The position numbers and the translations under genes were made by a program. A stretch of 64,000 nucleotides of DNA. Origin: Selenomonas sp. Its GTDB lineage: Bacteria > Bacillota > Negativicutes > Selenomonadales > Selenomonadaceae. The stretch covers positions 62,001-126,000 of the forward strand of contig JAKVOG010000001.1 in the NCBI GenBank assembly GCA_022482925.1, in the 5' to 3' direction. The notes below the pieces were generated by a model, which did not search any database, was not told the origin of the DNA, and saw only the letters and a program-made list of their open reading frames with translations. This document shows, in pieces, positions 1 through 64,000 of this stretch; positions within the stretch are counted from its first letter, which is position 1; the number at the start of each line of letters is the position of its first letter.

Positions 1-1570
1 AGTTTACGATCTTGGCATCAAAGATACCATCGATAGCCTTGACATCTTCCATTACATCAGACGGGATATCATTATCGATAGTCAGTACCATCAGATTCGT
101 GCCCTCGACCTCGGTCTTTCCGACCTGCATACCGGAAATGTTGATGTTCTTACCGCCCAGCAGCGTGCCAACAGTGCCGATGACGCCCGGACGATTGATA
201 TGCGGGCAGACCAGGATGCGGGCATGCGGATCAACGTCGACACGGAACTTATTGATGCGGACGATACGGCCTTCCGTACCGAAGAGCGTGCCCTGTACGG
301 CCAGTTCTTTGCCACCGATCATCGCCTTGACGGTGATGAGGTTCGTGAAATCTTCGACTTCCTTCTCTTTGACTTCCGTCACCTTGATGCCGCGTTCCTT
401 GGCCAGGCCAGGTGCATTGACATAGTTGACTTCATTTTCCATGATCGGGTTCAGCATGCCCTTGATAACAGCCGTTGTCAGCATCCCCGTGTTGACTTCC
501 GTGATCTCACCATTATAGACGACTTCAACCTTCTCAACCGGACCTTCAGCCAGTGCCGTTACCGTGCCGCCCAGGCGCTCAGCCAGCGTCAGATACGGTG
601 CGATGACTTTCATGACCTGCGGCGATACCGGCGCCATGTTGACGGCCGTTGATACCGGCTCGCCCTTGAGTGCAGCCAGAATTCCCTTGGATACGTCAAG
701 CGATACACCGATCTGAGCCTCAACCGTAGAAGCCCCAAGATGAGGCGTCAGGACGATGCCCGGTACGCCAACCAGTGGATGATCCAGACCTACCGGCTCA
801 CTGGTATAGACATCGATTGCCGCCCCGGCTACGATGCCCTGCTTCACAGCCTCAGCCAGGTCTTCTTCGGCGATAATGCCGCCGCGGGCGCAGTTCACAA
901 GACGGACACCCTTTTTCATCTGCTTCATCTGTGCCATGCCGATCATACCCTTGGTATCCGGCGTCAATGGCATATGTACGGTGATGAAGTCCGATTCCTT
1001 GATGACATCATCCAATGTTCCCACTCTCACACCGAGAGCTTTTGCTCTTTCTTCATTAATATATGGGTCATACGCAATGACATTCATATCGAAGGCCATC
1101 GCCCGCTTGGCTACACCGGAACCGATACGTCCCATACCGATGACGCCCAGCGTCTTGCCCCGAAGCTCTACACCGACATACTTCTTGCGGTTCCACTCGC
1201 CCTTCTGCATGGTCTCATTGGCGATTGGAATGTTACGGGACATGGCGAGCATCATGGCCATCGTATGCTCGGTTGCTGCGATCGTATTGCCGCCCGGGGA
1301 GTTGATGACGATAATACCTTTGGCTGTAGCAGCCGGAATATCGATATTGTCAACGCCTACGCCGGCACGACCGATGATCTTAAGGTTCTTTGCCCGCTCG
1401 ATCACTTCAGCCGTTACCTTCGATGCCGAGCGCACCATCAGTGCATCGTACTCAGGAATGATTTCCAGCAATTCCTCTGCCGGCAGTTTATCCTTGACAT
1501 CCACGTCGAATTCTTTCTTCAAGAGTTCAATACCTTTTGGGGAAATACCATCTGCAGCCAAAACCTTCAT
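1..1570 (-). CDS. serA: D-3-phosphoglycerate dehydrogenase (3' end cut by window edge)
   Basis: Catalyses NAD-dependent oxidation of 3-phosphoglycerate to 3-phosphohydroxypyruvate, the first step of serine synthesis in the cytoplasm. The frame begins at ATG 1570, after an AGAGGAG ribosome site, and is open for 523 codons to the left edge without a stop; related proteins are about 525-530 aa, so only a few residues are missing. Visible marks are the dinucleotide-binding segment VIGMGRIGSG, the substrate/catalytic segments NCARGGI and TPHLGAST, an intervening domain, and a C-terminal ACT-type domain beginning ILVCPHINRPGVIG, which in this family usually senses serine. It lies behind a T-box leader and divergent from serC, so both flanking genes serve serine synthesis. 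Confidence 0.96.
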   Translation of the reverse strand, partial: MKVLAADGISPKGIELLKKEFDVDVKDKLPAEELLEIIPEYDALMVRSASKVTAEVIERAKNLKIIGRAGVGVDNIDIPAATAKGIIVINSPGGNTIAATEHTMAMMLAMSRNIPIANETMQKGEWNRKKYVGVELRGKTLGVIGMGRIGSGVAKRAMAFDMNVIAYDPYINEERAKALGVRVGTLDDVIKESDFITVHMPLTPDTKGMIGMAQMKQMKKGVRLVNCARGGIIAEEDLAEAVKQGIVAGAAIDVYTSEPVGLDHPLVGVPGIVLTPHLGASTVEAQIGVSLDVSKGILAALKGEPVSTAVNMAPVSPQVMKVIAPYLTLAERLGGTVTALAEGPVEKVEVVYNGEITEVNTGMLTTAVIKGMLNPIMENEVNYVNAPGLAKERGIKVTEVKEKEVEDFTNLITVKAMIGGKELAVQGTLFGTEGRIVRINKFRVDVDPHARILVCPHINRPGVIGTVGTLLGGKNINISGMQVGKTEVEGTNLMVLTIDNDIPSDVMEDVKAIDGIFDAKIVN

Positions 1571-1663
1571 AATTCATCGCTCCTCTAAAATAGATCGGAT
1601 CTAACCTTCTAATTACCATTGTACGCATCCAGAAACAAAGCTCCGTCATCGCATTTTCTCCAT

Positions 1664-1900
1664 AAAAAAAGCCCCGTCCCGATTTGGGACGGAGCATGAA
1701 GTCCGTGGTGCCACCCAAGTGATACCTTCCAAAGGCATCTCTCTCGCCGCTGTATCGGGCTGCCCGTCTGGCTCATCGCCAGCCGCTCTGAGTTGGACGG
1801 CTGCTTCTCCTCACTGACTCGCACCAACCGTCAGCTCTCTCCAAAGGATATCCGCAACGTTATTCTCTTCATCGCGTTCTCTATTCCTGTGCATAATCGT
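1664..1900 (-). promoter_or_regulatory. T-box leader of serA, probably tRNA-Ser responsive
   Basis: Read on the minus strand, the leader holds AGAGAG followed by GGTTGGTGCGAGTCAG (Stem I apical region), the conserved T-box GGGTGGCACCACGG (about 1702-1716), and a GC-rich hairpin at 1671-1695 followed by seven U (1664-1670). The T-box and hairpin can form the usual antiterminator/terminator alternatives, so uncharged tRNA would allow read-through into serA about 95 nt downstream. The best specifier candidate is TCC (serine) at 1795-1797, followed by AACTCAGAGC as expected for the 3' side of Stem I. The T-box call is firm. The serine codon is an inference from spacing and from the gene controlled. 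Confidence 0.9.
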
Positions 1901-1929
1901 ATTATAGTTTATCCATTTTATGCTGTCAA
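1901..1929 (-). promoter_or_regulatory. sigma-70-type promoter of the serA T-box transcript
   Basis: On the minus strand a perfect TTGACA (1924-1929) and a perfect TATAAT (1901-1906) are separated by 17 bases. They lie just upstream of the T-box leader, so transcription would begin at about 1893 and run through the leader into serA. Confidence 0.85.
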
Positions 1930-2084
1930 GTGTATTTCCACAAAAAACAATATTTATTTTGCTGCTTGCTTTTCATAAATTTACGCGCTAAAATATAACA
2001 AAACGGCTAATGTCCGCAATGCGTGGACGGATGCCGATGTAAAATTGTCAATCCATGATTCTATTGTTTTTAGGAGGTTATCCC

Positions 2085-3176
2085 ATGGAAGCAGATCGCG
2101 TTTACAACTTTAACCCGGGTCCGGCTACCCTGCCCCTGGAAGTCCTGAAAGAAGCACAGGCTGAGTTCCTGAACTTCGATCACAGCGGCATGTCCATCCT
2201 CGAGATCAGCCATCGTGCCAAGCAGTATGATGCTGTACACCAGAAGGCTAAAGCGGATATCAAAGAGCTGATGGGTCTCGGCGATGACTATGAAGTCCTG
2301 TTCTGCCAGGGCGGCGCCAGCCAGCAGTTCGCTATGATTCCTTTGAACTTTGCCACGAAAGAACATCCGGGCAACTATGTACTATCCGGCAGCTTTGCCT
2401 CAAAGGCCTACAAGGAAGCCGAGATTCTCGGCGTAGGCGAGGTTGCTGCCTCCAGCAAGGATGACAACTTCAAGCATATTCCGACGCAGGATGAGCTCAG
2501 GATCAACCCGGATGCTGCTTATGTGCACCTCTGCTATAACAATACGATTTACGGTACGGAATATCACTACATCCCGGAGACGAATGGCGTGCCATTGTTC
2601 GCCGACATGTCATCGGATATGCTGTCCCGTCCAATCGACTTCCAGAAATTCGATTTCATCTATGCCGGCGTACAGAAGAACCTCGGACCGGCTGGTGTGG
2701 TCCTGGTCGTTGCCAAGAAATCCCTGCTCGAGAAGAGTCCGGAAACCCTGCCGACCATGTTCCGTTACAACACGTTCCTCAAGAAAGATTCGCTCTACAA
2801 CACCCCGCCAGCATTCTGCATCTACATGGTGGGCAAAGTCGCTGCCTGGATCAAGGCACAGGGCGGACTGGCTGAGATGGCAAAACGCAACAAGAAGAAG
2901 GCTGAGGTCGTCTACGCTGCCATCGATAATTCCAACGGATTCTATCGTGGTCATGCCGACAAGGACAGCCGTTCCTTCATGAACGTCACCTTCCGCCTCC
3001 CGAATGAAGATCTGGAGAAGAAATTTGTTGCTGAAGCCCTTGAGCATAAACTCAGCGGCGTAAAGGGACATCGCAGCGTAGGTGGCATGCGTGCATCCAT
3101 CTATAATGCCATGCCGTATGAAGGCGCTGCTGCGCTGGCGGAGTTCATGGAAAAATTCCGCAAAGCAAACGCATAA
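2085..3176 (+). CDS. serC: phosphoserine aminotransferase
   Basis: Pyridoxal-phosphate transaminase that converts 3-phosphohydroxypyruvate and glutamate to phosphoserine and 2-oxoglutarate, the second step of serine synthesis. The 363-aa product starts MEADRVYNFNPGPATLP, the standard SerC opening, and carries the cofactor lysine in FIYAGVQKNLGPAG (about residue 196). Length matches the family (about 360 aa). I chose ATG 2085 because TAGGAGG lies seven bases upstream; an earlier in-frame ATG at 2055 has no ribosome site. The gene is divergent from serA, and a terminator follows directly. Confidence 0.97.
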   Translation: MEADRVYNFNPGPATLPLEVLKEAQAEFLNFDHSGMSILEISHRAKQYDAVHQKAKADIKELMGLGDDYEVLFCQGGASQQFAMIPLNFATKEHPGNYVLSGSFASKAYKEAEILGVGEVAASSKDDNFKHIPTQDELRINPDAAYVHLCYNNTIYGTEYHYIPETNGVPLFADMSSDMLSRPIDFQKFDFIYAGVQKNLGPAGVVLVVAKKSLLEKSPETLPTMFRYNTFLKKDSLYNTPPAFCIYMVGKVAAWIKAQGGLAEMAKRNKKKAEVVYAAIDNSNGFYRGHADKDSRSFMNVTFRLPNEDLEKKFVAEALEHKLSGVKGHRSVGGMRASIYNAMPYEGAAALAEFMEKFRKANA

Positions 3177-3188
3177 AGCCATTTTTGA

Positions 3189-3213
3189 AGCAGTCCGCAA
3201 GGACTGCTTTTTT
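3189..3213 (+). terminator. terminator of serC
   Basis: An eight-base-pair stem (AGCAGTCC / GGACTGCT) with a GCAA tetraloop is followed by a run of T, starting 13 bases after the serC stop codon. Confidence 0.9.
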
Positions 3214-3333
3214 GTTGTCCTGATGCTCAAAGTCTCCCGATGCTCCATCAGAAACGTACCTTTTCACTTTCGTTTGAATATGGTATAATTGACAAAGCAA
3301 ACCGAAATAACAAATAGATAGGACTGGATAGCC

Positions 3334-4086
3334 ATGCATGTGCGTCATACAAAATTACTGAATATCGTCAACAGCAAGAAACGGGTTGCAGTCACAGAGC
3401 TTTCTGAAGCGCTGGATGTCTCCGAGGTAACCATCCGCAAGGATCTCAATCTGCTGGAGCGGAAAGGCCTGCTGCGCCGCGAGCACGGCTATGCCAAGAT
3501 CATTGCCAGTGATGATATCGCCAACCATCTGTCTTTCAACTACGAGCAAAAGCGCCTGATTGCTCAGCGCGCAGCTGAAAGCATCCATAATGGCGAAACC
3601 GTCATGATTGAATCGGGCGGCTGTTGTGCGCTGCTGGCTGAAGAGCTGGCCACCAATCGCCGGGATGTCACCATCATTACCAACTCGGCCTTCATCGCTG
3701 ACTATATCCGCAAGCAGCCCGGTGCACATGTTATCCTGCTCGGTGGCGAATATCAGAATGAATCTCAGGTCATGGTGGGACCGATTGTCCCGAAATGCGT
3801 TCAGGATTTCCATGTCAATAAACTGTTCGTTGGAACTGACGGACTCAATGATGAGGGATTCATGTCCTGCGATCTCATGCGGGCGGAAGCCGTACGGGCT
3901 ATGGCCGAAAGTGCCAATCAGGTAATCATCCTGACCGAATCCGCCACACTCAAGGTTGCCGGCGTAGTCACTTTGCTGCCCTTTGACCGGATTCATGCCG
4001 TCTACACGGACGAGCATGCGGATGGCGAGTCTCTTGCCAGGCTGAACAGCCACAAGGTTCATGTCTACCCGGTATCACCTCAATAA
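3334..4086 (+). CDS. DeoR/GlpR-family transcription regulator
   Basis: A 250-aa DNA-binding regulator. Residues about 5-55 form the DeoR helix-turn-helix (VTELSEALDVSEVTIRKDLN), and the remainder is the DeoR C-terminal sensor domain, which in this family binds a phosphorylated sugar; IESGGCC and GTDGLNDEGFMS are typical sensor segments. The gene is monocistronic, between the serC terminator and its own terminator, and no sugar operon is adjacent. The target and effector therefore cannot be named. The start ATG 3334 follows AGGACTGGATAGCC, a weak but plausible ribosome site. Confidence 0.9.
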   Translation: MHVRHTKLLNIVNSKKRVAVTELSEALDVSEVTIRKDLNLLERKGLLRREHGYAKIIASDDIANHLSFNYEQKRLIAQRAAESIHNGETVMIESGGCCALLAEELATNRRDVTIITNSAFIADYIRKQPGAHVILLGGEYQNESQVMVGPIVPKCVQDFHVNKLFVGTDGLNDEGFMSCDLMRAEAVRAMAESANQVIILTESATLKVAGVVTLLPFDRIHAVYTDEHADGESLARLNSHKVHVYPVSPQ

Positions 4087-4098
4087 CACAGTAAACTC

Positions 4099-4139
4099 AA
4101 AGGCCGTATTCCGCTCTTGCAGGGAATACGGCCTTTTCC
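4099..4139 (+). terminator. terminator of the DeoR-family gene
   Basis: A 14-bp stem, AAAGGCCGTATTCC paired with GGGAATACGGCCTTTT (one mismatch region at the loop), ends in a T-rich tract 13 bases after the stop codon. Confidence 0.88.
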
Positions 4140-4193
4140 TATTGGCGTGTTTTGTCATAAATAAAATTTATTTATATTAATGCTAAAAATTAC

Positions 4194-4221
4194 TTGCAAA
4201 AATAATTCAAGCTGTTATAAT
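4194..4221 (+). promoter_or_regulatory. promoter of the 50-aa orphan gene
   Basis: TTGCAA (4194-4199) and a perfect TATAAT (4216-4221) are spaced by 16 bases, 63 bases before the ATG of the small gene. Confidence 0.6.
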
Positions 4222-4283
4222 AGTTAATTGTTAGTTGGTACTAATACTTGCTAATAGTTTTAACAGGATCAGGAGGTGTAACA

Positions 4284-4436
4284 ATGCGCGATTTTACGAA
4301 AATTCTCGATCAGAATCTGGACAGCCGTGAATTCCAGGAAGCCTGGGAAGCCAGCTCCATGGAGTATGATTTTATCGATCGAATTGCTGCCGTATGTGCA
4401 AAGCTTGCTCATAACGGTGCTGAAAAAAACAACTAA
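4284..4436 (+). CDS. 50-aa protein resembling the N-terminus of XRE-family antitoxins, without the HTH
   Basis: A small acidic protein starting MRDFTKILDQNLDSREFQEA. It has its own promoter, a strong ribosome site (AGGAGGTG, seven bases before ATG) and its own terminator, so it is probably expressed. The pattern 'L.D.EF...W....MEYDFI..I' resembles the leader helix that precedes the helix-turn-helix in HigA-like XRE antitoxins. Here the chain stops where the HTH should begin, and no HTH appears in any frame before the terminator. No toxin gene is next to it. It may be a relic of a toxin-antitoxin pair or a short regulatory protein; the resemblance is weak because of its length. Confidence 0.65.
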   Translation: MRDFTKILDQNLDSREFQEAWEASSMEYDFIDRIAAVCAKLAHNGAEKNN

Positions 4437-4458
4437 GCAGCAGCTGATATAGATGAAT

Positions 4459-4505
4459 CACGAAAAGGTCCGCATTTCTCATGAAATGCGGACCTTTTCG
4501 TGTGA
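4459..4505. terminator. bidirectional terminator between the orphan gene and the DUF4127 gene
   Basis: A stem of about 20 bp (TCACGAAAAGGTCCGCATTTC / GAAATGCGGACCTTTTCG) with a TCAT loop sits between two converging genes and has A/T-rich tracts on both sides, so it can serve both. Confidence 0.88.
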
Positions 4506-4509
4506 TTTA

Positions 4510-6132
4510 TCAATGCGTAAAATAATGAGTTTCCTTGTGTTCTTCATGCTGGATATCGGACTCAAACATACGATTCCAGGGGAATGACACCTGAATCTCT
4601 TCCAGGCTCTTGAACGGCGGGAAATTATCTTCTACGAAACGGTTAATCATGCGGGCCGAACGATCTGCTACTGCTTCTTTCTTCGTATCCAGACTGCCGT
4701 ATACACCATCACCACGCAGCCAGGTCAGCTGCCGCGCAATGATATTACGAACATTGGCCTGATACGCCCAGTCATCCAGATAACGCGTGATCAGCAACTG
4801 ATCAACATCGGTATCCTTCATGTGCTTGGCCAGCATGCCCTCGCCCAGGACAAACCCGGTACTATTCGTCGGCGTATTCCAGCCGGCATAAGCACGAACC
4901 TTGAACAGCAGACCCCGCGTCTTCAACTCTTCCATGAGGGCATTATCCGCCCCATTGGCATAAGCGATATCCGCAATGCCGACCGGATAACCTTTCTCCA
5001 CATACTCGCTGATGATATCTGCCAGGTATTTCGTGCCTTCACGGGCGGTTCCATCATTAGCCCGGTCATTTGCCTCCAGTGTCTTGCCATTTGGATTGGT
5101 ATTGACCACCAGAACCAAATCCGCCCGTTCCGGTGACCTGACCTGCATGCCGCCAGCCGCAGCTATCGCGGACTGGATTGAGGCACTGATCTTCTCATCG
5201 GAATAAGCCGGAATCGTAAACTCGCCACACCCCCAATTATAGCGGACATATACGAATGGCGTCTCATGCCGGATTGTGTTCACAGCCCTTGTCAGCATCA
5301 GCATACCGATTTCATCGATACCAGCCATCGTCTGGAAGCGGGTTGCATCGAGATCTTTGCCTGCTTCTGCCAGATGACGACTCTCAAGATGCGTCTGCGA
5401 ATATGGCGCATTGTCATCGCGGCCAAGTGCCAGATAGTTGAATGCGTTATCCCGCGTGAGCTCAATCAATTTCTCATTTGCCGCAAAGTTCTTCTCACGA
5501 CGCCCCATCCAATCCGACAGGGATTTAGCAGGAATCAGCCGCTCCAGAAAGGCCATCTCTTTCTTCTCGCGACGCGTCAGGCCCTCGACTTCAGACTTAT
5601 CCTTCAAGACTGTATACCGAAAAATATCCGTACCATAGTTACGGTAGTAGGCTGGTTCCTCATGCCCGGAAGCCTCACCGCTGCGGGGAGTACGCATGAT
5701 CGAACTGAACACATAAAGTGGGAGCTTCGGGAACTCTTTACGAAAAGTCTGGAACTTCTCCGCCCGACTTAAGATTTCTTCCTTACTGTATTCATGCTTA
5801 CGCGATCCAACCAGGCTGCCATAAAGCATCGAATCAGACGAGATCACCGCAGCATCAGCCCCGGGGGCATTTTGCTCCACCCAGGTCCACAATGCATCTG
5901 GATTGCCCAGGTTCTGACGATCCCCCAGCATCTCTTCCGGTGGTACCACAACCTGATAACCCAGTTTCTGGATGACTTCCGCCGTTTGTTTATCAGATAT
6001 CGGCCGATTGTCATGCGGTATGTATAAAATCTTATCTACCTTCGGTTCTGCTTTATGGCGTGCAAACGCCAGTGGCATCATCGTAAACATTACGCAAAAA
6101 ACTGCCAGCAGAGCCAGTATAGGTCTTTTCAA
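4510..6132 (-). CDS. exported DUF4127-family protein
   Basis: A 540-aa protein of unknown function that matches the DUF4127 family: after a signal peptide (MKRPILALLAVFCVMFTMMP, then LAFA before the likely cut) it has the typical ILYIPHDNRPISDKQTAEV and VISSDSMLYGSLVGSR segments. It should act outside the cytoplasmic membrane, in the diderm periplasm. I place the start at TTG 6132 because AAGGGAG lies eight bases before it and the signal peptide then begins with MKRP; three ATGs at 6148-6156 lack a ribosome site. Alone in its transcription unit; the converging orphan gene shares its terminator. Family members are common in Firmicutes, but no activity is established. Confidence 0.85.
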   Translation of the reverse strand: MKRPILALLAVFCVMFTMMPLAFARHKAEPKVDKILYIPHDNRPISDKQTAEVIQKLGYQVVVPPEEMLGDRQNLGNPDALWTWVEQNAPGADAAVISSDSMLYGSLVGSRKHEYSKEEILSRAEKFQTFRKEFPKLPLYVFSSIMRTPRSGEASGHEEPAYYRNYGTDIFRYTVLKDKSEVEGLTRREKKEMAFLERLIPAKSLSDWMGRREKNFAANEKLIELTRDNAFNYLALGRDDNAPYSQTHLESRHLAEAGKDLDATRFQTMAGIDEIGMLMLTRAVNTIRHETPFVYVRYNWGCGEFTIPAYSDEKISASIQSAIAAAGGMQVRSPERADLVLVVNTNPNGKTLEANDRANDGTAREGTKYLADIISEYVEKGYPVGIADIAYANGADNALMEELKTRGLLFKVRAYAGWNTPTNSTGFVLGEGMLAKHMKDTDVDQLLITRYLDDWAYQANVRNIIARQLTWLRGDGVYGSLDTKKEAVADRSARMINRFVEDNFPPFKSLEEIQVSFPWNRMFESDIQHEEHKETHYFTH

Positions 6133-6207
6133 AAAAGTCGCTCCCTTCATCATCACGGTATCATTGGGTCCTGCCTGCCAGGCAGGACTGGTGGCTATGG
6201 CCGCAGC

Positions 6208-6897
6208 TTACTCTGCAACTTTCTCCGCTACCAGTTGTTTCAATGCATCTTTCACATCATCCGGAATATTGAGCTTCGTCTCAAACTCAACACCGCCATC
6301 TTTTGGTGTTGCCTTATCGATTTCAATCATATCAAGCATACGATGCCCCTGAAACTCAGTCTTGCCAAAATCAGATTCAGCCAATACTTTGCTGTAATCA
6401 ATACGAACCTTATTATGCTGAATCTGCATGGGCAAATCATCGGACAACTCGATGTGACCAACCAAACGCTCTGCCATGGACAAGGAAATGCGGGAAAACA
6501 CCCAACTCATAAGTCCGTGATCCGGAAGATTACGCTCCCGAACCCTGTAGACCATATAGGACTGATCTCCATTATGGACGAATTCCTGGATCTCGCCAGA
6601 TAATTCTACCGGACCAACCTTCTCCGTTTCAGCCCGGACATCCATGCGGCCATTCGCATGTGAGGCAATCGTCACGGATTTCACTGTGCTGTCAGCCGGA
6701 ATGCGCTTCGCAATAGCCTTATTCATCACATCATCAGGAACAAACAGTTTGCCCTGACTGATCTCCAATAACGATTCTTTGTCCCAGGTATTCTGAATGA
6801 CCTGAATAACCGGGCCATAGTCCTGAACAGCTTCCTGGACCTTGGACCAATCCACTTGTGCCGCTTTTTCCTGCCAACCTGCTGGCAAATCAATCAT
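6208..6897 (-). CDS. hypothetical protein translationally coupled to the DUF2225 gene
   Basis: A 229-aa soluble protein with no signal peptide or membrane segment. I do not recognise the family. The N-terminal half (MIDLPAGWQEKAAQVDWSKV) is helical and acidic; the rest alternates charged and hydrophobic residues as in a beta-sandwich (SVTIASHANGRMDVRAETE, KVRIDYSKVLAESDFG). The ATG overlaps the stop of the upstream gene as ATGA, and GGAGG lies 11 bases before it, which fixes the start and implies coupled translation. Any role should be sought together with the DUF2225 protein. Confidence 0.75.
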   Translation of the reverse strand: MIDLPAGWQEKAAQVDWSKVQEAVQDYGPVIQVIQNTWDKESLLEISQGKLFVPDDVMNKAIAKRIPADSTVKSVTIASHANGRMDVRAETEKVGPVELSGEIQEFVHNGDQSYMVYRVRERNLPDHGLMSWVFSRISLSMAERLVGHIELSDDLPMQIQHNKVRIDYSKVLAESDFGKTEFQGHRMLDMIEIDKATPKDGGVEFETKLNIPDDVKDALKQLVAEKVAE

Positions 6898-7595
6898 TTC
6901 GTGTTTTCCTCCGGATTCGTTTCTTTCTTGTCCTCGCGGATTGTCTGCCAAAGATCGCGGGCACGTTTATACAACTTGATATCCTCATCACGGACCCGCT
7001 GATCGCCAATAATCCGTGAAATATACTGGGTAGACTTCTCATAATCCTGCATACGGAAATAGAGTGCCCCGATCAGATAAACTACGGTATTATCGGATAG
7101 CCCATTGATTGGATACCGTTCCGTCATCAGGGATTTGTCATACAGTTCAGCCGCACGTTGCAGCATTTCCGTCTCCTTGTCCTGCTCTCCTGCGTCACGA
7201 TAGACCCAGCCCAGTTCCAGATACAGACCAGCCCGCTTGGCCAGTGACTGATCCGTCATCTCCGCATAGAAAATCGCCAATTTAAACGAAGCAACCGCAT
7301 CAGGAATGCCCCTCTCCTCCACGAACTTCATGCCGAGTTTACGTGGTTCCAGGAACTCCTGGATCTTCTTCTTGTGAAGTGCCGGCATTGTTCCCAGAAA
7401 CGTCTTCTCATCAGCCGCAAAGCCGCAGTGCTCACAAAACCATATCTTATAGAAGTACGGATTGAAATCCTTATAATGCACACAAAAATCTTCATCCGTT
7501 TTCTCTACAAACAACTTGGATTTTGTCTTGACGATCCTCGTTGACTTGCCACAAATCGGGCAGGTCTTCTCAACCGTAAAGGTAAATTCCCCCAT
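6894..7595 (-). CDS. DUF2225-family protein with zinc ribbon and TPR-like repeats
   Basis: A 233-aa cytoplasmic protein. It opens with two cysteine pairs, CPIC near residue 12 and CEHC near residue 54, that should form one zinc-binding site, and the sequence MGEFTFTVEKTCPICGKSTR is typical of DUF2225. The C-terminal two thirds are helix pairs resembling tetratricopeptide repeats (LAKRAGLYLELGWVYRDAGE, TVVYLIGALYFRMQDYEKST). Such repeats usually bind protein partners; the specific function is unknown. It is first in a two-gene operon and is translated from an ATG after AGGAGGAAAATC. Confidence 0.85.
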   Translation of the reverse strand: MGEFTFTVEKTCPICGKSTRIVKTKSKLFVEKTDEDFCVHYKDFNPYFYKIWFCEHCGFAADEKTFLGTMPALHKKKIQEFLEPRKLGMKFVEERGIPDAVASFKLAIFYAEMTDQSLAKRAGLYLELGWVYRDAGEQDKETEMLQRAAELYDKSLMTERYPINGLSDNTVVYLIGALYFRMQDYEKSTQYISRIIGDQRVRDEDIKLYKRARDLWQTIREDKKETNPEENTK

Positions 7596-7697
7596 GATTT
7601 TCCTCCTGTCTATATCCCTTACTATTCTCTTCTTTTATAATTAGACAATAACTATAGAATACCACATTATCGGTGAAATTAACATGAAGAATTGCTA

Positions 7698-7734
7698 AAA
7701 TAACCCTCTGCAGACCATTCCACAGAGGGTTATT
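7698..7734 (-). terminator. terminator of the glycogen operon
   Basis: The stem AATAACCCTCTG / CAGAGGGTTATT with a 12-base loop lies 37 bases downstream of the last glg-operon gene on the minus strand. Confidence 0.82.
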
Positions 7735-7771
7735 TCCTGTTTTAACCAGGTATAGCATAAGCTAACACCGT

Positions 7772-10700
7772 TCAACGTTCATATTTTCTGCACAGCTCCC
7801 GAAGCTCCTGCGGATCAACCTCTAATGTATATTCCGGCTTCAGGCACCACTTCCAGTTCAGACCAACCGTCCCCGGCATATTCATCCGGCTACGATCATC
7901 CAGCCCCAGCAGATCCTGCATCGGTATCATAGCCAGCCTTGCATCCGAAGCATAGGCAAACGTAATCAATGACTTTGCCACTTCTTTGGGCCGGTCTTTA
8001 CGGACATGCAGCAGACCAGCTACAGCCGCCCGCGTTGGATCATCGGTATCCTGCTGATACCAGCCTACCGTCGTATTATTATCATGCGTTCCTGTATAGA
8101 CGATGCTGTTCTCAGGCGCCACAAATCCCAGACGCCCCTGCTCATTAAAGTGCAGCATGAAATGCAACACCTTCATGCCAGGGAATCCACATGCATCACG
8201 CAAAGCTTCCACTTCATCCGTAATGATTCCAAGATCTTCGGCTACGATTGGCAAATGCCCCAGTTCCCGCTGAATCTCATCAAAGAACGCTTTGCCCGGA
8301 CCTTTCACCCAGCGGCCGTTAATTGCGGTTTTCGCTTTGCCATCCACTTCCCAAAAGGATTCAAATCCACGGAAATGATCGATCCGGACAATATCTACCA
8401 GTTCGTACAACTTATGGAACCGCTGCTTCCACCAGGAATAGTTCTCGGTTTTCATTGCTTTCCAGTCATACTGAGGGTTCCCCCATAGCTGACCGGTAGC
8501 GCTGAAATAATCTGGCGGCACACCCGCTATGGTATGCGCCGTCCCATTAGGATTCAGATCAAAGAGCTGCTGATGCGCCCATACATCGGCACTATCCTGT
8601 GCCAGGAAAATCGGCATATCGCCCATAATCTTAATGTCACGAGCAGCCGCATATTCGTGCAGTTTCTTCCATTGAATGGCAAACAGATATTGTGCAAACT
8701 TCACAAGCCCGATTGATTCATCCAGGCGGCTTCTCAAAGCCTTCAATGACTTGGCATCTCTATACTTAACCGAATCCGGCCAATTGATCCACTCTGCGCC
8801 CTTATACTCGCGCTTAGCTGCCTCAAATAAGGCATAATCATCCAGCCAGTAGGCTTCTTGCTGACAGAATGCCTGATACTCTTTATCCTTATCCGCCGTC
8901 AGCCGGAATTTACTCCAGGCCTTCTTCAGGCATTTCCGCTTGAAGGTCTGCACCCGTTCAAAATCAACGAATGAGGAAGATTTACTGGCATAAGCCACCC
9001 GGGCCTCAGAAGCCGGCAGCCATTTCTGCTCAATCAGCATATCCATGTCGATGAGCAGGGGATTGCCAGCAAAGGCTGATGGCGACTGATATGGCGAATA
9101 ACCAAAACCAACCGGTCCCAATGGCAGGATCTGCCAGACATGCTGCCCGGCTGCCTGCAGGAAATCAATGAAACGATAGGCTTCACTCCCCAAATCCCCG
9201 ATGCCATATTTCGATGGCAATGAGGTTGGATGCAGCAGGACACCTGCCAGACGGGCATGTTTCCGTGGTTCATGTTCATGTTCCAGAACAAGCCCCTTCA
9301 GCGGCTGTATCTTCAGCGATATCCTGCCACGAGCCACTGGTACTTCCTGTGGTTCCGTTGATGACAGCGTATCCATGAAACATCCACCAGCGAAATCACC
9401 AACATCCAGCAAAACCGTACGCGACTCGCTGCGATTCCGATTAAACGCCACGACAAAGGCTTCGTCCTGGGCCTCACTGCCGAACAGATCATGTCCACCA
9501 CGAATAACCCGGGCATAGGCCAATACGTCTCCGTCACCGTAAAGCGGCAGAATCTCGCCGGTCTGCAAAGCCGGATGCTCATTCCTGAGCCGGATGATCT
9601 TCCGATACCATTCCTGCAGATAGGTATCGCCACCTTCCCATTGATAAGGCCGGCGATTATAGGGATCCTTGAATCCCTGCATACCAATCTCGTCTCCATA
9701 ATAAACACAAGGGACACCAGGATATGTCATCTGCCAAAGTGCAGCCATCATAAGCCGTGCCACGCCCAGATTATACTGCGTTTTATTCAGGCGGGAACGA
9801 GACTGCTGCACAGCCGGCATCCCATCAAAATAAGCGGCCTCTCCCAACAGAGTAATCGCCCGCTGGACATCATGGCTGCCAATCAGATTCATCATGGCAT
9901 AGAAATTTTCCTGAGGATAGTTTTCCCGCAGACTTTCAAACCGGCGAAGACAGCTGCGCCCATCGGCATGCCCTAACAAATAGTCAAGGAGTACTTTACG
10001 AAACGGATAATTCATTGCTGAATCCATCTCCTGCCCGCAAAGATATTCACGTGACATCCCATAGGCAATCTTATGCGACGCATCTTCCCAGACCTCGCCA
10101 ATCATGACCGCCTCTGAATCCGTCTTTTTTAGTTCCGCATAGAAGCTCTGTGAGAACGGCTCCGGCAGTTCGTCGATGACATCCAGACGCCAGCCGGCGA
10201 TTCCCTTTCCGAGCCAGTGATGCAGCACACTATCCTTATCATTGATGATAAAGTCCATATAAGAAGGTGTCGTCTCCGTCACGTTCGGCAACGTATTGAA
10301 ATTCCACCAACTTTCATACTCATAGGGGAAATTCCGGAAATTATACCACTCAAAGTATGGCGATTCAGGCGACTGAAACGCACCGACACTATCATACTGC
10401 CCCTGCCGGTTAAAATAGCGGCTGTTGCTTCCCGTGTGACTGAATACGCCGTCCAGAATGATACGGATCCCCTTCTCTTTGGCTTTCTCCACAAGCTCAC
10501 TGAAATCAGCATCCGTTCCTAAAATCGGGTCAATCTTCAGATAATCACCCGTATCATAGTGATGATTGCTTTCCGATTCAAAGACCGGATTCAGGTAAAT
10601 AACCGAAATACCAAGATTCTTCAGGTAGTCCAGTTTTTCCAGTATGCCCTGCAAATTCCCTCCAAAGAAATCATAAGCCACGATCTCTTTGGTATCAGGA

Positions 10701-11233
10701 TCCTTGTAATAGCATGGATCGTCATTCCAATCCGCATGGAAAACAGCACCATGTTTCTTAATGATCTTGTCCCCTTTCCGATAGAACCGGTCAGGGAAAA
10801 TCTGATACATCACAGCATGCTTGAACCAATCCGGTGTTTTTGCCCCGGCATTATAAACCGTGATCTGGAAGGATGGCGGTACATGATCATACAGGTCCCC
10901 CAAACCGCCTAACTGCTCTTCATTGTTTCCATAATAGCAGGTACCATCGCTGGCGGCTATTATGAAATAATACCATAGCAGACAGCCCTTCCCCGGCAGT
11001 TCCAGATTCGTGGAAAAGAACTGATCGTCTTCCTCTGACGATGCACTGGCCGTTAGCGGAAGCAATTCCTCACCGGTCTTATTGTGCCAGATACGAAGTA
11101 ATACCTGATTGATCTGCTGCTTTGTCCTCAGCCGGATGCCCAGCCTTATCTCTGTACCTGCTTCAGCTGCACCAACTGGTGCGCGATAGTAGATATTTTG
11201 AGAATCATGCTCGACCTCATTCTTATCCAGCAT
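7772..11233 (-). CDS. bifunctional GH13 alpha-glucan hydrolase - GH77 4-alpha-glucanotransferase fusion
   Basis: An 1153-aa fusion of two alpha-glucan enzymes. Residues about 1-120 look like a neopullulanase-type N-terminal domain. About 150-560 form a GH13 barrel with DGVFSHTG, GWRLDVIDELP (nucleophile Asp), MIGEVWEDAS (acid Glu) and IGSHDVQRA (third Asp). About 650-1150 form a GH77 (MalQ-like) domain with VRIDHFRGF, VAEDLGIIT and YTGTHDNNTT. Together they should cut and transfer alpha-1,4-glucan chains, acting on glycogen and maltodextrins. It is the last gene of the glg operon. The start is ATG 11233 after AAGAGGAGAG. Whether the GH13 half cleaves alpha-1,4 or alpha-1,6 bonds cannot be read from sequence. 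Confidence 0.92.
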   Translation of the reverse strand: MLDKNEVEHDSQNIYYRAPVGAAEAGTEIRLGIRLRTKQQINQVLLRIWHNKTGEELLPLTASASSEEDDQFFSTNLELPGKGCLLWYYFIIAASDGTCYYGNNEEQLGGLGDLYDHVPPSFQITVYNAGAKTPDWFKHAVMYQIFPDRFYRKGDKIIKKHGAVFHADWNDDPCYYKDPDTKEIVAYDFFGGNLQGILEKLDYLKNLGISVIYLNPVFESESNHHYDTGDYLKIDPILGTDADFSELVEKAKEKGIRIILDGVFSHTGSNSRYFNRQGQYDSVGAFQSPESPYFEWYNFRNFPYEYESWWNFNTLPNVTETTPSYMDFIINDKDSVLHHWLGKGIAGWRLDVIDELPEPFSQSFYAELKKTDSEAVMIGEVWEDASHKIAYGMSREYLCGQEMDSAMNYPFRKVLLDYLLGHADGRSCLRRFESLRENYPQENFYAMMNLIGSHDVQRAITLLGEAAYFDGMPAVQQSRSRLNKTQYNLGVARLMMAALWQMTYPGVPCVYYGDEIGMQGFKDPYNRRPYQWEGGDTYLQEWYRKIIRLRNEHPALQTGEILPLYGDGDVLAYARVIRGGHDLFGSEAQDEAFVVAFNRNRSESRTVLLDVGDFAGGCFMDTLSSTEPQEVPVARGRISLKIQPLKGLVLEHEHEPRKHARLAGVLLHPTSLPSKYGIGDLGSEAYRFIDFLQAAGQHVWQILPLGPVGFGYSPYQSPSAFAGNPLLIDMDMLIEQKWLPASEARVAYASKSSSFVDFERVQTFKRKCLKKAWSKFRLTADKDKEYQAFCQQEAYWLDDYALFEAAKREYKGAEWINWPDSVKYRDAKSLKALRSRLDESIGLVKFAQYLFAIQWKKLHEYAAARDIKIMGDMPIFLAQDSADVWAHQQLFDLNPNGTAHTIAGVPPDYFSATGQLWGNPQYDWKAMKTENYSWWKQRFHKLYELVDIVRIDHFRGFESFWEVDGKAKTAINGRWVKGPGKAFFDEIQRELGHLPIVAEDLGIITDEVEALRDACGFPGMKVLHFMLHFNEQGRLGFVAPENSIVYTGTHDNNTTVGWYQQDTDDPTRAAVAGLLHVRKDRPKEVAKSLITFAYASDARLAMIPMQDLLGLDDRSRMNMPGTVGLNWKWCLKPEYTLEVDPQELRELCRKYER

Positions 11234-11301
11234 AGAAATCTCTCCTCTTCTTGCACTTAAGGGCGGCAAATTATTGCCGCCCCTTTTCAGTTCGTGTTAT
11301 A

Positions 11302-12738
11302 TTATTCAGCGATGAGCTGCGTATAGAGCTGTTTATACTCATTGGCCGAATTTCTCCAGCTGAAATCTGTCTTCATGGCATTCTCCACGATATGCTGCCA
11401 TTCGGCATAATTCTCATAGGCACTCAAAGCCCGTTTCAGCGCATACATCATCTCATGAGCATTGTAATTGCTGAATACGAAACCATTACCCGTATTCGTG
11501 TATTTATCATATTGCTGAACCGTATCCTTCAGGCCACCGGTCTCACGGACCAGCGGTACTGCTCCATAGCGCATCGCAATGAGCTGACCAATGCCGCAAG
11601 GCTCATAATTCGATGGCATCAGGAAGATATCAGCTGCCGCATACATACGCTGTGCCAGCTGATTGGAGAACTTGATATTTGCCGACACTTTCGTCGGGAA
11701 ACGCCAGGCCAGTCCCTTGAACCATTCCTCATAGATCTTATCACCAGTGCCCAGCACCACAAACTGGATATCCTCGTGCTGCAGTACCTCATCCATCATG
11801 CGCACAATAAGGTCCAGTCCCTTTGGCGGAACCAGCCTGGATACCAGCGTAATCATCGGCGTACGACGATTGGCCGGCAGGCCGAGAAAATTCTGCAGTT
11901 CTGTCTTGTTATCGGCCTTTCGGTCCTGACTGGACACATCATAGGTCTCAAAAATATTCGGATCCGTCATCGGATTATAGACATTATAGTCAATGCCATT
12001 CACGATACCGAACAGGCGGTCATTGCGGCTGCGAAGCAGTCCGTCCAGATGCTCACCAAAGTATTCATACTGGATCTCTTTGGCATACGTCTTGCTGACA
12101 GTCGAGATATAATCCGCATAGATCAGCCCGCCCTTCATGAAGTTTACCGCATCGTAAAATTCCAGATCTCCATTGCGGAAATACTTCCAGTCCAGGCCAA
12201 GGACATCCTCTATTACTTCTTTCGGGAACACACCCTGATACTTCAGATTATGGATCGTGTACAAGGTTTTAATGGACTGGTAACGCGCATCGGCCATATA
12301 ATCCAATTTCAGGAATACATTGATCAGACCGGCATGCCAATCATTCGTATGAATCACATCCGGCCAGAAGTCGATAACCGGCAGCAATTCCAATACTGCC
12401 CGGCAGAAGAACGTAAAACGCTCGGCATCATCATCATAACCATACAGACCTTCGCGGTCAAAGTATTCCATATTATCCACGAAGTAATAGGTAACACCAT
12501 CTTTCTCATAGGCATCAAGACCAACATACTTCTTACGCCAGGCAACCTGAACCTCTCCATCATAGAGATGCTCCATCTCATCCACATACTTCTTATCAAT
12601 CATACCAAACTTCGGCATGATTACCCTTACATCCACATCGTCCTCATTAAGCGCCTGCGGCAGGGAACCAGCTACGTCAGCCAGCCCGCCCGTCTTGGCA
12701 AATGGTACTGCTTCAGATGCTACGTAAAGAACCTTCAT
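11302..12738 (-). CDS. glgA: glycogen synthase (ADP-glucose type, GT5)
   Basis: Transfers glucose from ADP-glucose to the non-reducing end of a growing alpha-1,4-glucan. The 478-aa length fits bacterial GlgA. The N-terminus MKVLYVASEAVPFAKTGGLA contains the K-T-G-G-L ADP-glucose motif, and the C-terminal half has the GT-B nucleotide-binding segments (SRLVPPKGLDL, MPSNYEPCGIGQL, RETGGL). The start is ATG 12738 after GAGGAGGATAATGGA. It lies between glgB and the GH13-GH77 gene in the same direction, with short gaps, as part of one operon. Confidence 0.96.
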   Translation of the reverse strand: MKVLYVASEAVPFAKTGGLADVAGSLPQALNEDDVDVRVIMPKFGMIDKKYVDEMEHLYDGEVQVAWRKKYVGLDAYEKDGVTYYFVDNMEYFDREGLYGYDDDAERFTFFCRAVLELLPVIDFWPDVIHTNDWHAGLINVFLKLDYMADARYQSIKTLYTIHNLKYQGVFPKEVIEDVLGLDWKYFRNGDLEFYDAVNFMKGGLIYADYISTVSKTYAKEIQYEYFGEHLDGLLRSRNDRLFGIVNGIDYNVYNPMTDPNIFETYDVSSQDRKADNKTELQNFLGLPANRRTPMITLVSRLVPPKGLDLIVRMMDEVLQHEDIQFVVLGTGDKIYEEWFKGLAWRFPTKVSANIKFSNQLAQRMYAAADIFLMPSNYEPCGIGQLIAMRYGAVPLVRETGGLKDTVQQYDKYTNTGNGFVFSNYNAHEMMYALKRALSAYENYAEWQHIVENAMKTDFSWRNSANEYKQLYTQLIAE

Positions 12739-12809
12739 TCCATTATCCTCCTCACAATCCACATGCTCTTGATTGTTATCATTCGTTCAGCGACAGGATC
12801 TTACTGCCC

Positions 12810-15278
12810 TCAGGCATTCGCCGCATCTTTCTTCTCTTCACTCTTGACCGTGGCAGTCGTCTTTTTAGTCGTCTTTTTAGTCGTCGTCCTGGTCGTTGTC
12901 TTTCTCTTAGCCGGTGCCTTTTCCGTTGTTTCCGCTTTCGTCGTGCGCTTTCTTACCGTCCGTTTCGGTTTAGCCTCAACATCAGCGTCAGCTTTCTTCA
13001 CCGTCTTCTTCGCTGCCGTTTTCTTAGCCGCACTCTTCGTCGCCGTAGTCTTGCTGGCAGTCGTTTTGCTGGCAGCAGTTTTCTTCGCCGGCGCTTTCCT
13101 GGTGGTCTTCCCGGCAACAGTCTTCTCTGCCGCCTCAGCCTCATCAGTGGCAGCTTTCTTCACTGCAGTTTTCCGGGTAGCAGTCTTCCCGGTCGTTGTT
13201 TTCTTCGCAGCAGTCTTTTTCGCTGCCGTCTTTTTAGCCGTAGTTTTCCGGGCTGTAGTCTTCTTCACCGTCTTTCCAGCTCCGGCTGCTTCTGCGGATT
13301 CTTTATTCTCCGTAACGTCTTCGTGGCCTTTAGCCTCTACAACCGTTGCAGCCTTAGGAAAAGACACCTGACTACCTGATTGTTCCGTCAAACGCAGATA
13401 AACAGTTGCCAACGGTGGAACCGTCAAAGTAATCGACTGGGCGCGATTATGCCACGGCACATCCTGACTGGCAATCTCACCGGCATTCTTTACGCCGCTG
13501 CCGCCAAACGCCTCATCATCCGAGTTGAACACTTCCACATAGTTCCCCTTGGATGGCACACCAATCCGATAATCATGATGAACCTCCGGCGTAAAGTTGC
13601 AAAGTGCAATAATAAAGTCATTGCTGTCTTCTGCCTTGCGGATAAACGACACAATGCTATTGTTGCTGTCATTCGGATCGATCCACTGGAAACCATCCCA
13701 ATCGAAATCCACCTGCCAGAACGATTTATGCTCCAGATAGAACTGGTTGAGCGCTTTGGAATAAGCCAGCATCTTCGCATGCATATCATACTGCTGCACC
13801 AGATGCCAATCCAGACTATCCTCATAATTCCACTCAATAAACTGACCAAACTCACCGCCCATAAAGAGCAATTTCTTGCCTGGATGAGCCATCCAGTAAC
13901 CAAAGAAGTTTCTGAGCCCAGCAAACTTCTGCCAGTAATCGCCCGGCATCTTGCTGATCAGCGAGCACTTGCCATGGACTACTTCGTCATGCGACAACGG
14001 CAGGACAAAATTCTCGGAAAAAGCATACATGAATGAGAATGTCACCTTATCGTGATTCCATTTACGATAAACCGGATCAAGGCTCACGTATTTGAGCATA
14101 TCATTCATCCAGCCCATGTTCCACTTGTAGTTAAAGCCCATACCGCCCATATAGACCGGCTTGGATATCAACGGCCATGACGTGGACTCCTCAGCAATCA
14201 TCAATGCCTGCGGATGGAATTTAAAAATTGCCTCATTCAATTTCTTCAGGAAATCCATGGCCTCCAGATTGCCGGTATCCCCATATTTATTTGGTGCCCA
14301 ATCACCGTCTTTACGGCCATAATTGAGATACAACATATTGGCTACTGCATCAATGCGCAATCCGTCGATATGAAATTCCTCGAACCAGAACATCGCATTG
14401 GAAATCAGGAAACTCTGAACCTCGGTACGTCCGTAATCGAAATTCGTTGTTCCCCATTCCCAGTTTTCAGCCCGCTGCTCGTTATCCGACTCATAAAGCG
14501 TCTCACCATCGAAATGGCGCAGTCCCTGTTCATCCTTGCAAAAATGCCCCGGTACCCAGTCCATGATGATGCCGATGCCTTCCTGATGTGCACGATCCAC
14601 CAGATAGCGGAACTCATCAGGTGTACCATAACGGCTGGTCACCGCATAGTAACCTGTAGCCTGATACCCCCAGGAACCATCAAAAGGATGCTCGCATAAT
14701 GGCATGAACTCAATATGCGTATAATTCATGTCTTTGACATAGTCGATCAGTTGATCCGCTAATTCCCGGTAGGAAAGATACTCGCCTTCCTCATTGCGGC
14801 GCCAGGAGCCGGCATGAACCTCATACGTCAGCATCGGGCGTTCGTATGAAGACTCCTTGCTCTTCTTCTCGCTCCAGGCACTATCCTTCCACTCATAATG
14901 ATTCAGATCATAAAAGCAGGAAGCCGTATTCGGCTTTTTCTCGGCAAAGAAACCATATGGATCCGCCTTCATGATATGCGGGCCGCCCCATTGCGGTTCA
15001 ATCGCATACTTGTAGATGTCGCCTTCCTTGATTCCCTCAATAAAGACCTGCCAGATTTCACCATCGCCAGTTTTCGTCATAACGGCCCTACGGGTATCCC
15101 ATTCATTAAAGTCGCCTACTACGCTGACCGACTTCGCATGCGGTGCCCATACAGCAAACCGGACGCCTTTTTTTCCATTCTCTTCAATTATATGTGCACC
15201 AAGCATCTCATAGGCATGATAATTGGTACCCTGATGAAATAAATATCGATCAAATTCACTTAAATCTGAAGTTTTCAA
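12810..15278 (-). CDS. glgB: 1,4-alpha-glucan branching enzyme with a histone-H1-like C-terminal tail
   Basis: Cuts alpha-1,4-glucan chains and rejoins them through alpha-1,6 bonds to branch glycogen. The 822-aa product has a CBM48-type N-terminal domain (GVRFAVWAPHAKSVSVVGDF), a GH13 barrel with GLRIDAVANML (nucleophile Asp), MIAEESTSW (acid Glu) and LPLSHDEVVHG (third Asp), and a C-terminal beta domain ending near residue 630. The last roughly 190 residues are unusual: an acidic linker, then about 150 residues of almost only Lys, Thr, Ala, Arg in KKTAAKKT-type repeats. Ordinary GlgB ends before this. The start is TTG 15278 after AAAAGGGGGATTATC; no in-frame ATG has a comparable site. Confidence 0.93.
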   Translation of the reverse strand: MKTSDLSEFDRYLFHQGTNYHAYEMLGAHIIEENGKKGVRFAVWAPHAKSVSVVGDFNEWDTRRAVMTKTGDGEIWQVFIEGIKEGDIYKYAIEPQWGGPHIMKADPYGFFAEKKPNTASCFYDLNHYEWKDSAWSEKKSKESSYERPMLTYEVHAGSWRRNEEGEYLSYRELADQLIDYVKDMNYTHIEFMPLCEHPFDGSWGYQATGYYAVTSRYGTPDEFRYLVDRAHQEGIGIIMDWVPGHFCKDEQGLRHFDGETLYESDNEQRAENWEWGTTNFDYGRTEVQSFLISNAMFWFEEFHIDGLRIDAVANMLYLNYGRKDGDWAPNKYGDTGNLEAMDFLKKLNEAIFKFHPQALMIAEESTSWPLISKPVYMGGMGFNYKWNMGWMNDMLKYVSLDPVYRKWNHDKVTFSFMYAFSENFVLPLSHDEVVHGKCSLISKMPGDYWQKFAGLRNFFGYWMAHPGKKLLFMGGEFGQFIEWNYEDSLDWHLVQQYDMHAKMLAYSKALNQFYLEHKSFWQVDFDWDGFQWIDPNDSNNSIVSFIRKAEDSNDFIIALCNFTPEVHHDYRIGVPSKGNYVEVFNSDDEAFGGSGVKNAGEIASQDVPWHNRAQSITLTVPPLATVYLRLTEQSGSQVSFPKAATVVEAKGHEDVTENKESAEAAGAGKTVKKTTARKTTAKKTAAKKTAAKKTTTGKTATRKTAVKKAATDEAEAAEKTVAGKTTRKAPAKKTAASKTTASKTTATKSAAKKTAAKKTVKKADADVEAKPKRTVRKRTTKAETTEKAPAKRKTTTRTTTKKTTKKTTATVKSEEKKDAANA
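12813..13274 (-). other. Lys/Thr/Ala-rich histone-H1-like tail of GlgB
   Basis: About 154 codons encode repeated KKTAAKKT, KTTARKTT and KTTKKTT units with almost no aromatic or aliphatic residues other than Ala and Val. Two acidic breaks (DEAEAAE and ADADVEA) divide it. Such tails in HU- or H1-like proteins bind nucleic acid or other polyanions. The frame stays open through about 460 low-complexity bases, which argues that the tail is translated and kept. Confidence 0.85.
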
Positions 15279-15370
15279 GATAATCCCCCTTTTATTACAT
15301 GTGTGCATGCAGCAGGCCCCCCGCCTGCTATACGCTCACAGATGCTTCTTTCACCATAATACAAAACGAA

Positions 15371-17836
<2,466 letters not shown>

Positions 17837-17946
17837 ATAAAACACTCCCTTGGCTTCTTTAATTGTACTTGAATTATAAAAGCCGCCGTAAATCAGCATC
17901 TGCCCGTTATAAGCAGCCCAACCTATCTACAACGGCTAACCTAACA

Positions 17947-19059
17947 TCAAATCACAACATTTTTCGTGACGATCAACGGGTAGCTTGGAGCTCCCTTGAG
18001 CCACTTCTCCTTCGTGATCACTACATTCTTATCACAGATCACATTCTCAACCAGTGCCCCATCCTGGATGTCACATTTCTGCATGATAATCGAATTTTTG
18101 ATCTTTACGCCTTTGCCAACATTCACGCCACGGAACAAGATGCTGTTCTCGACCTCACCGCGAATGATGCTGCCATTGGCAATCAGGGAATTCCTGACAT
18201 CAGCAGTTGCTTTGTACTGGACCGGCACTTCATCCTTAGCCTTCGTATAGATGGAATTCTCCCCCATAAAGAGTTCCTCCCACACATCCGGCTGCAGGAC
18301 ATCCATATTCGACTTATAATATGCTGCCGTAGAATCCACATGGGCAACATAACCATCATGCTCAGTCGCATAGATATTATAGTCACTGGCCCGACGGATG
18401 ATTCCATCCATCAGGAGATCCTGCCCACCATGCTCATAGGCAAAGCGAACCATGTCCACGAATATTCGCTTTTCCATGAGATAGACACCCATAGCGACCT
18501 TTGAGCCATCATAGACGGCCGGCTTCTCAGCAATATCCGTCACCAGCCCGTTCTCAGCTGTTTCCAGTACGACATTGCGCCCCATGTTCTCTTCTGCTGC
18601 GGTATAATAAACCATCGTGATATCCGCTTCCGTATTCTGATGGAAGCGGAACAACTCACGAAAATCAACATTATAGACAAAACTGCCACCAGCCAGCAGA
18701 ACATATTTCTGGACACTGTGCTCAAAATAATCCAGATCATGATAGAAATTCTTCAGATCTCCCTTGCGGGATACATCAGTCTCAACTGCAGCCGGCAGGT
18801 AAAACAATCCCTCATGCCGACGCGCCAAATCCCAGTCCTTACCAGATCGAAGGTGATCCAGCACCGACCGCGGGCTGTCCGGCAGCATGACCCCGACATT
18901 CTGAATGCCAGAATTCACCATACTTGACAAAGCAAAATCAATCAGGCGGTACCGGCCAGCAAATGGAATTGACTCCACCGCGCGGCGATCCGTCAGCTCA
19001 CGGATCAAACCATTATCTTCCTGAAGATTGATAATCCCCATTACCGTTTTCAATTTCAA
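17947..19059 (-). CDS. glgD: glucose-1-phosphate adenylyltransferase regulatory subunit
   Basis: GlgD is the non-catalytic or weakly catalytic partner of GlgC in Firmicutes and is thought to raise the activity of the complex. The 370-aa protein keeps the nucleotidyltransferase fold (SIPFAGRYRLIDFALSSMVN, then a left-handed beta-helix with SLIANGSIIRGEVENS) but lacks the GGxGxRL nucleotide loop; it begins MKLKTVMGIINLQEDN instead, which is typical of GlgD. It directly follows glgC in the operon, with a 35-base gap. Confidence 0.94.
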   Translation of the reverse strand: MKLKTVMGIINLQEDNGLIRELTDRRAVESIPFAGRYRLIDFALSSMVNSGIQNVGVMLPDSPRSVLDHLRSGKDWDLARRHEGLFYLPAAVETDVSRKGDLKNFYHDLDYFEHSVQKYVLLAGGSFVYNVDFRELFRFHQNTEADITMVYYTAAEENMGRNVVLETAENGLVTDIAEKPAVYDGSKVAMGVYLMEKRIFVDMVRFAYEHGGQDLLMDGIIRRASDYNIYATEHDGYVAHVDSTAAYYKSNMDVLQPDVWEELFMGENSIYTKAKDEVPVQYKATADVRNSLIANGSIIRGEVENSILFRGVNVGKGVKIKNSIIMQKCDIQDGALVENVICDKNVVITKEKWLKGAPSYPLIVTKNVVI

Positions 19060-19094
19060 TCTACTCCTTGCTGTATCTTTGACTGAACAAATAA

Positions 19095-20249
19095 TCAGCC
19101 TGCCTGCTTGCTGCCAGTCTCTACCAGCACCGACTCACCTTCTGCTACCACTGTAATGGCGCCCTTTTCACCAGCGACCTTCGCGCCCTCTGCAATCTCA
19201 CAGTTCTGCGCCACAATAGCATAGTCAACAACCGCATTATCACGAATCACCGTGGAAGGCATGATAACCGAATTCATGATCTTCGCACCCTTGCCAATCC
19301 GGACGCCTGGGAAGATCACAGAATTCTCCACCTCGCCCAAAACCATCGAGCCCTCGCTGACCATCGAATTACGGACTCTGGCCTGCGGGCCTACATAATG
19401 CGGCGGCATGGACTCATTCGAGGAATAGATTTTCCAATCACCGTTAAGGTCGAATGGCGGCTCATCCTGCAGCAGATCCATATTGGCCTGCCAAAGGCTC
19501 TCAATCGTCCCGACGTCTTTCCAATAACCATCAAATGCGTAAGAGTAAAGACGTGCTTTATCAGCCAGCATCTTCGGAATGATATTCTTACCGAAATCAT
19601 GGCTGCTCGTCTCATCCTTTGCGTCTTCTTCCAGATATTTTTTCAGGAAATTCTTATTGAAGATATAAATTCCCATCGAAGCCAGATTGCTTTTCGGCTT
19701 GGCTGGTTTCTCCTCAAACTCCGAAATACGGCCTGTCTTATCCGTATTCATGATACCGAAACGTGGTGCCTCGTCCCATGGTACTTCGATGACTCCGATC
19801 GTAGCTTCCGCCTTGCTCATCTTATGTGCCTTGAGCATCCACGAATAATCCATAGTGTAAATATGATCTCCAGACAGAATCAGTACATACTCCGGGTCCG
19901 CCGAATCAATGAAATTCAAATTCTGATAGATGGCATCGGCTGTACCACAATACCAGTCTGCTCCCTTTTCACGGGCATACGGCGGCAGGATAAATACCCC
20001 GCCCTGCTTTTTATCCAGATCCCAGGCACTACCGGAAGCCAGATAATTATGCAGTTCCAGTGGACGATACTGTGTCAGAACACCAACCTTGTCAATGCCT
20101 GAATTCGCACAGTTACTGAGTGGAAAATCGATAATACGATATTTCCCTCCGAATGGCACCGCTGGCTTTGCAATCTTTTTCGTCAGCGCCCCCAAACGGC
20201 TGCCCTGGCCCCCAGCCAGAATCATCGCTAAGCATTCTGTCTTTCTCAT
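19095..20249 (-). CDS. glgC: glucose-1-phosphate adenylyltransferase, catalytic subunit
   Basis: Makes ADP-glucose from glucose-1-phosphate and ATP, the committed step of bacterial glycogen synthesis. The 384-aa protein starts [20 protein letters not shown] with the nucleotide loop, followed by [19 protein letters not shown], the sugar-binding FEEKP segment, and a C-terminal beta-helix. The start ATG 20249 follows CAAGGGGGATTTTTT. It is the first gene of the six-gene glg operon, and its upstream region is bordered by an insertion sequence. Confidence 0.96.
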
Positions 20250-20402
20250 AAAAAATCCCCCTTGGATATTGTGACAAGACCGATCACCCCTTATTTGACC
20301 GATCTTTGCCTTGGATATAACAACAACAGGTGCTACCCCGTCATCACACACGAGCTGATCAATCCATTCAATTCATCATACTTCCTGTTCTAAATTGTTT
20401 TT

Positions 20403-20438
20403 TATTTTGAATTAATTTTGTTCAATTAATTCAAAATA
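20403..20438. promoter_or_regulatory. perfect AT-rich dyad upstream of the glg operon
   Basis: Two 15-base arms (TATTTTGAATTAATT and its exact complement) flank TTGTTC. The site is about 155 bases upstream of glgC, and no protein-coding frame covers it. It has no GC base pairs to make a terminator, so an operator or curvature element is more likely. The rest of the 20250-20533 interval is AT-rich and holds no gene I can support. Confidence 0.45.
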
Positions 20439-20525
20439 TTTTAGCTAAACCAATACATCCAATTCCTATGATTCTATAATATAGTTAATTCGATAAAGTT
20501 TACGCTATTCCTTCTTACAATTATA

Positions 20526-20533
20526 AAAAAAAC
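20526..20533. repeat. left target-site duplication of the ISL3-family element
   Basis: AAAAAAAC directly precedes the left inverted repeat and is repeated exactly after the right one (22069-22076). Eight bases is the usual duplication for this family. Confidence 0.85.
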
Positions 20534-20558
20534 GGGTCAATGCAAAATGTTGTGGGAT
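20534..20558 (+). repeat. left terminal inverted repeat of the insertion sequence
   Basis: GGGTCAATGCAAAATGTTGT is followed by GGGAT; the complement of the right end differs only at the third base (C for G). Confidence 0.93.
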
Positions 20559-20590
20559 GCCCTGACGTAGTAAATTTCTAGTTGCAAAAA

Positions 20591-20647
20591 GAGAATTCCT
20601 TTTTATCATAAGAAATAGGCAACATCCATGATAAGAAAGGAACTCTC
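20591..20647 (+). promoter_or_regulatory. hairpin that covers the transposase ribosome site
   Basis: GAGAATTCCTTTTTATCAT (20591-20609) can pair with ATGATAAGAAAGGAACTCTC (20628-20647), with one or two mismatches. The right arm contains the AAGAAAGGA ribosome site of the transposase, whose ATG is six bases further on. Folding would hide the site, as in other elements that block translation of transcripts entering from outside. Confidence 0.6.
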
Positions 20648-20652
20648 TCGCC

Positions 20653-22065
20653 ATGAATTATACTGCATCCCACGCATATGAGCAACTTGAATTTGATTTC
20701 TCTGCACCGTCCTACCTCTTAATCCCTTCTGCCCTCCCTGGATTCCACAATACAGATACCAAGCGCTACAACAGCATTAGCGGTGCTATCATCTATCTCA
20801 TGAGAGGGAGCCAGGACATTCTTCCAGAGGACGCTGTCTGCGCCTCATGCGGCGCTGCCATGCATGTGCACAGCAACAGGGAGATCGTCCTTTCCCATCT
20901 TCGGTTCGGCAAGGCACTGACGCAAATCTCTGTTACGAGGAAACGTTTCTTTTGCCCATCCTGCGGAGCATCTCATATGCAGCACATCCCTTATTGCTCA
21001 GATCATCACCGCATCACGAAAGAGCTGGAGGCTTACGTCTGTGACCTGCTTGCCCTCGGCACATATACCAACAAGCAAGTGGCCGAGCTTTGTGGTCTGC
21101 ACCAGCATACAGTAAAGGCAATCGACAAACGCAGGCTGGAATCCCTCTACGTCAAAGACGGAAAGCTCGTGAAGCCAAAGCATTACGCCCGCTTCCTTGG
21201 GATAGATGAGTTCAAGTTGCATGACGGACATCAATATGCGACCCATATCATAGATATGGCAACCGGACATGTTCTCTGGATTGCACAAGGGAAAAAGAAG
21301 AAGGTCGTTTACGACTTCATCGAGCATGTCGGTATGGATTGGATGCGCCATGTTGATGCCGTCGCGCTGGACATGAACTCGGATTTTGAAGAGGCGTTCC
21401 TGGAAAAGTGCCCGCACATCCGTCCTGTCTTCGACTATTTCCATCTTGTGAAGAACTTCAATGACAAGGTGGTCAGCGAAGTTCGCAAGGATGAGATCAA
21501 ACGACTCATGGAAGAGGGAAAGGAAGAGGAGGCACGGATGCTCAAGAGAAGCCGCTACATCCTTACGGCCAACCGCGAAACGCTGGCGAGAAAGGACGCT
21601 GAGTCCGCAGCAGGGAAGGTGTTGCGCAAGGAGAGCAGGTTGTTTGCTACGCCGGAAAAGAGACGAACAGGACGGTATCTATCCCGGTACGAGGAACTCA
21701 TCGCGAAGAATCGTCTGTTCCTGACGGCGGATCTTGTAAAAGAGGCGCTGCGCGAAGCATATACATGCAGGAATGAGTCAGACATGATTGCATGCCTCAA
21801 CACTGTCCTTGATTTGTGTAGCGAGACGAAGAACAGGAGGTTCCTATGGTTTTATCGGTTGATACAGACACATTTCGATGGGATTGTCGCCCATGGGAAG
21901 TTCCACATTGCGAACGGCAGAATGGAGGGGTTGAACCAGAAGATAAAAACCATGCGCCGCCACGCCTATGGCATTGCGGATGATGAATATCTGTTCCTGA
22001 AAATCATGGATTTAAGCCGTGCGTCGTATGTGCGGAATCCAAAATCCCACAACATTTTGCATTGA
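20653..22065 (+). CDS. ISL3-family transposase
   Basis: A 470-aa DDE-type transposase that cuts and rejoins the element at its inverted repeats. The N-terminal zinc-finger part has two cysteine pairs (CASCGAAMHVH and CPSCGASHMQH), then a helix-turn-helix (YTNKQVAELCGLHQHTVKAI). The catalytic core shows FLGIDEFKLHDGHQY (first Asp), DMNSDF (second Asp), FDYFHLVKNFNDKV and, near the end, HIANGRMEGLNQKIKTMRR with the final Glu. The ATG at 20653 follows AAGAAAGGA. The stop lies inside the right inverted repeat, as is common for compact elements. Confidence 0.95.
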   Translation: MNYTASHAYEQLEFDFSAPSYLLIPSALPGFHNTDTKRYNSISGAIIYLMRGSQDILPEDAVCASCGAAMHVHSNREIVLSHLRFGKALTQISVTRKRFFCPSCGASHMQHIPYCSDHHRITKELEAYVCDLLALGTYTNKQVAELCGLHQHTVKAIDKRRLESLYVKDGKLVKPKHYARFLGIDEFKLHDGHQYATHIIDMATGHVLWIAQGKKKKVVYDFIEHVGMDWMRHVDAVALDMNSDFEEAFLEKCPHIRPVFDYFHLVKNFNDKVVSEVRKDEIKRLMEEGKEEEARMLKRSRYILTANRETLARKDAESAAGKVLRKESRLFATPEKRRTGRYLSRYEELIAKNRLFLTADLVKEALREAYTCRNESDMIACLNTVLDLCSETKNRRFLWFYRLIQTHFDGIVAHGKFHIANGRMEGLNQKIKTMRRHAYGIADDEYLFLKIMDLSRASYVRNPKSHNILH

Positions 22066-22068
22066 GCC
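22044..22068 (+). repeat. right terminal inverted repeat of the insertion sequence
   Basis: ATCCCACAACATTTTGCATT followed by GAGCC; complement of the left repeat with one mismatch. The last codons of the transposase overlap it. Confidence 0.93.
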
Positions 22069-22076
22069 AAAAAAAC
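22069..22076. repeat. right target-site duplication of the ISL3-family element
   Basis: AAAAAAAC, identical to 20526-20533. Confidence 0.85.
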
Positions 22077-22147
22077 AAAAATTTAACGATATTTTCTCAT
22101 TCTAAAAAGAAAAAGGTGCATATAATGCTGATTTTCATAAAAAAAAA

Positions 22148-22180
22148 ACGTTTCTTTAAGAATTCTTCTTAAAGAAACGT
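22148..22180 (-). terminator. terminator after the small membrane protein gene
   Basis: A 13-bp stem (ACGTTTCTTTAAG and its complement) on the minus strand ends in at least eight U. The stop codon of the gene lies within the left arm, so translation ends inside the terminator. Confidence 0.85.
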
Positions 22181-22504
22181 CCAAACCAACGTAGCAATAA
22201 ACATAGCCAGGCTGAATCCCAGCAAACCGTTGCTAAGCGAGCGGCCAGCCGGTCCCATGACATGCATGACTGCGGGGCGGAGCTCAAAGAGCAGAAAGGC
22301 AATACAGACAAATTGCAGTGGATGATCTTCATTGATCCACTCATAAATCAGTATGACCAGCGCAATCGCAATCGCCAGCAGCTCGCCCCGACGATACAGT
22401 ACCGATTTATGATGAAGCGCCTCATCATACTCAGCCCGACTCACCGGCATACCGAACTCATCTTTCTCCCTCGTCTCATCCGCAAACCAACGGTAACGCA
22501 TCAT
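22169..22504 (-). CDS. small membrane protein of unknown function
   Basis: A 111-aa protein with a charged N-terminus (about 40 residues, RYRWFADETREKDEFG) and three hydrophobic segments near residues 43-58, 64-77 and 92-110, so it should sit in the cytoplasmic membrane with the N-terminus inside. I do not recognise the family. The ATG at 22504 follows GGAG by six bases; a second ATG three bases on is also possible. It lies 20 bases after the amidase gene in the same direction, suggesting co-transcription and perhaps a cell-envelope role. Confidence 0.75.
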   Translation of the reverse strand: MMRYRWFADETREKDEFGMPVSRAEYDEALHHKSVLYRRGELLAIAIALVILIYEWINEDHPLQFVCIAFLLFELRPAVMHVMGPAGRSLSNGLLGFSLAMFIATLVWTFL

Positions 22505-22524
22505 CCATCACTCCGCTTCCATCT

Positions 22525-23136
22525 TCAGAACCGTGCTTTGGTCTGATCTACCAGCTGTGTCAGCTTGTAATACAGATTATCTCCTGGGCAGTCGGTGCTG
22601 TTATACTCACGATGTCCTTTTATCGTCTGACGGCTCGGTGTTAGTCTATAGTAACGGCAAAGTGCCGCGAGCAATGCCGCAGCAGAACTCATCTGCGCCG
22701 GCATCGGCTCATGATTCATGAACTCGCCCACGATGTTGACCCCAATCGTATGCCAGTTATTCTGATAGCAATGGGCCCCCAGCATATCCATCGGACGTCC
22801 ACGCTCAATCGTGCCATCCTTGCGGATGAGGAAATGATAACCAATCCCTGCCCAGCCATTGTTCTTATGCCACTGATGCACTTCTTCCGCTGATACATCA
22901 CGATCCGTATTGCCGATATGATGAATGACAATCGCATCCGTCGTCCGACGGTTCTCCAATGAGGTGAAACTTAAATTGGTCTCACGAATCGGCACTCCCA
23001 GTAGTGGATCGGTTGAAACACCCTGTCCACCAGTATTCCAGGCTGCCTCAGCTGCCTTCTGCCTCAGCAGACCAGGTGCCAGCGCCAGACCAGTCCCCAT
23101 CCATATCATATTTTTCAAAAATTGTCTTCGGTTCAT
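22525..23136 (-). CDS. Tat-exported N-acetylmuramoyl-L-alanine amidase (Amidase_2/PGRP fold)
   Basis: A 203-aa zinc amidase that should cut the amide bond between muramic acid and the peptide stem in peptidoglycan. The N-terminus has a twin-arginine signal (NRRQFLKN, then a hydrophobic stretch and an AEA-type cut), so it is exported folded. The zinc ligands expected of the family are visible: His in AIVIHHIGN, His in GHREY-type IKGHREYN and Cys in STDCPGDNLY, with a further His in LGAHCYQNN. I chose ATG 23136 (eight bases after AGGA) over an ATG nine bases earlier. Likely roles are cell-wall turnover or recycling. Confidence 0.9.
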   Translation of the reverse strand: MNRRQFLKNMIWMGTGLALAPGLLRQKAAEAAWNTGGQGVSTDPLLGVPIRETNLSFTSLENRRTTDAIVIHHIGNTDRDVSAEEVHQWHKNNGWAGIGYHFLIRKDGTIERGRPMDMLGAHCYQNNWHTIGVNIVGEFMNHEPMPAQMSSAAALLAALCRYYRLTPSRQTIKGHREYNSTDCPGDNLYYKLTQLVDQTKARF

Positions 23137-23378
23137 GATAACCATCCTAATCTTTCAACAAACGTTCTATATTATACCGTTTTTTTCTGAAAAAAGATAG
23201 TAAAAGACCTGCAGAAAAGCTCCCGGCTCTCGCCCGAATACGGGATCAATATGTTGCATCCATCCTATTTTTCTTTGTTTTCCTTTTTTCTTATTGCTTT
23301 ACCGAAAAAACAACCTTATAATAAAAGTATATTGAATGAATTCATGGAAACTTATAATAGAATCAAGGGGGAATCAAC

Positions 23379-24134
23379 ATGTTGGGTTTGGAACGCCGAC
23401 AGAAAATCATGGAACTGCTTCGCCGGGACAATAAAGTCTATGTATCCGAGCTGGCCAAGCTGTTCAAGGTCACCGAAGAAACCATCCGCCGGGATCTCGA
23501 AAAACTCGAAGGTCAGGATCTCCTTCGTCGCAGCTACGGCGGTGCCATCATTTCCGAGAGCACCAGCGAAGATCTGCCATTCACCAAACGCAGCAGCCTG
23601 AACAATGAAAGCAAGCAGGCAATAGCCAGCAAAGCTTACGATCTCATCCACGATGGTGATACCGTCATGGTAGACTCCAGCACCACCGGCCAGATGCTGC
23701 TGCAGCAGCTCAAGGGGCGCAAGCGCATCACCGTCATCACCAATTCCATCCGCCTCATGAACGATTTCATGAACAGCAGCTTCACCATGATTTGTACCGG
23801 TGGAACACTGCGAACAAATTCCTGTGCACTGACCGGCGCGTTGGCTTGCGAGAGCCTCCGGAACTACTATGTAGATTTCGCACTGATCAGCTGCAAAGGA
23901 CTGGATACGCAAAAAGGCATCATGGAATCCAATGACAGCGAAAGCGAGATCAAGCAGCTCATGATGAAGCAGGCACGCCGCACCATACTGCTTGCCGATC
24001 ATTCGAAGTTTGACAAGACCGCTTTCGTCCACTGCAGTGGCTTTGACCAGATTGCCTATATCGTCACAGATGTCCCGCCTTCGATCGAATGGCAGAAATT
24101 CCTGTCCGAAAACCAGGTCAAATTGATTGACTGA
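23379..24134 (+). CDS. DeoR-family transcription regulator
   Basis: A 251-aa regulator with a DeoR helix-turn-helix at about residues 6-56 (VSELAKLFKVTEETIRRDLE) and a sugar-phosphate sensor domain (MVDSSTTGQMLLQQL, ITNSIRLMNDFM, CTGGTLRTNS, CKGLD). It differs from the DeoR protein at 3334-4086. It is transcribed alone and converges with the EIIC-EAL gene. The rhamnose remnants lie 2.5 kb away beyond that gene, so a link to rhamnose is possible but not shown. The ATG at 23379 follows AAGGGGGAATCAAC. Confidence 0.9.
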   Translation: MLGLERRQKIMELLRRDNKVYVSELAKLFKVTEETIRRDLEKLEGQDLLRRSYGGAIISESTSEDLPFTKRSSLNNESKQAIASKAYDLIHDGDTVMVDSSTTGQMLLQQLKGRKRITVITNSIRLMNDFMNSSFTMICTGGTLRTNSCALTGALACESLRNYYVDFALISCKGLDTQKGIMESNDSESEIKQLMMKQARRTILLADHSKFDKTAFVHCSGFDQIAYIVTDVPPSIEWQKFLSENQVKLID

Positions 24135-24154
24135 GCAACAAAATAATACAAAGA

Positions 24155-24208
24155 TAGCTGCCGCACGCAAAGCACACTCAACTGAGAATGCCGCGTGCGG
24201 CAGCTATT
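24155..24208. terminator. bidirectional terminator between the DeoR gene and the EIIC-EAL gene
   Basis: ATAGCTGCCGCACGC pairs exactly with GCGTGCGGCAGCTAT across a 24-base loop, in the gap between two converging genes, with A- and T-rich flanks. Confidence 0.85.
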
Positions 24209-24230
24209 TATTATAAGGAATTCCAGCCGC

Positions 24231-26354
24231 TCAATGTTTGACCTTGCAGAAAGAGGACAGGTCTTCCTGTGAGATTGGCCGGCTGTACAGATACCCCTGG
24301 AACGCATCACAGCCAAGCGACTGCAGCTTATCCCGCTGCGGAATATTATCCACATATTCCGCAATGACCTTGAGTTTCATCGTACGACTAAGCAAAATAA
24401 GCGAGGCAATGATCTTCTGATTGTTCCCATCCTGCAGCACATTGCGCGTAATCGAACCATCCAGTTTGATGATATCGAAAAGATTGGTCTTAAGATAGGC
24501 AAGTGACGTGTGCCCCATGCCAAAGTCATCGATAAGCAGATGATGGCCGGCCGACTTGATGCGCTTCAATTTTTCCAGCGCATCCGTTGTCGTATCGATG
24601 GCATCCTGTTCCGTGATCTCGATCCAGAGCTTTGCCGGATCGATGGCAGATGCTTTTACAGCCTCCGCCAGGAGATCTTCCAACGCATCATACTTCAAGG
24701 AATCGCCTGTGATATTCACCGATATCTTAAACGGATCCGACAGCTGCAGATTCAGCCTGGCAATGGTATGACAAGCCTCGTTGAATATAAACCGTTCCAG
24801 ATCCGGCAATATCCCGGCCTTCTTGGCCAGCGCGATGATCAATGGCGGATAAATGAATCCAGCCGTAGGATGCTGCCAGCGCAGCAAGGCCTCAGCCCCC
24901 AGGAAACGTCCATGATTATCAATCTGCGGCTGATATACCATAAAAAGCTGCTGTTCTTCCAAAGCCTCTGCCAGATCATTCATCAACAGGTCAGCAATGC
25001 CATGCTGGATGTACGAAAGCTCCTCCAGTCGCAGCTGCTCATGTACCGCTTCCAGCTTCTGATAATGCCGTTCCAGGCCACGCACAACCTGCATAAACCG
25101 AAACTCCCGCTGCTCATCTGACAGACGAACAAAAGGCGCATACAGCAGAAAATCAGTCAAAACCAGCAGCCCTTGCAGAAAAACTCCCGATACAGCCCCC
25201 GTACTAATGTAGCCACCAATGAACACCGGCGTAGTCCAGTTGACCTCAGTAAGTGTCATCGGTACAAGTTGCAGGGACGTAGCTGCATAGGCAATGACCA
25301 GATTCACCAGCGGTGCTGCCAGGAATGGCACAAGAAACACCGGATTACATACGATTGGTACACCGAAACTGATAATCTCACTGATATTGAAAACCGATGG
25401 CAGCAAGCCAAGCTTCGCTATAGTACGTGAACCACGATTGCGGCTGAACACAAAGATCGCAATCACTAATCCCAGTACGTCACCAGAGCCACCGATCAGC
25501 AAATACGAACTCATGAAACCACCATTGACAATATTCGGAGGAACCAGTCCGCTTGCCTGTGCAAATAGATTATCCTGTGACAAAGCATAAAAATAATTGT
25601 CATTGATATCATATAGGATATTATTGCCGTTAATGCCCAGGAACCAAAAACATTGCACCATAAAGGCAAAAAGTGCAGTCGAGAGCAACGGAATATCTGT
25701 AAACAGATGAAAGAAAGAATTCATCATGTTTGCCAGTTCCAGTTGCAGACAGATACCACCAGTCAGATAAAGGATAAAACGCTGGGCCATGATGAACACT
25801 AGCATGACGCAGGACAACGGAATGATGGAATACACAATATCATGCAACTGTGCATCGATCTTATAATGCGCATGATTACGGCCGATATGAAAACAATCCA
25901 ACGACCCCAAATATAATACGCCTGCACCAAAAACGGCAATAAGACAGGACAAGACTCCTGCATGCGTCATATAGACCGGTTGATAACTTTCTGTATGAAA
26001 GCCAATGATGATGAGAAAACATACCCCCGCCAACAGCGGAAATAAAATGGTCTGAACAGGCTGAACATCTTTCTCCTGGGCATAGCTCCAGCTGATACTA
26101 ACTGTCATCAGCAGCGCAAAGTAGCTATCAATAATGGCCATCATATCCATTGCAGCCCTTAAAAAAAAGGCTGCCGTCGGCGTATTCAGGAAATCCTGAT
26201 ACACCGGAATCGGCAGGTTTGCCATCATCAAGACAAAACATTTGATTATGATAAGAGGAATCATCACAATAACGCCCTTCCGTATGGATTGGCAAACAAT
26301 GGTTCCCTCGAAATATTCTGTGCCTTTGAACAACATACGCTTTGCAGCATTCAT
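24231..26354 (-). CDS. PTS EIIC (cellobiose-type) - EAL domain fusion, putative c-di-GMP phosphodiesterase sensor
   Basis: A 707-aa membrane protein. Residues about 1-420 are a ten-helix module like the lactose/cellobiose EIIC family: FGVPIVCNPVFLVPFLAAPLVN, NWTTPVFIGGYISTG and VFNISEIISFG correspond to conserved EIIC segments. About 450-700 are an EAL domain with EALLRW, NITGD, EITEQD, DDFGMGHTSL, KLDGSI, VIAEYVDN and QGYLYSRPI, so the metal and catalytic positions look intact and c-di-GMP hydrolysis is plausible. In ChbC-like transporters a His occupies GIHG; here it is GING, while the later Glu is kept, which may mean sensing without transport. No EIIA or EIIB is nearby. The start is ATG 26354 after GTGGGGGATTACCG. 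Confidence 0.88.
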   Translation of the reverse strand: MNAAKRMLFKGTEYFEGTIVCQSIRKGVIVMIPLIIIKCFVLMMANLPIPVYQDFLNTPTAAFFLRAAMDMMAIIDSYFALLMTVSISWSYAQEKDVQPVQTILFPLLAGVCFLIIIGFHTESYQPVYMTHAGVLSCLIAVFGAGVLYLGSLDCFHIGRNHAHYKIDAQLHDIVYSIIPLSCVMLVFIMAQRFILYLTGGICLQLELANMMNSFFHLFTDIPLLSTALFAFMVQCFWFLGINGNNILYDINDNYFYALSQDNLFAQASGLVPPNIVNGGFMSSYLLIGGSGDVLGLVIAIFVFSRNRGSRTIAKLGLLPSVFNISEIISFGVPIVCNPVFLVPFLAAPLVNLVIAYAATSLQLVPMTLTEVNWTTPVFIGGYISTGAVSGVFLQGLLVLTDFLLYAPFVRLSDEQREFRFMQVVRGLERHYQKLEAVHEQLRLEELSYIQHGIADLLMNDLAEALEEQQLFMVYQPQIDNHGRFLGAEALLRWQHPTAGFIYPPLIIALAKKAGILPDLERFIFNEACHTIARLNLQLSDPFKISVNITGDSLKYDALEDLLAEAVKASAIDPAKLWIEITEQDAIDTTTDALEKLKRIKSAGHHLLIDDFGMGHTSLAYLKTNLFDIIKLDGSITRNVLQDGNNQKIIASLILLSRTMKLKVIAEYVDNIPQRDKLQSLGCDAFQGYLYSRPISQEDLSSFCKVKH

Positions 26355-26440
26355 CGGTAATCCCCCACGGTAATCATACATTTCGTTGAGTCCTTACCCT
26401 ATCTTAACATATCACGAATCCGGTCTCAATGCCCGGATAA

Positions 26441-26476
26441 AAAAAGCCGCTGTATGTTCTCTATACAGCGGCTTTT
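26441..26476 (-). terminator. terminator of the rhamnose operon
   Basis: On the minus strand AAGCCGCTGTAT pairs with ATACAGCGGCTT, followed by at least five U. It begins two bases after the stop codon of the truncated rhaM. Confidence 0.88.
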
Positions 26477-26477
26477 G

Positions 26478-26594
26478 TCATTCCAGGAAGAATACCTGCT
26501 TCATTTCAGGCCAGATATGTGCATGCCGGTATTTATATTCTTCTAGTTTCCCCTCTTTTACTGTTGCTTTCCAGGCAAACCGTTCCATATTCAT
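26478..26594 (-). pseudogene. rhaM: L-rhamnose mutarotase, truncated to 38 codons
   Basis: RhaM interconverts alpha- and beta-rhamnose and is normally about 104 aa. Here only the N-terminal third remains: MNMERFAWKATVKEGKLEEY and then HAHIWPEMKQV, which fits the RhaM opening, followed by FFLE and a stop. The operon terminator begins directly after, so the missing two thirds were deleted rather than shifted in frame. Its ATG overlaps the rhaD stop by one base (TGATG), which shows the original operon order. The catalytic residues beyond the first His are lost. Confidence 0.8.
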
Positions 26595-27412
26595 CACTCC
26601 AATATCTCACGGTTCAGATCGATATTAAAATCCCTGGCCAGCTGAATGAAGCCTTCCTTCGGGATTGTCTGCTTCTTGCCTCCCATCGACAGGACTTTTA
26701 CACAGATTTCCGAAGCCTTCTCCACGGTATCCATGAGGCCGAAGGCTTCATCGAAATCATCGCCGCAGACGAACAGGCCATGGTGGGCCCAGACGACGAC
26801 GCGGTATTTCTCCATCAGTTTGACAGAGGCATCTGCAATCTCCTTGCCGCCCGGCACCATCCACGGCACCACGCCGATGCCTTCCGGGAAGATGACCGGA
26901 TCTTCGGTCGCCATCTCCCAGAGCTCACGTGTGAACGCCTTATCCTCCAGCGGCAGCACGAAGGTCAGCGCAATAAGGTTCGTCGGATGAGCATGGTAGA
27001 TGACCCGGTTCACGCCGCCCGTCATCTTTTTCTTCAGCTCATGGGCCGCCAGATGCGTCGGCAGCTCACTGGTCGGACGCCCGCCATTCGTCAATCCCCA
27101 GACGATGCCATAGTTCTCACCCTTGTCGTCAATCTTCACCAGTGCCGTATTCTCTTCCGGGGCCAGCTCAACATTGCGCATGTATCTCCCGCTGCCCGTC
27201 GTCAGGAAGTATTCACCGGCCAGCCCCGGGACCGTGTTGCCGATTGGCTGCCATTCCTGCACCTCATGCAGCGATGACTGCACAGCAGCCACCTCTTCCG
27301 GACGTACCCGGTAGGTCAGGTTGCCGCCATTGCGTTCATGCCAGCCTTTCTTGAATGCATCGGCCGTCAACCGCATGAATCCTTCCATAAATCCTGATTC
27401 TTTGATATCCAT
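26594..27412 (-). CDS. rhaD: rhamnulose-1-phosphate aldolase
   Basis: A zinc-dependent class II aldolase that splits L-rhamnulose-1-phosphate into dihydroxyacetone phosphate and L-lactaldehyde. The 272-aa protein matches RhaD in length and has the family's segments FKKGWHERNGGNLTYRV, TGSGRYMRNV, NRVIYHAHPTN (zinc His pair) and VVWAHHGLFVCGDDFDEAFG. It is intact, but both neighbours in the operon (rhaB/rhaA upstream and rhaM downstream) are cut by deletions, so the pathway it served is probably not functional here. The ATG follows AGAGGTAAAACA. Confidence 0.95.
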   Translation of the reverse strand: MDIKESGFMEGFMRLTADAFKKGWHERNGGNLTYRVRPEEVAAVQSSLHEVQEWQPIGNTVPGLAGEYFLTTGSGRYMRNVELAPEENTALVKIDDKGENYGIVWGLTNGGRPTSELPTHLAAHELKKKMTGGVNRVIYHAHPTNLIALTFVLPLEDKAFTRELWEMATEDPVIFPEGIGVVPWMVPGGKEIADASVKLMEKYRVVVWAHHGLFVCGDDFDEAFGLMDTVEKASEICVKVLSMGGKKQTIPKEGFIQLARDFNIDLNREILE

Positions 27413-27439
27413 TGTTTTACCTCTTGCTCCCCTGTCCTC

Positions 27440-27853
27440 TCAACGCTTCGAGAGAACATCCCGTTCATATTTCTTGACATCTGCATACCAGCAGCCATCA
27501 TTAGGTACATTATTGCGCTGACAGAACTCGGCCCAGACCGTGCCGAACGGCAGCGTCCTGAGTTCTTCCAGTCCGACCAGCACCGAAGTAAAGTCCGCCT
27601 GATCCTGCGCAGCTTTAAGCTGCCGGTTCGGTGTCAGCAGGCCGTAAAGCAGAGCCTTCTGCATGTTCCGCATGCCAACTACCCAGGCTGCGATGCGGTT
27701 GATGCTCGCATCAAAGAAGTCCAGTCCGATGAATACTTTATCCAGGGCATCGCAGCGGACCAGTTCCGTGGCCAGTTCCTTAAGCTCATCATCCAGTTTG
27801 ATGACATGGTCGCTGTCCCAGCGGACCGGGCGGCTGACATGCAGAGCCAAATG
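27440..27853 (-). pseudogene. rhaA: L-rhamnose isomerase, C-terminal fragment
   Basis: RhaA converts L-rhamnose to L-rhamnulose and is about 420 aa. Only the last 136 or so residues are present: LHVSRPVRWDSDHV, IGLDFFDASINRIAAWVVG, MRNMQKALLYGLL, FGTVWAEFCQ and the terminal YERDVLSKR, all typical of RhaA. The 5' two thirds are missing and the fragment joins the rhaB remnant out of frame at about 27850. The His and Asp metal ligands of the N-terminal part are lost, so no activity is expected. Confidence 0.85.
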
Positions 27854-28323
27854 TTCTTCAGATACCGGTATCGATAGTGATAGCCGCCCTCATTAGTGAA
27901 GTTATGCTGCCGGCTCTTCTCGGTACAATCCGGGATCAGCCGCTCCACCCCCATCAGTGACCAGGTCCCCGAGCTCAGATAGATGCTGTCATCCGAGGTG
28001 CTTGGCACGGCCATGACGGCCGAGCCGGTATCGTGCGTAGCCGGCAGGATCACTTCCGTCTGGAAGCCCACCCGCTCAGCCATCGCCGGCTTCAACGGAC
28101 CCACCACCGATTTCGGCATGTACAGCGGACCAAACAATCGCGTGGGGATGCCCAGCTTCTCCATCAGTTCCAGATCCCAGCAGAGATGTCCATTTTTCCT
28201 GACCAGTTTATTCTCAAACCGATAGATTTCCTCGATCCGGATTTTCCCGTTCTCCAGCCATCCCAGGATGTGCCGGCCACTGGATGCACCGATATCGATG
28301 GCCAGATAATATCTGTCTGCCAT
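27850..28323 (-). pseudogene. rhaB: rhamnulokinase, remnant with internal deletion and lost C-terminus
   Basis: RhaB phosphorylates L-rhamnulose with ATP and is normally about 480 aa. The first 51 residues (MADRYYLAIDIGASSGRHIL and on to HLCWDLE) are followed directly by LMEKLGIPTRLFGPLYMP, which in full-length RhaB lies about 150 residues later. The frame then runs through PATHDTGSAVMAVP and YLSSGTWSLMGVE to YRYLKNI, where it meets the rhaA fragment. The distal nucleotide-binding part is gone. The internal join keeps the frame, so it arose by deletion, not by a sequencing slip. Confidence 0.87.
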
Positions 28324-28576
28324 TTCATTCAGCCACCTTATCTTCTTTGTTTTGTATTATCACTTATTTTATCGTATTTATTCGCCTTACAATCCTATAA
28401 TACAACAGAATAAAACATAATGCAATATTTTATTCTGCTTTTATTTCTGTTTTTATCTGTTTTCTGTGGGCTTGTTGTTAATTCTTTATTCATAAGCAGA
28501 CATTTTACAAAAAAATTGGCCGGTCATCACTGACCGGCCAACCCAAATAAATCGATATTCCGTTTTCCTGCCTGTA

Positions 28577-30298
28577 TCACGCCGTAATCGGACGCAGCTG
28601 CCAGGTGCCGTCGCCAGACAGATGCAGTTCTGTCTCATGCTGAGCAAAAAGCGTGGACCGATGCCCGACACTCACAATGCTCGATTCTGGCAAACTGGAT
28701 TTGAGCAGGTCATACATCTCCTGCTCCCGCGGCTCATCAAGAGCCGACGTGGCCTCATCGAGAAAGATCCAGTCCGGGCGGACCAGCAGAACACGGGCAA
28801 AGGCCAGCCGCTGCTGCTCACCCAGCGACAAGATACGACTCCAATCATCCACCGTATCCAACCGTTCGATGAACTTTTCCAGGCCGACCTGACGCAGGAC
28901 ATCCCGGAGCTGCTCCTCGCTGCCGGATGCCGATAATGGATAGTAAAGCGCCCGGCGCAGACTGCCCAACGGCAGATATGGACGCTGCGGCAGGAACAGA
29001 ACGCGGCTGCCAGCGGGCAGCTTCAGCTCACCCTTACCGTAAGGCCAGATGCCAGCCAGTGTCCGGAGCAATGTGCTCTTACCGCAGCCGGAGGCTCCGG
29101 TAACCAGTGCATGACTGCCCTGTGGCAGCTGCAAGGTGCAATCCTGCAGCAATGTACGGCCATCCGGCAGCTGGACTTCCAGATCATCCAGAGCCAGCTG
29201 GGCTGCTGCTGCCTCGCCTCGATGCACGCCATTCTCGATTCCGGCCACTTCCTGCATATGTTCCGTGAATGTCGAGAGTCGGCGGACTACGGCCGCCAGC
29301 TGAGCGATGGTATCGTATGACTCAACAAAATAAGACAGGGCATCCTGCACCCGCCCGAAAGCAGACACCGTCTGCATCAGGCCGCCTAATGCCATCGCCC
29401 CGGCAAAATACTGTGGTGCCGCAAGTACCAGCGGCACGATGATGGCCAGCTGGGCATAGCCGTTGACATAGAAATTCAGGATCTTCGTCTGTCGCATGAG
29501 CTGCCAGAAGTTCTTGATGACCCGGGCAAAGCGCTCATGGAAGCCCACATTCTCCGGCTGCTCACCACGATAGAACGCAACACTCTCGCTGTTCTCCCGC
29601 ACACGCATCATATTGAAACGGAAATCCGCCTCGAAACGCTGCTGATCGAAATTCAGACCGATCAGTTTGCGGCCAACCAGATGGGCACAAACCGTGCCGA
29701 TAGCCGAATAGGCCAGCGAAAACCAGAACATGTAACCATAGATCACAAACTCATGGCTGCCGATTGGCACCGTGAAAGCCCCCGACAGATTCCAGAGCAC
29801 GACACCGAAGGCCGCAAGTGTCGTCAGCTGCTTCAGAAAACCGATCAGCAGCTGCAACGTCAAGGATACAAACTGATTGATATCCTCACTGATTCGCTGA
29901 TCCGGGTTATCGGTATCACTCTTGAGCACCTGCAACCGGTAGTAGACCTGCTCTTTCATCCAATTGCCCAGATAATGATCCGTCAGCCAGGTCCGCCAGT
30001 TGATCTGCACCATCTGTCGGAGGTAGATGGCGTAGACGGCAATGACGATATGCAGCATGGCCAGGGCCGTGAACTGACCGACCAGCGGCCAGAACGCATC
30101 AACCTGATACTGCTGCAAGGCATTATAGAACTCATTATACCAGCTGTTGATCTGTACCAGTAAATACACATCAAAGAAGTTCAGGCCAATGACAAAAGCC
30201 AACAGCCCCCGGGCCTTCCATTTATGTTCCGAGTTCCAATAGCCCTTGAACAACTGGCAGAAACTCTGTATTGCTTTTCGTTTCTTCAAGACAATCAC
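28577..30298 (-). CDS. ABC transporter, permease-ATPase fusion of the SbmA/YddA type
   Basis: A 573-aa half-transporter that should act as a homodimer in the cytoplasmic membrane. Residues about 1-340 form the membrane domain with the SbmA/BacA-like pattern (YNEFYNALQQ, WRTWLTDHYLGNW, DNPDQRISEDINQF). The C-terminal ATPase has Walker A GASGCGKST, the signature LSLGEQQR, Walker B WIFLDEATSALD and a switch His in VGHRS. Relatives import or export peptides or cobalamin; the substrate cannot be told from sequence. It is transcribed alone, between the rhamnose remnants and a divergent membrane protein. Confidence 0.92.
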   Translation of the reverse strand: MIVLKKRKAIQSFCQLFKGYWNSEHKWKARGLLAFVIGLNFFDVYLLVQINSWYNEFYNALQQYQVDAFWPLVGQFTALAMLHIVIAVYAIYLRQMVQINWRTWLTDHYLGNWMKEQVYYRLQVLKSDTDNPDQRISEDINQFVSLTLQLLIGFLKQLTTLAAFGVVLWNLSGAFTVPIGSHEFVIYGYMFWFSLAYSAIGTVCAHLVGRKLIGLNFDQQRFEADFRFNMMRVRENSESVAFYRGEQPENVGFHERFARVIKNFWQLMRQTKILNFYVNGYAQLAIIVPLVLAAPQYFAGAMALGGLMQTVSAFGRVQDALSYFVESYDTIAQLAAVVRRLSTFTEHMQEVAGIENGVHRGEAAAAQLALDDLEVQLPDGRTLLQDCTLQLPQGSHALVTGASGCGKSTLLRTLAGIWPYGKGELKLPAGSRVLFLPQRPYLPLGSLRRALYYPLSASGSEEQLRDVLRQVGLEKFIERLDTVDDWSRILSLGEQQRLAFARVLLVRPDWIFLDEATSALDEPREQEMYDLLKSSLPESSIVSVGHRSTLFAQHETELHLSGDGTWQLRPITA

Positions 30299-30477
30299 AT
30301 CCTTATTATTTTACGTGCGCCAGCACACCAGGCCGCACAATATACGATTCGTCGGCGCCAATCGCACAGATAATTTCAGTATAGCCTTTTCCCCCGGTTC
30401 CTGCAATACAGAAATTATGGTAGAATAGATTAGATTGTCTTACACTATTGAGACTACACAAGGAGGCTTTCCTTATC

Positions 30478-31146
30478 ATGATCCTATATATACTCGGCAT
30501 TGCCGCAGTCATCCTGCTGGCTCTGCTTTACCGTTACCTGCCCAACAAGAAGATCTTTACCTGTTTCTGTATCTGCCTGGCTGCTGCCGGCGCCATCGTC
30601 TATCATTTCTGGTCTGTTCCGCCAACCGAACCAGCCGTCATGACAGAGGAAGAACGCTATGAACTGCAGCAGCAACAGCAGATCTTTGCCGACTGGTATG
30701 TCGGCTATCAGCGCGATATCGACGAACTGGACCGCAACTGGCAATGGTATCACCACATCATTGAAGACTTCAAAGAAGATAATATCAGCATTCAGACCGC
30801 TTATGTTCGGCTGTCGCAACTCGATCAGGACAGCCAGAAGATCCGTGAGCGCATCGAACATAATGCCCCGCCGATTGCACTCAATGATGGCTGCTACGAC
30901 CTGCTCATCGAAGTCATGAAAAAGACAACCGACTACGCCGACGCTCAGTACCGCACCATCGTGCTGACCAAAGCAGCAGCGGACCCGGCCAGGCTCCGCA
31001 CAAACGATCAGGCCGAACAGAGCCGGCTGCTGCAGGCTATCATGATACGCGAATCCCCGGTTGGCCTGTACACCGCCAAGGAAATTGCCGCCATACGCGA
31101 ATACCTGAACATCAAAGAAGACGCACCGGCTCCGGAAACAAAATAA
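30478..31146 (+). CDS. membrane-anchored hypothetical protein
   Basis: A 222-aa protein with two hydrophobic segments near residues 2-18 and 27-45 and a hydrophilic, helix-rich remainder (EEERYELQQQQQIFADWYVG). I do not recognise a family. The start is ATG 30478, ten bases after AAGGAGG; an ATG ten codons earlier has no ribosome site. It converges with the damaged amrS gene, and the two stops are about 45 bases apart. Confidence 0.75.
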   Translation: MILYILGIAAVILLALLYRYLPNKKIFTCFCICLAAAGAIVYHFWSVPPTEPAVMTEEERYELQQQQQIFADWYVGYQRDIDELDRNWQWYHHIIEDFKEDNISIQTAYVRLSQLDQDSQKIRERIEHNAPPIALNDGCYDLLIEVMKKTTDYADAQYRTIVLTKAAADPARLRTNDQAEQSRLLQAIMIRESPVGLYTAKEIAAIREYLNIKEDAPAPETK

Positions 31147-31162
31147 GCATCCGCAAAATAGA

Positions 31163-31206
31163 TTGCCCGGCGGGCTTGATGAATCAAGCCCCTACAGGTT
31201 GCCCGG
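31163..31206. repeat. REP-like palindrome flanked by 8-bp direct repeats
   Basis: A palindrome (GGGCTTGAT / ATCAAGCCC, 31172-31191) followed by CCTACAGG is bounded by two copies of TTGCCCGG (31163-31170 and 31199-31206). The right copy is inside the amrS reading frame, and the stop codon of that frame (TAG) lies in the palindromic unit. The arrangement looks like a small palindromic element that inserted with an 8-bp duplication. Confidence 0.5.
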
Positions 31207-32036
31207 ATAAACGGACGGCAGATACCTGCCTGCCACTTCCACCAGACGCCTGATTACCGCAGCCGGTGTCGCCGGAATGTCTGACTGATAGTACGGAAAA
31301 TACCGGCTGATATGCAGTGGGATGTTGGGATCAACACCTGGCCAGCCACTGTGCTTCAGCCGCCATCTCTGCTTCACTGTCATTCTTTCCCGGAATGACC
31401 AGTGTCGTCACCTCAACATGACAGGCAGCTGATGCCAGACGAATGCTGCGCTTCACCGTTTCCAGGCTGCCGCCAACCCAGTCATAGAAGGCCGGGTTGA
31501 ATGCCTTCAGGTCTATGTTCATCGCATCGATCCAGGGCAGAAGTGCCCGCAAGGGCTCTTCCTCAATCATCCCATTGGTCACCACCACCACCTTGAGCCC
31601 TGTCCGCCCGCACCAACCGGGCGGTATCCAACAGAAATTCCCAGCCGATCAACGGCTCATTATAGGTAAAAGCCACCCCGATATTGCCCGGTGGCTCCTG
31701 CGACAGCTTCCCTGCCAATCCGGCCAGCTCTTCTGCTGACATGGACCGGCAGGGAATTTCTTTTCCCTGCTGCGAGATGGTATAGTTCTGGCAGAACGGA
31801 CAGCGCAGATTACAGCCGAAACTCCCCACCGATAAGATCCGACTGCCAGGATAGAACTGCCGCAGCGGCTTCTTTTCGATTGGATCCAGTGCCAGTGAAG
31901 TCACCTTCCCATAATTCAATGGCCGGATCTTTCCCTGTTGGTTTGCCCGGCCCCGGCAATATCCGGTCTGGCCTTCCACCAAAGCGCAGGCATGCGGACA
32001 AAGCCCACAGATTACCCGGTCAATGGTCTCCCTCAT
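31192..32036 (-). pseudogene. amrS: AmmeMemoRadiSam system radical SAM enzyme, two frameshifts and short C-terminus
   Basis: AmrS is a radical S-adenosylmethionine enzyme of unknown reaction that travels with AmrA and AmrB. The radical SAM cluster motif is visible as CNLRCPFCQNY, preceded by CGLCPHACAL. The frame breaks near 31605 (between LVRAD and KVVVVTNGMIEEE) and near 31348 (between EAQWLA and GVDPNIPLHIS); removing one base at each place restores a continuous protein of about 280 aa. Family members are about 330 aa; the end is missing after VYPGNL, where a palindromic repeat supplies the stop. Its ATG overlaps the stop of the amrB-amrA gene. Confidence 0.82.
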
Positions 32037-33419
32037 TGATGACGCACCACCTCAAAACGCCAGAGCTGCACCGGCTCACTGGCTGCGATATTCCCCTTCT
32101 GACGTGCAATCGCCACCTGCTGCTCCACGCTGTCGACACCGCTGAGATCCGGCAGCAGCAGACCACGCCGGTCTCCCGCCTCGACAATCACACCATAGCG
32201 TTTCGCGTCCAGCTGCTGCAGCGAATCAATCCGTTCCGGTCTGGTGAGCACATCCACATGATAAACCAGCTGACTCAGATCGGCCTCCTGCACAGCCGGG
32301 AAGCGCGGGTCATTCATTCCGGCCGAGACCGCATTGTAGAGGATCTCCTCGGCCATCGATGACCGGGATCGGCAGGATCGTGCCGATGCAGCCGCGCAGT
32401 CGGCCGTTTTCCTGCAGGGATACAAACACAGCCGCCCGCTGCGTGGTCAGCTCTGCAGGCAGGTCCGCCGGAATCGACGCATACTGCTTCGTGCGGACAA
32501 AGGTTTCAAGGCAGCACCTCGCCCAGCTCACCAGCCCATCCTCATGCTCACGCCGCTGGGTCAACCGCTGCTGCTGCCGCCGGATCAGCTGTCCGCCGAA
32601 AGCCCTCCCCGGCTCTGCTCCGCCAGCCATGAACCAGGCCACACCATAGCCTACCCCGAACGGCCCTTCATACGAGAGCAGTTCCGAACTGACTGCCCGG
32701 CCATCCAAGGCCCCGGCCATGATCCAGAATGAGCGCAGACCGCATTCCGCCGCAGCATCAGCCAGCTCCGCTGACGTCTCAAGTAGTTCCAGGAAATCTC
32801 CGTCCTGCAGGCAGTCCCGCATGCGCTGATCAAAAACCGGCCCGGCGGCAGCAAATCCGTATGGTCCATCTTCCTTCAGCTTATGCGAAAGATCGCCGCT
32901 CGCGATGACAATCACGCGCCGTCCCAGCTCCCCCGCTGCCGCCGCGATCTGCTGTCCCAACTGGTAGTGCGCTGCAGCGGACAGGCCTGACAGGCCAATG
33001 CGCACCACACGGACCTTCGGAAAATGCTGCTGCAGGAAATACAGCGGAATCATCGTGCCATGGTCGAGCGCGGCCTCCTTTTCCCCCAGAAACCCTGCCG
33101 CGAGACCTGCAGCCGCGCAGTTCTCGCTGATCCGTGCCGCCAGAGCCTCATCATACTCAGCCGTCACCCGGACCTGCGCTGCCCGGAACTGACCAAAATT
33201 GCCCTCTGCCTGACTGCCCGGCGAAATATGGAAATAATCCGCATACATGACCGTATGCGGGCTGGTCACGACAACCGTATCCGGCCGCAAAGCTGCTGCC
33301 CGTTCCATGACCTTATGATAGGCATCGATCGTCCGCTGGATTTTCCGTTCCTCACCACCGCCCACTGCCGGTATGATCAGGGGCGGATGTGGTACCACCA
33401 TAGCTGCTAAGATAGACAT
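32033..33419 (-). pseudogene. AmmeMemoRadiSam AmrB-AmrA fusion, one frameshift
   Basis: Residues about 1-270 match AmrB (Memo-like, class III extradiol dioxygenase fold: VPHPPLIIPAVGGGEE, DHGTMIPLYFL, IVIASGDLSHKL). The rest matches AmrA (AMMECR1 domain: RLRGCIGTILP, then AEEILYNAVSAGMNDPRFP, GRRGLLLPDL-like DRRGLLLPDLSGVDSVEQQ). The frame breaks near 32360, inside the AMMECR1 domain; deletion of one C from CCCGG restores a 461-aa protein that ends WRFEVVRHQ, the usual end. The function of the system is unknown. It is the first of two genes, overlapping amrS as ATGA. Confidence 0.85.
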
Positions 33420-33545
33420 AATACTTCCCTCTCTTTCCTCATATACTGCACATATTACGTAACGTTTTACTAAAAATATTCCCGCTGTCCCGGCAAAAAT
33501 CCTGCTTTTCCCGCCAACTTACCGTCAGCACTCACTAACGTAAAA

Positions 33546-33576
33546 AACTGCCGCGTACAAAAAGCACGCGGCAGTT
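33546..33576 (-). terminator. terminator of the amino-acid permease gene
   Basis: AACTGCCGCGT and its complement enclose a nine-base loop; a U tract follows on the minus strand. It starts 15 bases after the permease stop codon. Confidence 0.85.
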
Positions 33577-33590
33577 CAGTTACTATTCTT

Positions 33591-34967
33591 TTAATGGGCA
33601 GCTCTGGCTACAGCAGCCTGACGCTTTGCCCTTGTACGATAGATCACCATTGGCAGGATAAGCATCGGCACACCGGCATAGAGCGCCACCCGGAGGTCCG
33701 GCTCAAACGCCATGAGGATCAGACACAGCACCTGCGACCAGATGCCGAAAAGCGTCACATACGGGAAAAGCGGCGTCTTATAACGCAACTGATGCTCCGT
33801 CCCGTCTGCGATCATCTGCTTACGATGACGATACTGGCTCCAGCAGATCGAGATCCAGGCAATCGCCCCCGTAAAGCCGGACACTGCCAGCAGATACGTG
33901 TAGATCACCGAGTCCGGATTGCAGGCATAGAGCAGGATCACTGCCCAGCAGGCACAGACCGAAACCATGATGGCATGCGATGGCATGCCGTTCTTATTGA
34001 GCTTGCTGATGGACTTCGGCGCCATGCCCATCTTAGCCAGCGCATGCAGCGCCCGGGCAGCACCATAAAGTCCGGAATTCGAGCAGGAAATCGCCGCGGT
34101 CAGGATGACGAACGCAAAGAACGCGCCAAATCCTGTAAACCCGTACTGATTGACTGCGGCAGCAAAGACACTTTCTTCAAGCGTTGCCTTGTCCCACGGC
34201 AGGATCGAGATCAGCAGCGAAATCGGGATGATATAAAGCGCAATGATGCGCCACGTCACATTGCGTACGGCAATCGGGATACTCTTGGCTGGTTCCTTGC
34301 ACTCCCCAGCCGCCAGACCAATGATCTCCGTTCCCTGGAAATTCACCAGGATGATGACCATGGTCAGGACAATCGCCCAGTAGCCATTCGGCGCAAAACC
34401 GCCACTCCCGAGGAGCACGCTGGCACCGATATAGCCCTGATCGCCGATGAGTCCGAGGCAGATCAGACCTGCCACGGCACTGAAGGCCACGAGCGCTACA
34501 ATCTTGATCAATGCTAACCAGGATTCGCTCTCGCCGAACTTGTCGACATGAAACAGATTAATACAGGTCACCAGCAGACTGAAGAGCACTGCCCACCATA
34601 GCTGGCTGACCTCCGGCAAAAAATTATTCATGATGATTCCCGCGGCAATCATTTCCGAAGGAACATACGCAACCCAGGTAAGCCAATAGGCCCAGCCTAC
34701 GCCACATGCCCAGGTCAAAGAAATATTTTCCTTTGCATAGGTAACAAAAGACCCCGAAACCGGCTTCTCAACCGCCAGCTCCGCCAGACAAAGCATGACG
34801 CACAGCACAATGACGCCTCCCAATAAGTAGGCGAGAATCGCCGCTGGTCCTGCTTTCTCCAATACATACCCGGTCCCAAGAAAATAGCCACTACCGATGA
34901 CTCCTCCAAGAGAAATCAGCTGTAAGTGCCTGTTCTTCAACCCTCTGTTCATTTTCGACTCGTTCAT
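33591..34967 (-). CDS. amino-acid permease, APC superfamily
   Basis: A 458-aa membrane protein with about 12 hydrophobic segments that should take up an amino acid by proton symport. It has the AAT-family N-terminus (RGLKNRHLQLISLGGVIGSG) in which GVIGSG forms the unwound substrate site, and later segments FQGTEIIGLAAGE, SCSNSGLYGAARALHALA and LAVSGFTGAIAW typical of proline, threonine or GABA carriers. The substrate is not certain. The ATG at 34967 has only AAGG close by; an ATG five codons later is the alternative. It is transcribed alone. Confidence 0.92.
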   Translation of the reverse strand: MNESKMNRGLKNRHLQLISLGGVIGSGYFLGTGYVLEKAGPAAILAYLLGGVIVLCVMLCLAELAVEKPVSGSFVTYAKENISLTWACGVGWAYWLTWVAYVPSEMIAAGIIMNNFLPEVSQLWWAVLFSLLVTCINLFHVDKFGESESWLALIKIVALVAFSAVAGLICLGLIGDQGYIGASVLLGSGGFAPNGYWAIVLTMVIILVNFQGTEIIGLAAGECKEPAKSIPIAVRNVTWRIIALYIIPISLLISILPWDKATLEESVFAAAVNQYGFTGFGAFFAFVILTAAISCSNSGLYGAARALHALAKMGMAPKSISKLNKNGMPSHAIMVSVCACWAVILLYACNPDSVIYTYLLAVSGFTGAIAWISICWSQYRHRKQMIADGTEHQLRYKTPLFPYVTLFGIWSQVLCLILMAFEPDLRVALYAGVPMLILPMVIYRTRAKRQAAVARAAH

Positions 34968-35171
34968 GACCTTACTAACACAACCTTCCCAGCACCGCTG
35001 CCTGTTTGTGATTTGTATAGCTTTTGCCATCCGCGGTGCTTCATTTACTAACCTAAAGAATACTACAAAACACCATAGATTACTATAGTTTACGAAAATA
35101 AAATTCCTATTCCGTCCATGTATACAATACGCTATAATTAGAACAGGATTCTGATAAAAAGAGGTACTGCT

Positions 35172-35813
35172 ATGAACACCTATCGCACCATCAAGGAAAC
35201 TAACGACTCCATCGAGACACTCTATGAGATACAGAAATCGAAATTCATCACCCATATCTGCCATGTCGAAACCGAAGAAGCTGCCCGCGCCTTTATCCAG
35301 TCGATGAAGAAACGCTACTTCGACGCCCGCCACAACTGCTCCGCCTGGGTGCTGGGCGAACTGGCCGACAAGCAGAAATCCAATGACGACGGCGAGCCAG
35401 GCGGCACTGCCGGCAATCCGATTCTCGAAGCGATCAGGAAGAACGGACTGACCAATATCGTCGTAGTCGTCACCCGCTACTTCGGCGGCATCAAGCTTGG
35501 CGCCGGCGGCCTCATCCGCGCCTATGGTCATGCAGCCGTGCTTGGCCTGAATGAAGCCTCCATCCTCGAAATGACACCATTTCAGGAAGTAGCCATCACC
35601 ATCAGTTACGAGTTGCTGGCTTCGGTGGAACACTGGATCCGGCAAAAGGAAATCCGCAGCACGGAGCCGGACTATGCAGATCAGGTCACCCTGCACCTCC
35701 TGCTGCCACCATCGGAACAGGAACAGCTTCTCAGGGAACTGACGGACCTCACCTCAGCCCGTTTCCACCAGGAAAACGGCAACCTGAACCGCATTGCACT
35801 GCCCATACGATAA
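35172..35813 (+). CDS. yigZ: YigZ/IMPACT-family protein
   Basis: A 213-aa cytoplasmic protein. The N-terminal UPF0029/IMPACT domain includes KSKFITHICHV, ARHNCSAWVLG, DDGEPGGTAGNPIL and VVVTRYFGGIKLGAGGLIRAYG, all hallmarks of YigZ; the C-terminal domain has a ferredoxin-like pattern. Relatives are implicated in translation or stress control, but the bacterial role is not settled. The ATG follows AGAGGTACTGCT. It is transcribed alone and ends in a bidirectional terminator. Confidence 0.93.
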   Translation: MNTYRTIKETNDSIETLYEIQKSKFITHICHVETEEAARAFIQSMKKRYFDARHNCSAWVLGELADKQKSNDDGEPGGTAGNPILEAIRKNGLTNIVVVVTRYFGGIKLGAGGLIRAYGHAAVLGLNEASILEMTPFQEVAITISYELLASVEHWIRQKEIRSTEPDYADQVTLHLLLPPSEQEQLLRELTDLTSARFHQENGNLNRIALPIR

Positions 35814-35817
35814 ACGA

Positions 35818-35882
35818 AGGGACTGCTGTACACAAGCACCTGCTCATCAGAATGAGTAAACACTTATGTACAGCAGTCCCTT
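35818..35882. terminator. bidirectional terminator between yigZ and the DcuC-type gene
   Basis: AAGGGACTGCTGTACA pairs with TGTACAGCAGTCCCTT across a loop of about 33 bases, in the gap between converging genes. Confidence 0.82.
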
Positions 35883-35911
35883 TCTTCTTTATCCTGCCAG
35901 CTGCCGGTCAG

Positions 35912-37162
35912 TTAAAGCAACGTCATCATGACGATAAAGGCCGCAATAATGGTCGGAACCGCATTTCGTTTTGCCAGTTCCATCGGATTGACACCAGCCA
36001 TCTTGGCCAGGATGATACCAGCACCAGCCACAGGGCTCATGCACCGTCCAAGCCCGGCACCAATCTGCGCCATGGAGCCAAGTTCCGCGATACCATAGCC
36101 AAAATCATTGGCAAACGGCGTAACGGCTCCATTAAATGCCAGTGCTGCTGCATTGCCAGACCCGGAGATTGCACCAATCAAAAACGGACCATACGCTGCC
36201 GCAACCTGAGCAATCTGTTGCGAACTCTTCATTGCTTCAATCAAAGCGTCGGTAAGCCCGATTGATTTCATACCAGCGGTAAAGCAGGCCGCCGCTGCGA
36301 TCAGTCCAACCACATCACACATGCCGTCGCCTGTTCCACGGAAGAATCGTTTTGTCGCTTCTTTCACATCCGGACGTACAACAACAAAACCAATTGCCAC
36401 ACCAATAATCATCGCTACCGGAACAGAAATCTCAGGAATCACCGCCACCTGCTTACTGCCCAGCACGAGCAGAACCAAAGGAATAATCGGCAGGATTGCA
36501 TGGATATAGTTCACCTTGAAATCCGTCTGGTCCTCAATGTCCGTCGGCGGAACATACCCCTTATGCTCCTTACGTACCCGGGCAATAAGCGTGAGGATTA
36601 TCGCTGCCGCCAGCGCAGCCAGCAAGGCTTGCCGGTAAAATACGGCAATCACGCTCATGACTTCCATATTGGCAAGCTGCGCAACCTGCGGGTTGAACAT
36701 CAGCCCCGGGCTCAGCGTACTGCCCCATGTCCCCAGAAATACAGCCGATGCGGCCATTGCCGGATGGACCCCTGTGCGGATCAGGGCAGGGATCAGCAGA
36801 GCACCTACCGCCGCCGCACAGCCTGCCGCACTTGGCAATGCGATATTCACCAGAAACGTAACCATGACCGCACCGGGAATGATGATGATCGGCACTCGTT
36901 TCAAAGCCGAGGATATGCAATATACCATATGCGAAGAGCAACGGGTATATTCCATAACGTAACTGAATCCAAGCACGGTACAGATTGTAGGAACCAGACC
37001 GGAATTTGTGAATTCTTTGATGAATGCTGTTGTTCCGGCTGCGAGAGTTCCTCCAATCATGCACATCAGCATGCCTGACAGGAATAAGATCAACCGGGTC
37101 TCAAACTTCTTGATAATCAGGATAAAGGTTGCAATTACAATTATAATACCAGCAAGAGTCAT
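35912..37162 (-). CDS. DcuC-family anion transporter
   Basis: A 416-aa protein with 11-12 hydrophobic segments that resembles DcuC-type C4-dicarboxylate carriers (FILIIKKFETRLILFLSGM, LVNIALPSAAGCAAAVGALL, GTWGSTLSPG, GAISGSGNAAALAFNG, RCMSPVAGAGII). It lies 39 bases downstream of an AbgA-like amidohydrolase in the same direction, so its cargo may be an amide or acyl-amino acid rather than a plain dicarboxylate. That is an inference from position, since E. coli pairs AbgA with the unrelated transporter AbgT. The ATG follows AGAAGGAGGTAAGTCAG. Confidence 0.85.
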   Translation of the reverse strand: MTLAGIIIVIATFILIIKKFETRLILFLSGMLMCMIGGTLAAGTTAFIKEFTNSGLVPTICTVLGFSYVMEYTRCSSHMVYCISSALKRVPIIIIPGAVMVTFLVNIALPSAAGCAAAVGALLIPALIRTGVHPAMAASAVFLGTWGSTLSPGLMFNPQVAQLANMEVMSVIAVFYRQALLAALAAAIILTLIARVRKEHKGYVPPTDIEDQTDFKVNYIHAILPIIPLVLLVLGSKQVAVIPEISVPVAMIIGVAIGFVVVRPDVKEATKRFFRGTGDGMCDVVGLIAAAACFTAGMKSIGLTDALIEAMKSSQQIAQVAAAYGPFLIGAISGSGNAAALAFNGAVTPFANDFGYGIAELGSMAQIGAGLGRCMSPVAGAGIILAKMAGVNPMELAKRNAVPTIIAAFIVMMTLL

Positions 37163-37201
37163 CTGACTTACCTCCTTCTATTTATGAACAGATTCTGCGT
37201 T

Positions 37202-38524
37202 TCAGGCTGTCTGCGTTTGCTGCAATAATCCAGCCGCTGCACAAGTCAGCATCTTCAGTGCCAGGACCAGTGCATCCTCATCGAAATCAAAATGCGCATC
37301 ATGATGCCCCGCAGCCAGATCTGCACCGATCATCATATAAGCCGCCTGCCCGCCATGAGCCTGGACCTTCTCCATAAAATAGGAGTAATCCTCACTGGCA
37401 CCAAACGGGCATGCTCCAGCCAACGGATTAAATATCCCCAGCGTCTCTGCCGTTTGCTGCAGGTATTCCGCGAGTTCCGGAGAATTGTCTGCACCTGCTG
37501 CGCCGCCGGTTCTCTTGATCTGACACGTTACATCATACATGGCAGCAGCTGCTTTCAGGATACGTTCTGCTTCTTTCTCCATATATTGATTGATCTCACT
37601 ATCCGCACCACGCGTCTCCATTTGCAAAAAGCCTTTATCGCCCACGACATTGCGTCCGCTTCCACAGTTGAGCCGACCGACATTGACCCGGGAAGCTCCC
37701 CGCGAATGCCTGGAAATCGCATGCAGGTTCAGGGCAGCGCAAGCCGCTGCAAGCAAGGCATTTTTCCCCTGCTCCGGAGCAGCCCCTGCATGCGCGGGGT
37801 GCCCCGTATAATAAGCATCAAATTTGCTGGTTGCCAGAAATCCTGTTACATTGCAGGCAATGGTTCCGGTTTTTTTCATCTTGAAGCCAAAATGTGCCCC
37901 CAGCATCCAATCCACATCATCCACAACACCTCGTGCTGCCATGGCACGGGCGCCACGAACACCTTCTTCTGCCGGTTGAAAAACCAGCTTGATCGTTCCT
38001 GACAGCTCATCCTTCAATGCTGCCAATATCCTCGCAACGCCAAGCCCGACGGCTGTATGACCATCATGTCCACAGGCATGCATCTCTCCCGGGTGGATAC
38101 TGGCAAAGCCTTCCGCATTAGGACGATGTGCAGGATCATCTGTTTCCGTTACCTCATTGCAGTCCATATCAAACCGGATGCCTACGACTGGTCCGGAATG
38201 GGCACAATGCAATACGCCTACGATTCCGGTGCATCCACCATCCATCCGATCCACCCAGTCAGGATCTGCTCCTTCACGAACCGCTCTGGCCTGTGCTTTT
38301 TCCAGTTGGTCAGTTGCCGGCACGCCCATCATATACGCCGGATCGACGGCCTGATCACCAGACAGCACCTCATACCCTAACGAAGACAATGCTGCAGCAA
38401 CAATGGATGCGGTACGGAACTCGGTCCAGCCGGACTCGGGATAACGATGGAAATCCCGCCGCTGACGAACCAGTCCGTCTTTCATTGCCTCTGCACGTTT
38501 CATAATGTCCGCTTGCAGCCTCAT
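37202..38524 (-). CDS. M20D amidohydrolase, AbgA-like
   Basis: A 440-aa two-metal amidohydrolase of peptidase family M20D. Metal-site segments are FDMDCNEVTE, HACGHDGHTAVGLG, QPAEEGVRGARAM and, near the end, CPFGASEDYSYFM. The insert AQARAVREGADPDWVDRMDGG before the metal site is a feature I associate with AbgA-type p-aminobenzoyl-glutamate hydrolases rather than hippurate or IAA-amide hydrolases. It would cleave an amide bond in the cytoplasm. It lies upstream of the DcuC-type transporter and divergent from a LysR gene, matching the abgR/abgA layout in E. coli. The partner AbgB is not seen. The ATG follows GAGAGGGGGATCAATGT. Confidence 0.88.
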   Translation of the reverse strand: MRLQADIMKRAEAMKDGLVRQRRDFHRYPESGWTEFRTASIVAAALSSLGYEVLSGDQAVDPAYMMGVPATDQLEKAQARAVREGADPDWVDRMDGGCTGIVGVLHCAHSGPVVGIRFDMDCNEVTETDDPAHRPNAEGFASIHPGEMHACGHDGHTAVGLGVARILAALKDELSGTIKLVFQPAEEGVRGARAMAARGVVDDVDWMLGAHFGFKMKKTGTIACNVTGFLATSKFDAYYTGHPAHAGAAPEQGKNALLAAACAALNLHAISRHSRGASRVNVGRLNCGSGRNVVGDKGFLQMETRGADSEINQYMEKEAERILKAAAAMYDVTCQIKRTGGAAGADNSPELAEYLQQTAETLGIFNPLAGACPFGASEDYSYFMEKVQAHGGQAAYMMIGADLAAGHHDAHFDFDEDALVLALKMLTCAAAGLLQQTQTA

Positions 38525-38779
38525 ACATTGATCCCCCTCTCCAAAAATCCTTATAACAAGAATCCTTCTCTGATGCCCAGCCTATTCAGTTGCATCAGAT
38601 TAAGTTCATTATACGGGCTGCTATAAGTTGTATTATTTATATTTTTTATAATATAATAAAACAATTCTATTTAACGGATAAGATAACGATCCTTTTCATA
38701 CAAAATAGGCGTTTTCCCTGTTATACTGATGACATCATAAAAAATCTCAAAAGACAGAATCGCATAGGAGGTTCAGACT

Positions 38780-39664
38780 ATGGAATTGAAGCAGTTGGAA
38801 TATTTTCTGGCAGTAAGCAATAACAAAAGCTTTACCCGGGCTGCCGAACAACTTTATGTTTCCCAGCCTTCTGTAACTACTGCCATCAAGAAATTAGAAG
38901 ATGAACTCGGTCTTATCCTCTTCGATCGTAACAAAAAACAGGCCATCCTGACCAGCGAGGGCGAGATTTTCTATCAGCACGCCGGCACCGTCATGAAGGA
39001 TATCTCAAAAGCCGCCCAAAAGGCCGCCGAACTCAAGAATCTTTCCAGCGGTAACATCCGTATTGGCATTTCCCCCCTGACCTGCCTTGCCGTAAGTTCG
39101 CTTCTGCTGGCAAAATTTCACAATATGTATCCCACCTTGAAATTCTGTTTCACCGAAGCAAGCAGTGGCGAGCTACGGCTGAAACTATCGAAAGGCCAGA
39201 TTGATCTTGCTTTTCTCCCCGTCCTCCCCGATGAACTGGAACAGGAGCAGGATCTGGAATTTGCCCCTGTATCGAACAAACGCCTTTCGGTATACCTTCC
39301 AACCTTTCATCTGCTGGCAGGAAAGACACAAGTTACCCTCAGAGACCTCAAACAGGAATTATTCCTGCTTCCCCGCGAAGATTGTGGCTATCGCCCAATC
39401 ATCGACCAGATCTTCACCAAACAGCAGCAAATCACACATCTGGTCTTTGAGACTAGTTATCCAACGATGATCACTCATCTGATCGTTGCCGGCAGCGGCA
39501 TAGCGATCCTGCCGGCAGGTGCAATCAGTTCCCCTAAGATCACGGAAATCCCCCTGGCAGACAGTCCTACTGTCCTGCTGACGATTGCCCGAAAACAGAA
39601 ACGAACGATTGCTCATGCTGCAGAAAAGCTATATTCCTTTCTGCAAGAATCCTATGAAGACTGA
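38780..39664 (+). CDS. LysR-family transcription regulator
   Basis: A 294-aa regulator with an N-terminal winged helix (MELKQLEYFLAVSNNKSFTR, AAEQLYVSQPSVTTAIKKLE) and a periplasmic-binding-protein-like effector domain. By the usual rule for divergent LysR genes it should control the amidohydrolase and transporter genes read in the other direction, and perhaps the two genes downstream of it. The 255-bp gap between them is the likely binding region. The ATG follows AGGAGGTTCAGACT. Confidence 0.93.
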   Translation: MELKQLEYFLAVSNNKSFTRAAEQLYVSQPSVTTAIKKLEDELGLILFDRNKKQAILTSEGEIFYQHAGTVMKDISKAAQKAAELKNLSSGNIRIGISPLTCLAVSSLLLAKFHNMYPTLKFCFTEASSGELRLKLSKGQIDLAFLPVLPDELEQEQDLEFAPVSNKRLSVYLPTFHLLAGKTQVTLRDLKQELFLLPREDCGYRPIIDQIFTKQQQITHLVFETSYPTMITHLIVAGSGIAILPAGAISSPKITEIPLADSPTVLLTIARKQKRTIAHAAEKLYSFLQESYED

Positions 39665-39684
39665 AGGATTAAGGAGGAATTATA

Positions 39685-40446
39685 ATGACTACCCGTATCA
39701 TTGCAGCCGGCAGCAATGCACTCAATGCTGCTGAAGTATTGCATGTTGTGCGCCGTATTGTCGGCGGCTCCATCTTCCTGCGCACCATGATCAGCTCAAA
39801 GCTTACTGGTGCTGAAGATACCGATCTCTATGTCTGTGCCGTCACCCAAAAAGAAAAGATGCTTTCCATCGTTCCCCCCGGCTCGCTCTCCGTCCTGGAC
39901 CTCCGGCCTACAGCAGAATTTTTCATTGCTTTGTCCCATATCCCCGCTGGAGAAACTGTCTATATCTTCAATTCCAATGACCGCATGGCCCATATGCTGG
40001 CCGATATGTGCCAGGAATATCATATCCATGCTCTTCACTTTGAAACAATTGCTTATGAAGATATGCCGCAGCAGGAAGTGATTGAAAAACTGCAGAAAGC
40101 CCGCTATATCATCGGAATTGGCCGGATTGTCGATAAAGATGTCCTGCTCTCGCCCCAATATGCCCCTTATCTGCGCGAAGATGTAACCATCATTGGCTGT
40201 ATGCGTATGGCCACCATGGAAACAGCCTGCGAACTCATCGAAAATGTCGCAGCCATCGAAGGTTCCTCTTTCGACGCAGACCGGCTCCAACAGCAGCTGC
40301 TCAACACGCTGGCCGGCCAGTTCTCCGATACCCTGCATGCAGTGGATGGATTGAGTCCCTTCTCAAACAGCAAGACACTGACCTCTATGCTCAAGCAGCT
40401 GGAAGAAATCATCAGCCGCAGCCAGAGCATCTCCCATAGAAAATAA
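39685..40446 (+). CDS. hypothetical protein between LysR and carbamoylase-like genes
   Basis: A 253-aa cytoplasmic protein of no family I can name. The sequence alternates hydrophobic strands and helices (YVCAVTQKEKMLSIVP, TVYIFNSNDRMAHMLADMC, YIIGIGRIVDKDVL, TIIGCMRMATMETACELIE), resembling a tandem Rossmann-like sensor such as the N-terminal domains of some PrpR-type regulators, but no DNA-binding or sigma-54 domain follows. It starts 21 bases after the LysR gene with AAGGAGG, so it is probably co-transcribed and linked to sensing or handling of the same substrate. Confidence 0.72.
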   Translation: MTTRIIAAGSNALNAAEVLHVVRRIVGGSIFLRTMISSKLTGAEDTDLYVCAVTQKEKMLSIVPPGSLSVLDLRPTAEFFIALSHIPAGETVYIFNSNDRMAHMLADMCQEYHIHALHFETIAYEDMPQQEVIEKLQKARYIIGIGRIVDKDVLLSPQYAPYLREDVTIIGCMRMATMETACELIENVAAIEGSSFDADRLQQQLLNTLAGQFSDTLHAVDGLSPFSNSKTLTSMLKQLEEIISRSQSISHRK

Positions 40447-40487
40447 CAATTCCCAATACAGAGATAAAACGAAAGTGAGGACTCTAT

Positions 40488-41741
40488 ATGATTGATTCCG
40501 TCCGTCTCAGCCAACAACTCAAAACCCTGCAAACCATAACCGGACCAGGAAAAGGCATCAACCGCCTGGCTTTCACCGACAGTGACTGGCAGGGGCGCCA
40601 ATATCTTTGTTCCCTCATGGAAGCTGCCGGCCTTTCCATCCGCACAGATGCCTTTGGCAACGTCATCGGCCACTATGCCGGCCTGGATGAGTCCCTGCCT
40701 GCGATTCTCATAGGATCCCACGGCGACAGCGTCCCCGAAGGTGGAAACTTCGATGGGATTGTTGGCCTGCTTACCGCAATTGAAACTGTTCACAGCATGA
40801 AAGAAGACCACTTCATTCCGGATCATCCACTGGAAATCGTATTATTCATGTGCGAAGAATCCAGCCGTTTCGGTGCTGCTACCCTTGGCAGCCGGGCCAT
40901 GCGTGGTGAGCTCTCTCTGGCAGAAATCCACCAGCTGCACGATGCCGCACACCATTCCCTGTTCGATATATTAAAAGCACGCGGACTCGATCCGGAACAT
41001 ATCGAATCGGCCCGCTATACCCGCCCACTAAAAGCCTGCTTCGAAGTTCATATCGAACAAGGAAAGGTATTGGAGCATAAATCGTTGTCCGTCGGTATCG
41101 TCACTGGCATCGCGGCTCCGACCAGGCTCATGGTCCACCTGCACGGCTGCGCTGACCACAGTGGAGCAACCCCAATGGATCTGCGACATGATGGCCTTTG
41201 TGCTGCCAGTGAAATCATCCTGGCAGTCGAACAGACCGCCAAAACTGCCTGCAATCCCCCCGTAGTCGGCACGGTTGGACGACTCGACCTCAGTCCTAAC
41301 GCCATGAATGTAATTCCCGGCGAAGTGCAGCTTGGTATCGATGTACGCAGCATCTCCGCCAAAGCCAGAGCAACTGTCATTGCCGGCATAAGAGCATCCA
41401 TCTCACAAATTACCACCGCTCGAAAGATTCCTTATACGATCGAAGAGATCAGCTCGGATCAACCGGCGGCCATGCATCCTTCCGTCATACAATTACTGGC
41501 TTCGCTCTGCGAAGAAAACCAGATCCCATATGACCAGCTGCCCAGCGGTGCCGGCCATGATATCATGCATTGGGCTGACTACGCCCCCTGCGGTATGCTG
41601 TTCATTCCCTGCCGTCATGGCATCAGTCATAACCCGGATGAATATGCTGATCTGGAAGATATCACACGGGCAGCCAATATCCTGAGTCAGGCCGTGCGTC
41701 GGGTTTCCGCCTGCAGCTTTCATTGGGTTGATCCCCAATAA
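40488..41741 (+). CDS. M20-family N-carbamoylase / allantoate-deiminase-like hydrolase
   Basis: A 417-aa metal-dependent amidohydrolase of the AmaB/HyuC/AllC group, which hydrolyses N-carbamoyl- or related N-acyl-amino acids. Metal ligands are in IGSHGDSVPEGGNFDG, MCEESSRFGAATLGSRAM, HIEQGKVLE and, at the end, PSGAGHDIMHWA and CRHGISHNPDEYA. Family length (about 410) matches. Third gene of the LysR transcription unit, it gives the cluster two unrelated M20 amidohydrolases, one on each side of the regulator. Exact substrate unknown. The ATG follows GTGAGGACTCTAT. Confidence 0.9.
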   Translation: MIDSVRLSQQLKTLQTITGPGKGINRLAFTDSDWQGRQYLCSLMEAAGLSIRTDAFGNVIGHYAGLDESLPAILIGSHGDSVPEGGNFDGIVGLLTAIETVHSMKEDHFIPDHPLEIVLFMCEESSRFGAATLGSRAMRGELSLAEIHQLHDAAHHSLFDILKARGLDPEHIESARYTRPLKACFEVHIEQGKVLEHKSLSVGIVTGIAAPTRLMVHLHGCADHSGATPMDLRHDGLCAASEIILAVEQTAKTACNPPVVGTVGRLDLSPNAMNVIPGEVQLGIDVRSISAKARATVIAGIRASISQITTARKIPYTIEEISSDQPAAMHPSVIQLLASLCEENQIPYDQLPSGAGHDIMHWADYAPCGMLFIPCRHGISHNPDEYADLEDITRAANILSQAVRRVSACSFHWVDPQ

Positions 41742-41772
41742 CTTCAAACAGTACATAAGTCTTTCCCAATAA

Positions 41773-41823
41773 AAGAGAGCTGCACACCAGCGTTTCAAAA
41801 CGCCTGGTGTACAGCTCTCTTTT
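41773..41823. terminator. terminator after the carbamoylase-like gene
   Basis: AAAGAGAGCTGCACACCAGCG-type left arm pairs with CGCCTGGTGTACAGCTCTCTTT, followed by T on the plus strand; it lies between converging genes and may serve both. Confidence 0.85.
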
Positions 41824-41891
41824 TCATGCACGAATTCGTCAAATTGTATTTATCCGGATTTGAAGCCTGCGTTGCAATATCTGTTACTATC

Positions 41892-42221
41892 TCAGGCAGC
41901 ACCCTTGCTTTTCGCGTAAGCCTCTGCACTGATATCCACATCATACGCAGCGCCGAATGTATGCTCATCCTCTAAAGCCCGGATCTTCTGCTGAACACTC
42001 TCCAGCTGATTTCCAAGAGCTCCGATCTGTTTGGCATTGGCTTCACCATCCGCACGATCCAGTTGTGCAATCTGCATACGATAAACAAATTGCTGTGCCC
42101 GTAATGACCCAATCGTTCCGTCATCCCCGGACGGCTCTGCCACATTGCCTTTTGCTATAAGATATGGCGGAATCCGGTCCGATGGATTATAGAGCATATC
42201 GGGAATCGATACGATTTCCAT
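41892..42221 (-). CDS. small coiled-coil hypothetical protein
   Basis: A 109-aa soluble acidic protein. Residues about 45-85 (QFVYRMQIAQLDRADGEANA, QIGALGNQLESVQQKIRALE) have heptad spacing typical of a coiled coil. I do not recognise a family. The start is ATG 42221 after GGGGTGAGTAT; an ATG six codons earlier has a weaker context. It is transcribed alone. Confidence 0.65.
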   Translation of the reverse strand: MEIVSIPDMLYNPSDRIPPYLIAKGNVAEPSGDDGTIGSLRAQQFVYRMQIAQLDRADGEANAKQIGALGNQLESVQQKIRALEDEHTFGAAYDVDISAEAYAKSKGAA

Positions 42222-42366
42222 ATACTCACCCCATTCCATTTATAATACGTACGAGGAACCGTTCCTCTACTGCTATTATACCCAAAATTCCGCCCTCTTT
42301 AAATAGGCCTAAAATCCCGTTTACGGTTAATTTTTCATTAGATTTGTGACACAAAGTCCGTAATAA

Positions 42367-42924
42367 TCAGATAATCTTCTCGCCATGATACACTTCGCCA
42401 TCAATATCCGGCTTCACACCATAGCCGATTGCCCACTCGCATTTATATTTGATGGCCTGCGCATGAATACTCTTCATGCTGTCCTGCGTACGGACAATCT
42501 TGCCCGGTACCCCCACCACAAGAGAGTTTGGCGGAATCACGGCGTTCTCCTTAACGAGCGCACCGGCAGCGATAATGGACCCACGGCCTATCTTGGCTCC
42601 GGTCAGCACCGTGGCATTCATACCGATCAGCACATGATCCTCAATCTCACAGCCATGCACCACCGCGCCATGACCTATCGTCACATAGTCCCCGATGATG
42701 CAGGGATTCTCATCCGCCACATGCAGGCAGACCAGATCCTGCACATTGGAACACTCGCCGACCGAAATGTAGTTGACATCCCCCCGGGCCACAACGCCCG
42801 GCCACAAGCTGGCATATTTCGCAACGCGGACATCACCGGCCAGGAACACCTGCGGTGCCACAAAGGCATTCTCGTCAATCTTCGGGCTGATGCCCTGGAA
42901 TACATTACTGGAAAGTGTATACAT
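42367..42924 (-). CDS. gamma-carbonic-anhydrase-like hexapeptide protein
   Basis: A 185-aa left-handed beta-helix protein of the gamma carbonic anhydrase / YrdA family. The three expected zinc His positions are visible in CLHVADEN, TIGHGAVVHGCEIEDH and the RGDVNYI / QDLVCLH region, and hexapeptide turns run through most of the chain. Relatives bind zinc or other metals as trimers; only some show carbonic anhydrase activity. It follows AAGGAGCGATATTC and is transcribed toward lower coordinates, downstream of the metal-transport genes. Confidence 0.9.
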   Translation of the reverse strand: MYTLSSNVFQGISPKIDENAFVAPQVFLAGDVRVAKYASLWPGVVARGDVNYISVGECSNVQDLVCLHVADENPCIIGDYVTIGHGAVVHGCEIEDHVLIGMNATVLTGAKIGRGSIIAAGALVKENAVIPPNSLVVGVPGKIVRTQDSMKSIHAQAIKYKCEWAIGYGVKPDIDGEVYHGEKII

Positions 42925-42996
42925 GAATATCGCTCCTTATGGTTTATTATTGTTTATTCCTTTCCATTATAGCAAACTGAATGGCAGATACAACTC

Positions 42997-43681
42997 TCAA
43001 CGCTGTTTTATACACCTGACCTGATGCGCTGCATCCACTTCCAGCCGCACATCGGCCAGATCTGCAGCCAGACGCCGGTCATGCGTGGAAAAGATCAGCG
43101 TCTTCCCGGCTGCCTTCAGCGCCTGCAGGAATTCAACCAGCCAGTCCTGCGTCGCTTCATCCAGGGCACTCAATGGCTCATCGAGCGTCCAGACCGACGG
43201 ATTCATCGTAAGAACCGACGCAATGGCTGTCTTCTTTTTCTCGCCGCCTGAAAGCGTATACGGGGCCCGGCCGGCCAGCCGCGTGAGCCCCAGGAGCTCC
43301 ATTGCCTCCCTGACCCTTTGCCTGATCTCTGACTCCGGCAGCCCCATCTGCTGCGGACCAAAAGCCAGCTCTTCCTCCACACTGCCGCAGAACAGCTGCA
43401 CCGCCGGGTCCTGCCAGATGAAACCAACCCGCTGATGAAACCACTTCGAATACTTATGCCCGCGCATCCGCTTCTCGTCGATTGACTGCCCCTTCAAAGG
43501 TATAGCAGCCGATTTCCGGATAGATCAGGCCATTGATCATCCGCAGCAATGTCGATTTTCCTGCCCCATTGGGTCCGCAGAGCACGACCGCCTGCCCCTG
43601 CTCAATCGCGAAATCCACATGCCGCAGCACGGGTTCCCCATCATAGGCATAGCAGACATCCTCAAACTGAATCATACTCAT
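42997..43681 (-). pseudogene. cbiO: ECF/cobalt-type ABC transporter ATPase, one frameshift
   Basis: The energizing ATPase for the adjacent CbiM and CbiQ proteins. The first 60 residues hold Walker A (CGPNGAGKST); the second frame holds the Q-loop (GFIWQDPAVQLF), signature LSGGEKKKTAIA, Walker B VWTLDEPLSALDE and the switch His in FSTHDRRLAAD. The frames meet at a run of four G (43489-43492); with three G the protein reads YTFEGQSIDEKR and is a normal 227 aa. This is either a sequence error or a fresh frameshift. The ATG overlaps the cbiQ stop as ATGA. Confidence 0.85.
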
Positions 43682-44478
43682 CGCATCACCTCAAGCCGCA
43701 GATATAGCAGCACAAACAAGAGAAAGATCACCAGCAGACAGAACTCGGCCCGCCGCAGACTCCAGGAAGCAGTGGCCGGATACTCGCCCGTATAGCCGCG
43801 GCAGACCATCGCCTGATACATTTCTTCCGACATTTCCCGCGACCGCAGAAACATCACGCCCAAGACACCGGACAAGGCCCGCCCTTTGTGGGGATTATGG
43901 CCGATTGATCGCAGCTTCAGCGCCGTCAGCATCTCGCCAGCGATCTCCCCGAGCAGCACGATATAGCGCAGCGTCGTATCAAAGATGAAGATGACCACTT
44001 GTGGCAGATGAAATACCCGCATCGCCGCCGTCAACTGATTCCATGGCAGGAACTCGGTCAGCATGCCCAACGCTGCCACCGTCAGGAACGTCTTGCAGGG
44101 AATCAGCAGGACATTGCCACCATTGCCCAACCAGATCGCCGGTGCCACCAGGAAAGCCGAAAACGCCGCCGCCGCCAGGGCATTGCCCAGCAGCTGCCGC
44201 AGGATGCGGCCATCAAGCAGACAGAGCAGCAGCAGCTCAAAGGCCAGCTGACAAAACAGAAAAGCGGCCCCATGGGCGCTGACCGTCAGGATCAGCCAGC
44301 CGATCAAAAAGCACAACGCCCCCACAGCCGAAACATGGTTCCACTGCGTCTTCCGGGCCTGATGCCGGAATGAGAACAGGACCTTCATCACACGTAAAAG
44401 AGACCGGGAAATGAAATAATCCCGATCTCTGTCTGGTTCATACGATTCTTCCCTCATTGCCCATGCAGGAATCTTCAA
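43678..44478 (-). CDS. cbiQ: ECF/cobalt-type transporter membrane protein CbiQ
   Basis: The T-component that couples the ATPase to the metal-binding membrane unit. The 266-aa protein has four to six hydrophobic segments and, between them, the coupling segments of CbiQ (RALSGVLGVMFLRSREMSEE, YQAMVCRGYTGEYP), where A-R-G-type motifs touch the ATPase. The start is TTG 44478 after GAGGCG, 18 bases from the cbiM stop; its stop overlaps the cbiO start. It forms one operon with cbiM and cbiO. Confidence 0.9.
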   Translation of the reverse strand: MKIPAWAMREESYEPDRDRDYFISRSLLRVMKVLFSFRHQARKTQWNHVSAVGALCFLIGWLILTVSAHGAAFLFCQLAFELLLLCLLDGRILRQLLGNALAAAAFSAFLVAPAIWLGNGGNVLLIPCKTFLTVAALGMLTEFLPWNQLTAAMRVFHLPQVVIFIFDTTLRYIVLLGEIAGEMLTALKLRSIGHNPHKGRALSGVLGVMFLRSREMSEEMYQAMVCRGYTGEYPATASWSLRRAEFCLLVIFLLFVLLYLRLEVMR

Positions 44479-44495
44479 ATGGTATCGCCTCGCAG

Positions 44496-45503
44496 TCAGC
44501 CCTCACGCACGGACGAATCATAATCCGTCTTTCCTGAGGAAAAGGACGCGAGAACCTTGAATAATAAAATCAACAATGCCGTACCGATAACAGCCGACAG
44601 TATATAGCCGAATGTATCCGGCAGACCGGCAATGGCATAGTCCGGAAACAATGCCTCAAACGAGAATCCCGTTTCCATACCAGCTGGCGTATAGCCCAGC
44701 TGACTTCCCAGGAAATCCTGACCAGCCAGCTCCGCCGGATCCCATTCGCCCCAGGCCGTACCAGCCGCCAGAAGCCCCAGCGGCGTCCCGGCAATCAGCA
44801 GGACCAGCAGGCCATAGACAGCCTTGCCGGTCTGTGGCACCGCACCAGTCATCAATGCCGGTGACGTCTTCTGCAGATACCCCAGCACCGCCGTCGTGAA
44901 CACAACCTCCGCCAATCCGAACAGCGTCAGATGGCCGACCATCATCGCCGGAATTGAAATCCAGAGCGGATACGGACAGTACAGCGCCTGTCCCGCGGCA
45001 TCCGTGAATAAAAGCGGCTGAATGCCAAACTCAATGGCCGCACACAGCGCCGCCAGATTGATCCCGATATACGCACCGATGCCAGCCGCCAGAATATGAT
45101 GGCGCGGCCACATTTTCTTCAGGGCCCGGTAAACAAACCAGCCCGAAAACGGCATAACAAACGCCATATTGAAGCAGTTTGCGCCAAAGGCCAGAATCCC
45201 GCCATCGCCAAAAAACAATGCCTGCACAAAGAGCGCAATACTCACCGCCAGACAGGCTGACCACGGCCCCAGCAGTACAGCCAGCAGCGTCGCACCGACC
45301 GCATGCCCCGTCGTCCCCCCTGGCAATGGGATGTTGAACATCATGCTCAGGAAAGAAAACGCCGCGCCAATACCCAGCAGCGGCAGTTTCTCCTTTGGTA
45401 TCTCCTGTCTCACCTTCTGCACGGCCATAAGCCAGACCGGCAGCATCGCTGCGCCCATAACAGCGCAGGTAGACGGACTCAAATAATTTTCGGGAATATG
45501 CAT
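44496..45503 (-). CDS. cbiM: cobalt/nickel-binding ECF membrane component CbiM fused to a PDGLE-type C-terminus
   Basis: The substrate-binding unit of a cobalt or nickel ECF transporter. The mature N-terminus MHIPENYLSP matches the M-H-I start whose His coordinates the metal in CbiM/NikM. GGTTGHAVGATLLAVLLGP, GDGGILAFGANCFNMA and six or so hydrophobic segments follow. The C-terminal 100 residues (DYAIAGLPDTFGYILSAVIG) look like the PDGLE/CbiN part that is a separate protein in many CbiMNQO systems; here it is fused (335 aa). Cobalt and nickel cannot be told apart. The ATG follows AAGGGGGCTGGGGAA. Confidence 0.88.
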   Translation of the reverse strand: MHIPENYLSPSTCAVMGAAMLPVWLMAVQKVRQEIPKEKLPLLGIGAAFSFLSMMFNIPLPGGTTGHAVGATLLAVLLGPWSACLAVSIALFVQALFFGDGGILAFGANCFNMAFVMPFSGWFVYRALKKMWPRHHILAAGIGAYIGINLAALCAAIEFGIQPLLFTDAAGQALYCPYPLWISIPAMMVGHLTLFGLAEVVFTTAVLGYLQKTSPALMTGAVPQTGKAVYGLLVLLIAGTPLGLLAAGTAWGEWDPAELAGQDFLGSQLGYTPAGMETGFSFEALFPDYAIAGLPDTFGYILSAVIGTALLILLFKVLASFSSGKTDYDSSVREG

Positions 45504-45564
45504 TTCCCCAGCCCCCTTGCTCCGTGATTATACTTCTATTCTAATCGCTCACATCTGCAAGTGG

Positions 45565-45581
45565 AAGCCCCCCAGGGGGTT
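45565..45581. promoter_or_regulatory. C/G-tract palindrome upstream of cbiM
   Basis: AAGCCCCCCAGGGGGTT lies between cbiM and the preceding gene, about 35 bases upstream of a TATAAT (45527-45532, minus strand). The shape resembles operators of CsoR/RcnR-type metal sensors. It could also be a weak terminator stem for the upstream gene, but no U tract follows. Confidence 0.35.
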
Positions 45582-45599
45582 AGAAATAACAGAAATCCC

Positions 45600-45893
45600 T
45601 CATTGATCAGCTGATCCCGGTTTCGTCCGGGCCAGTTCCAGAATATCCGCCTGCTTCTGCTGATGGTCACCGGCAATGCGGGCTGCAATATCCGCTGCCG
45701 TCTGATCCACTTCAGCCGGAGCTGCCGGAGTTGATGGAACTGATGGAGCTGATGGAGGTGCCGGAGGTGTTGATGCAGTCTTCTTCCGCCCGCCGGGCTG
45801 CTCGATCACAAAGGGCTTATCCGCCGCAATCTCCAGTCCAATCCGATGAGTCCCGCCGAATACGCGATGCCCCGTCTGTATTTCCTCAGCCAT
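45600..45893 (-). CDS. small Pro/Ala-rich hypothetical protein
   Basis: A 97-aa soluble protein. The first 35 residues (MAEEIQTGHRVFGGTHRIGL) could form a small beta unit; a linker of Pro, Ala, Ser and Thr follows (STPPAPPSAPSVPSTPAAPA), then a helical end. No family recognised. The ATG follows AAGGAAAGAAGGGTCAATT. It precedes the cbiM operon in the same direction, separated by the palindrome. Confidence 0.65.
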   Translation of the reverse strand: MAEEIQTGHRVFGGTHRIGLEIAADKPFVIEQPGGRKKTASTPPAPPSAPSVPSTPAAPAEVDQTAADIAARIAGDHQQKQADILELARTKPGSADQ

Positions 45894-46079
45894 AATTGAC
45901 CCTTCTTTCCTTAGTCTTGATAATACTTTCAGCAATAAAATCCTTTATAATAGAGTCTTTTTCTACACAGAATGAAAAACTCCTGCCGGGAAATATTTCT
46001 CTAACATATTATAGGAATTCAGACACGAATGTCGAACTAAGCCATTAAGCGTGTCATAAAAACAAAGCGAGGTCTTATT

Positions 46080-46961
46080 ATGAAAATCCGTAATTTTTTC
46101 CCGGATAGCAAAACAGCAGCCTGCCTGCTGACAGCTGCTGCCCTGATCTTCTTATCACCAGTAATGGCTGAACTTGCCCCGGTCCCGACTACACCGCAAT
46201 GGCGTCTCGATGTCAGGCAAGGCTCTACTGAGATCCGTAACTTCCGTGCCGATCCGCAGCTGCGCTGCTCCGGCAGCGGTCAGACCTCTGTCCTCGGCCT
46301 GGCCAGCCTCGGTAAGCAACTCAGTCCTATCCTCAAAGCCAATGAACCAGTCTGGATCATCGATCTCCGTCAGGAATCCCATGGCTTCCTGAATGGCGAA
46401 GCCGTCAGCTGGCATGGCCCACACAATGCAGCCAACGCCGGCAAGGATGCCTCAGCTGTTGAAGCCGACGAGACGGCCCGCCTGCAGGCTGCCATCGGGC
46501 ATCAGACACACAGCATCCCCATGGGCACGAGTGACCTGGCCTCTGGCATGAAACCATTCACGGCGCTTATCCATTCCGCCACCACCGAGCGGCAGGAAGC
46601 CCGCCGCTACGGTTTTGGCTACATCCGCATAGCCGCCACCGACATGCAATGGCCGGAGCCACAAGCCGTCGATGCCTTCCTGACCTTCTATCGCAGTCTG
46701 CCCAAAAATCCGGGCTGGCTCCATTTTCACTGCCATGCCGGACAGGGTCGCACAACAACCTTCATGGCCCTCTACGAGATGCTATGCTTCCCGAATCGTT
46801 CACTTACCGATGTACTCACACATCAAAAAAACATTGGCGGTGCCGATCTCGGCACCCCGGGCAGCCGCTATGACATGCTGCAGAAATTCCACACCTATGT
46901 GCAGGAAAACTACCGCACCGGCTTCACGCTCTCATGGAGCAGCTGGCTGACACAGCATTAA
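46080..46961 (+). CDS. exported PTP-like phytase / inositol polyphosphatase family protein
   Basis: A 293-aa cysteine phosphatase. After a signal peptide (first about 30 residues, ending PVMA) it has the PTP-like phytase layout: a WIIDLRQESHGFLNGEAVSW strand, RIAATDMQWPEP, and the P-loop HCHAGQGRTTTFM with nucleophile Cys and phosphate-binding Arg. Family members of Selenomonas and Mitsuokella remove phosphates from inositol hexakisphosphate outside the cell; typical phytases read HCEAGVGR here, so the substrate preference of this variant is open. It is transcribed alone, after GCGAGGTCTTATT, and its stop overlaps the stop of the converging gene. Confidence 0.88.
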   Translation: MKIRNFFPDSKTAACLLTAAALIFLSPVMAELAPVPTTPQWRLDVRQGSTEIRNFRADPQLRCSGSGQTSVLGLASLGKQLSPILKANEPVWIIDLRQESHGFLNGEAVSWHGPHNAANAGKDASAVEADETARLQAAIGHQTHSIPMGTSDLASGMKPFTALIHSATTERQEARRYGFGYIRIAATDMQWPEPQAVDAFLTFYRSLPKNPGWLHFHCHAGQGRTTTFMALYEMLCFPNRSLTDVLTHQKNIGGADLGTPGSRYDMLQKFHTYVQENYRTGFTLSWSSWLTQH

Positions 46962-47737
46962 AAAAGCCGGCCCCTCACATTCCCTGTGAACAGCTCAATC
47001 TCATGAATGAAATCCTTCCAAGTCTCCGGCATCTCATCCCCCTTAAGGGTGTAGCTGCCGGATTCTTCTGTTCCGTCATGCCAGATCAGCTTCCATTCCA
47101 CCTGAGGCAGAAAGTCATCCGTCAGTCCATCCTGCTGTGTCTTGAAGGCCGCAGCATGCTCTGCGATACGCTCCAGCAGTAATGGCACATTACGGGCAGA
47201 ATCAAAAGCATGACGCTCCGTCCCGATTCCCTGCTTATGCCGGGTAAATACCAGAATATGCTTTCCCCGGTTGATGATGAGTTTTTCGGTCAGGGCCAGC
47301 TGCCCCTGTTTGGGCAGATAGATGCTCCCTCCCGGATTGACCATCGTATCCTGCAGAATCAGCGAGACCTGCTCCAGCTGACGGACTTTATGGATATCCA
47401 CCCCCGGGATCTCATTGAGCAGATCGATAAAAGCTGCCCAGCTGCCAGGATAAGCCTGATCGCCCACAATCCGGCGCTGAACCGTGCTGTCCTTGAACGC
47501 CAGCCGCCACAGCCTATGGACTGTCGGCGCCGTTTCCGGCTGATAGCTGGCCCGCCAGGTTCCCAGACGCAGCTTCTCCAGCCGCCGCAGCCAGCGGCGG
47601 CCACCTTCCAGTACTTCCGGCTTCTCCGTCAGCTTCTGACCAGCCAGTTCCACCTGATAATAAAGCTGCCGCTCTTTCGTCAGCAGTACAATCTTCAGTT
47701 CATTTTCTTCTAATGTAAATGTAAGTTGCTCCAGCAA
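46958..47737 (-). CDS. hypothetical protein converging with the phytase gene
   Basis: A 259-aa soluble protein with no family I recognise. It is basic in the middle (GGRRWLRRLEKLRLGTWRAS) and has beta-rich parts (KLIINRGKHILVFTR, WKLIWHDGTEESGSYTLKGD). No signal peptide is seen. I prefer TTG 47737, nine bases after a G6 run, over an ATG at 47764 without a ribosome site. Its stop codon overlaps that of the phytase gene by four bases, tail to tail, so there is no terminator space between them. Confidence 0.7.
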   Translation of the reverse strand: MLEQLTFTLEENELKIVLLTKERQLYYQVELAGQKLTEKPEVLEGGRRWLRRLEKLRLGTWRASYQPETAPTVHRLWRLAFKDSTVQRRIVGDQAYPGSWAAFIDLLNEIPGVDIHKVRQLEQVSLILQDTMVNPGGSIYLPKQGQLALTEKLIINRGKHILVFTRHKQGIGTERHAFDSARNVPLLLERIAEHAAAFKTQQDGLTDDFLPQVEWKLIWHDGTEESGSYTLKGDEMPETWKDFIHEIELFTGNVRGRLF

Positions 47738-47949
47738 TTTGCATTGCCCCCCATTGCATATCATTCCGTTCTATCTAACATCATATAGTAAAATAGGGCT
47801 TGATTTCAAGTCCTCTTTTACTATCCCGCAGTATTTCCTGCTCATTCCCGTGATTTTTTGCCAACATCGCTTTCAAAAAATAAATTTATTTCAAATTTTG
47901 AAAGTGCAGCCTGCATGAATGAACAAACAATCAACAAACTGGAATACTG

Positions 47950-48056
47950 ACCTGTCCAAGAGATGAACCCGGAGGGTGAAAGCGATTGGGTAACAGGTCG
48001 TACGCGAAAACGTCCCAAGAGGTGAGTCCGAAGGACGAATGCGATTGGCTGACGTT
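47950..48056. ncRNA. two tandem structured modules of about 49 nt, unknown RNA-like element
   Basis: Module 1 (47950-47998) closes with ACCTGT/ACAGGT, then CCAA/TTGG, and has an inner CCC-GGA-GGG hairpin. Module 2 (48009-48056) closes with AACGTC/GACGTT, then CCAA/TTGG, and an inner GTCC-GAA-GGAC hairpin. Both keep the unpaired segments AGAG(A/G)TGA and GAA(A/T)GCGA at the same places while the stems differ in sequence but keep pairing. That covariation between the copies suggests selection for structure. Strand and function are unknown, and no gene starts within 750 bases on either side in a matching direction except possibly the gene ending at 46958. Confidence 0.45.
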
Positions 48057-48121
48057 GACCGCAAGGAATTTGCTTATTTAGGATACAGATTCGACGGAAC
48101 GCGTAGATCGTGGAAAGAAGA

Positions 48122-48327
48122 CCGCCGCGGGGGCAGAGGGCAGCCAACGTTCCACCTAGATGTTTTGCTAAAGAATTTTTTTGTCCTTAATGAAGCATTC
48201 CAAAAGCAGCTTAACGCACTTCGTTTGGACGGACGCTCTTTTGAAACGATCGATAGAAGACAAAAAAATTCTTCTTCACGCAAAACATCAAAGCTCCACT
48301 TATGGCTGTCCTCTGCCCCCGCGGCTG
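48122..48327. repeat. large imperfect inverted repeat in a gene-free region
   Basis: The left arm (about 48122-48185, with CCGCGGGGGCAGAGG, then GATGTTTTGC and GAATTTTTTTGTC) is complementary in the same order to the right arm (about 48259-48327), with a central 73 bases. Arms differ by small gaps. Open frames here encode repeats of 'GCPLPPR' on both strands and look like by-products of the repeat, not genes. Confidence 0.6.
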
Positions 48328-48356
48328 GGCTCGATGCGTCAATGTCTGCTTTTCTC

Positions 48357-48750
48357 TAAATCAGCTGCATTGCTAATTCTCCCTTTGATGCTGGAATCCA
48401 ACAAATCTGCTCGAACCGAACCAAGACCTACCGTCAGAAGGAGAATGATTCAGAAGCCGATACTGACAGACGGAGGGCGAGGGGAAACTATTTCTTTTGG
48501 CTGGAACGACTGCCGTAGGCTGGCACGCCGTAGGTACTGTATAGGTCCGTCGATTCGTTGCGGCGCCGTGGTACCGGCGCGTTAGCTAAGTAAATACTAC
48601 AATCTCAGGGCGGGACATTCAGTGGAAGCCAAAAAAATAGTTCCACCGAACCCCGTGCTGAACTCCTACCTACTCGTCACCTGTGTCTCACTTCCTGAAT
48701 CTGTCCTTCAAATTCCAGTTTATCGAGCAGACAATGTATCATCTATATAA
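48357..48750. other. gene-free stretch with a second inverted repeat and a GC-rich hairpin
   Basis: No protein-coding frame can be supported in this interval. It holds an inverted repeat around GGAAACTATTTCTTTTGGCT (from 48482) and GCCAAAAAAATAGTTCC (from 48628), enclosing the repeated unit GCCGTAGG (twice within 48511-48534) and a hairpin GCGCCG-tggta-CCGGCGC (48563-48580). With 47950-48327 it makes about 0.8 kb of dense secondary structure. Confidence 0.5.
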
Positions 48751-48751
48751 A

Positions 48752-48796
48752 AAAGAACCATTGACCAATGCTGTAGACACGGATCAATAGTTCTTT
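48752..48796 (-). terminator. terminator of the PTS/6-phospho-beta-glucosidase unit
   Basis: AAAGAACTATTGATCC pairs with GGTCAATGGTTCTTT on the minus strand and is followed by U residues; it begins 26 bases after the GH1 stop codon. Confidence 0.85.
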
Positions 48797-48821
48797 CCGA
48801 TCAGCAGGATAACCTGCTTAT

Positions 48822-50237
<1,416 letters not shown>

Positions 50238-50246
50238 CTAGTCTCC

Positions 50247-52160
50247 TTATGCAATCACTGTGATCAGATTCTCTTCTTCTTTGACCGCTTTGCCCGTCGT
50301 CATGACCACATCCATATATTCGGCATGGTTCGTTACGATGACCGGCGTGATGATATTGTAGCCAGCAGCCTGGATCTTCTCTGCATCAAACTCGATCAGC
50401 GTCTGTCCGGCCGATACATGATCGCCCTGCTTGACTTTCGCCTCGAAATATCTTCCCTCGAGCTTGACCGTATCCATACCGATATGGATCAGCAGCTCGG
50501 TGCCTTTATCCGTGATCAAGCCAATCGCATGTGCGGTCGGGAACAGCGTCATAACCGTACAGTCGGCTGGTGCAACGACCCGTCCTTCCGACGGATTGAT
50601 GGCAATGCCCTTGCCCAGGACACCGGCAGCAAAAGCTTCATCCGGCACATCTTCGAGCGGAACCAGTGCTCCGGCTACCGGAGCCTTGATGATCTCCTTG
50701 CCGACTTTTGATCCGTTGCTGCCAGCTGCAACCGTCACCGTCTCGCCATTCGGCGCATCGCGGTAGATCACAGCCGTCACGATCAGGCCAAAGGCAAAGG
50801 ATACGGCGGAAGCAATCATGCCGCCATACATTCCGGCCAGATCACCCGTCTTCGGATCGATGAACTGTCGGATAACCAAAGATTCCCAGTCCGCCGAACA
50901 TGAAGAGTTTGACGGAAAGCAGAGCCATGAGTGCACCACCGATGGCACCACCAATGCAGGAAATGACGAAGTATTTCTTACGTGGCAGCGTCACACCATA
51001 GATGCATGGCTCAGTTACGCCGAAGATACCGGCAATGAAAGCTGGCAGGGAAATGCTCTTGAGCTTGGCATCATGCGTGCGCAGGAAGATACCCAGCACA
51101 ACGCCGATCTGAGCAAACGAGCAGCCGAAATACGTGACAACCAGCGGATCGAAACCATAGACCGTGATGTTGTTGATCATGATTGGCACCAGTCCCCAGT
51201 GCAGGCCAAACATGACGAATACCTGCCAGAACGCACCAATGAAGAGACCAGCGATAACCGGGCTGACGTTGTAGATGGTCATAGCGGCTGCACCAACGAG
51301 CTGACCAGCCCAGGTAGCAACCGGACCGATGACCAGGAACGTCAGCGGAATCACGATGAGGATCGTGAAGAACGGCGTCAGGAAGTTCTTGAGCATCGCC
51401 GGCATGATCTTTGCGATATTACGCTCTACCTTGGAACCGAACCAGATGGCCACGATGATAGGAATTACGCTGGACGCATAGTTCATCAGGATGACCGGCA
51501 GTCCAAGGAACTCCATGTGGATGGCCGAATGGAACAGCGTCCCATCGAACAACGTATAGAGCGTATCGCCCTTCATGATAGCGGACAGGCTCGGATAAAC
51601 CAGCGCTGCACCGACTGCCATGCCCGTGAACTCATTCATCTTGAACTTGCGGGCAGCCGTAAGTCCCAGGAAGATCGGCAGGAAATAGAAGAACATATCG
51701 CCGAGGATATTGAGCATCTGGGCCGTACCGCCTTTGGCCGCGACAATGCCCGTCGAGGTCAGCAGGGCCGTAAAGCCTTTGATCATACCAGGTAGCGATC
51801 AATACGCTGAGTACCGGCGTAAAGATACCGGAAATCAGGTCGATGAACCGGTCGATCAGGCTCAGATTCTTATCCGTTTCGTCATCGGCGGCCTGCGGCG
51901 CATTCCCCTGAATGCCGCTGACCTCCAGCACCGTATCATAGACATCGGCTACTTCATTGCCAATGACCGACCTGATACTGTCCGGCGCTCTGGATAACCG
52001 TGACCACGCCATCCATCTGCTTCAGGATGTCCGTGTCCGCTTTACTCTCATCTTTCAACTTGAAACGCAGCCGCGTGATGCAATGCGCCAGTGAAATGAC
52101 ATTCTGCTCGCCGCCAACATGTTTGACGATGTTCTTTGCGAGCTCCTCATACTTTTTCAT
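50247..52160 (-). pseudogene. beta-glucoside PTS EIIBCA, three single-base frameshifts
   Basis: A PTS permease that takes up and phosphorylates beta-glucosides. EIIB is first (MKKYEELAKNIVKHVGGEQN, phosphocysteine in SLAHCITRLRF), then the membrane EIIC (MIKGFTALLTSTGIVAAKGG, GFDPLVVTYFGCSFAQ, VTEPCIYGVTLPRKK), then EIIA (APVAGALVPLEDVPDEAF, TLFPTAHAIGL, LLIHIGMDTVKLEG with phosphohistidine). The frame shifts near 51970, 51790 and 50880. Removing one base at each (G from GTCGGTC, T from ACCTGGT, A from CCGACAG) yields a normal 636-aa protein. Two RAT sites and a terminator lie upstream. Original activity depends on whether the shifts are real. Confidence 0.88.
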
Positions 52161-52194
52161 AGAAATTCCTCCAAAATTAAAACAAGTAACTTTG

Positions 52195-52224
52195 AAGGTT
52201 TGGCCAACTTAATGTCACCATCCA
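52195..52224 (-). promoter_or_regulatory. RAT site 2 of the PTS gene (BglG antiterminator target)
   Basis: A 30-nt site starting TGGATGGTGACATTAAGTTG and ending CCAAACCTT on the minus strand; it differs from the bglG and porin sites at one base. It lies 35 bases before the PTS ATG. Confidence 0.82.
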
Positions 52225-52286
52225 TACGACGATACCCCTTTCCACGGAGCCTTGCGGAAAACAGGCAAAAAAATAAAGCGTGGATC

Positions 52287-52320
52287 AACCTTTCACACAG
52301 CAAAACCGCTGGCGAAGGTT
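52287..52320 (-). terminator. leader terminator between the two RAT sites
   Basis: AACCTTCGCCAGC pairs with GCTGTGTGAAAGGTT on the minus strand, followed by a U-rich tract (52267-52276). Its left arm overlaps the end of RAT site 1, so the RAT hairpin and the terminator exclude each other, as known for BglG/LicT-controlled leaders. Confidence 0.72.
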
Positions 52321-52344
52321 TGGCCGACTGAACGTAACCATCCC
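52315..52344 (-). promoter_or_regulatory. RAT site 1 of the PTS gene
   Basis: A 30-nt site starting GGGATGGTTACGTTCAGTCG and ending CCAAACCTT on the minus strand; it is the most divergent of the four copies and lies 15 bases after the promoter -10 box. Confidence 0.8.
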
Positions 52345-52358
52345 GCTTGATAGTTATC

Positions 52359-52387
52359 ATTATAAAGAATTTCGTTTTTATTGTCAA
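52359..52387 (-). promoter_or_regulatory. promoter of the PTS/6-phospho-beta-glucosidase unit
   Basis: Perfect TTGACA (52382-52387) and TATAAT (52359-52364) with a 17-base spacer on the minus strand; transcription would start just before RAT site 1. Such a strong promoter is typical of units controlled by antitermination. Confidence 0.85.
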
Positions 52388-52414
52388 TTACTTTTTATTA
52401 TTTGCTTCTTAGCT

Positions 52415-52557
52415 TCCGTAAAAAATCAAATCCCAGCAAAGAAATCAAATCTCATCACAAGAAACTCAAATTCAAGCGAAGAAAAGCAAATCTTAGTCAA
52501 ATTTCAACAAAAGAAAGCAAATTTTATTTAAGTAACTCAAATTTTTATGCAAGAAAG
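52415..52557. repeat. degenerate tandem ATTTG-TTTCTT repeats
   Basis: On the minus strand about seven units begin ATTTG and continue with a TTTCTT-like tract at intervals near 20 bases (ATTTGAGTTACTT, ATTTGCTTTCTT, ATTTGACTAAG, ATTTGCTTTTCTT, ATTTGAGTTTCTT, ATTTGATTTCTT, ATTTGATTTTTT). No coding frame is supported. The array lies between the esterase terminator and the PTS promoter. Confidence 0.5.
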
Positions 52558-52600
52558 CAAAAAACAACTCAAATCTGCCAACGAGATTTGAGTTGTTTTT
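52558..52600 (-). terminator. terminator of the porin-GH3-esterase unit
   Basis: AACAACTCAAATCT and AGATTTGAGTTGTT form a perfect 14-bp stem with a seven-base loop and U tract on the minus strand, 30 bases after the esterase stop. The same stem occurs at 59306-59336 after the first autotransporter. Confidence 0.9.
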
Positions 52601-52630
52601 GACTTTCTATTTGTTTTCTTTTATTATCTT

Positions 52631-54002
52631 TTATCGATGCTGCTCAGCCATCCACTGGAAGAGTTTTACATTCTTTCCATTGATGGTATCGGCACACTGA
52701 TCGTTATAGACATAGATCCAGGACCAGTGGCCCATGTACTCGAATGGGGTGCCATCGGCTTTCTTGTAGAGGCCGGTCTGATCGACGACCTTATCGAAGA
52801 AGCTGAAATGGACATTGGCACCAGCCTGCTGCAGACGAGCTACGGTCGGTACGGCATAGTCCTTCGGCGGCAGGACCGTATCGGTCTTGGCTGCCGTGAA
52901 CCAGATCGGCGTATCGGCAATGTTCTTGAGGTCTTTGTCCGTGATCAGGCTGTCTTTAAGGCCCTCACAGGTCGGGAAGGCAGCGGCGAAATAGCCCGGA
53001 TTGTCGCGGACCAGCAGCATCGTCATATAGCCTCCATTGGAGTCACCACCGACATAGATACGGCTGGCATCGATACCCGGATGAGCTGTCACGTACTCTT
53101 TGATGAATTTGATGAGCGTATCCGAGTAAATGGACGTACCATCCGCAAAGCTCTTATAGCCATGCATCCAGTAGGTGCGTGCCTGTGGTGCGAGCACATA
53201 GGCCCCGCCGAAATACTTCTGGATGGACGCATCGGCAAACTGGGTCGCCTTGTTGCCCATGATCGGCAGCGATGGCGAATTGCCGCCCTCGCCCATGCCG
53301 TGCAGCCAGATGATCAGCGGATGCTTGCCGCTGTCCTGCGGCTCATAGCTGGCATACGGGAAGGAATCATGAATGCCGACGAGCTGATGCCCATAGCGGA
53401 ACTTATCCGCCTGTGGACGGATGTTGCCCTGGTTGTTGTCGACCACGAGCCCTGCCGTCTTGCCGACCGCCTGCTGCTCCGTGATCGTATAGTCAGCCTT
53501 CACCCAGTTGTTGATCAAAGTATGAAAATCGAAATTCAGCGCTGCGCCCAGCGTCTCCTGCGGGCCTACTTTGAGTTCCAGCGTGACATACCGGCCGCTC
53601 TTGGCCGGCTTGCCCTGCGCATCCGAGACATACGCCTTCGTCACGGTGCGGTCGCCCTCGAGATCTTTGGCCTGTGCGGGCCTCAGAGCCAAGGCTGATG
53701 AACGCATTCTTGCCCAGCTGCATTGCCTCGCCCGGCGTCAAAGCGCCTTCGGCGAGCTCACGGCGGACATGGACCTTGAAGCTGCCCGTCGTCACCTGAT
53801 TGCTGGCAATGGTCTGTCCGAGGTTCACGATGACTTTTGACACGGACGGGCCCCAGTCGAAGGTCTCCGTCACGGTCTGATAGGACGGCTGCTGCGTCGG
53901 CACGGCAGCCATAGCGGCCGTACCAAAAGCAAATACGCCTGCCGCCATGACGCCGCAAAGGCTCAGACGGATCATCCGGCTCAATTTATTGGTATTCATC
54001 AT
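52631..54002 (-). pseudogene. exported alpha/beta-hydrolase esterase with N-terminal Ig-like domain, one frameshift
   Basis: A secreted serine esterase, possibly acting on acyl groups of plant glucans. Signal peptide: first 32 or so residues (to TAAMAA). An Ig-like domain follows (TFDWGPSVSKVIVNLGQ, FKVHVRREL), then the hydrolase core with HPLIIWLHGMGEGGNS (oxyanion region) and the nucleophile segment YVGGDSNGGYMT. The frame shifts near 53690, between the Ig-like domain and EGDRTVTKAYVSD; one extra base accounts for it, giving 456 aa. It follows the GH3 gene by 15 bases and is last in its unit. Confidence 0.84.
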
Positions 54003-54017
54003 AAAACATCCTTTCCC

Positions 54018-56408
54018 TTATCCCCTGATTACCGGCACCTGATATTTTGCCGTGCGGGCATCCTTGATGACACCCTTCCAGTTCAGGCCATAGGCGAAAT
54101 CATAGCTGTGTCCCTCGCTGTCGGTATAGCACACCATATCCCGTGGCACATCCTCCAGCTGTTTCTCGACCGTGATCATGTCCTTCGGCTGCTGCATCGG
54201 CAGCAGGCCCTGCGGCTCAAAGCGGCCCGTCAGGACATCGAAGTATGCCGCATCGCTGACGCCATAGCCGACGACGATCGCATCAGACAACGGCTCGACC
54301 TCACTGAAGATCATCGGCTTCAACGCATGGACCATCGTCACGACCGGGATATTCCGGCCGGACTTCGCCACACAGTCGCGGCCATAGCTCACACTGTCGA
54401 GATCCGTCGCATTGACGATCTGTGCCGTGCGGCCATAGTAGCTGCGGTTCTCGCCCGGATCATGGGCAATGGACTGGCGGCGTACGGCCGACGAATCCGC
54501 CGTATATTTGCCGTACTGCAGCGACAGCGGAATGAAATTGCCCTGTGCATCGCGGCCCAGGCCATCGAACTGATTCCCGCATTGATCGGGTTATCGACAA
54601 CAGCCAGCACCAGATCAGCCTTGGCCACCTCAGCCGGCGCCAGACGCTGGATATCCGCAGCAGCTGCCATTGGCTTGCCGTCTTTGTCCTTCGCCGTCAG
54701 GGTACCGACTTTATCCGTGATGACCGTGAAGTATTCCGAGGCAGGTCTTCAGATCAACCGGCAGACTCCAGTTAGCCGCCTGATAGGTGTGGAAGGTCTT
54801 GTTCTCAATGACCGGACGGTAGATCATCGGCACGTAGACAACCGGTTTCTGTGCCTGCGCCGCCGCTTTATGGATCACACCGCCCTTGTTCTTCAGGAGG
54901 ACGATGGATTTGAGCTGTGCCTCATAGCCGGCAGCCTTGTCCTGTGGATTGCCTACCTCGCGGACAGTCTTCGCCACATCAAGGTACGGATTCTCGAACA
55001 GCCCGAGCTGGAAGATATTGCGCAGCAGGCGCACAGCCGAGGTCTGGAAGCGCTGGTCCATGAAAGGCCTTGCCATGCTCCTTCACGCCAATCGTCATAG
55101 GCTGCGAGCACCGGCTGCTTGTCGCTGTTGCCGCCGAACTGGTCGACACCGGCCATCAGCGCCTTATAATGACGCATCGCCACGGTATCATTTTCGACAC
55201 CCCAGGCCGTCGATATCCCCTGTCCAACGGCTTTCGGGATATCATGCGTCACACACCAGTCCGTGCAGATGACGCCATCAAAATGGTATTTGTTGCGCAG
55301 CAGGCCGATCTTATACTGACTGAATGCACTGCCGACCTTCTCGCCCAGCGAGCCATCCTCACTCCAGGCAATGGAATAGGAGGACATGACCGCACTTGGC
55401 ATCTTCGTTTTGCCGTTGAGTTTCAGACCGCCCTCGACAAAGGGGATCAGCTGCGTCTTGAACTGGCCGCCCGGATAGACCGCATACTTGCCATACTTCG
55501 AGTGTGCCTCACGGCCCCCCTCGCCGATGCCGTCACCCGGCCAGTGTTTCATCATCGCATTGACGCTGTATTTCCCCCAGCCAATGTCCTTACCATTCTC
55601 GATTGTCGATTGCACGCCATCGATGGTGGCTTTCGCCATATCACGGGACAGGGCCGGATCCTCGCCGAACGTGCCATAATAACGGGTCCAGCGCGGGTCC
55701 GTTGCCAGGTCGATCTGCGGAGACAGCCCCGTACCGATGCCCAGCAGGCGGTATTCCTTCGAGGAAACCTCACCGAACGCCCTGGCAATCGATGGATCGA
55801 AGGTTGCGGCAATGCCGAGATTGCTCGGCCAGCGGGAAACGCCGCCCGTCACATCCTTCAGATAGACGCCATTGCCGCGTGCATCGCTGCGCGGGTCGGA
55901 GCTTGTATTGGCCGGAATGGCAAACGGCAGGCTCTCGGCATAAGGCCTGCAGCGCATTGTTCCACTTCGCCGTGATTTCATTGCTGGCTGCCGTATCGGC
56001 ATTGAGTACCGTACGCACATGGTCGGCACTCAGCATCTTCTTCTGTTCCTCCGTGAGCTGCGGCTGCAGATTGCGCTGATGCATACTGTAGAGCATGAGT
56101 CCCGCGATGTCCTCCGTGCTCAGCTGCTTCGCCAGATCCTCAGCCCGCTGCTGCGGGGTCAGCCGCCAGTCCTCATAGCGGTCGAGTCTGCCATTGCGGT
56201 TCATATCCTTGAAAGCTTTGCCATCGACCGTCAGCAGTTTCACACCGGAATCCGCCTGCAGTCCCAGCTCAGCGCCGCCTTTATTCTCCACCAGCAGATA
56301 GCCATCCGCCGATTTTGTCTCCGTATAGTCCTGCGCTGCCGCAGCCTGTACCTGCGAACCCGCCATCGCCAGCGTCAATGCCAGTACCAGACTTTGATAT
56401 TTTTTCAT
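54018..56408 (-). pseudogene. exported GH3 beta-glucosidase, about five indels
   Basis: A secreted beta-glucosidase that would trim oligosaccharides in the periplasm. Signal peptide: MKKYQSLVLALTLAMAGSQV to AAA. GH3 marks: GIGTGLSPQIDLATDPRW, ARYYGTFGEDPAL-like YYGTFGEDPALS, MMKHWPGDGIGEGGREAH and the nucleophile Asp in FDGVICTDWCVTHD, then the C-terminal domain. Joins lie near 55940, 55085, 55070, 54745 and 54575. The first four need one base removed each; the last fits one base missing in GCGGGAATC. A continuous protein would be about 795 aa. It lies between the porin and esterase genes in one unit. Confidence 0.85.
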
Positions 56409-56523
56409 TTCAAGAGCCTCCCTCTTCTATAAGAATATCCTGTCAAATATAAAAATATCCTGTCATAGAAAAGGAACCTGCCAGACAGCAAGCTCCCCTT
56501 CCTTTGATGCAAAAGCCGGTTGA

Positions 56524-57929
56524 TCAGAAGAAGAACTGTGCCTGGAAACGATACATGTCATCGCGGGCATCGGTATCGATTTCCCGGCCCCAGGTATAGA
56601 AGGTATCGAGCAGGACATTCCTGGTCGGTACATAGCTGAAGCCCAGGCGGATAAATTTCTCATTGAGGCCGCACCAGTCGGTGACGGTCGGCCAGCTGAG
56701 TGCCGGCTCATAGCGATAATCGAGTGTGATACCATAGGTCTTGGGTGCAGACAGCTTCGCGCCCTTGTACTGTACCTGTACCCAGCGGCCCGGATGCTTC
56801 GTCTTCGTACCAGCCTCAGCCGTATTATCACGCTCGGCATTGCTGTTGATAAGGCCCACCGCGGAGATCCCAGTTCTGATCGAACTTATGATGAGCATGC
56901 GCGTAGTAATAGAATACGCGGCCCTGGTCCGGATCCTGATAGCGGCTGGCCATAGCCGAGCTCCAGGACGTACCGAAGTTGATGTCATTCTTCTTGTCGA
57001 ACGGATAGAAGAAGCGCAGGCTCGTAACCTTCTCCTCATTGCGGCTGGCATCCCAAAGATCCATCTGCCCCATCGTCAGGAACGTCTTGAATGCCTTCTT
57101 GCCATAGGTAAACTGGGCACCGGAGAAATCGCAATCGATGTCCATGCCCCAGCCGTAGATGTTCCACTCATTCCATTTACCGATCTTCGCATCGAGGCCC
57201 AGCTTCGGCATCTGGCCGGTCACATAGGTATCCATCGTCATGCCAGTTCCATTTTCATTCGGGCTCAGGTTCTTTCTCTCATCGAAGCCGCTGAACGAGT
57301 TCCGATAGCCGATATCCGCATGTGCCTGCCAGGTATCGCTGACCTTATAGGTCGAGTTCACAGCAACATGGATCATATTCGCCCGGGTTTTCCGTGTCGT
57401 CAATCCCGATCCAGCAGCCGACAGGAGTTGGTGGTCGTTACGAATACGTGCATAGCCATCAATGGACAGCTTATCAGCCAGTGCCGCTGCTTTCTTCAGA
57501 CCAGCCTTTTCCGCCTGTGTAAACGTAGCCTGAATCCGCAGAATTTTCCGTCTGTTCAAGATTCATGCTGTCCAGTTTCGACAGCATCCGGACTTTCTTG
57601 ATGTCATAATAATAGGCTTCGTTGAGCTTCTTGAGCTCAGCCTGCTGCGTCGCATTCATGGCACTCTGATTCTGCATCGCGGCATCCACGATCATGGCCA
57701 TCTCCATGCGGCTCATGACCCGCCCCTGCGGAATCGTTACCGCGTAGTCCGGCACCATACCAGCCGAGATCAGCCCATTGACCGCACCATAGGACCAGTC
57801 ACTGACCGGCACCTCCGACAGGAACCCGGTAGTCGCGGCCTCGCCGGACACGCCGCTGCCCATGACGATTGCCGCCGACAGTGCTGCTGCGCCCAGGGTA
57901 TTCTTGCTCATCATTTTCCAGTTTTTCAT
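56524..57929 (-). pseudogene. SLH-domain outer-membrane porin, two frameshifts
   Basis: An OmpM-type porin. Signal peptide ends near SGVSGEAA (residue 31). Residues about 38-90 form an SLH domain (VPVSDWSYGAVNGLISAGMV, PQGRVMSRMEMAMIVDAAM), which in Negativicutes ties the outer membrane to modified peptidoglycan. A helical linker and an about 300-residue beta-barrel follow, ending in FQAQFFF with the C-terminal Phe that outer-membrane insertion needs. The frame shifts near 57545 and 56865; one extra base at each gives 467 aa. It is behind a RAT site and ahead of the GH3 gene, so it probably admits beta-glucosides. Confidence 0.86.
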
Positions 57930-57980
57930 TACGATTCCTCCAAAATTTTAATTGCATGATATTCATCAAATTAAATCTTG

Positions 57981-58010
57981 AAGGTTTGGCCAACTCAATG
58001 TCACCATCCA
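57981..58010 (-). promoter_or_regulatory. RAT site of the porin unit
   Basis: A 30-nt site starting TGGATGGTGACATTGAGTTG and ending CCAAACCTT on the minus strand, identical to the copy before bglG. It lies 51 bases before the porin ATG, downstream of bglG, so read-through from bglG into the porin can be controlled again here. Confidence 0.82.
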
Positions 58011-58134
58011 ACCGGGGATTGGCTCCGTCTGCTCGTTCACCTCAATTCAGCTCCGGAAACCATTGCTTACCCTCCCCCGAAGATACGACAAATGGTTCCC
58101 TGGCAGATATTTTCTTAATATATAGCACAGGATA

Positions 58135-58985
58135 TCAATCCTGACACTTACGGATTACTTTCGCAATGTGGATCATCAGATAGAACTGCTCATCTCCGCT
58201 GACCGCATAACGGTATTTCTTCGCGATGAAAGGCACGATCTTCTCCACACAGAGATGCGCCTGCTGATACTTCTGCTGCACCATCTGCTCCATCTCTTCA
58301 TCGATGTCATCCTGAGGCGGCTTGATTCCACTGAACATGCGCTGTGCAAAGAATTTCAGATGCGTGATGAAACGGAAATACTGCAGCGATTCCTTGGAGA
58401 ACTCGATGTTGCATGACAGCCGCACGATATTCGAGACTTCATCGATCAGCTTCACGATCTTATCCGCCATCGGCTGCTTCAGGTCCATCTGCGCATCAAT
58501 GAGATGCATCGCGATGAATCCCTGCCTCATCCTCCGGCATATCCACATCGAAACTGCGCATCGATCATCGTCAGCGCTTTCTCCGCGATTGCGAACTCCT
58601 TCGGATAGAACCGGCGCGTCTCCCAGAGCATCATGTTCCGGATCGGAATATTCTCCCGGATCCGGGTCACTGCCATGTGGATATGATCCGTCAGGGAGAT
58701 ATAGCTGCTTTCGTTGAGCCTGGTCCCCAGTTCCTTCTCGGCCATGTCGATGATGGCATTGCTCGCATCCAGATAATCGAGCGACAGGTCCGGCCAGGAG
58801 TTCCTTGAACTTTCTCCAGCATCTCATGATCGCTCAGACGGTATACCCTTGTCCAGCTGATTCTCCGGCACATCATCACCGTTGTGCTTGCCAAAGGCGA
58901 TGCCGCGTCCCATAGCGACGACTTCCCGTCCCTCGGCATCATTGGTCACGATTACATTGTTATTCAATATTTTTTTGATCTGCAC
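58135..58985 (-). pseudogene. BglG/LicT-family antiterminator, five single-base frameshifts
   Basis: An RNA-binding antiterminator controlled by PTS phosphorylation. The CAT RNA-binding domain starts at GTG 58985 after GGGGGAAATTATC and reads VQIKKILNNNVIVTNDAEGR, then MGRGIAFGKHNGDD. Two PRD regulatory domains follow, with phosphorylation-type His in SLTDHIHMAV and in FIAMHLIDAQ, FRFITHLKFFAQRM. The frame is broken near 58850, 58810, 58798, 58550 and 58530; each break is repaired by removing one base, which yields 281 aa, the normal length. With the shifts taken literally only the CAT domain would be made. It heads the locus and has its own RAT leader. Confidence 0.85.
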
Positions 58986-59049
58986 GATAATTTCCCCCAA
59001 AATCCCCAGTGCATAAAAAAAAGCAAAACAACACAACAGCCTCCGCTGC

Positions 59050-59082
59050 TATGCTTGTTCTGCCTTCATCATTGTATACATA
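59050..59082 (-). other. ten-codon open frame with strong ribosome site in the bglG leader
   Basis: ATG 59082 follows TTTTTGGAGGGAATTTT and encodes MYTMMKAEQA before a stop. The site lies between the RAT and the bglG GTG start. The same TTTTGGAGG-spacing-ATG block precedes the porin and PTS genes directly, so this may be a leader peptide or the relic of a start site. A short hairpin AGCAGC-GGAG-GCTGTT and U-rich tract follow. Confidence 0.4.
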
Positions 59083-59115
59083 AAATTCCCTCCAAAAATA
59101 GCGACTGCTTTTTCG

Positions 59116-59145
59116 AAGGTTTGGCCAACTCAATGTCACCATCCA
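59116..59145 (-). promoter_or_regulatory. RAT site of bglG
   Basis: A 30-nt site identical to the porin copy (starts TGGATGGTGACATTGAGTTG on the minus strand), about 70 bases downstream of the promoter and 130 bases before the bglG start, implying self-regulation by antitermination. Confidence 0.82.
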
Positions 59146-59215
59146 AACGTCGACGCACGGGCCCCCGCCTGTGCCTTTGTCTGAAAAAATACGAAATACT
59201 TCTAAACTAGAAACA

Positions 59216-59244
59216 AGTATAGCATAACTATACGTTCCTGTCAA
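59216..59244 (-). promoter_or_regulatory. promoter of bglG
   Basis: TTGACA (59239-59244) and TATACT (59216-59221) with a 17-base spacer on the minus strand, followed by the bglG leader with its RAT site. Confidence 0.82.
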
Positions 59245-59305
59245 AATTAAAATGATGCAGCAAACGGCTTCCAGCTTCGCAGCCTCCTGCCACTGGAAAG
59301 CAAAA

Positions 59306-59336
59306 CAACTCAAATCCGTCCATGAGATTTGAGTTG
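59306..59336 (-). terminator. terminator after the first autotransporter
   Basis: CAACTCAAATC and its complement form an 11-bp stem on the minus strand with a U-rich end, 30 bases after the autotransporter stop codon. The stem is shared with 52558-52600. Confidence 0.82.
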
Positions 59337-59366
59337 AATGCAAAGATCTTATTTCATTGTCTGCCT

Positions 59367-62300
59367 TTAGAAGCTCCACCTTGCTCCAAGGTTGAACTGG
59401 AGGTTGCTCTTGATTTCGCCGAAGTATTTGCTGCACTCACCATAGACCATGCAGTTCTGCCCGGCGCGTACGGTGCCGCCCAGGACCAGCTCGGCCCAGT
59501 CGCGCGCGATGTCCTGGCTGTAGCTGCGGCTCAGGCTGCTGTCACTGCCGGTCATAGTGATCCCGCTGCCGAAGTCATGATACCAGCTCGCCTTGAAGTA
59601 GAGGCTGCTGCCGCCGAAGTCCCGGCCAAGGGCTGCGCCCAGACGGGTGAGGGCCTTGTTCTGCGCCCCGAGGTCCACATGCAGGCCGGTGCTTGTCGTG
59701 TAGTCCGCCCCCTGGATGCGTCCGAGGAGGAGCTCGGCCTGCGGCTCGACGTAGCTGCCGCCGCCCAGCCCGTAGCGCCGGCCATACTCACCGCTCACGC
59801 TGTACGCCCAGCTGCTGTAGTCGCCGTGGCTCGGGTTCGCGGTCTGGGTGAGGTTCACGTCGTCCATGAATTTGCCCGCCTTGAGGATAACATCGTAGTA
59901 GCTGCCATTCTGGCGGATGCCGGTCTGGTAGAAGCTCAGCGTGCTTTCCTTCAGGTCACCGCTGCCCAGCTCATAATGTCCACTGCCAGTAGCGTAGGAG
60001 ACGGCCCCGCCGCGATAGGTGCGCTCATGACTGCCCGTCAGCACCCGGTCATAGCCGGCCTGCCCGAGGTTGTAGTCCACCTTGCTTTCCCCCTGCTCGG
60101 CCTCACCCTTGTTCCAGCGCGCCCAGGCGCCAGCCTCTGCCGGTTCCGCTGCGCGCAGCTCGCCCATGCGCCGCGAGAGGCTGTTCGCTTCCTTGAGCCA
60201 GAAGCTGTTCATGCCGGCACGGTCCTGCTCAGCCGTGCGCACCGCGCCCGAGGCAATCTCAGGCTGCATATTCGTGATCTTATAGGAGGTCAGATACCAC
60301 TGATTGTCCGTATCCTTCGTGAATTCAGGCACATAGTCGTAGAGGTTGTACGTGTCCTTCACGCCGGTCACCGTCGTTACGTTCGCCGCGCCAGCACCGC
60401 TCACGACGAGAGCCTTGCCGGTCAGCGTGCTGTCGTTGGTGAGCCCCTTCGTATTGAAGTACGGATCGTATTCCACATCGATGTTCAGGTCCGTCGTGCT
60501 GGAAGATGCGCCGAGGCTGAGCTGATCGGCATTGCCATTCGCGAGGTCCGCGTTGATGCAGAGGATGCCGCCGTTGCCGCTCAGGCTGTCGATCGTAAGC
60601 GTGCGCCAATCCGCCGCGCGCGTAGCATTGTCCCAGGTCAGGTCGATGACGCCGCTGTCTTTGAGGGTGAGCGCCGCGACATAGTCCTGCGTGGTGGTGT
60701 ATTTCGCAGAATCATACCAAAAGGTGCCATTGCGGTCATCGAACACCGGCTGCCAGACCGCGCCGTTTTCGATGATGATGTTGTTCGTACCATCGACGGC
60801 AACGATATTGCCCTGCAGCCAGGAGCCGCTGCCGTCGAGAATGATATCGTTCGTGCCGCTGTCATATGCCACAACATCGCCCGTGAGCTTTACGGTCTTG
60901 CCCAGGCTGCTCGTTCCGTCCGTTGTGTTGATATAGGTCGCGGCTGTCCCACTGGTCTCTATAGCAGCCGCAAGCTTAAGATTGGTGCCGGTATTGCTCA
61001 CCGCTGTTGTCAGCGTCACATCACCACCGACCTTAGTCGTACCACCGATATTATCGATTCCAATAGCCTGTGTGGAATTCTCATCACTGCTGCCCGCACC
61101 CTCAGCGGCCACATTCGCTATGAGATTGCCCGTGATGGTCAGGTCATGATTGACAGAGATTCCTTCGGCTTTTGCATTTTGCATCGCACTCGCTGTGGCC
61201 TTGACGCTCTTGAGGTTCACACTGCCATTGATCGTGGTCGTGCCACCATTACCATCAGTGATGCCATAGGCTGAAGCCGACACATCGCCATCGCCCGCTC
61301 CCCCCTTGCCGTCAACGGCACTGACCTCCATGGTCAGGTCTCCGTTGACGGTACCAACATTCACCAGGCCATAGGCTGAAGCTGACACACCGTTATTGGC
61401 CGCTGTTCCCAGGGCCGTGCCGCCGATCGCACAGACCGTGAGGTCCAGGTTCCCGTTGACCGTAGTGACCCTTTCCAGGCCAAAGGCATTAGCCGTGGCA
61501 GATTCTTTATTTACATCCCCCTCTGTGCCAGCTATGCCGCCTTTGGCTGTAACGGTAATGCTGTGCGTGTTCGTCCCGCCAGCCTTCCCCAGGGTTACAT
61601 CTCCTAAATGCACACCATAGGCATAGGCCGTCGCGTTGGTTACGGCATTGGCCGCAGCGGTGCCGCCGTCGGCGGTCACGTTCAGCGTGACGTTGCCATC
61701 AACAACCACTATACCGCCCACATCAACCCCATTGGCGACCACGTGGGCCGAATTGCCGGCAGCCACAGCCGCCGTCACGTTCGCCTTGAAATCGCCATGG
61801 ATGATCAGATCATTACCAACAAGTGCGCCATAGGCTGATGCTGTCGCCATGGTGTTCGTCACACTCGCGATAGCCTCGCTCGTAAGGTTCACGCTGCCGT
61901 TGATTGTGGTGATATTGTCCAGATTCTCAATGCCATAGGCTTCGACTGGAGCGGCCAATTGACTTTTCCCTGTTCCCAGGTACGTGCCGCCAACCGCACT
62001 GGCAGCGATAGTCAGGTCACCGTTGACCGTAGTGACCTCCCGCAGGCCAGTGGCACTAGTCGCGGCATCAACCGTCTGCGCATTACCCACACCAGCCGTA
62101 CCACCGGTCGCTGTGACCGTAAAGCTGCTCGTCGTACCGGCCTTCCCCAGCGTCAGGCTGCCAGTTGATTTCTCATTATAGGCTCCAAAGGCCCAGGCAG
62201 AGGCAACCGAAGTGCTGTCCGTGCTCGCAGCCGTACCGCCGACAGCCGTCGCCGTGACCGTCAGCGGGCTGTCCACCGTAAGTGCTGTACCAGAATTCCG

Positions 62301-62789
62301 GATACCACAGGCTATTGCGGATCGGTCTGCCTTGCCCGATCCGGAATACGTTCCACCTGCAGCCTCGGCCGTCAGCGTGATCGTGTCCGTGCCAGTATTC
62401 TGCACGGTCAGCGTGGCAGTATTCCTTATGCCATAGGCCACAGCAGTAATCGCTGCATCATCCCCTGAGTACTTGCCGCCCACGGTCAGCGTCGGCTTCG
62501 CCCCCCCCAGATAAAGCGTGGCCGCATCCGTCGTATAAACGCCATTCCAGACATACTCATTATCCGCTGTAGTATACAATGTAATAGTTTTACCCGATTC
62601 GGTCTCAACCTTCCCGCTCGTCACCGTAATCGCCGTATACGGGTCGCTCGCAGTATTCCCCGTCGTTACCGTTTGGTTTGCCGTCTGTTCGGCGGCCTGC
62701 ACAGCCGGCGATGCCAGCAGCGTGCTGCCTCCGAACAGGATTGCGTTCATGACGCACATCGTCAGCGTCTTGTTTCTCCAATATTTCAT
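59367..62789 (-). CDS. autotransporter (type V secretion) with repeat-rich passenger
   Basis: An 1140-aa surface protein. The signal peptide ends near SPAVQA (residue 33). The passenger, about 35-850, is low in bulky residues and built from repeated units of about 50 residues with the pattern 'TVNGDL..A...GGT......A.AYGL', consistent with a right-handed beta-helix. From about 870 (ARWNKGEAEQGESKVDYNLG) to the end (LGARWSF) is a C-terminal autotransporter barrel that inserts into the outer membrane; the final Phe fits. The frame is intact. Start: ATG 62789 after AGGAAGAAGGACGATACA. It might mediate adhesion or surface contact; no enzymatic motif is seen. Confidence 0.92.
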   Translation of the reverse strand: MKYWRNKTLTMCVMNAILFGGSTLLASPAVQAAEQTANQTVTTGNTASDPYTAITVTSGKVETESGKTITLYTTADNEYVWNGVYTTDAATLYLGGAKPTLTVGGKYSGDDAAITAVAYGIRNTATLTVQNTGTDTITLTAEAAGGTYSGSGKADRSAIACGIRNSGTALTVDSPLTVTATAVGGTAASTDSTSVASAWAFGAYNEKSTGSLTLGKAGTTSSFTVTATGGTAGVGNAQTVDAATSATGLREVTTVNGDLTIAASAVGGTYLGTGKSQLAAPVEAYGIENLDNITTINGSVNLTSEAIASVTNTMATASAYGALVGNDLIIHGDFKANVTAAVAAGNSAHVVANGVDVGGIVVVDGNVTLNVTADGGTAAANAVTNATAYAYGVHLGDVTLGKAGGTNTHSITVTAKGGIAGTEGDVNKESATANAFGLERVTTVNGNLDLTVCAIGGTALGTAANNGVSASAYGLVNVGTVNGDLTMEVSAVDGKGGAGDGDVSASAYGITDGNGGTTTINGSVNLKSVKATASAMQNAKAEGISVNHDLTITGNLIANVAAEGAGSSDENSTQAIGIDNIGGTTKVGGDVTLTTAVSNTGTNLKLAAAIETSGTAATYINTTDGTSSLGKTVKLTGDVVAYDSGTNDIILDGSGSWLQGNIVAVDGTNNIIIENGAVWQPVFDDRNGTFWYDSAKYTTTQDYVAALTLKDSGVIDLTWDNATRAADWRTLTIDSLSGNGGILCINADLANGNADQLSLGASSSTTDLNIDVEYDPYFNTKGLTNDSTLTGKALVVSGAGAANVTTVTGVKDTYNLYDYVPEFTKDTDNQWYLTSYKITNMQPEIASGAVRTAEQDRAGMNSFWLKEANSLSRRMGELRAAEPAEAGAWARWNKGEAEQGESKVDYNLGQAGYDRVLTGSHERTYRGGAVSYATGSGHYELGSGDLKESTLSFYQTGIRQNGSYYDVILKAGKFMDDVNLTQTANPSHGDYSSWAYSVSGEYGRRYGLGGGSYVEPQAELLLGRIQGADYTTSTGLHVDLGAQNKALTRLGAALGRDFGGSSLYFKASWYHDFGSGITMTGSDSSLSRSYSQDIARDWAELVLGGTVRAGQNCMVYGECSKYFGEIKSNLQFNLGARWSF

Positions 62790-62831
62790 TGTATCGTCCT
62801 TCTTCCTAAAATACTCTGTTCCCACATATAA

Positions 62832-64000
62832 TCAAAATGCCCACTGGGCACCGGCCTGGAACGTCACGCCCTGCTGCCTGCCCACCCAGCCGGTGAGGCC
62901 AAGATCGATCGTTACCGGTGATTTCGACGGTTTCACCTGCCAGCCGAGTTCCAGCATACCGCTGCTTCCCTTGAGACTCGGTGCCGGGGTGCTGAATCCT
63001 TTATAGCTCGCTCGTGCGTCACCGCCGAATTCGTACTGCCAGGCAGCTCCCGCATAGATTGAGGACTGGTCATTCACTACATGCGTATAGCGGCCGCCCA
63101 GATGCAGCCGATGGCTGTTCACCGCATCGAAATGATACGTCTCGCCACTCGAGAGGGTTGTGTCGGTACTACCCGTACGACCATAGAAATATTTGCCATA
63201 GAGATCGAGGCTGTCGCCATTCGCCAGTTTCCTCACCTGCCCTGCGCCAAGATGTGCGCCCCAGTAATTCGTTTTCGTATCATAGCTCACATGCCCATCA
63301 CGAGTACTGGTCGCGCCTTTGAGATCATAGCTCCGATAGTCTGACGTGGTATGTCCCATCCGCAAGCTGCCCTCATAGTAGCAGCCGTTATCCTGTTCTT
63401 CTCTCGCGAATAAGCCTGCACCGTAATAATGGGTATTGCCATCGCCACGTGTACCGTCATCGAGATGGGAGGTGTATCTGCCCGCACCATACTCGCACAC
63501 TGGACCGAAAAGCAGCCGTCCCGATGCCTGCTTGATTTCCCGTGCAAGCCCCAGCGTCATATTCTGCCCCTTCAGGTCCACATAGGAGCCTGTGTTCGCA
63601 CGCATGGCGCTGCCACCAGCTCCATAGAATGGCGCAAACTCCGAAACAGTCTTCCCGTCACTGCTTCTGGCTGCCTCCGTTGCACGGGCCATGCCTGTAC
63701 CGGCCAGGAAGTCGGCACCACCATTGAGGAAGGCCGCCTGCCCGCCACGCGTCTCTGCCAGGCTCTTGGTCTGCGGTTTAAGGACACCGCTCTCCACGTT
63801 CATCGTGAGGCTGTTGCTGTTCGCAGCCAGGCTCAATGCATAATCCATCGATACGCCCTTCGTCAGCGTGCCGCTCAGGGTCGTATCCGAGGTCTTGAGC
63901 GTCCCGTTGGTCGTAAGCAGCGTCACAGTGTCGCCAATAGCCAGTGATGAAACGCCCTCGGCATTGACGGTCACCGTAGTGCCGGTGAGGTCCGTAGTGC
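62832..64000 (-). CDS. autotransporter, C-terminal part (5' end beyond the window)
   Basis: At least 389 codons of a second autotransporter, open to the right edge without a start I can assign. The visible passenger end (TVTVNAEGVSSLAIGDTVTL) is beta-rich, then comes a linker (LAETRGGQAAFLNGGADFLA) and a full beta-barrel that ends LQVK-type segments and GAQWAF, with the C-terminal aromatic residue. It lies 42 bases upstream of the first autotransporter in the same direction, so they are probably co-transcribed, but the two barrels differ in sequence and are not a recent duplication. Confidence 0.9.
   Translation of the reverse strand, partial: TTDLTGTTVTVNAEGVSSLAIGDTVTLLTTNGTLKTSDTTLSGTLTKGVSMDYALSLAANSNSLTMNVESGVLKPQTKSLAETRGGQAAFLNGGADFLAGTGMARATEAARSSDGKTVSEFAPFYGAGGSAMRANTGSYVDLKGQNMTLGLAREIKQASGRLLFGPVCEYGAGRYTSHLDDGTRGDGNTHYYGAGLFAREEQDNGCYYEGSLRMGHTTSDYRSYDLKGATSTRDGHVSYDTKTNYWGAHLGAGQVRKLANGDSLDLYGKYFYGRTGSTDTTLSSGETYHFDAVNSHRLHLGGRYTHVVNDQSSIYAGAAWQYEFGGDARASYKGFSTPAPSLKGSSGMLELGWQVKPSKSPVTIDLGLTGWVGRQQGVTFQAGAQWAF

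Follow-up and report, generated by a model that had tools for sequence, protein, structure and literature searches.

A histone H1-like basic tail on the glycogen branching enzyme of Selenomonas and its relatives, and its possible use as a nucleoid tether

In the 64,000-nucleotide stretch of Selenomonas sp. DNA analysed here (the window), the gene of the glycogen branching enzyme GlgB runs on past the end of its known domains into a long lysine-rich repeat, which raises the questions of whether this tail is real, how it is maintained and what it may do on an enzyme of carbon storage. The gene lies in an operon-like series on one strand, in the order glgC, glgD, glgP, glgB, glgA and a GH13-GH77 fusion (Table 1).

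Table 1. Glycogen genes of the window and parts of the GlgB protein
Feature	Positions in the window	Strand	Remarks
glgC-like nucleotidyl transferase	19095-20351	minus	ADP-glucose pyrophosphorylase type
glgD-like nucleotidyl transferase	17947-19059	minus	named by position and Pfam domains
glgP, glycogen phosphorylase	15371-17899	minus	adjoins glgB
glgB, 1,4-alpha-glucan branching enzyme with C-terminal tail	12810-15308	minus	832 aa
GlgB core, residues 1-642	13383-15308	minus	CBM48, GH13, Alpha-amylase_C; net charge -32
GlgB linker, residues 643-678	13275-13382	minus	36 residues
GlgB H1-like basic repeat tail, residues 679-832	12813-13274	minus	net charge +38; KKTAA-type units
glgA, glycogen synthase	11302-12762	minus	without tail in the window
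GH13 + GH77 (4-alpha-glucanotransferase) fusion	7772-11269	minus	1165 aa; GH13 part alpha-amylase-type

Family models assign the window protein to GlgB and to the branching-enzyme family, with full-length matches to NF003811 (938 bits, cut-off 741), NF008967 (937 bits, cut-off 577) and TIGR01515 (884 bits, cut-off 464) of NCBIfam. Its CBM48 (Pfam, residues 36-119), GH13 and C-terminal beta domains (Alpha-amylase_C, 542-640) are those of standard bacterial GlgB, whose solved chains stop by residue 642: their best-matching stretches reach this position of the window protein at most, and the NCBIfam GlgB models above cut-off stop at residues 639-642. The known domains thus stop at about residue 642, and the whole tail comprises 190 residues (643-832, window 12813-13382). 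An earlier note on this DNA had put the tail at about 190 residues and at 12813-13385, right to one codon, and had described its last 154 residues as almost purely Lys, Thr, Ala and Arg; these contain 42 K, 41 T, 34 A and 8 R (81%), and the acidic patches that the note saw interrupting them are DEAEAAE and DADVEA, with SEEKKD at the end. A six-frame scan of the window in 5-residue steps gave 83% K/T/A/R for the densest 100-residue stretch of the tail versus 46% for the runner-up in another open frame. Lys/Arg pairs at a spacing of five residues number 30 in the tail compared with 15.5 in shuffles (z 5.4), and 0 of 2000 shuffles reached the observed count. The linker holds a motif like SFPxA...VEAKGHE that is common to many congeners. 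Third-position G+C content is similar in tail (GC3 0.54) and core (0.58), and the tail DNA is made up in part of short 12- and 15-bp repeat arrays. An open reading frame on the plus strand (11251-13371) spans glgA and the tail, whose sequence is poor in stop codons, and for that reason was read as their shadow. AlphaFold2, run with 24 sequences, modelled residues 646-832 entirely at pLDDT below 50 and without secondary structure, although the same shallow alignment also left stretches 397-429 and 437-450 of the catalytic core poorly modelled; as predicted, the tail is most likely a disordered, H1-like polycation.

Searches with the window GlgB gave matches in 93 of 100 genomes including its own, some of them only to distant GH13 paralogues, and the reading frames of the relatives were traced as far as the stop codon. 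The genus is represented by 22 genomes including that of the window, and all 20 complete GlgB that entered the tree carry a basic tail, of 68-203 aa; one further congener has a split glgB with a tail of 85 aa, and another (G007, 68% complete) gave a distant paralogue only. None of the 20 ends near residue 640, the outcome that would have marked the tail as a local artefact in the earlier note. Because congeners have the tail in frame to the stop codon, we rejected an assembly or frame artefact as its origin.

The wider distribution was followed on a tree of 124 of the 151 loci, with one locus (L001) representing the window. The 27 loci left out comprise a duplicate of the window locus (L002), four with partial or short cores (L043, L101, L150, L151) and 22 with long open frames in which the match starts only after residue 60; five of the 27 (L002, L071, L081, L150, L151) pass the tail threshold used for the tree, which was our choice (at least 40 aa, K+R at least 18%, net charge at least +5). 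Three organisms entered the tree twice (L024/L032, L039/L123, L044/L137), and the shortest tail counted has 41 residues. One family (f1), which we equate with the Selenomonadaceae because some of its GlgB cores have exactly the sequence of records named as Mitsuokella and Pectinatus, has the tail in 40 of 56 rows and in 18 of 29 genera. The remaining 11 of the 29 genera in the tree are without any tailed row, and the tail is therefore dispensable. In a wider Selenomonadaceae clade 22 of 68 rows fall below the threshold and the rest are tailed. Outside the class, shorter basic tails occur in 15 of the 22 rows of one clade, mostly Oscillospiraceae and Acutalibacteraceae, and none of the 12 rows from Paenibacillus and Bacillaceae in the tree is tailed. 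The whole tree holds 62 tailed rows among 124, in a sample picked by similarity to the window GlgB, so that the view of standard GlgB as tailless holds for one half of the rows and fails for the other, and the description of the tail as unusual needs qualification, since it recurs in Selenomonadaceae and in Oscillospiraceae-type GlgB. Mapped on this quick LG+G4 tree, built without bootstrap, the tail label changes 15 times as opposed to 41.8 times in shuffles, with at least nine changes forced by the starred branches; gain is not distinguishable from loss. The tail is a real, conserved and recurrent feature.

Repeats of this kind can arise by slippage, and the tail might be a near-neutral, functionless product of in-frame repeat expansion. 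Its variable length within the genus (68-203 aa) and a congener tail (L011) that consists of a 39-bp tandem repeat in 9.5 copies fit this, and in-frame repeats are at least partly the source of the length changes. The ratio of nonsynonymous to synonymous change is also several-fold to about 30-fold above that of the core. Against slippage alone, dN/dS of the tail is 0 to 0.31 in the 18 pairs, of 20, where it is defined; core values are 0.005 to 0.064, except in two pairs with L151, where they are inflated by its truncated core. In seven pairs, tail pN/pS is 0.15-0.28 versus 0.55-0.71 when the codon order of one tail is shuffled. These low values indicate that the tail is constrained, far less than the core, and in the pairs that allow synonymous change to be measured its substitution pattern is that of coding sequence. 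The relative nearest to the window has diverged too far for a dS estimate of the tail: this closest pair (L001-L003), like L016-L023, has a saturated tail dS and an undefined dN/dS. The retention of the tail in every complete GlgB of the genus and a long tail on GlgA in two genomes also speak against a functionless repeat, which we regard as quite unlikely.

Those two genomes, a Succiniclasticum MAG (L048) and a Selenomonadales MAG (L050), are sister rows in the tree. Their GlgB have only 35 and 50 extra residues, the former below the tree threshold, while their GlgA (7322-9400 and 7776-10070, respectively), both above NCBIfam cut-offs, end in long Lys-rich extensions of 188 and 178 residues. 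The GlgA tail of L048 is built of KTAAKKTTAKK units, has a KKRGRKP motif close to its end and, with an acidic first half, is net 0 over its full length; that of L050 is net +20. In both genomes glgA is followed by an open frame, of 1221 and 1222 aa, respectively. We compared the glycogen enzymes under one criterion for C-terminal Lys/Arg-rich extensions (at least 40 aa, K+R at least 12%), in a sample picked by GlgB similarity plus tail-less genomes, whose rates are hence not unbiased: 68 of 147 distinct GlgB (62 with net charge at least +5) and two of 97 GlgA (one at least +5) carry such an extension, and none of 64 GlgP, 77 GlgD, 73 GlgC or 19 GH13-GH77 proteins does. In this sample the tail therefore tracks the two polymer-building enzymes and not branching chemistry.

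The charges of these enzymes would fit a role in assembly, in which the tail (net +35 over all 190 residues) would bind the acidic cores of GlgB (-32), GlgA (-24) and GH13-GH77 (-31) and form a condensate on the growing particle. Across the 124 rows, tailed cores are more acidic (mean -28.6 vs -24.3, p 5e-4, kinship ignored), and in 66 rows of Selenomonadaceae the net charge of the tail correlates inversely with that of the core (Spearman -0.44, p 2e-4, kinship again ignored). The relation is however non-significant in the only five phylogenetically independent pairs (median p 0.5), tailed and tailless cores do not differ significantly within the family (p 0.12), and tailless cores there are acidic too (mean -27). 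We consider charge-driven assembly rather unlikely.

Attachment to polyphosphate granules would be another use of a polycation. AlgP of Pseudomonas aeruginosa, which has a similar tail, is reported to associate with such granules (PMC9239181), but a match to the polyphosphate kinase PPK1 is absent in the genome of the window (89% complete) and in 20 of 21 congeners, and 19 of these 20 nevertheless have a tailed GlgB (one as a split gene), the incomplete G007 being the exception. A polyphosphate role is thus very improbable, because PPK1 was not found in these genomes. PPK1 matches occur in one of the 22 genus genomes, including that of the window, versus 27 of 38 other genomes searched.

The earlier note had offered three roles for the tail, attachment to the nucleoid, to polyphosphate or to glycogen granules through charge; the second is weakened as above, and the first appears the most likely of the three. 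We propose, as a serious possibility that still falls short of being probable, that the tail binds DNA without sequence specificity and thereby holds glycogen particles on the nucleoid as they grow. GlgB, which has CBM48 and GH13 domains, would, to judge by its family, stay on the glycogen particle. The tail would bind DNA in vivo, as is reported of the PhaF and HupB tails, and glycogen would be strung along the chromosome and divided among the daughters instead of being pushed to a pole. In E. coli, glycogen is described as gathering where the nucleoid is absent and at the old cell pole, and as being inherited unequally (PMC12706056), and a DNA-binding GlgB tail would counter such segregation.

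H1-like granule tethers are a known kind, and their use on glycogen would be new. PhaF and AlgP end in Lys-rich repeats, disordered by observation or by prediction, that bind DNA or are presumed to do so, and the two proteins position PHA and polyphosphate granules, respectively (PMC3574117, PMC9239181, PMC13052382). The Pseudomonas phasin PhaF resembles the window GlgB, as far as descriptions can be likened, in its disordered C-terminal four- and five-residue repeats with regular lysines that bind DNA, and it takes part in placing the granules and passing them on to daughter cells (PMC3574117); it differs in that PhaF is a phasin of PHA granules and the carrier in the window a glycogen-building enzyme, and a phasin domain is absent from the five Pfam hits of GlgB at E 0.001. 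AlgP, a granule protein, is described with an H1-like repeat domain of 154 aa composed of KPAA and some KTAAA units (PMC9239181), yet it sits on polyphosphate granules, has no known enzymatic role and contains proline in its units, whereas the GlgB tail is KKTAA-like and occurs in a genome where PPK1 was not found. Lys-rich C-terminal repeat tails are likewise reported to strengthen DNA binding in the mycobacterial HU protein HupB (PMC5676037), as is such a repeat tail in actinobacterial topoisomerase I (PMC7398561), but there the carriers are DNA-binding proteins and here the carrier is a metabolic enzyme. In the window's genome, HU is represented by two open frames, 124 and 102 aa long.

The tail is H1-like in composition and period. 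Its similarity in repeat order to the histone H1-like HC2 family of Pfam (PF07382) reaches 27.8 bits for the whole protein, 32.0 for the tail and 35.3 for its basic part, below the cut-off of 40. None of seven composition shuffles of the basic part (of nine made, seven were scored) matched HC2 at E 0.01, so that residue order matters. Two congener tails matched more weakly (L007, 19.5 bits) or not at all (L011), and we rejected HC2 membership on these grounds and for the score below cut-off. In a survey of 60 genomes, HC2 matches appeared in three only, in GlgB of the window's genome and of G013 and in a spacer of the congener G005; this spacer, an AEKAA repeat of neutral charge within an unrelated frame of 397 aa, gave the sole match above cut-off (46.4 bits). 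The HC2 model therefore responds to repeats in general, and this lack of specificity makes the nucleoid tether slightly less likely. The G005 frame (L205), with its long AEKAA-repeat spacer, has as its neighbour a frame of 317 aa that contains an insert rich in Pro, Ala, Lys and Glu.

Another pointer towards DNA comes from RGR[PK], which we take to be the AT-hook core. Of 68 distinct basic tails (at least 30 aa, net charge at least +4), 11 contain this AT-hook-like motif, as against a mean of 0.3 and a maximum of 4 in shuffles, a count that kinship inflates; there is none in the window's own tail. Among five relatives' tails scanned with Pfam AT_hook (PF02178, cut-off 17.4), one matched, at 12.7 bits, and the cut-off was unreached.

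The repeat itself was also sought on other proteins. As a query, the 190-aa tail found only GlgB at E up to 1, in a search where low-complexity score correction could hide others. A DNA pattern encoding KKTxxKKT gave 26 matches in the 22 genus genomes, 23 of them inside glgB, and five with the pattern reversed; in the window's genome all three matches are in glgB. A looser pattern matched 12 sites in that genome, compared with 5 for its reversed form; four of these 12 sites belong to a DEAD-box helicase-like gene, whose protein has a basic but less regular end. A genome-wide fashion for KKTxxKKT tails in the window's genome was rejected, the strict pattern being confined to glgB. Outside the genus, 13 of 19 KKTxxKKT loci were inspected; eight are in frames of 14-84 aa and five in frames of 398-566 aa, namely topoisomerase I (G034, G072), RpoD (G035), FlhF (G022) and ClpX (G026), each above an NCBIfam cut-off. 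Topoisomerase I of G040 and G050 has KTA tails as well (side matches of the GlgB search), while that of the window's genome has a short basic end without KTA repeats. Where topoisomerase I of other genera is KTA-rich, the repeats lie at both ends (L168), at the N terminus (L169, L180) or at the C terminus (L174). In the window's genome topoisomerase I is spread over three overlapping frames (G000:C5:70841-72098, L200-L202), which may reflect either a mistake of the assembly or a broken gene.

Disordered tails rich in Lys and Arg bind not only DNA but also RNA. The GlgB tail may accordingly bring the enzyme to polysomes or RNA and not to DNA, and the basic end of the DEAD-box helicase-like protein in the same genome agrees with such a use. 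The RGR[PK] motifs in several lineages and the topoisomerase I tails of relatives, to judge by sequence, instead point to DNA, although they are compatible with RNA, and KKTxxKKT is also carried by FlhF and ClpX, which are not known as DNA enzymes. We regard binding to RNA or ribosomes as unlikely.

Taken beyond the window, DNA tethering by GlgB suggests, still more tentatively, a third kind of storage-granule tether, in which Selenomonadaceae and some Oscillospiraceae-type bacteria would hold glycogen on the nucleoid through H1-like tails of polymerising enzymes (GlgB, and GlgA in one lineage) that were repeatedly gained or lost. The matches listed by our search of open-licence PMC articles included no description of a basic GlgB or GlgA tail or of a glycogen-nucleoid tether. 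A review of organelle positioning treats PHB and polyphosphate tethers, and the word glycogen is absent from its main text in the form available (PMC13052382); in the available part of a review of alpha-glucan enzymes, the sole 'C-terminal extension' is that of sugar pyrophosphorylases (PMC11046441). If true, such a tether would be, as far as the literature search showed, the first system to position glycogen in bacteria. Should the tail tether glycogen to DNA, partitioning of a common bacterial carbon store would become testable with one truncation, and a generic cationic tail, repeatedly added to unrelated enzymes, would place their products in the cell.

Three other genes of the window, all on the minus strand, were noted for their architecture. 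A single 716-aa frame (24231-26381) combines a PTS EIIC domain with an EAL domain. An amino acid permease (33591-35696) is encoded in a 701-aa frame in which the matched domain begins at residue 257, and its long N-terminal part is without a Pfam match at E 1e-8. An autotransporter of 1152 aa (59367-62825) has its beta domain at residues 900-1130 and includes one Thr/Ala/Gly-rich stretch.
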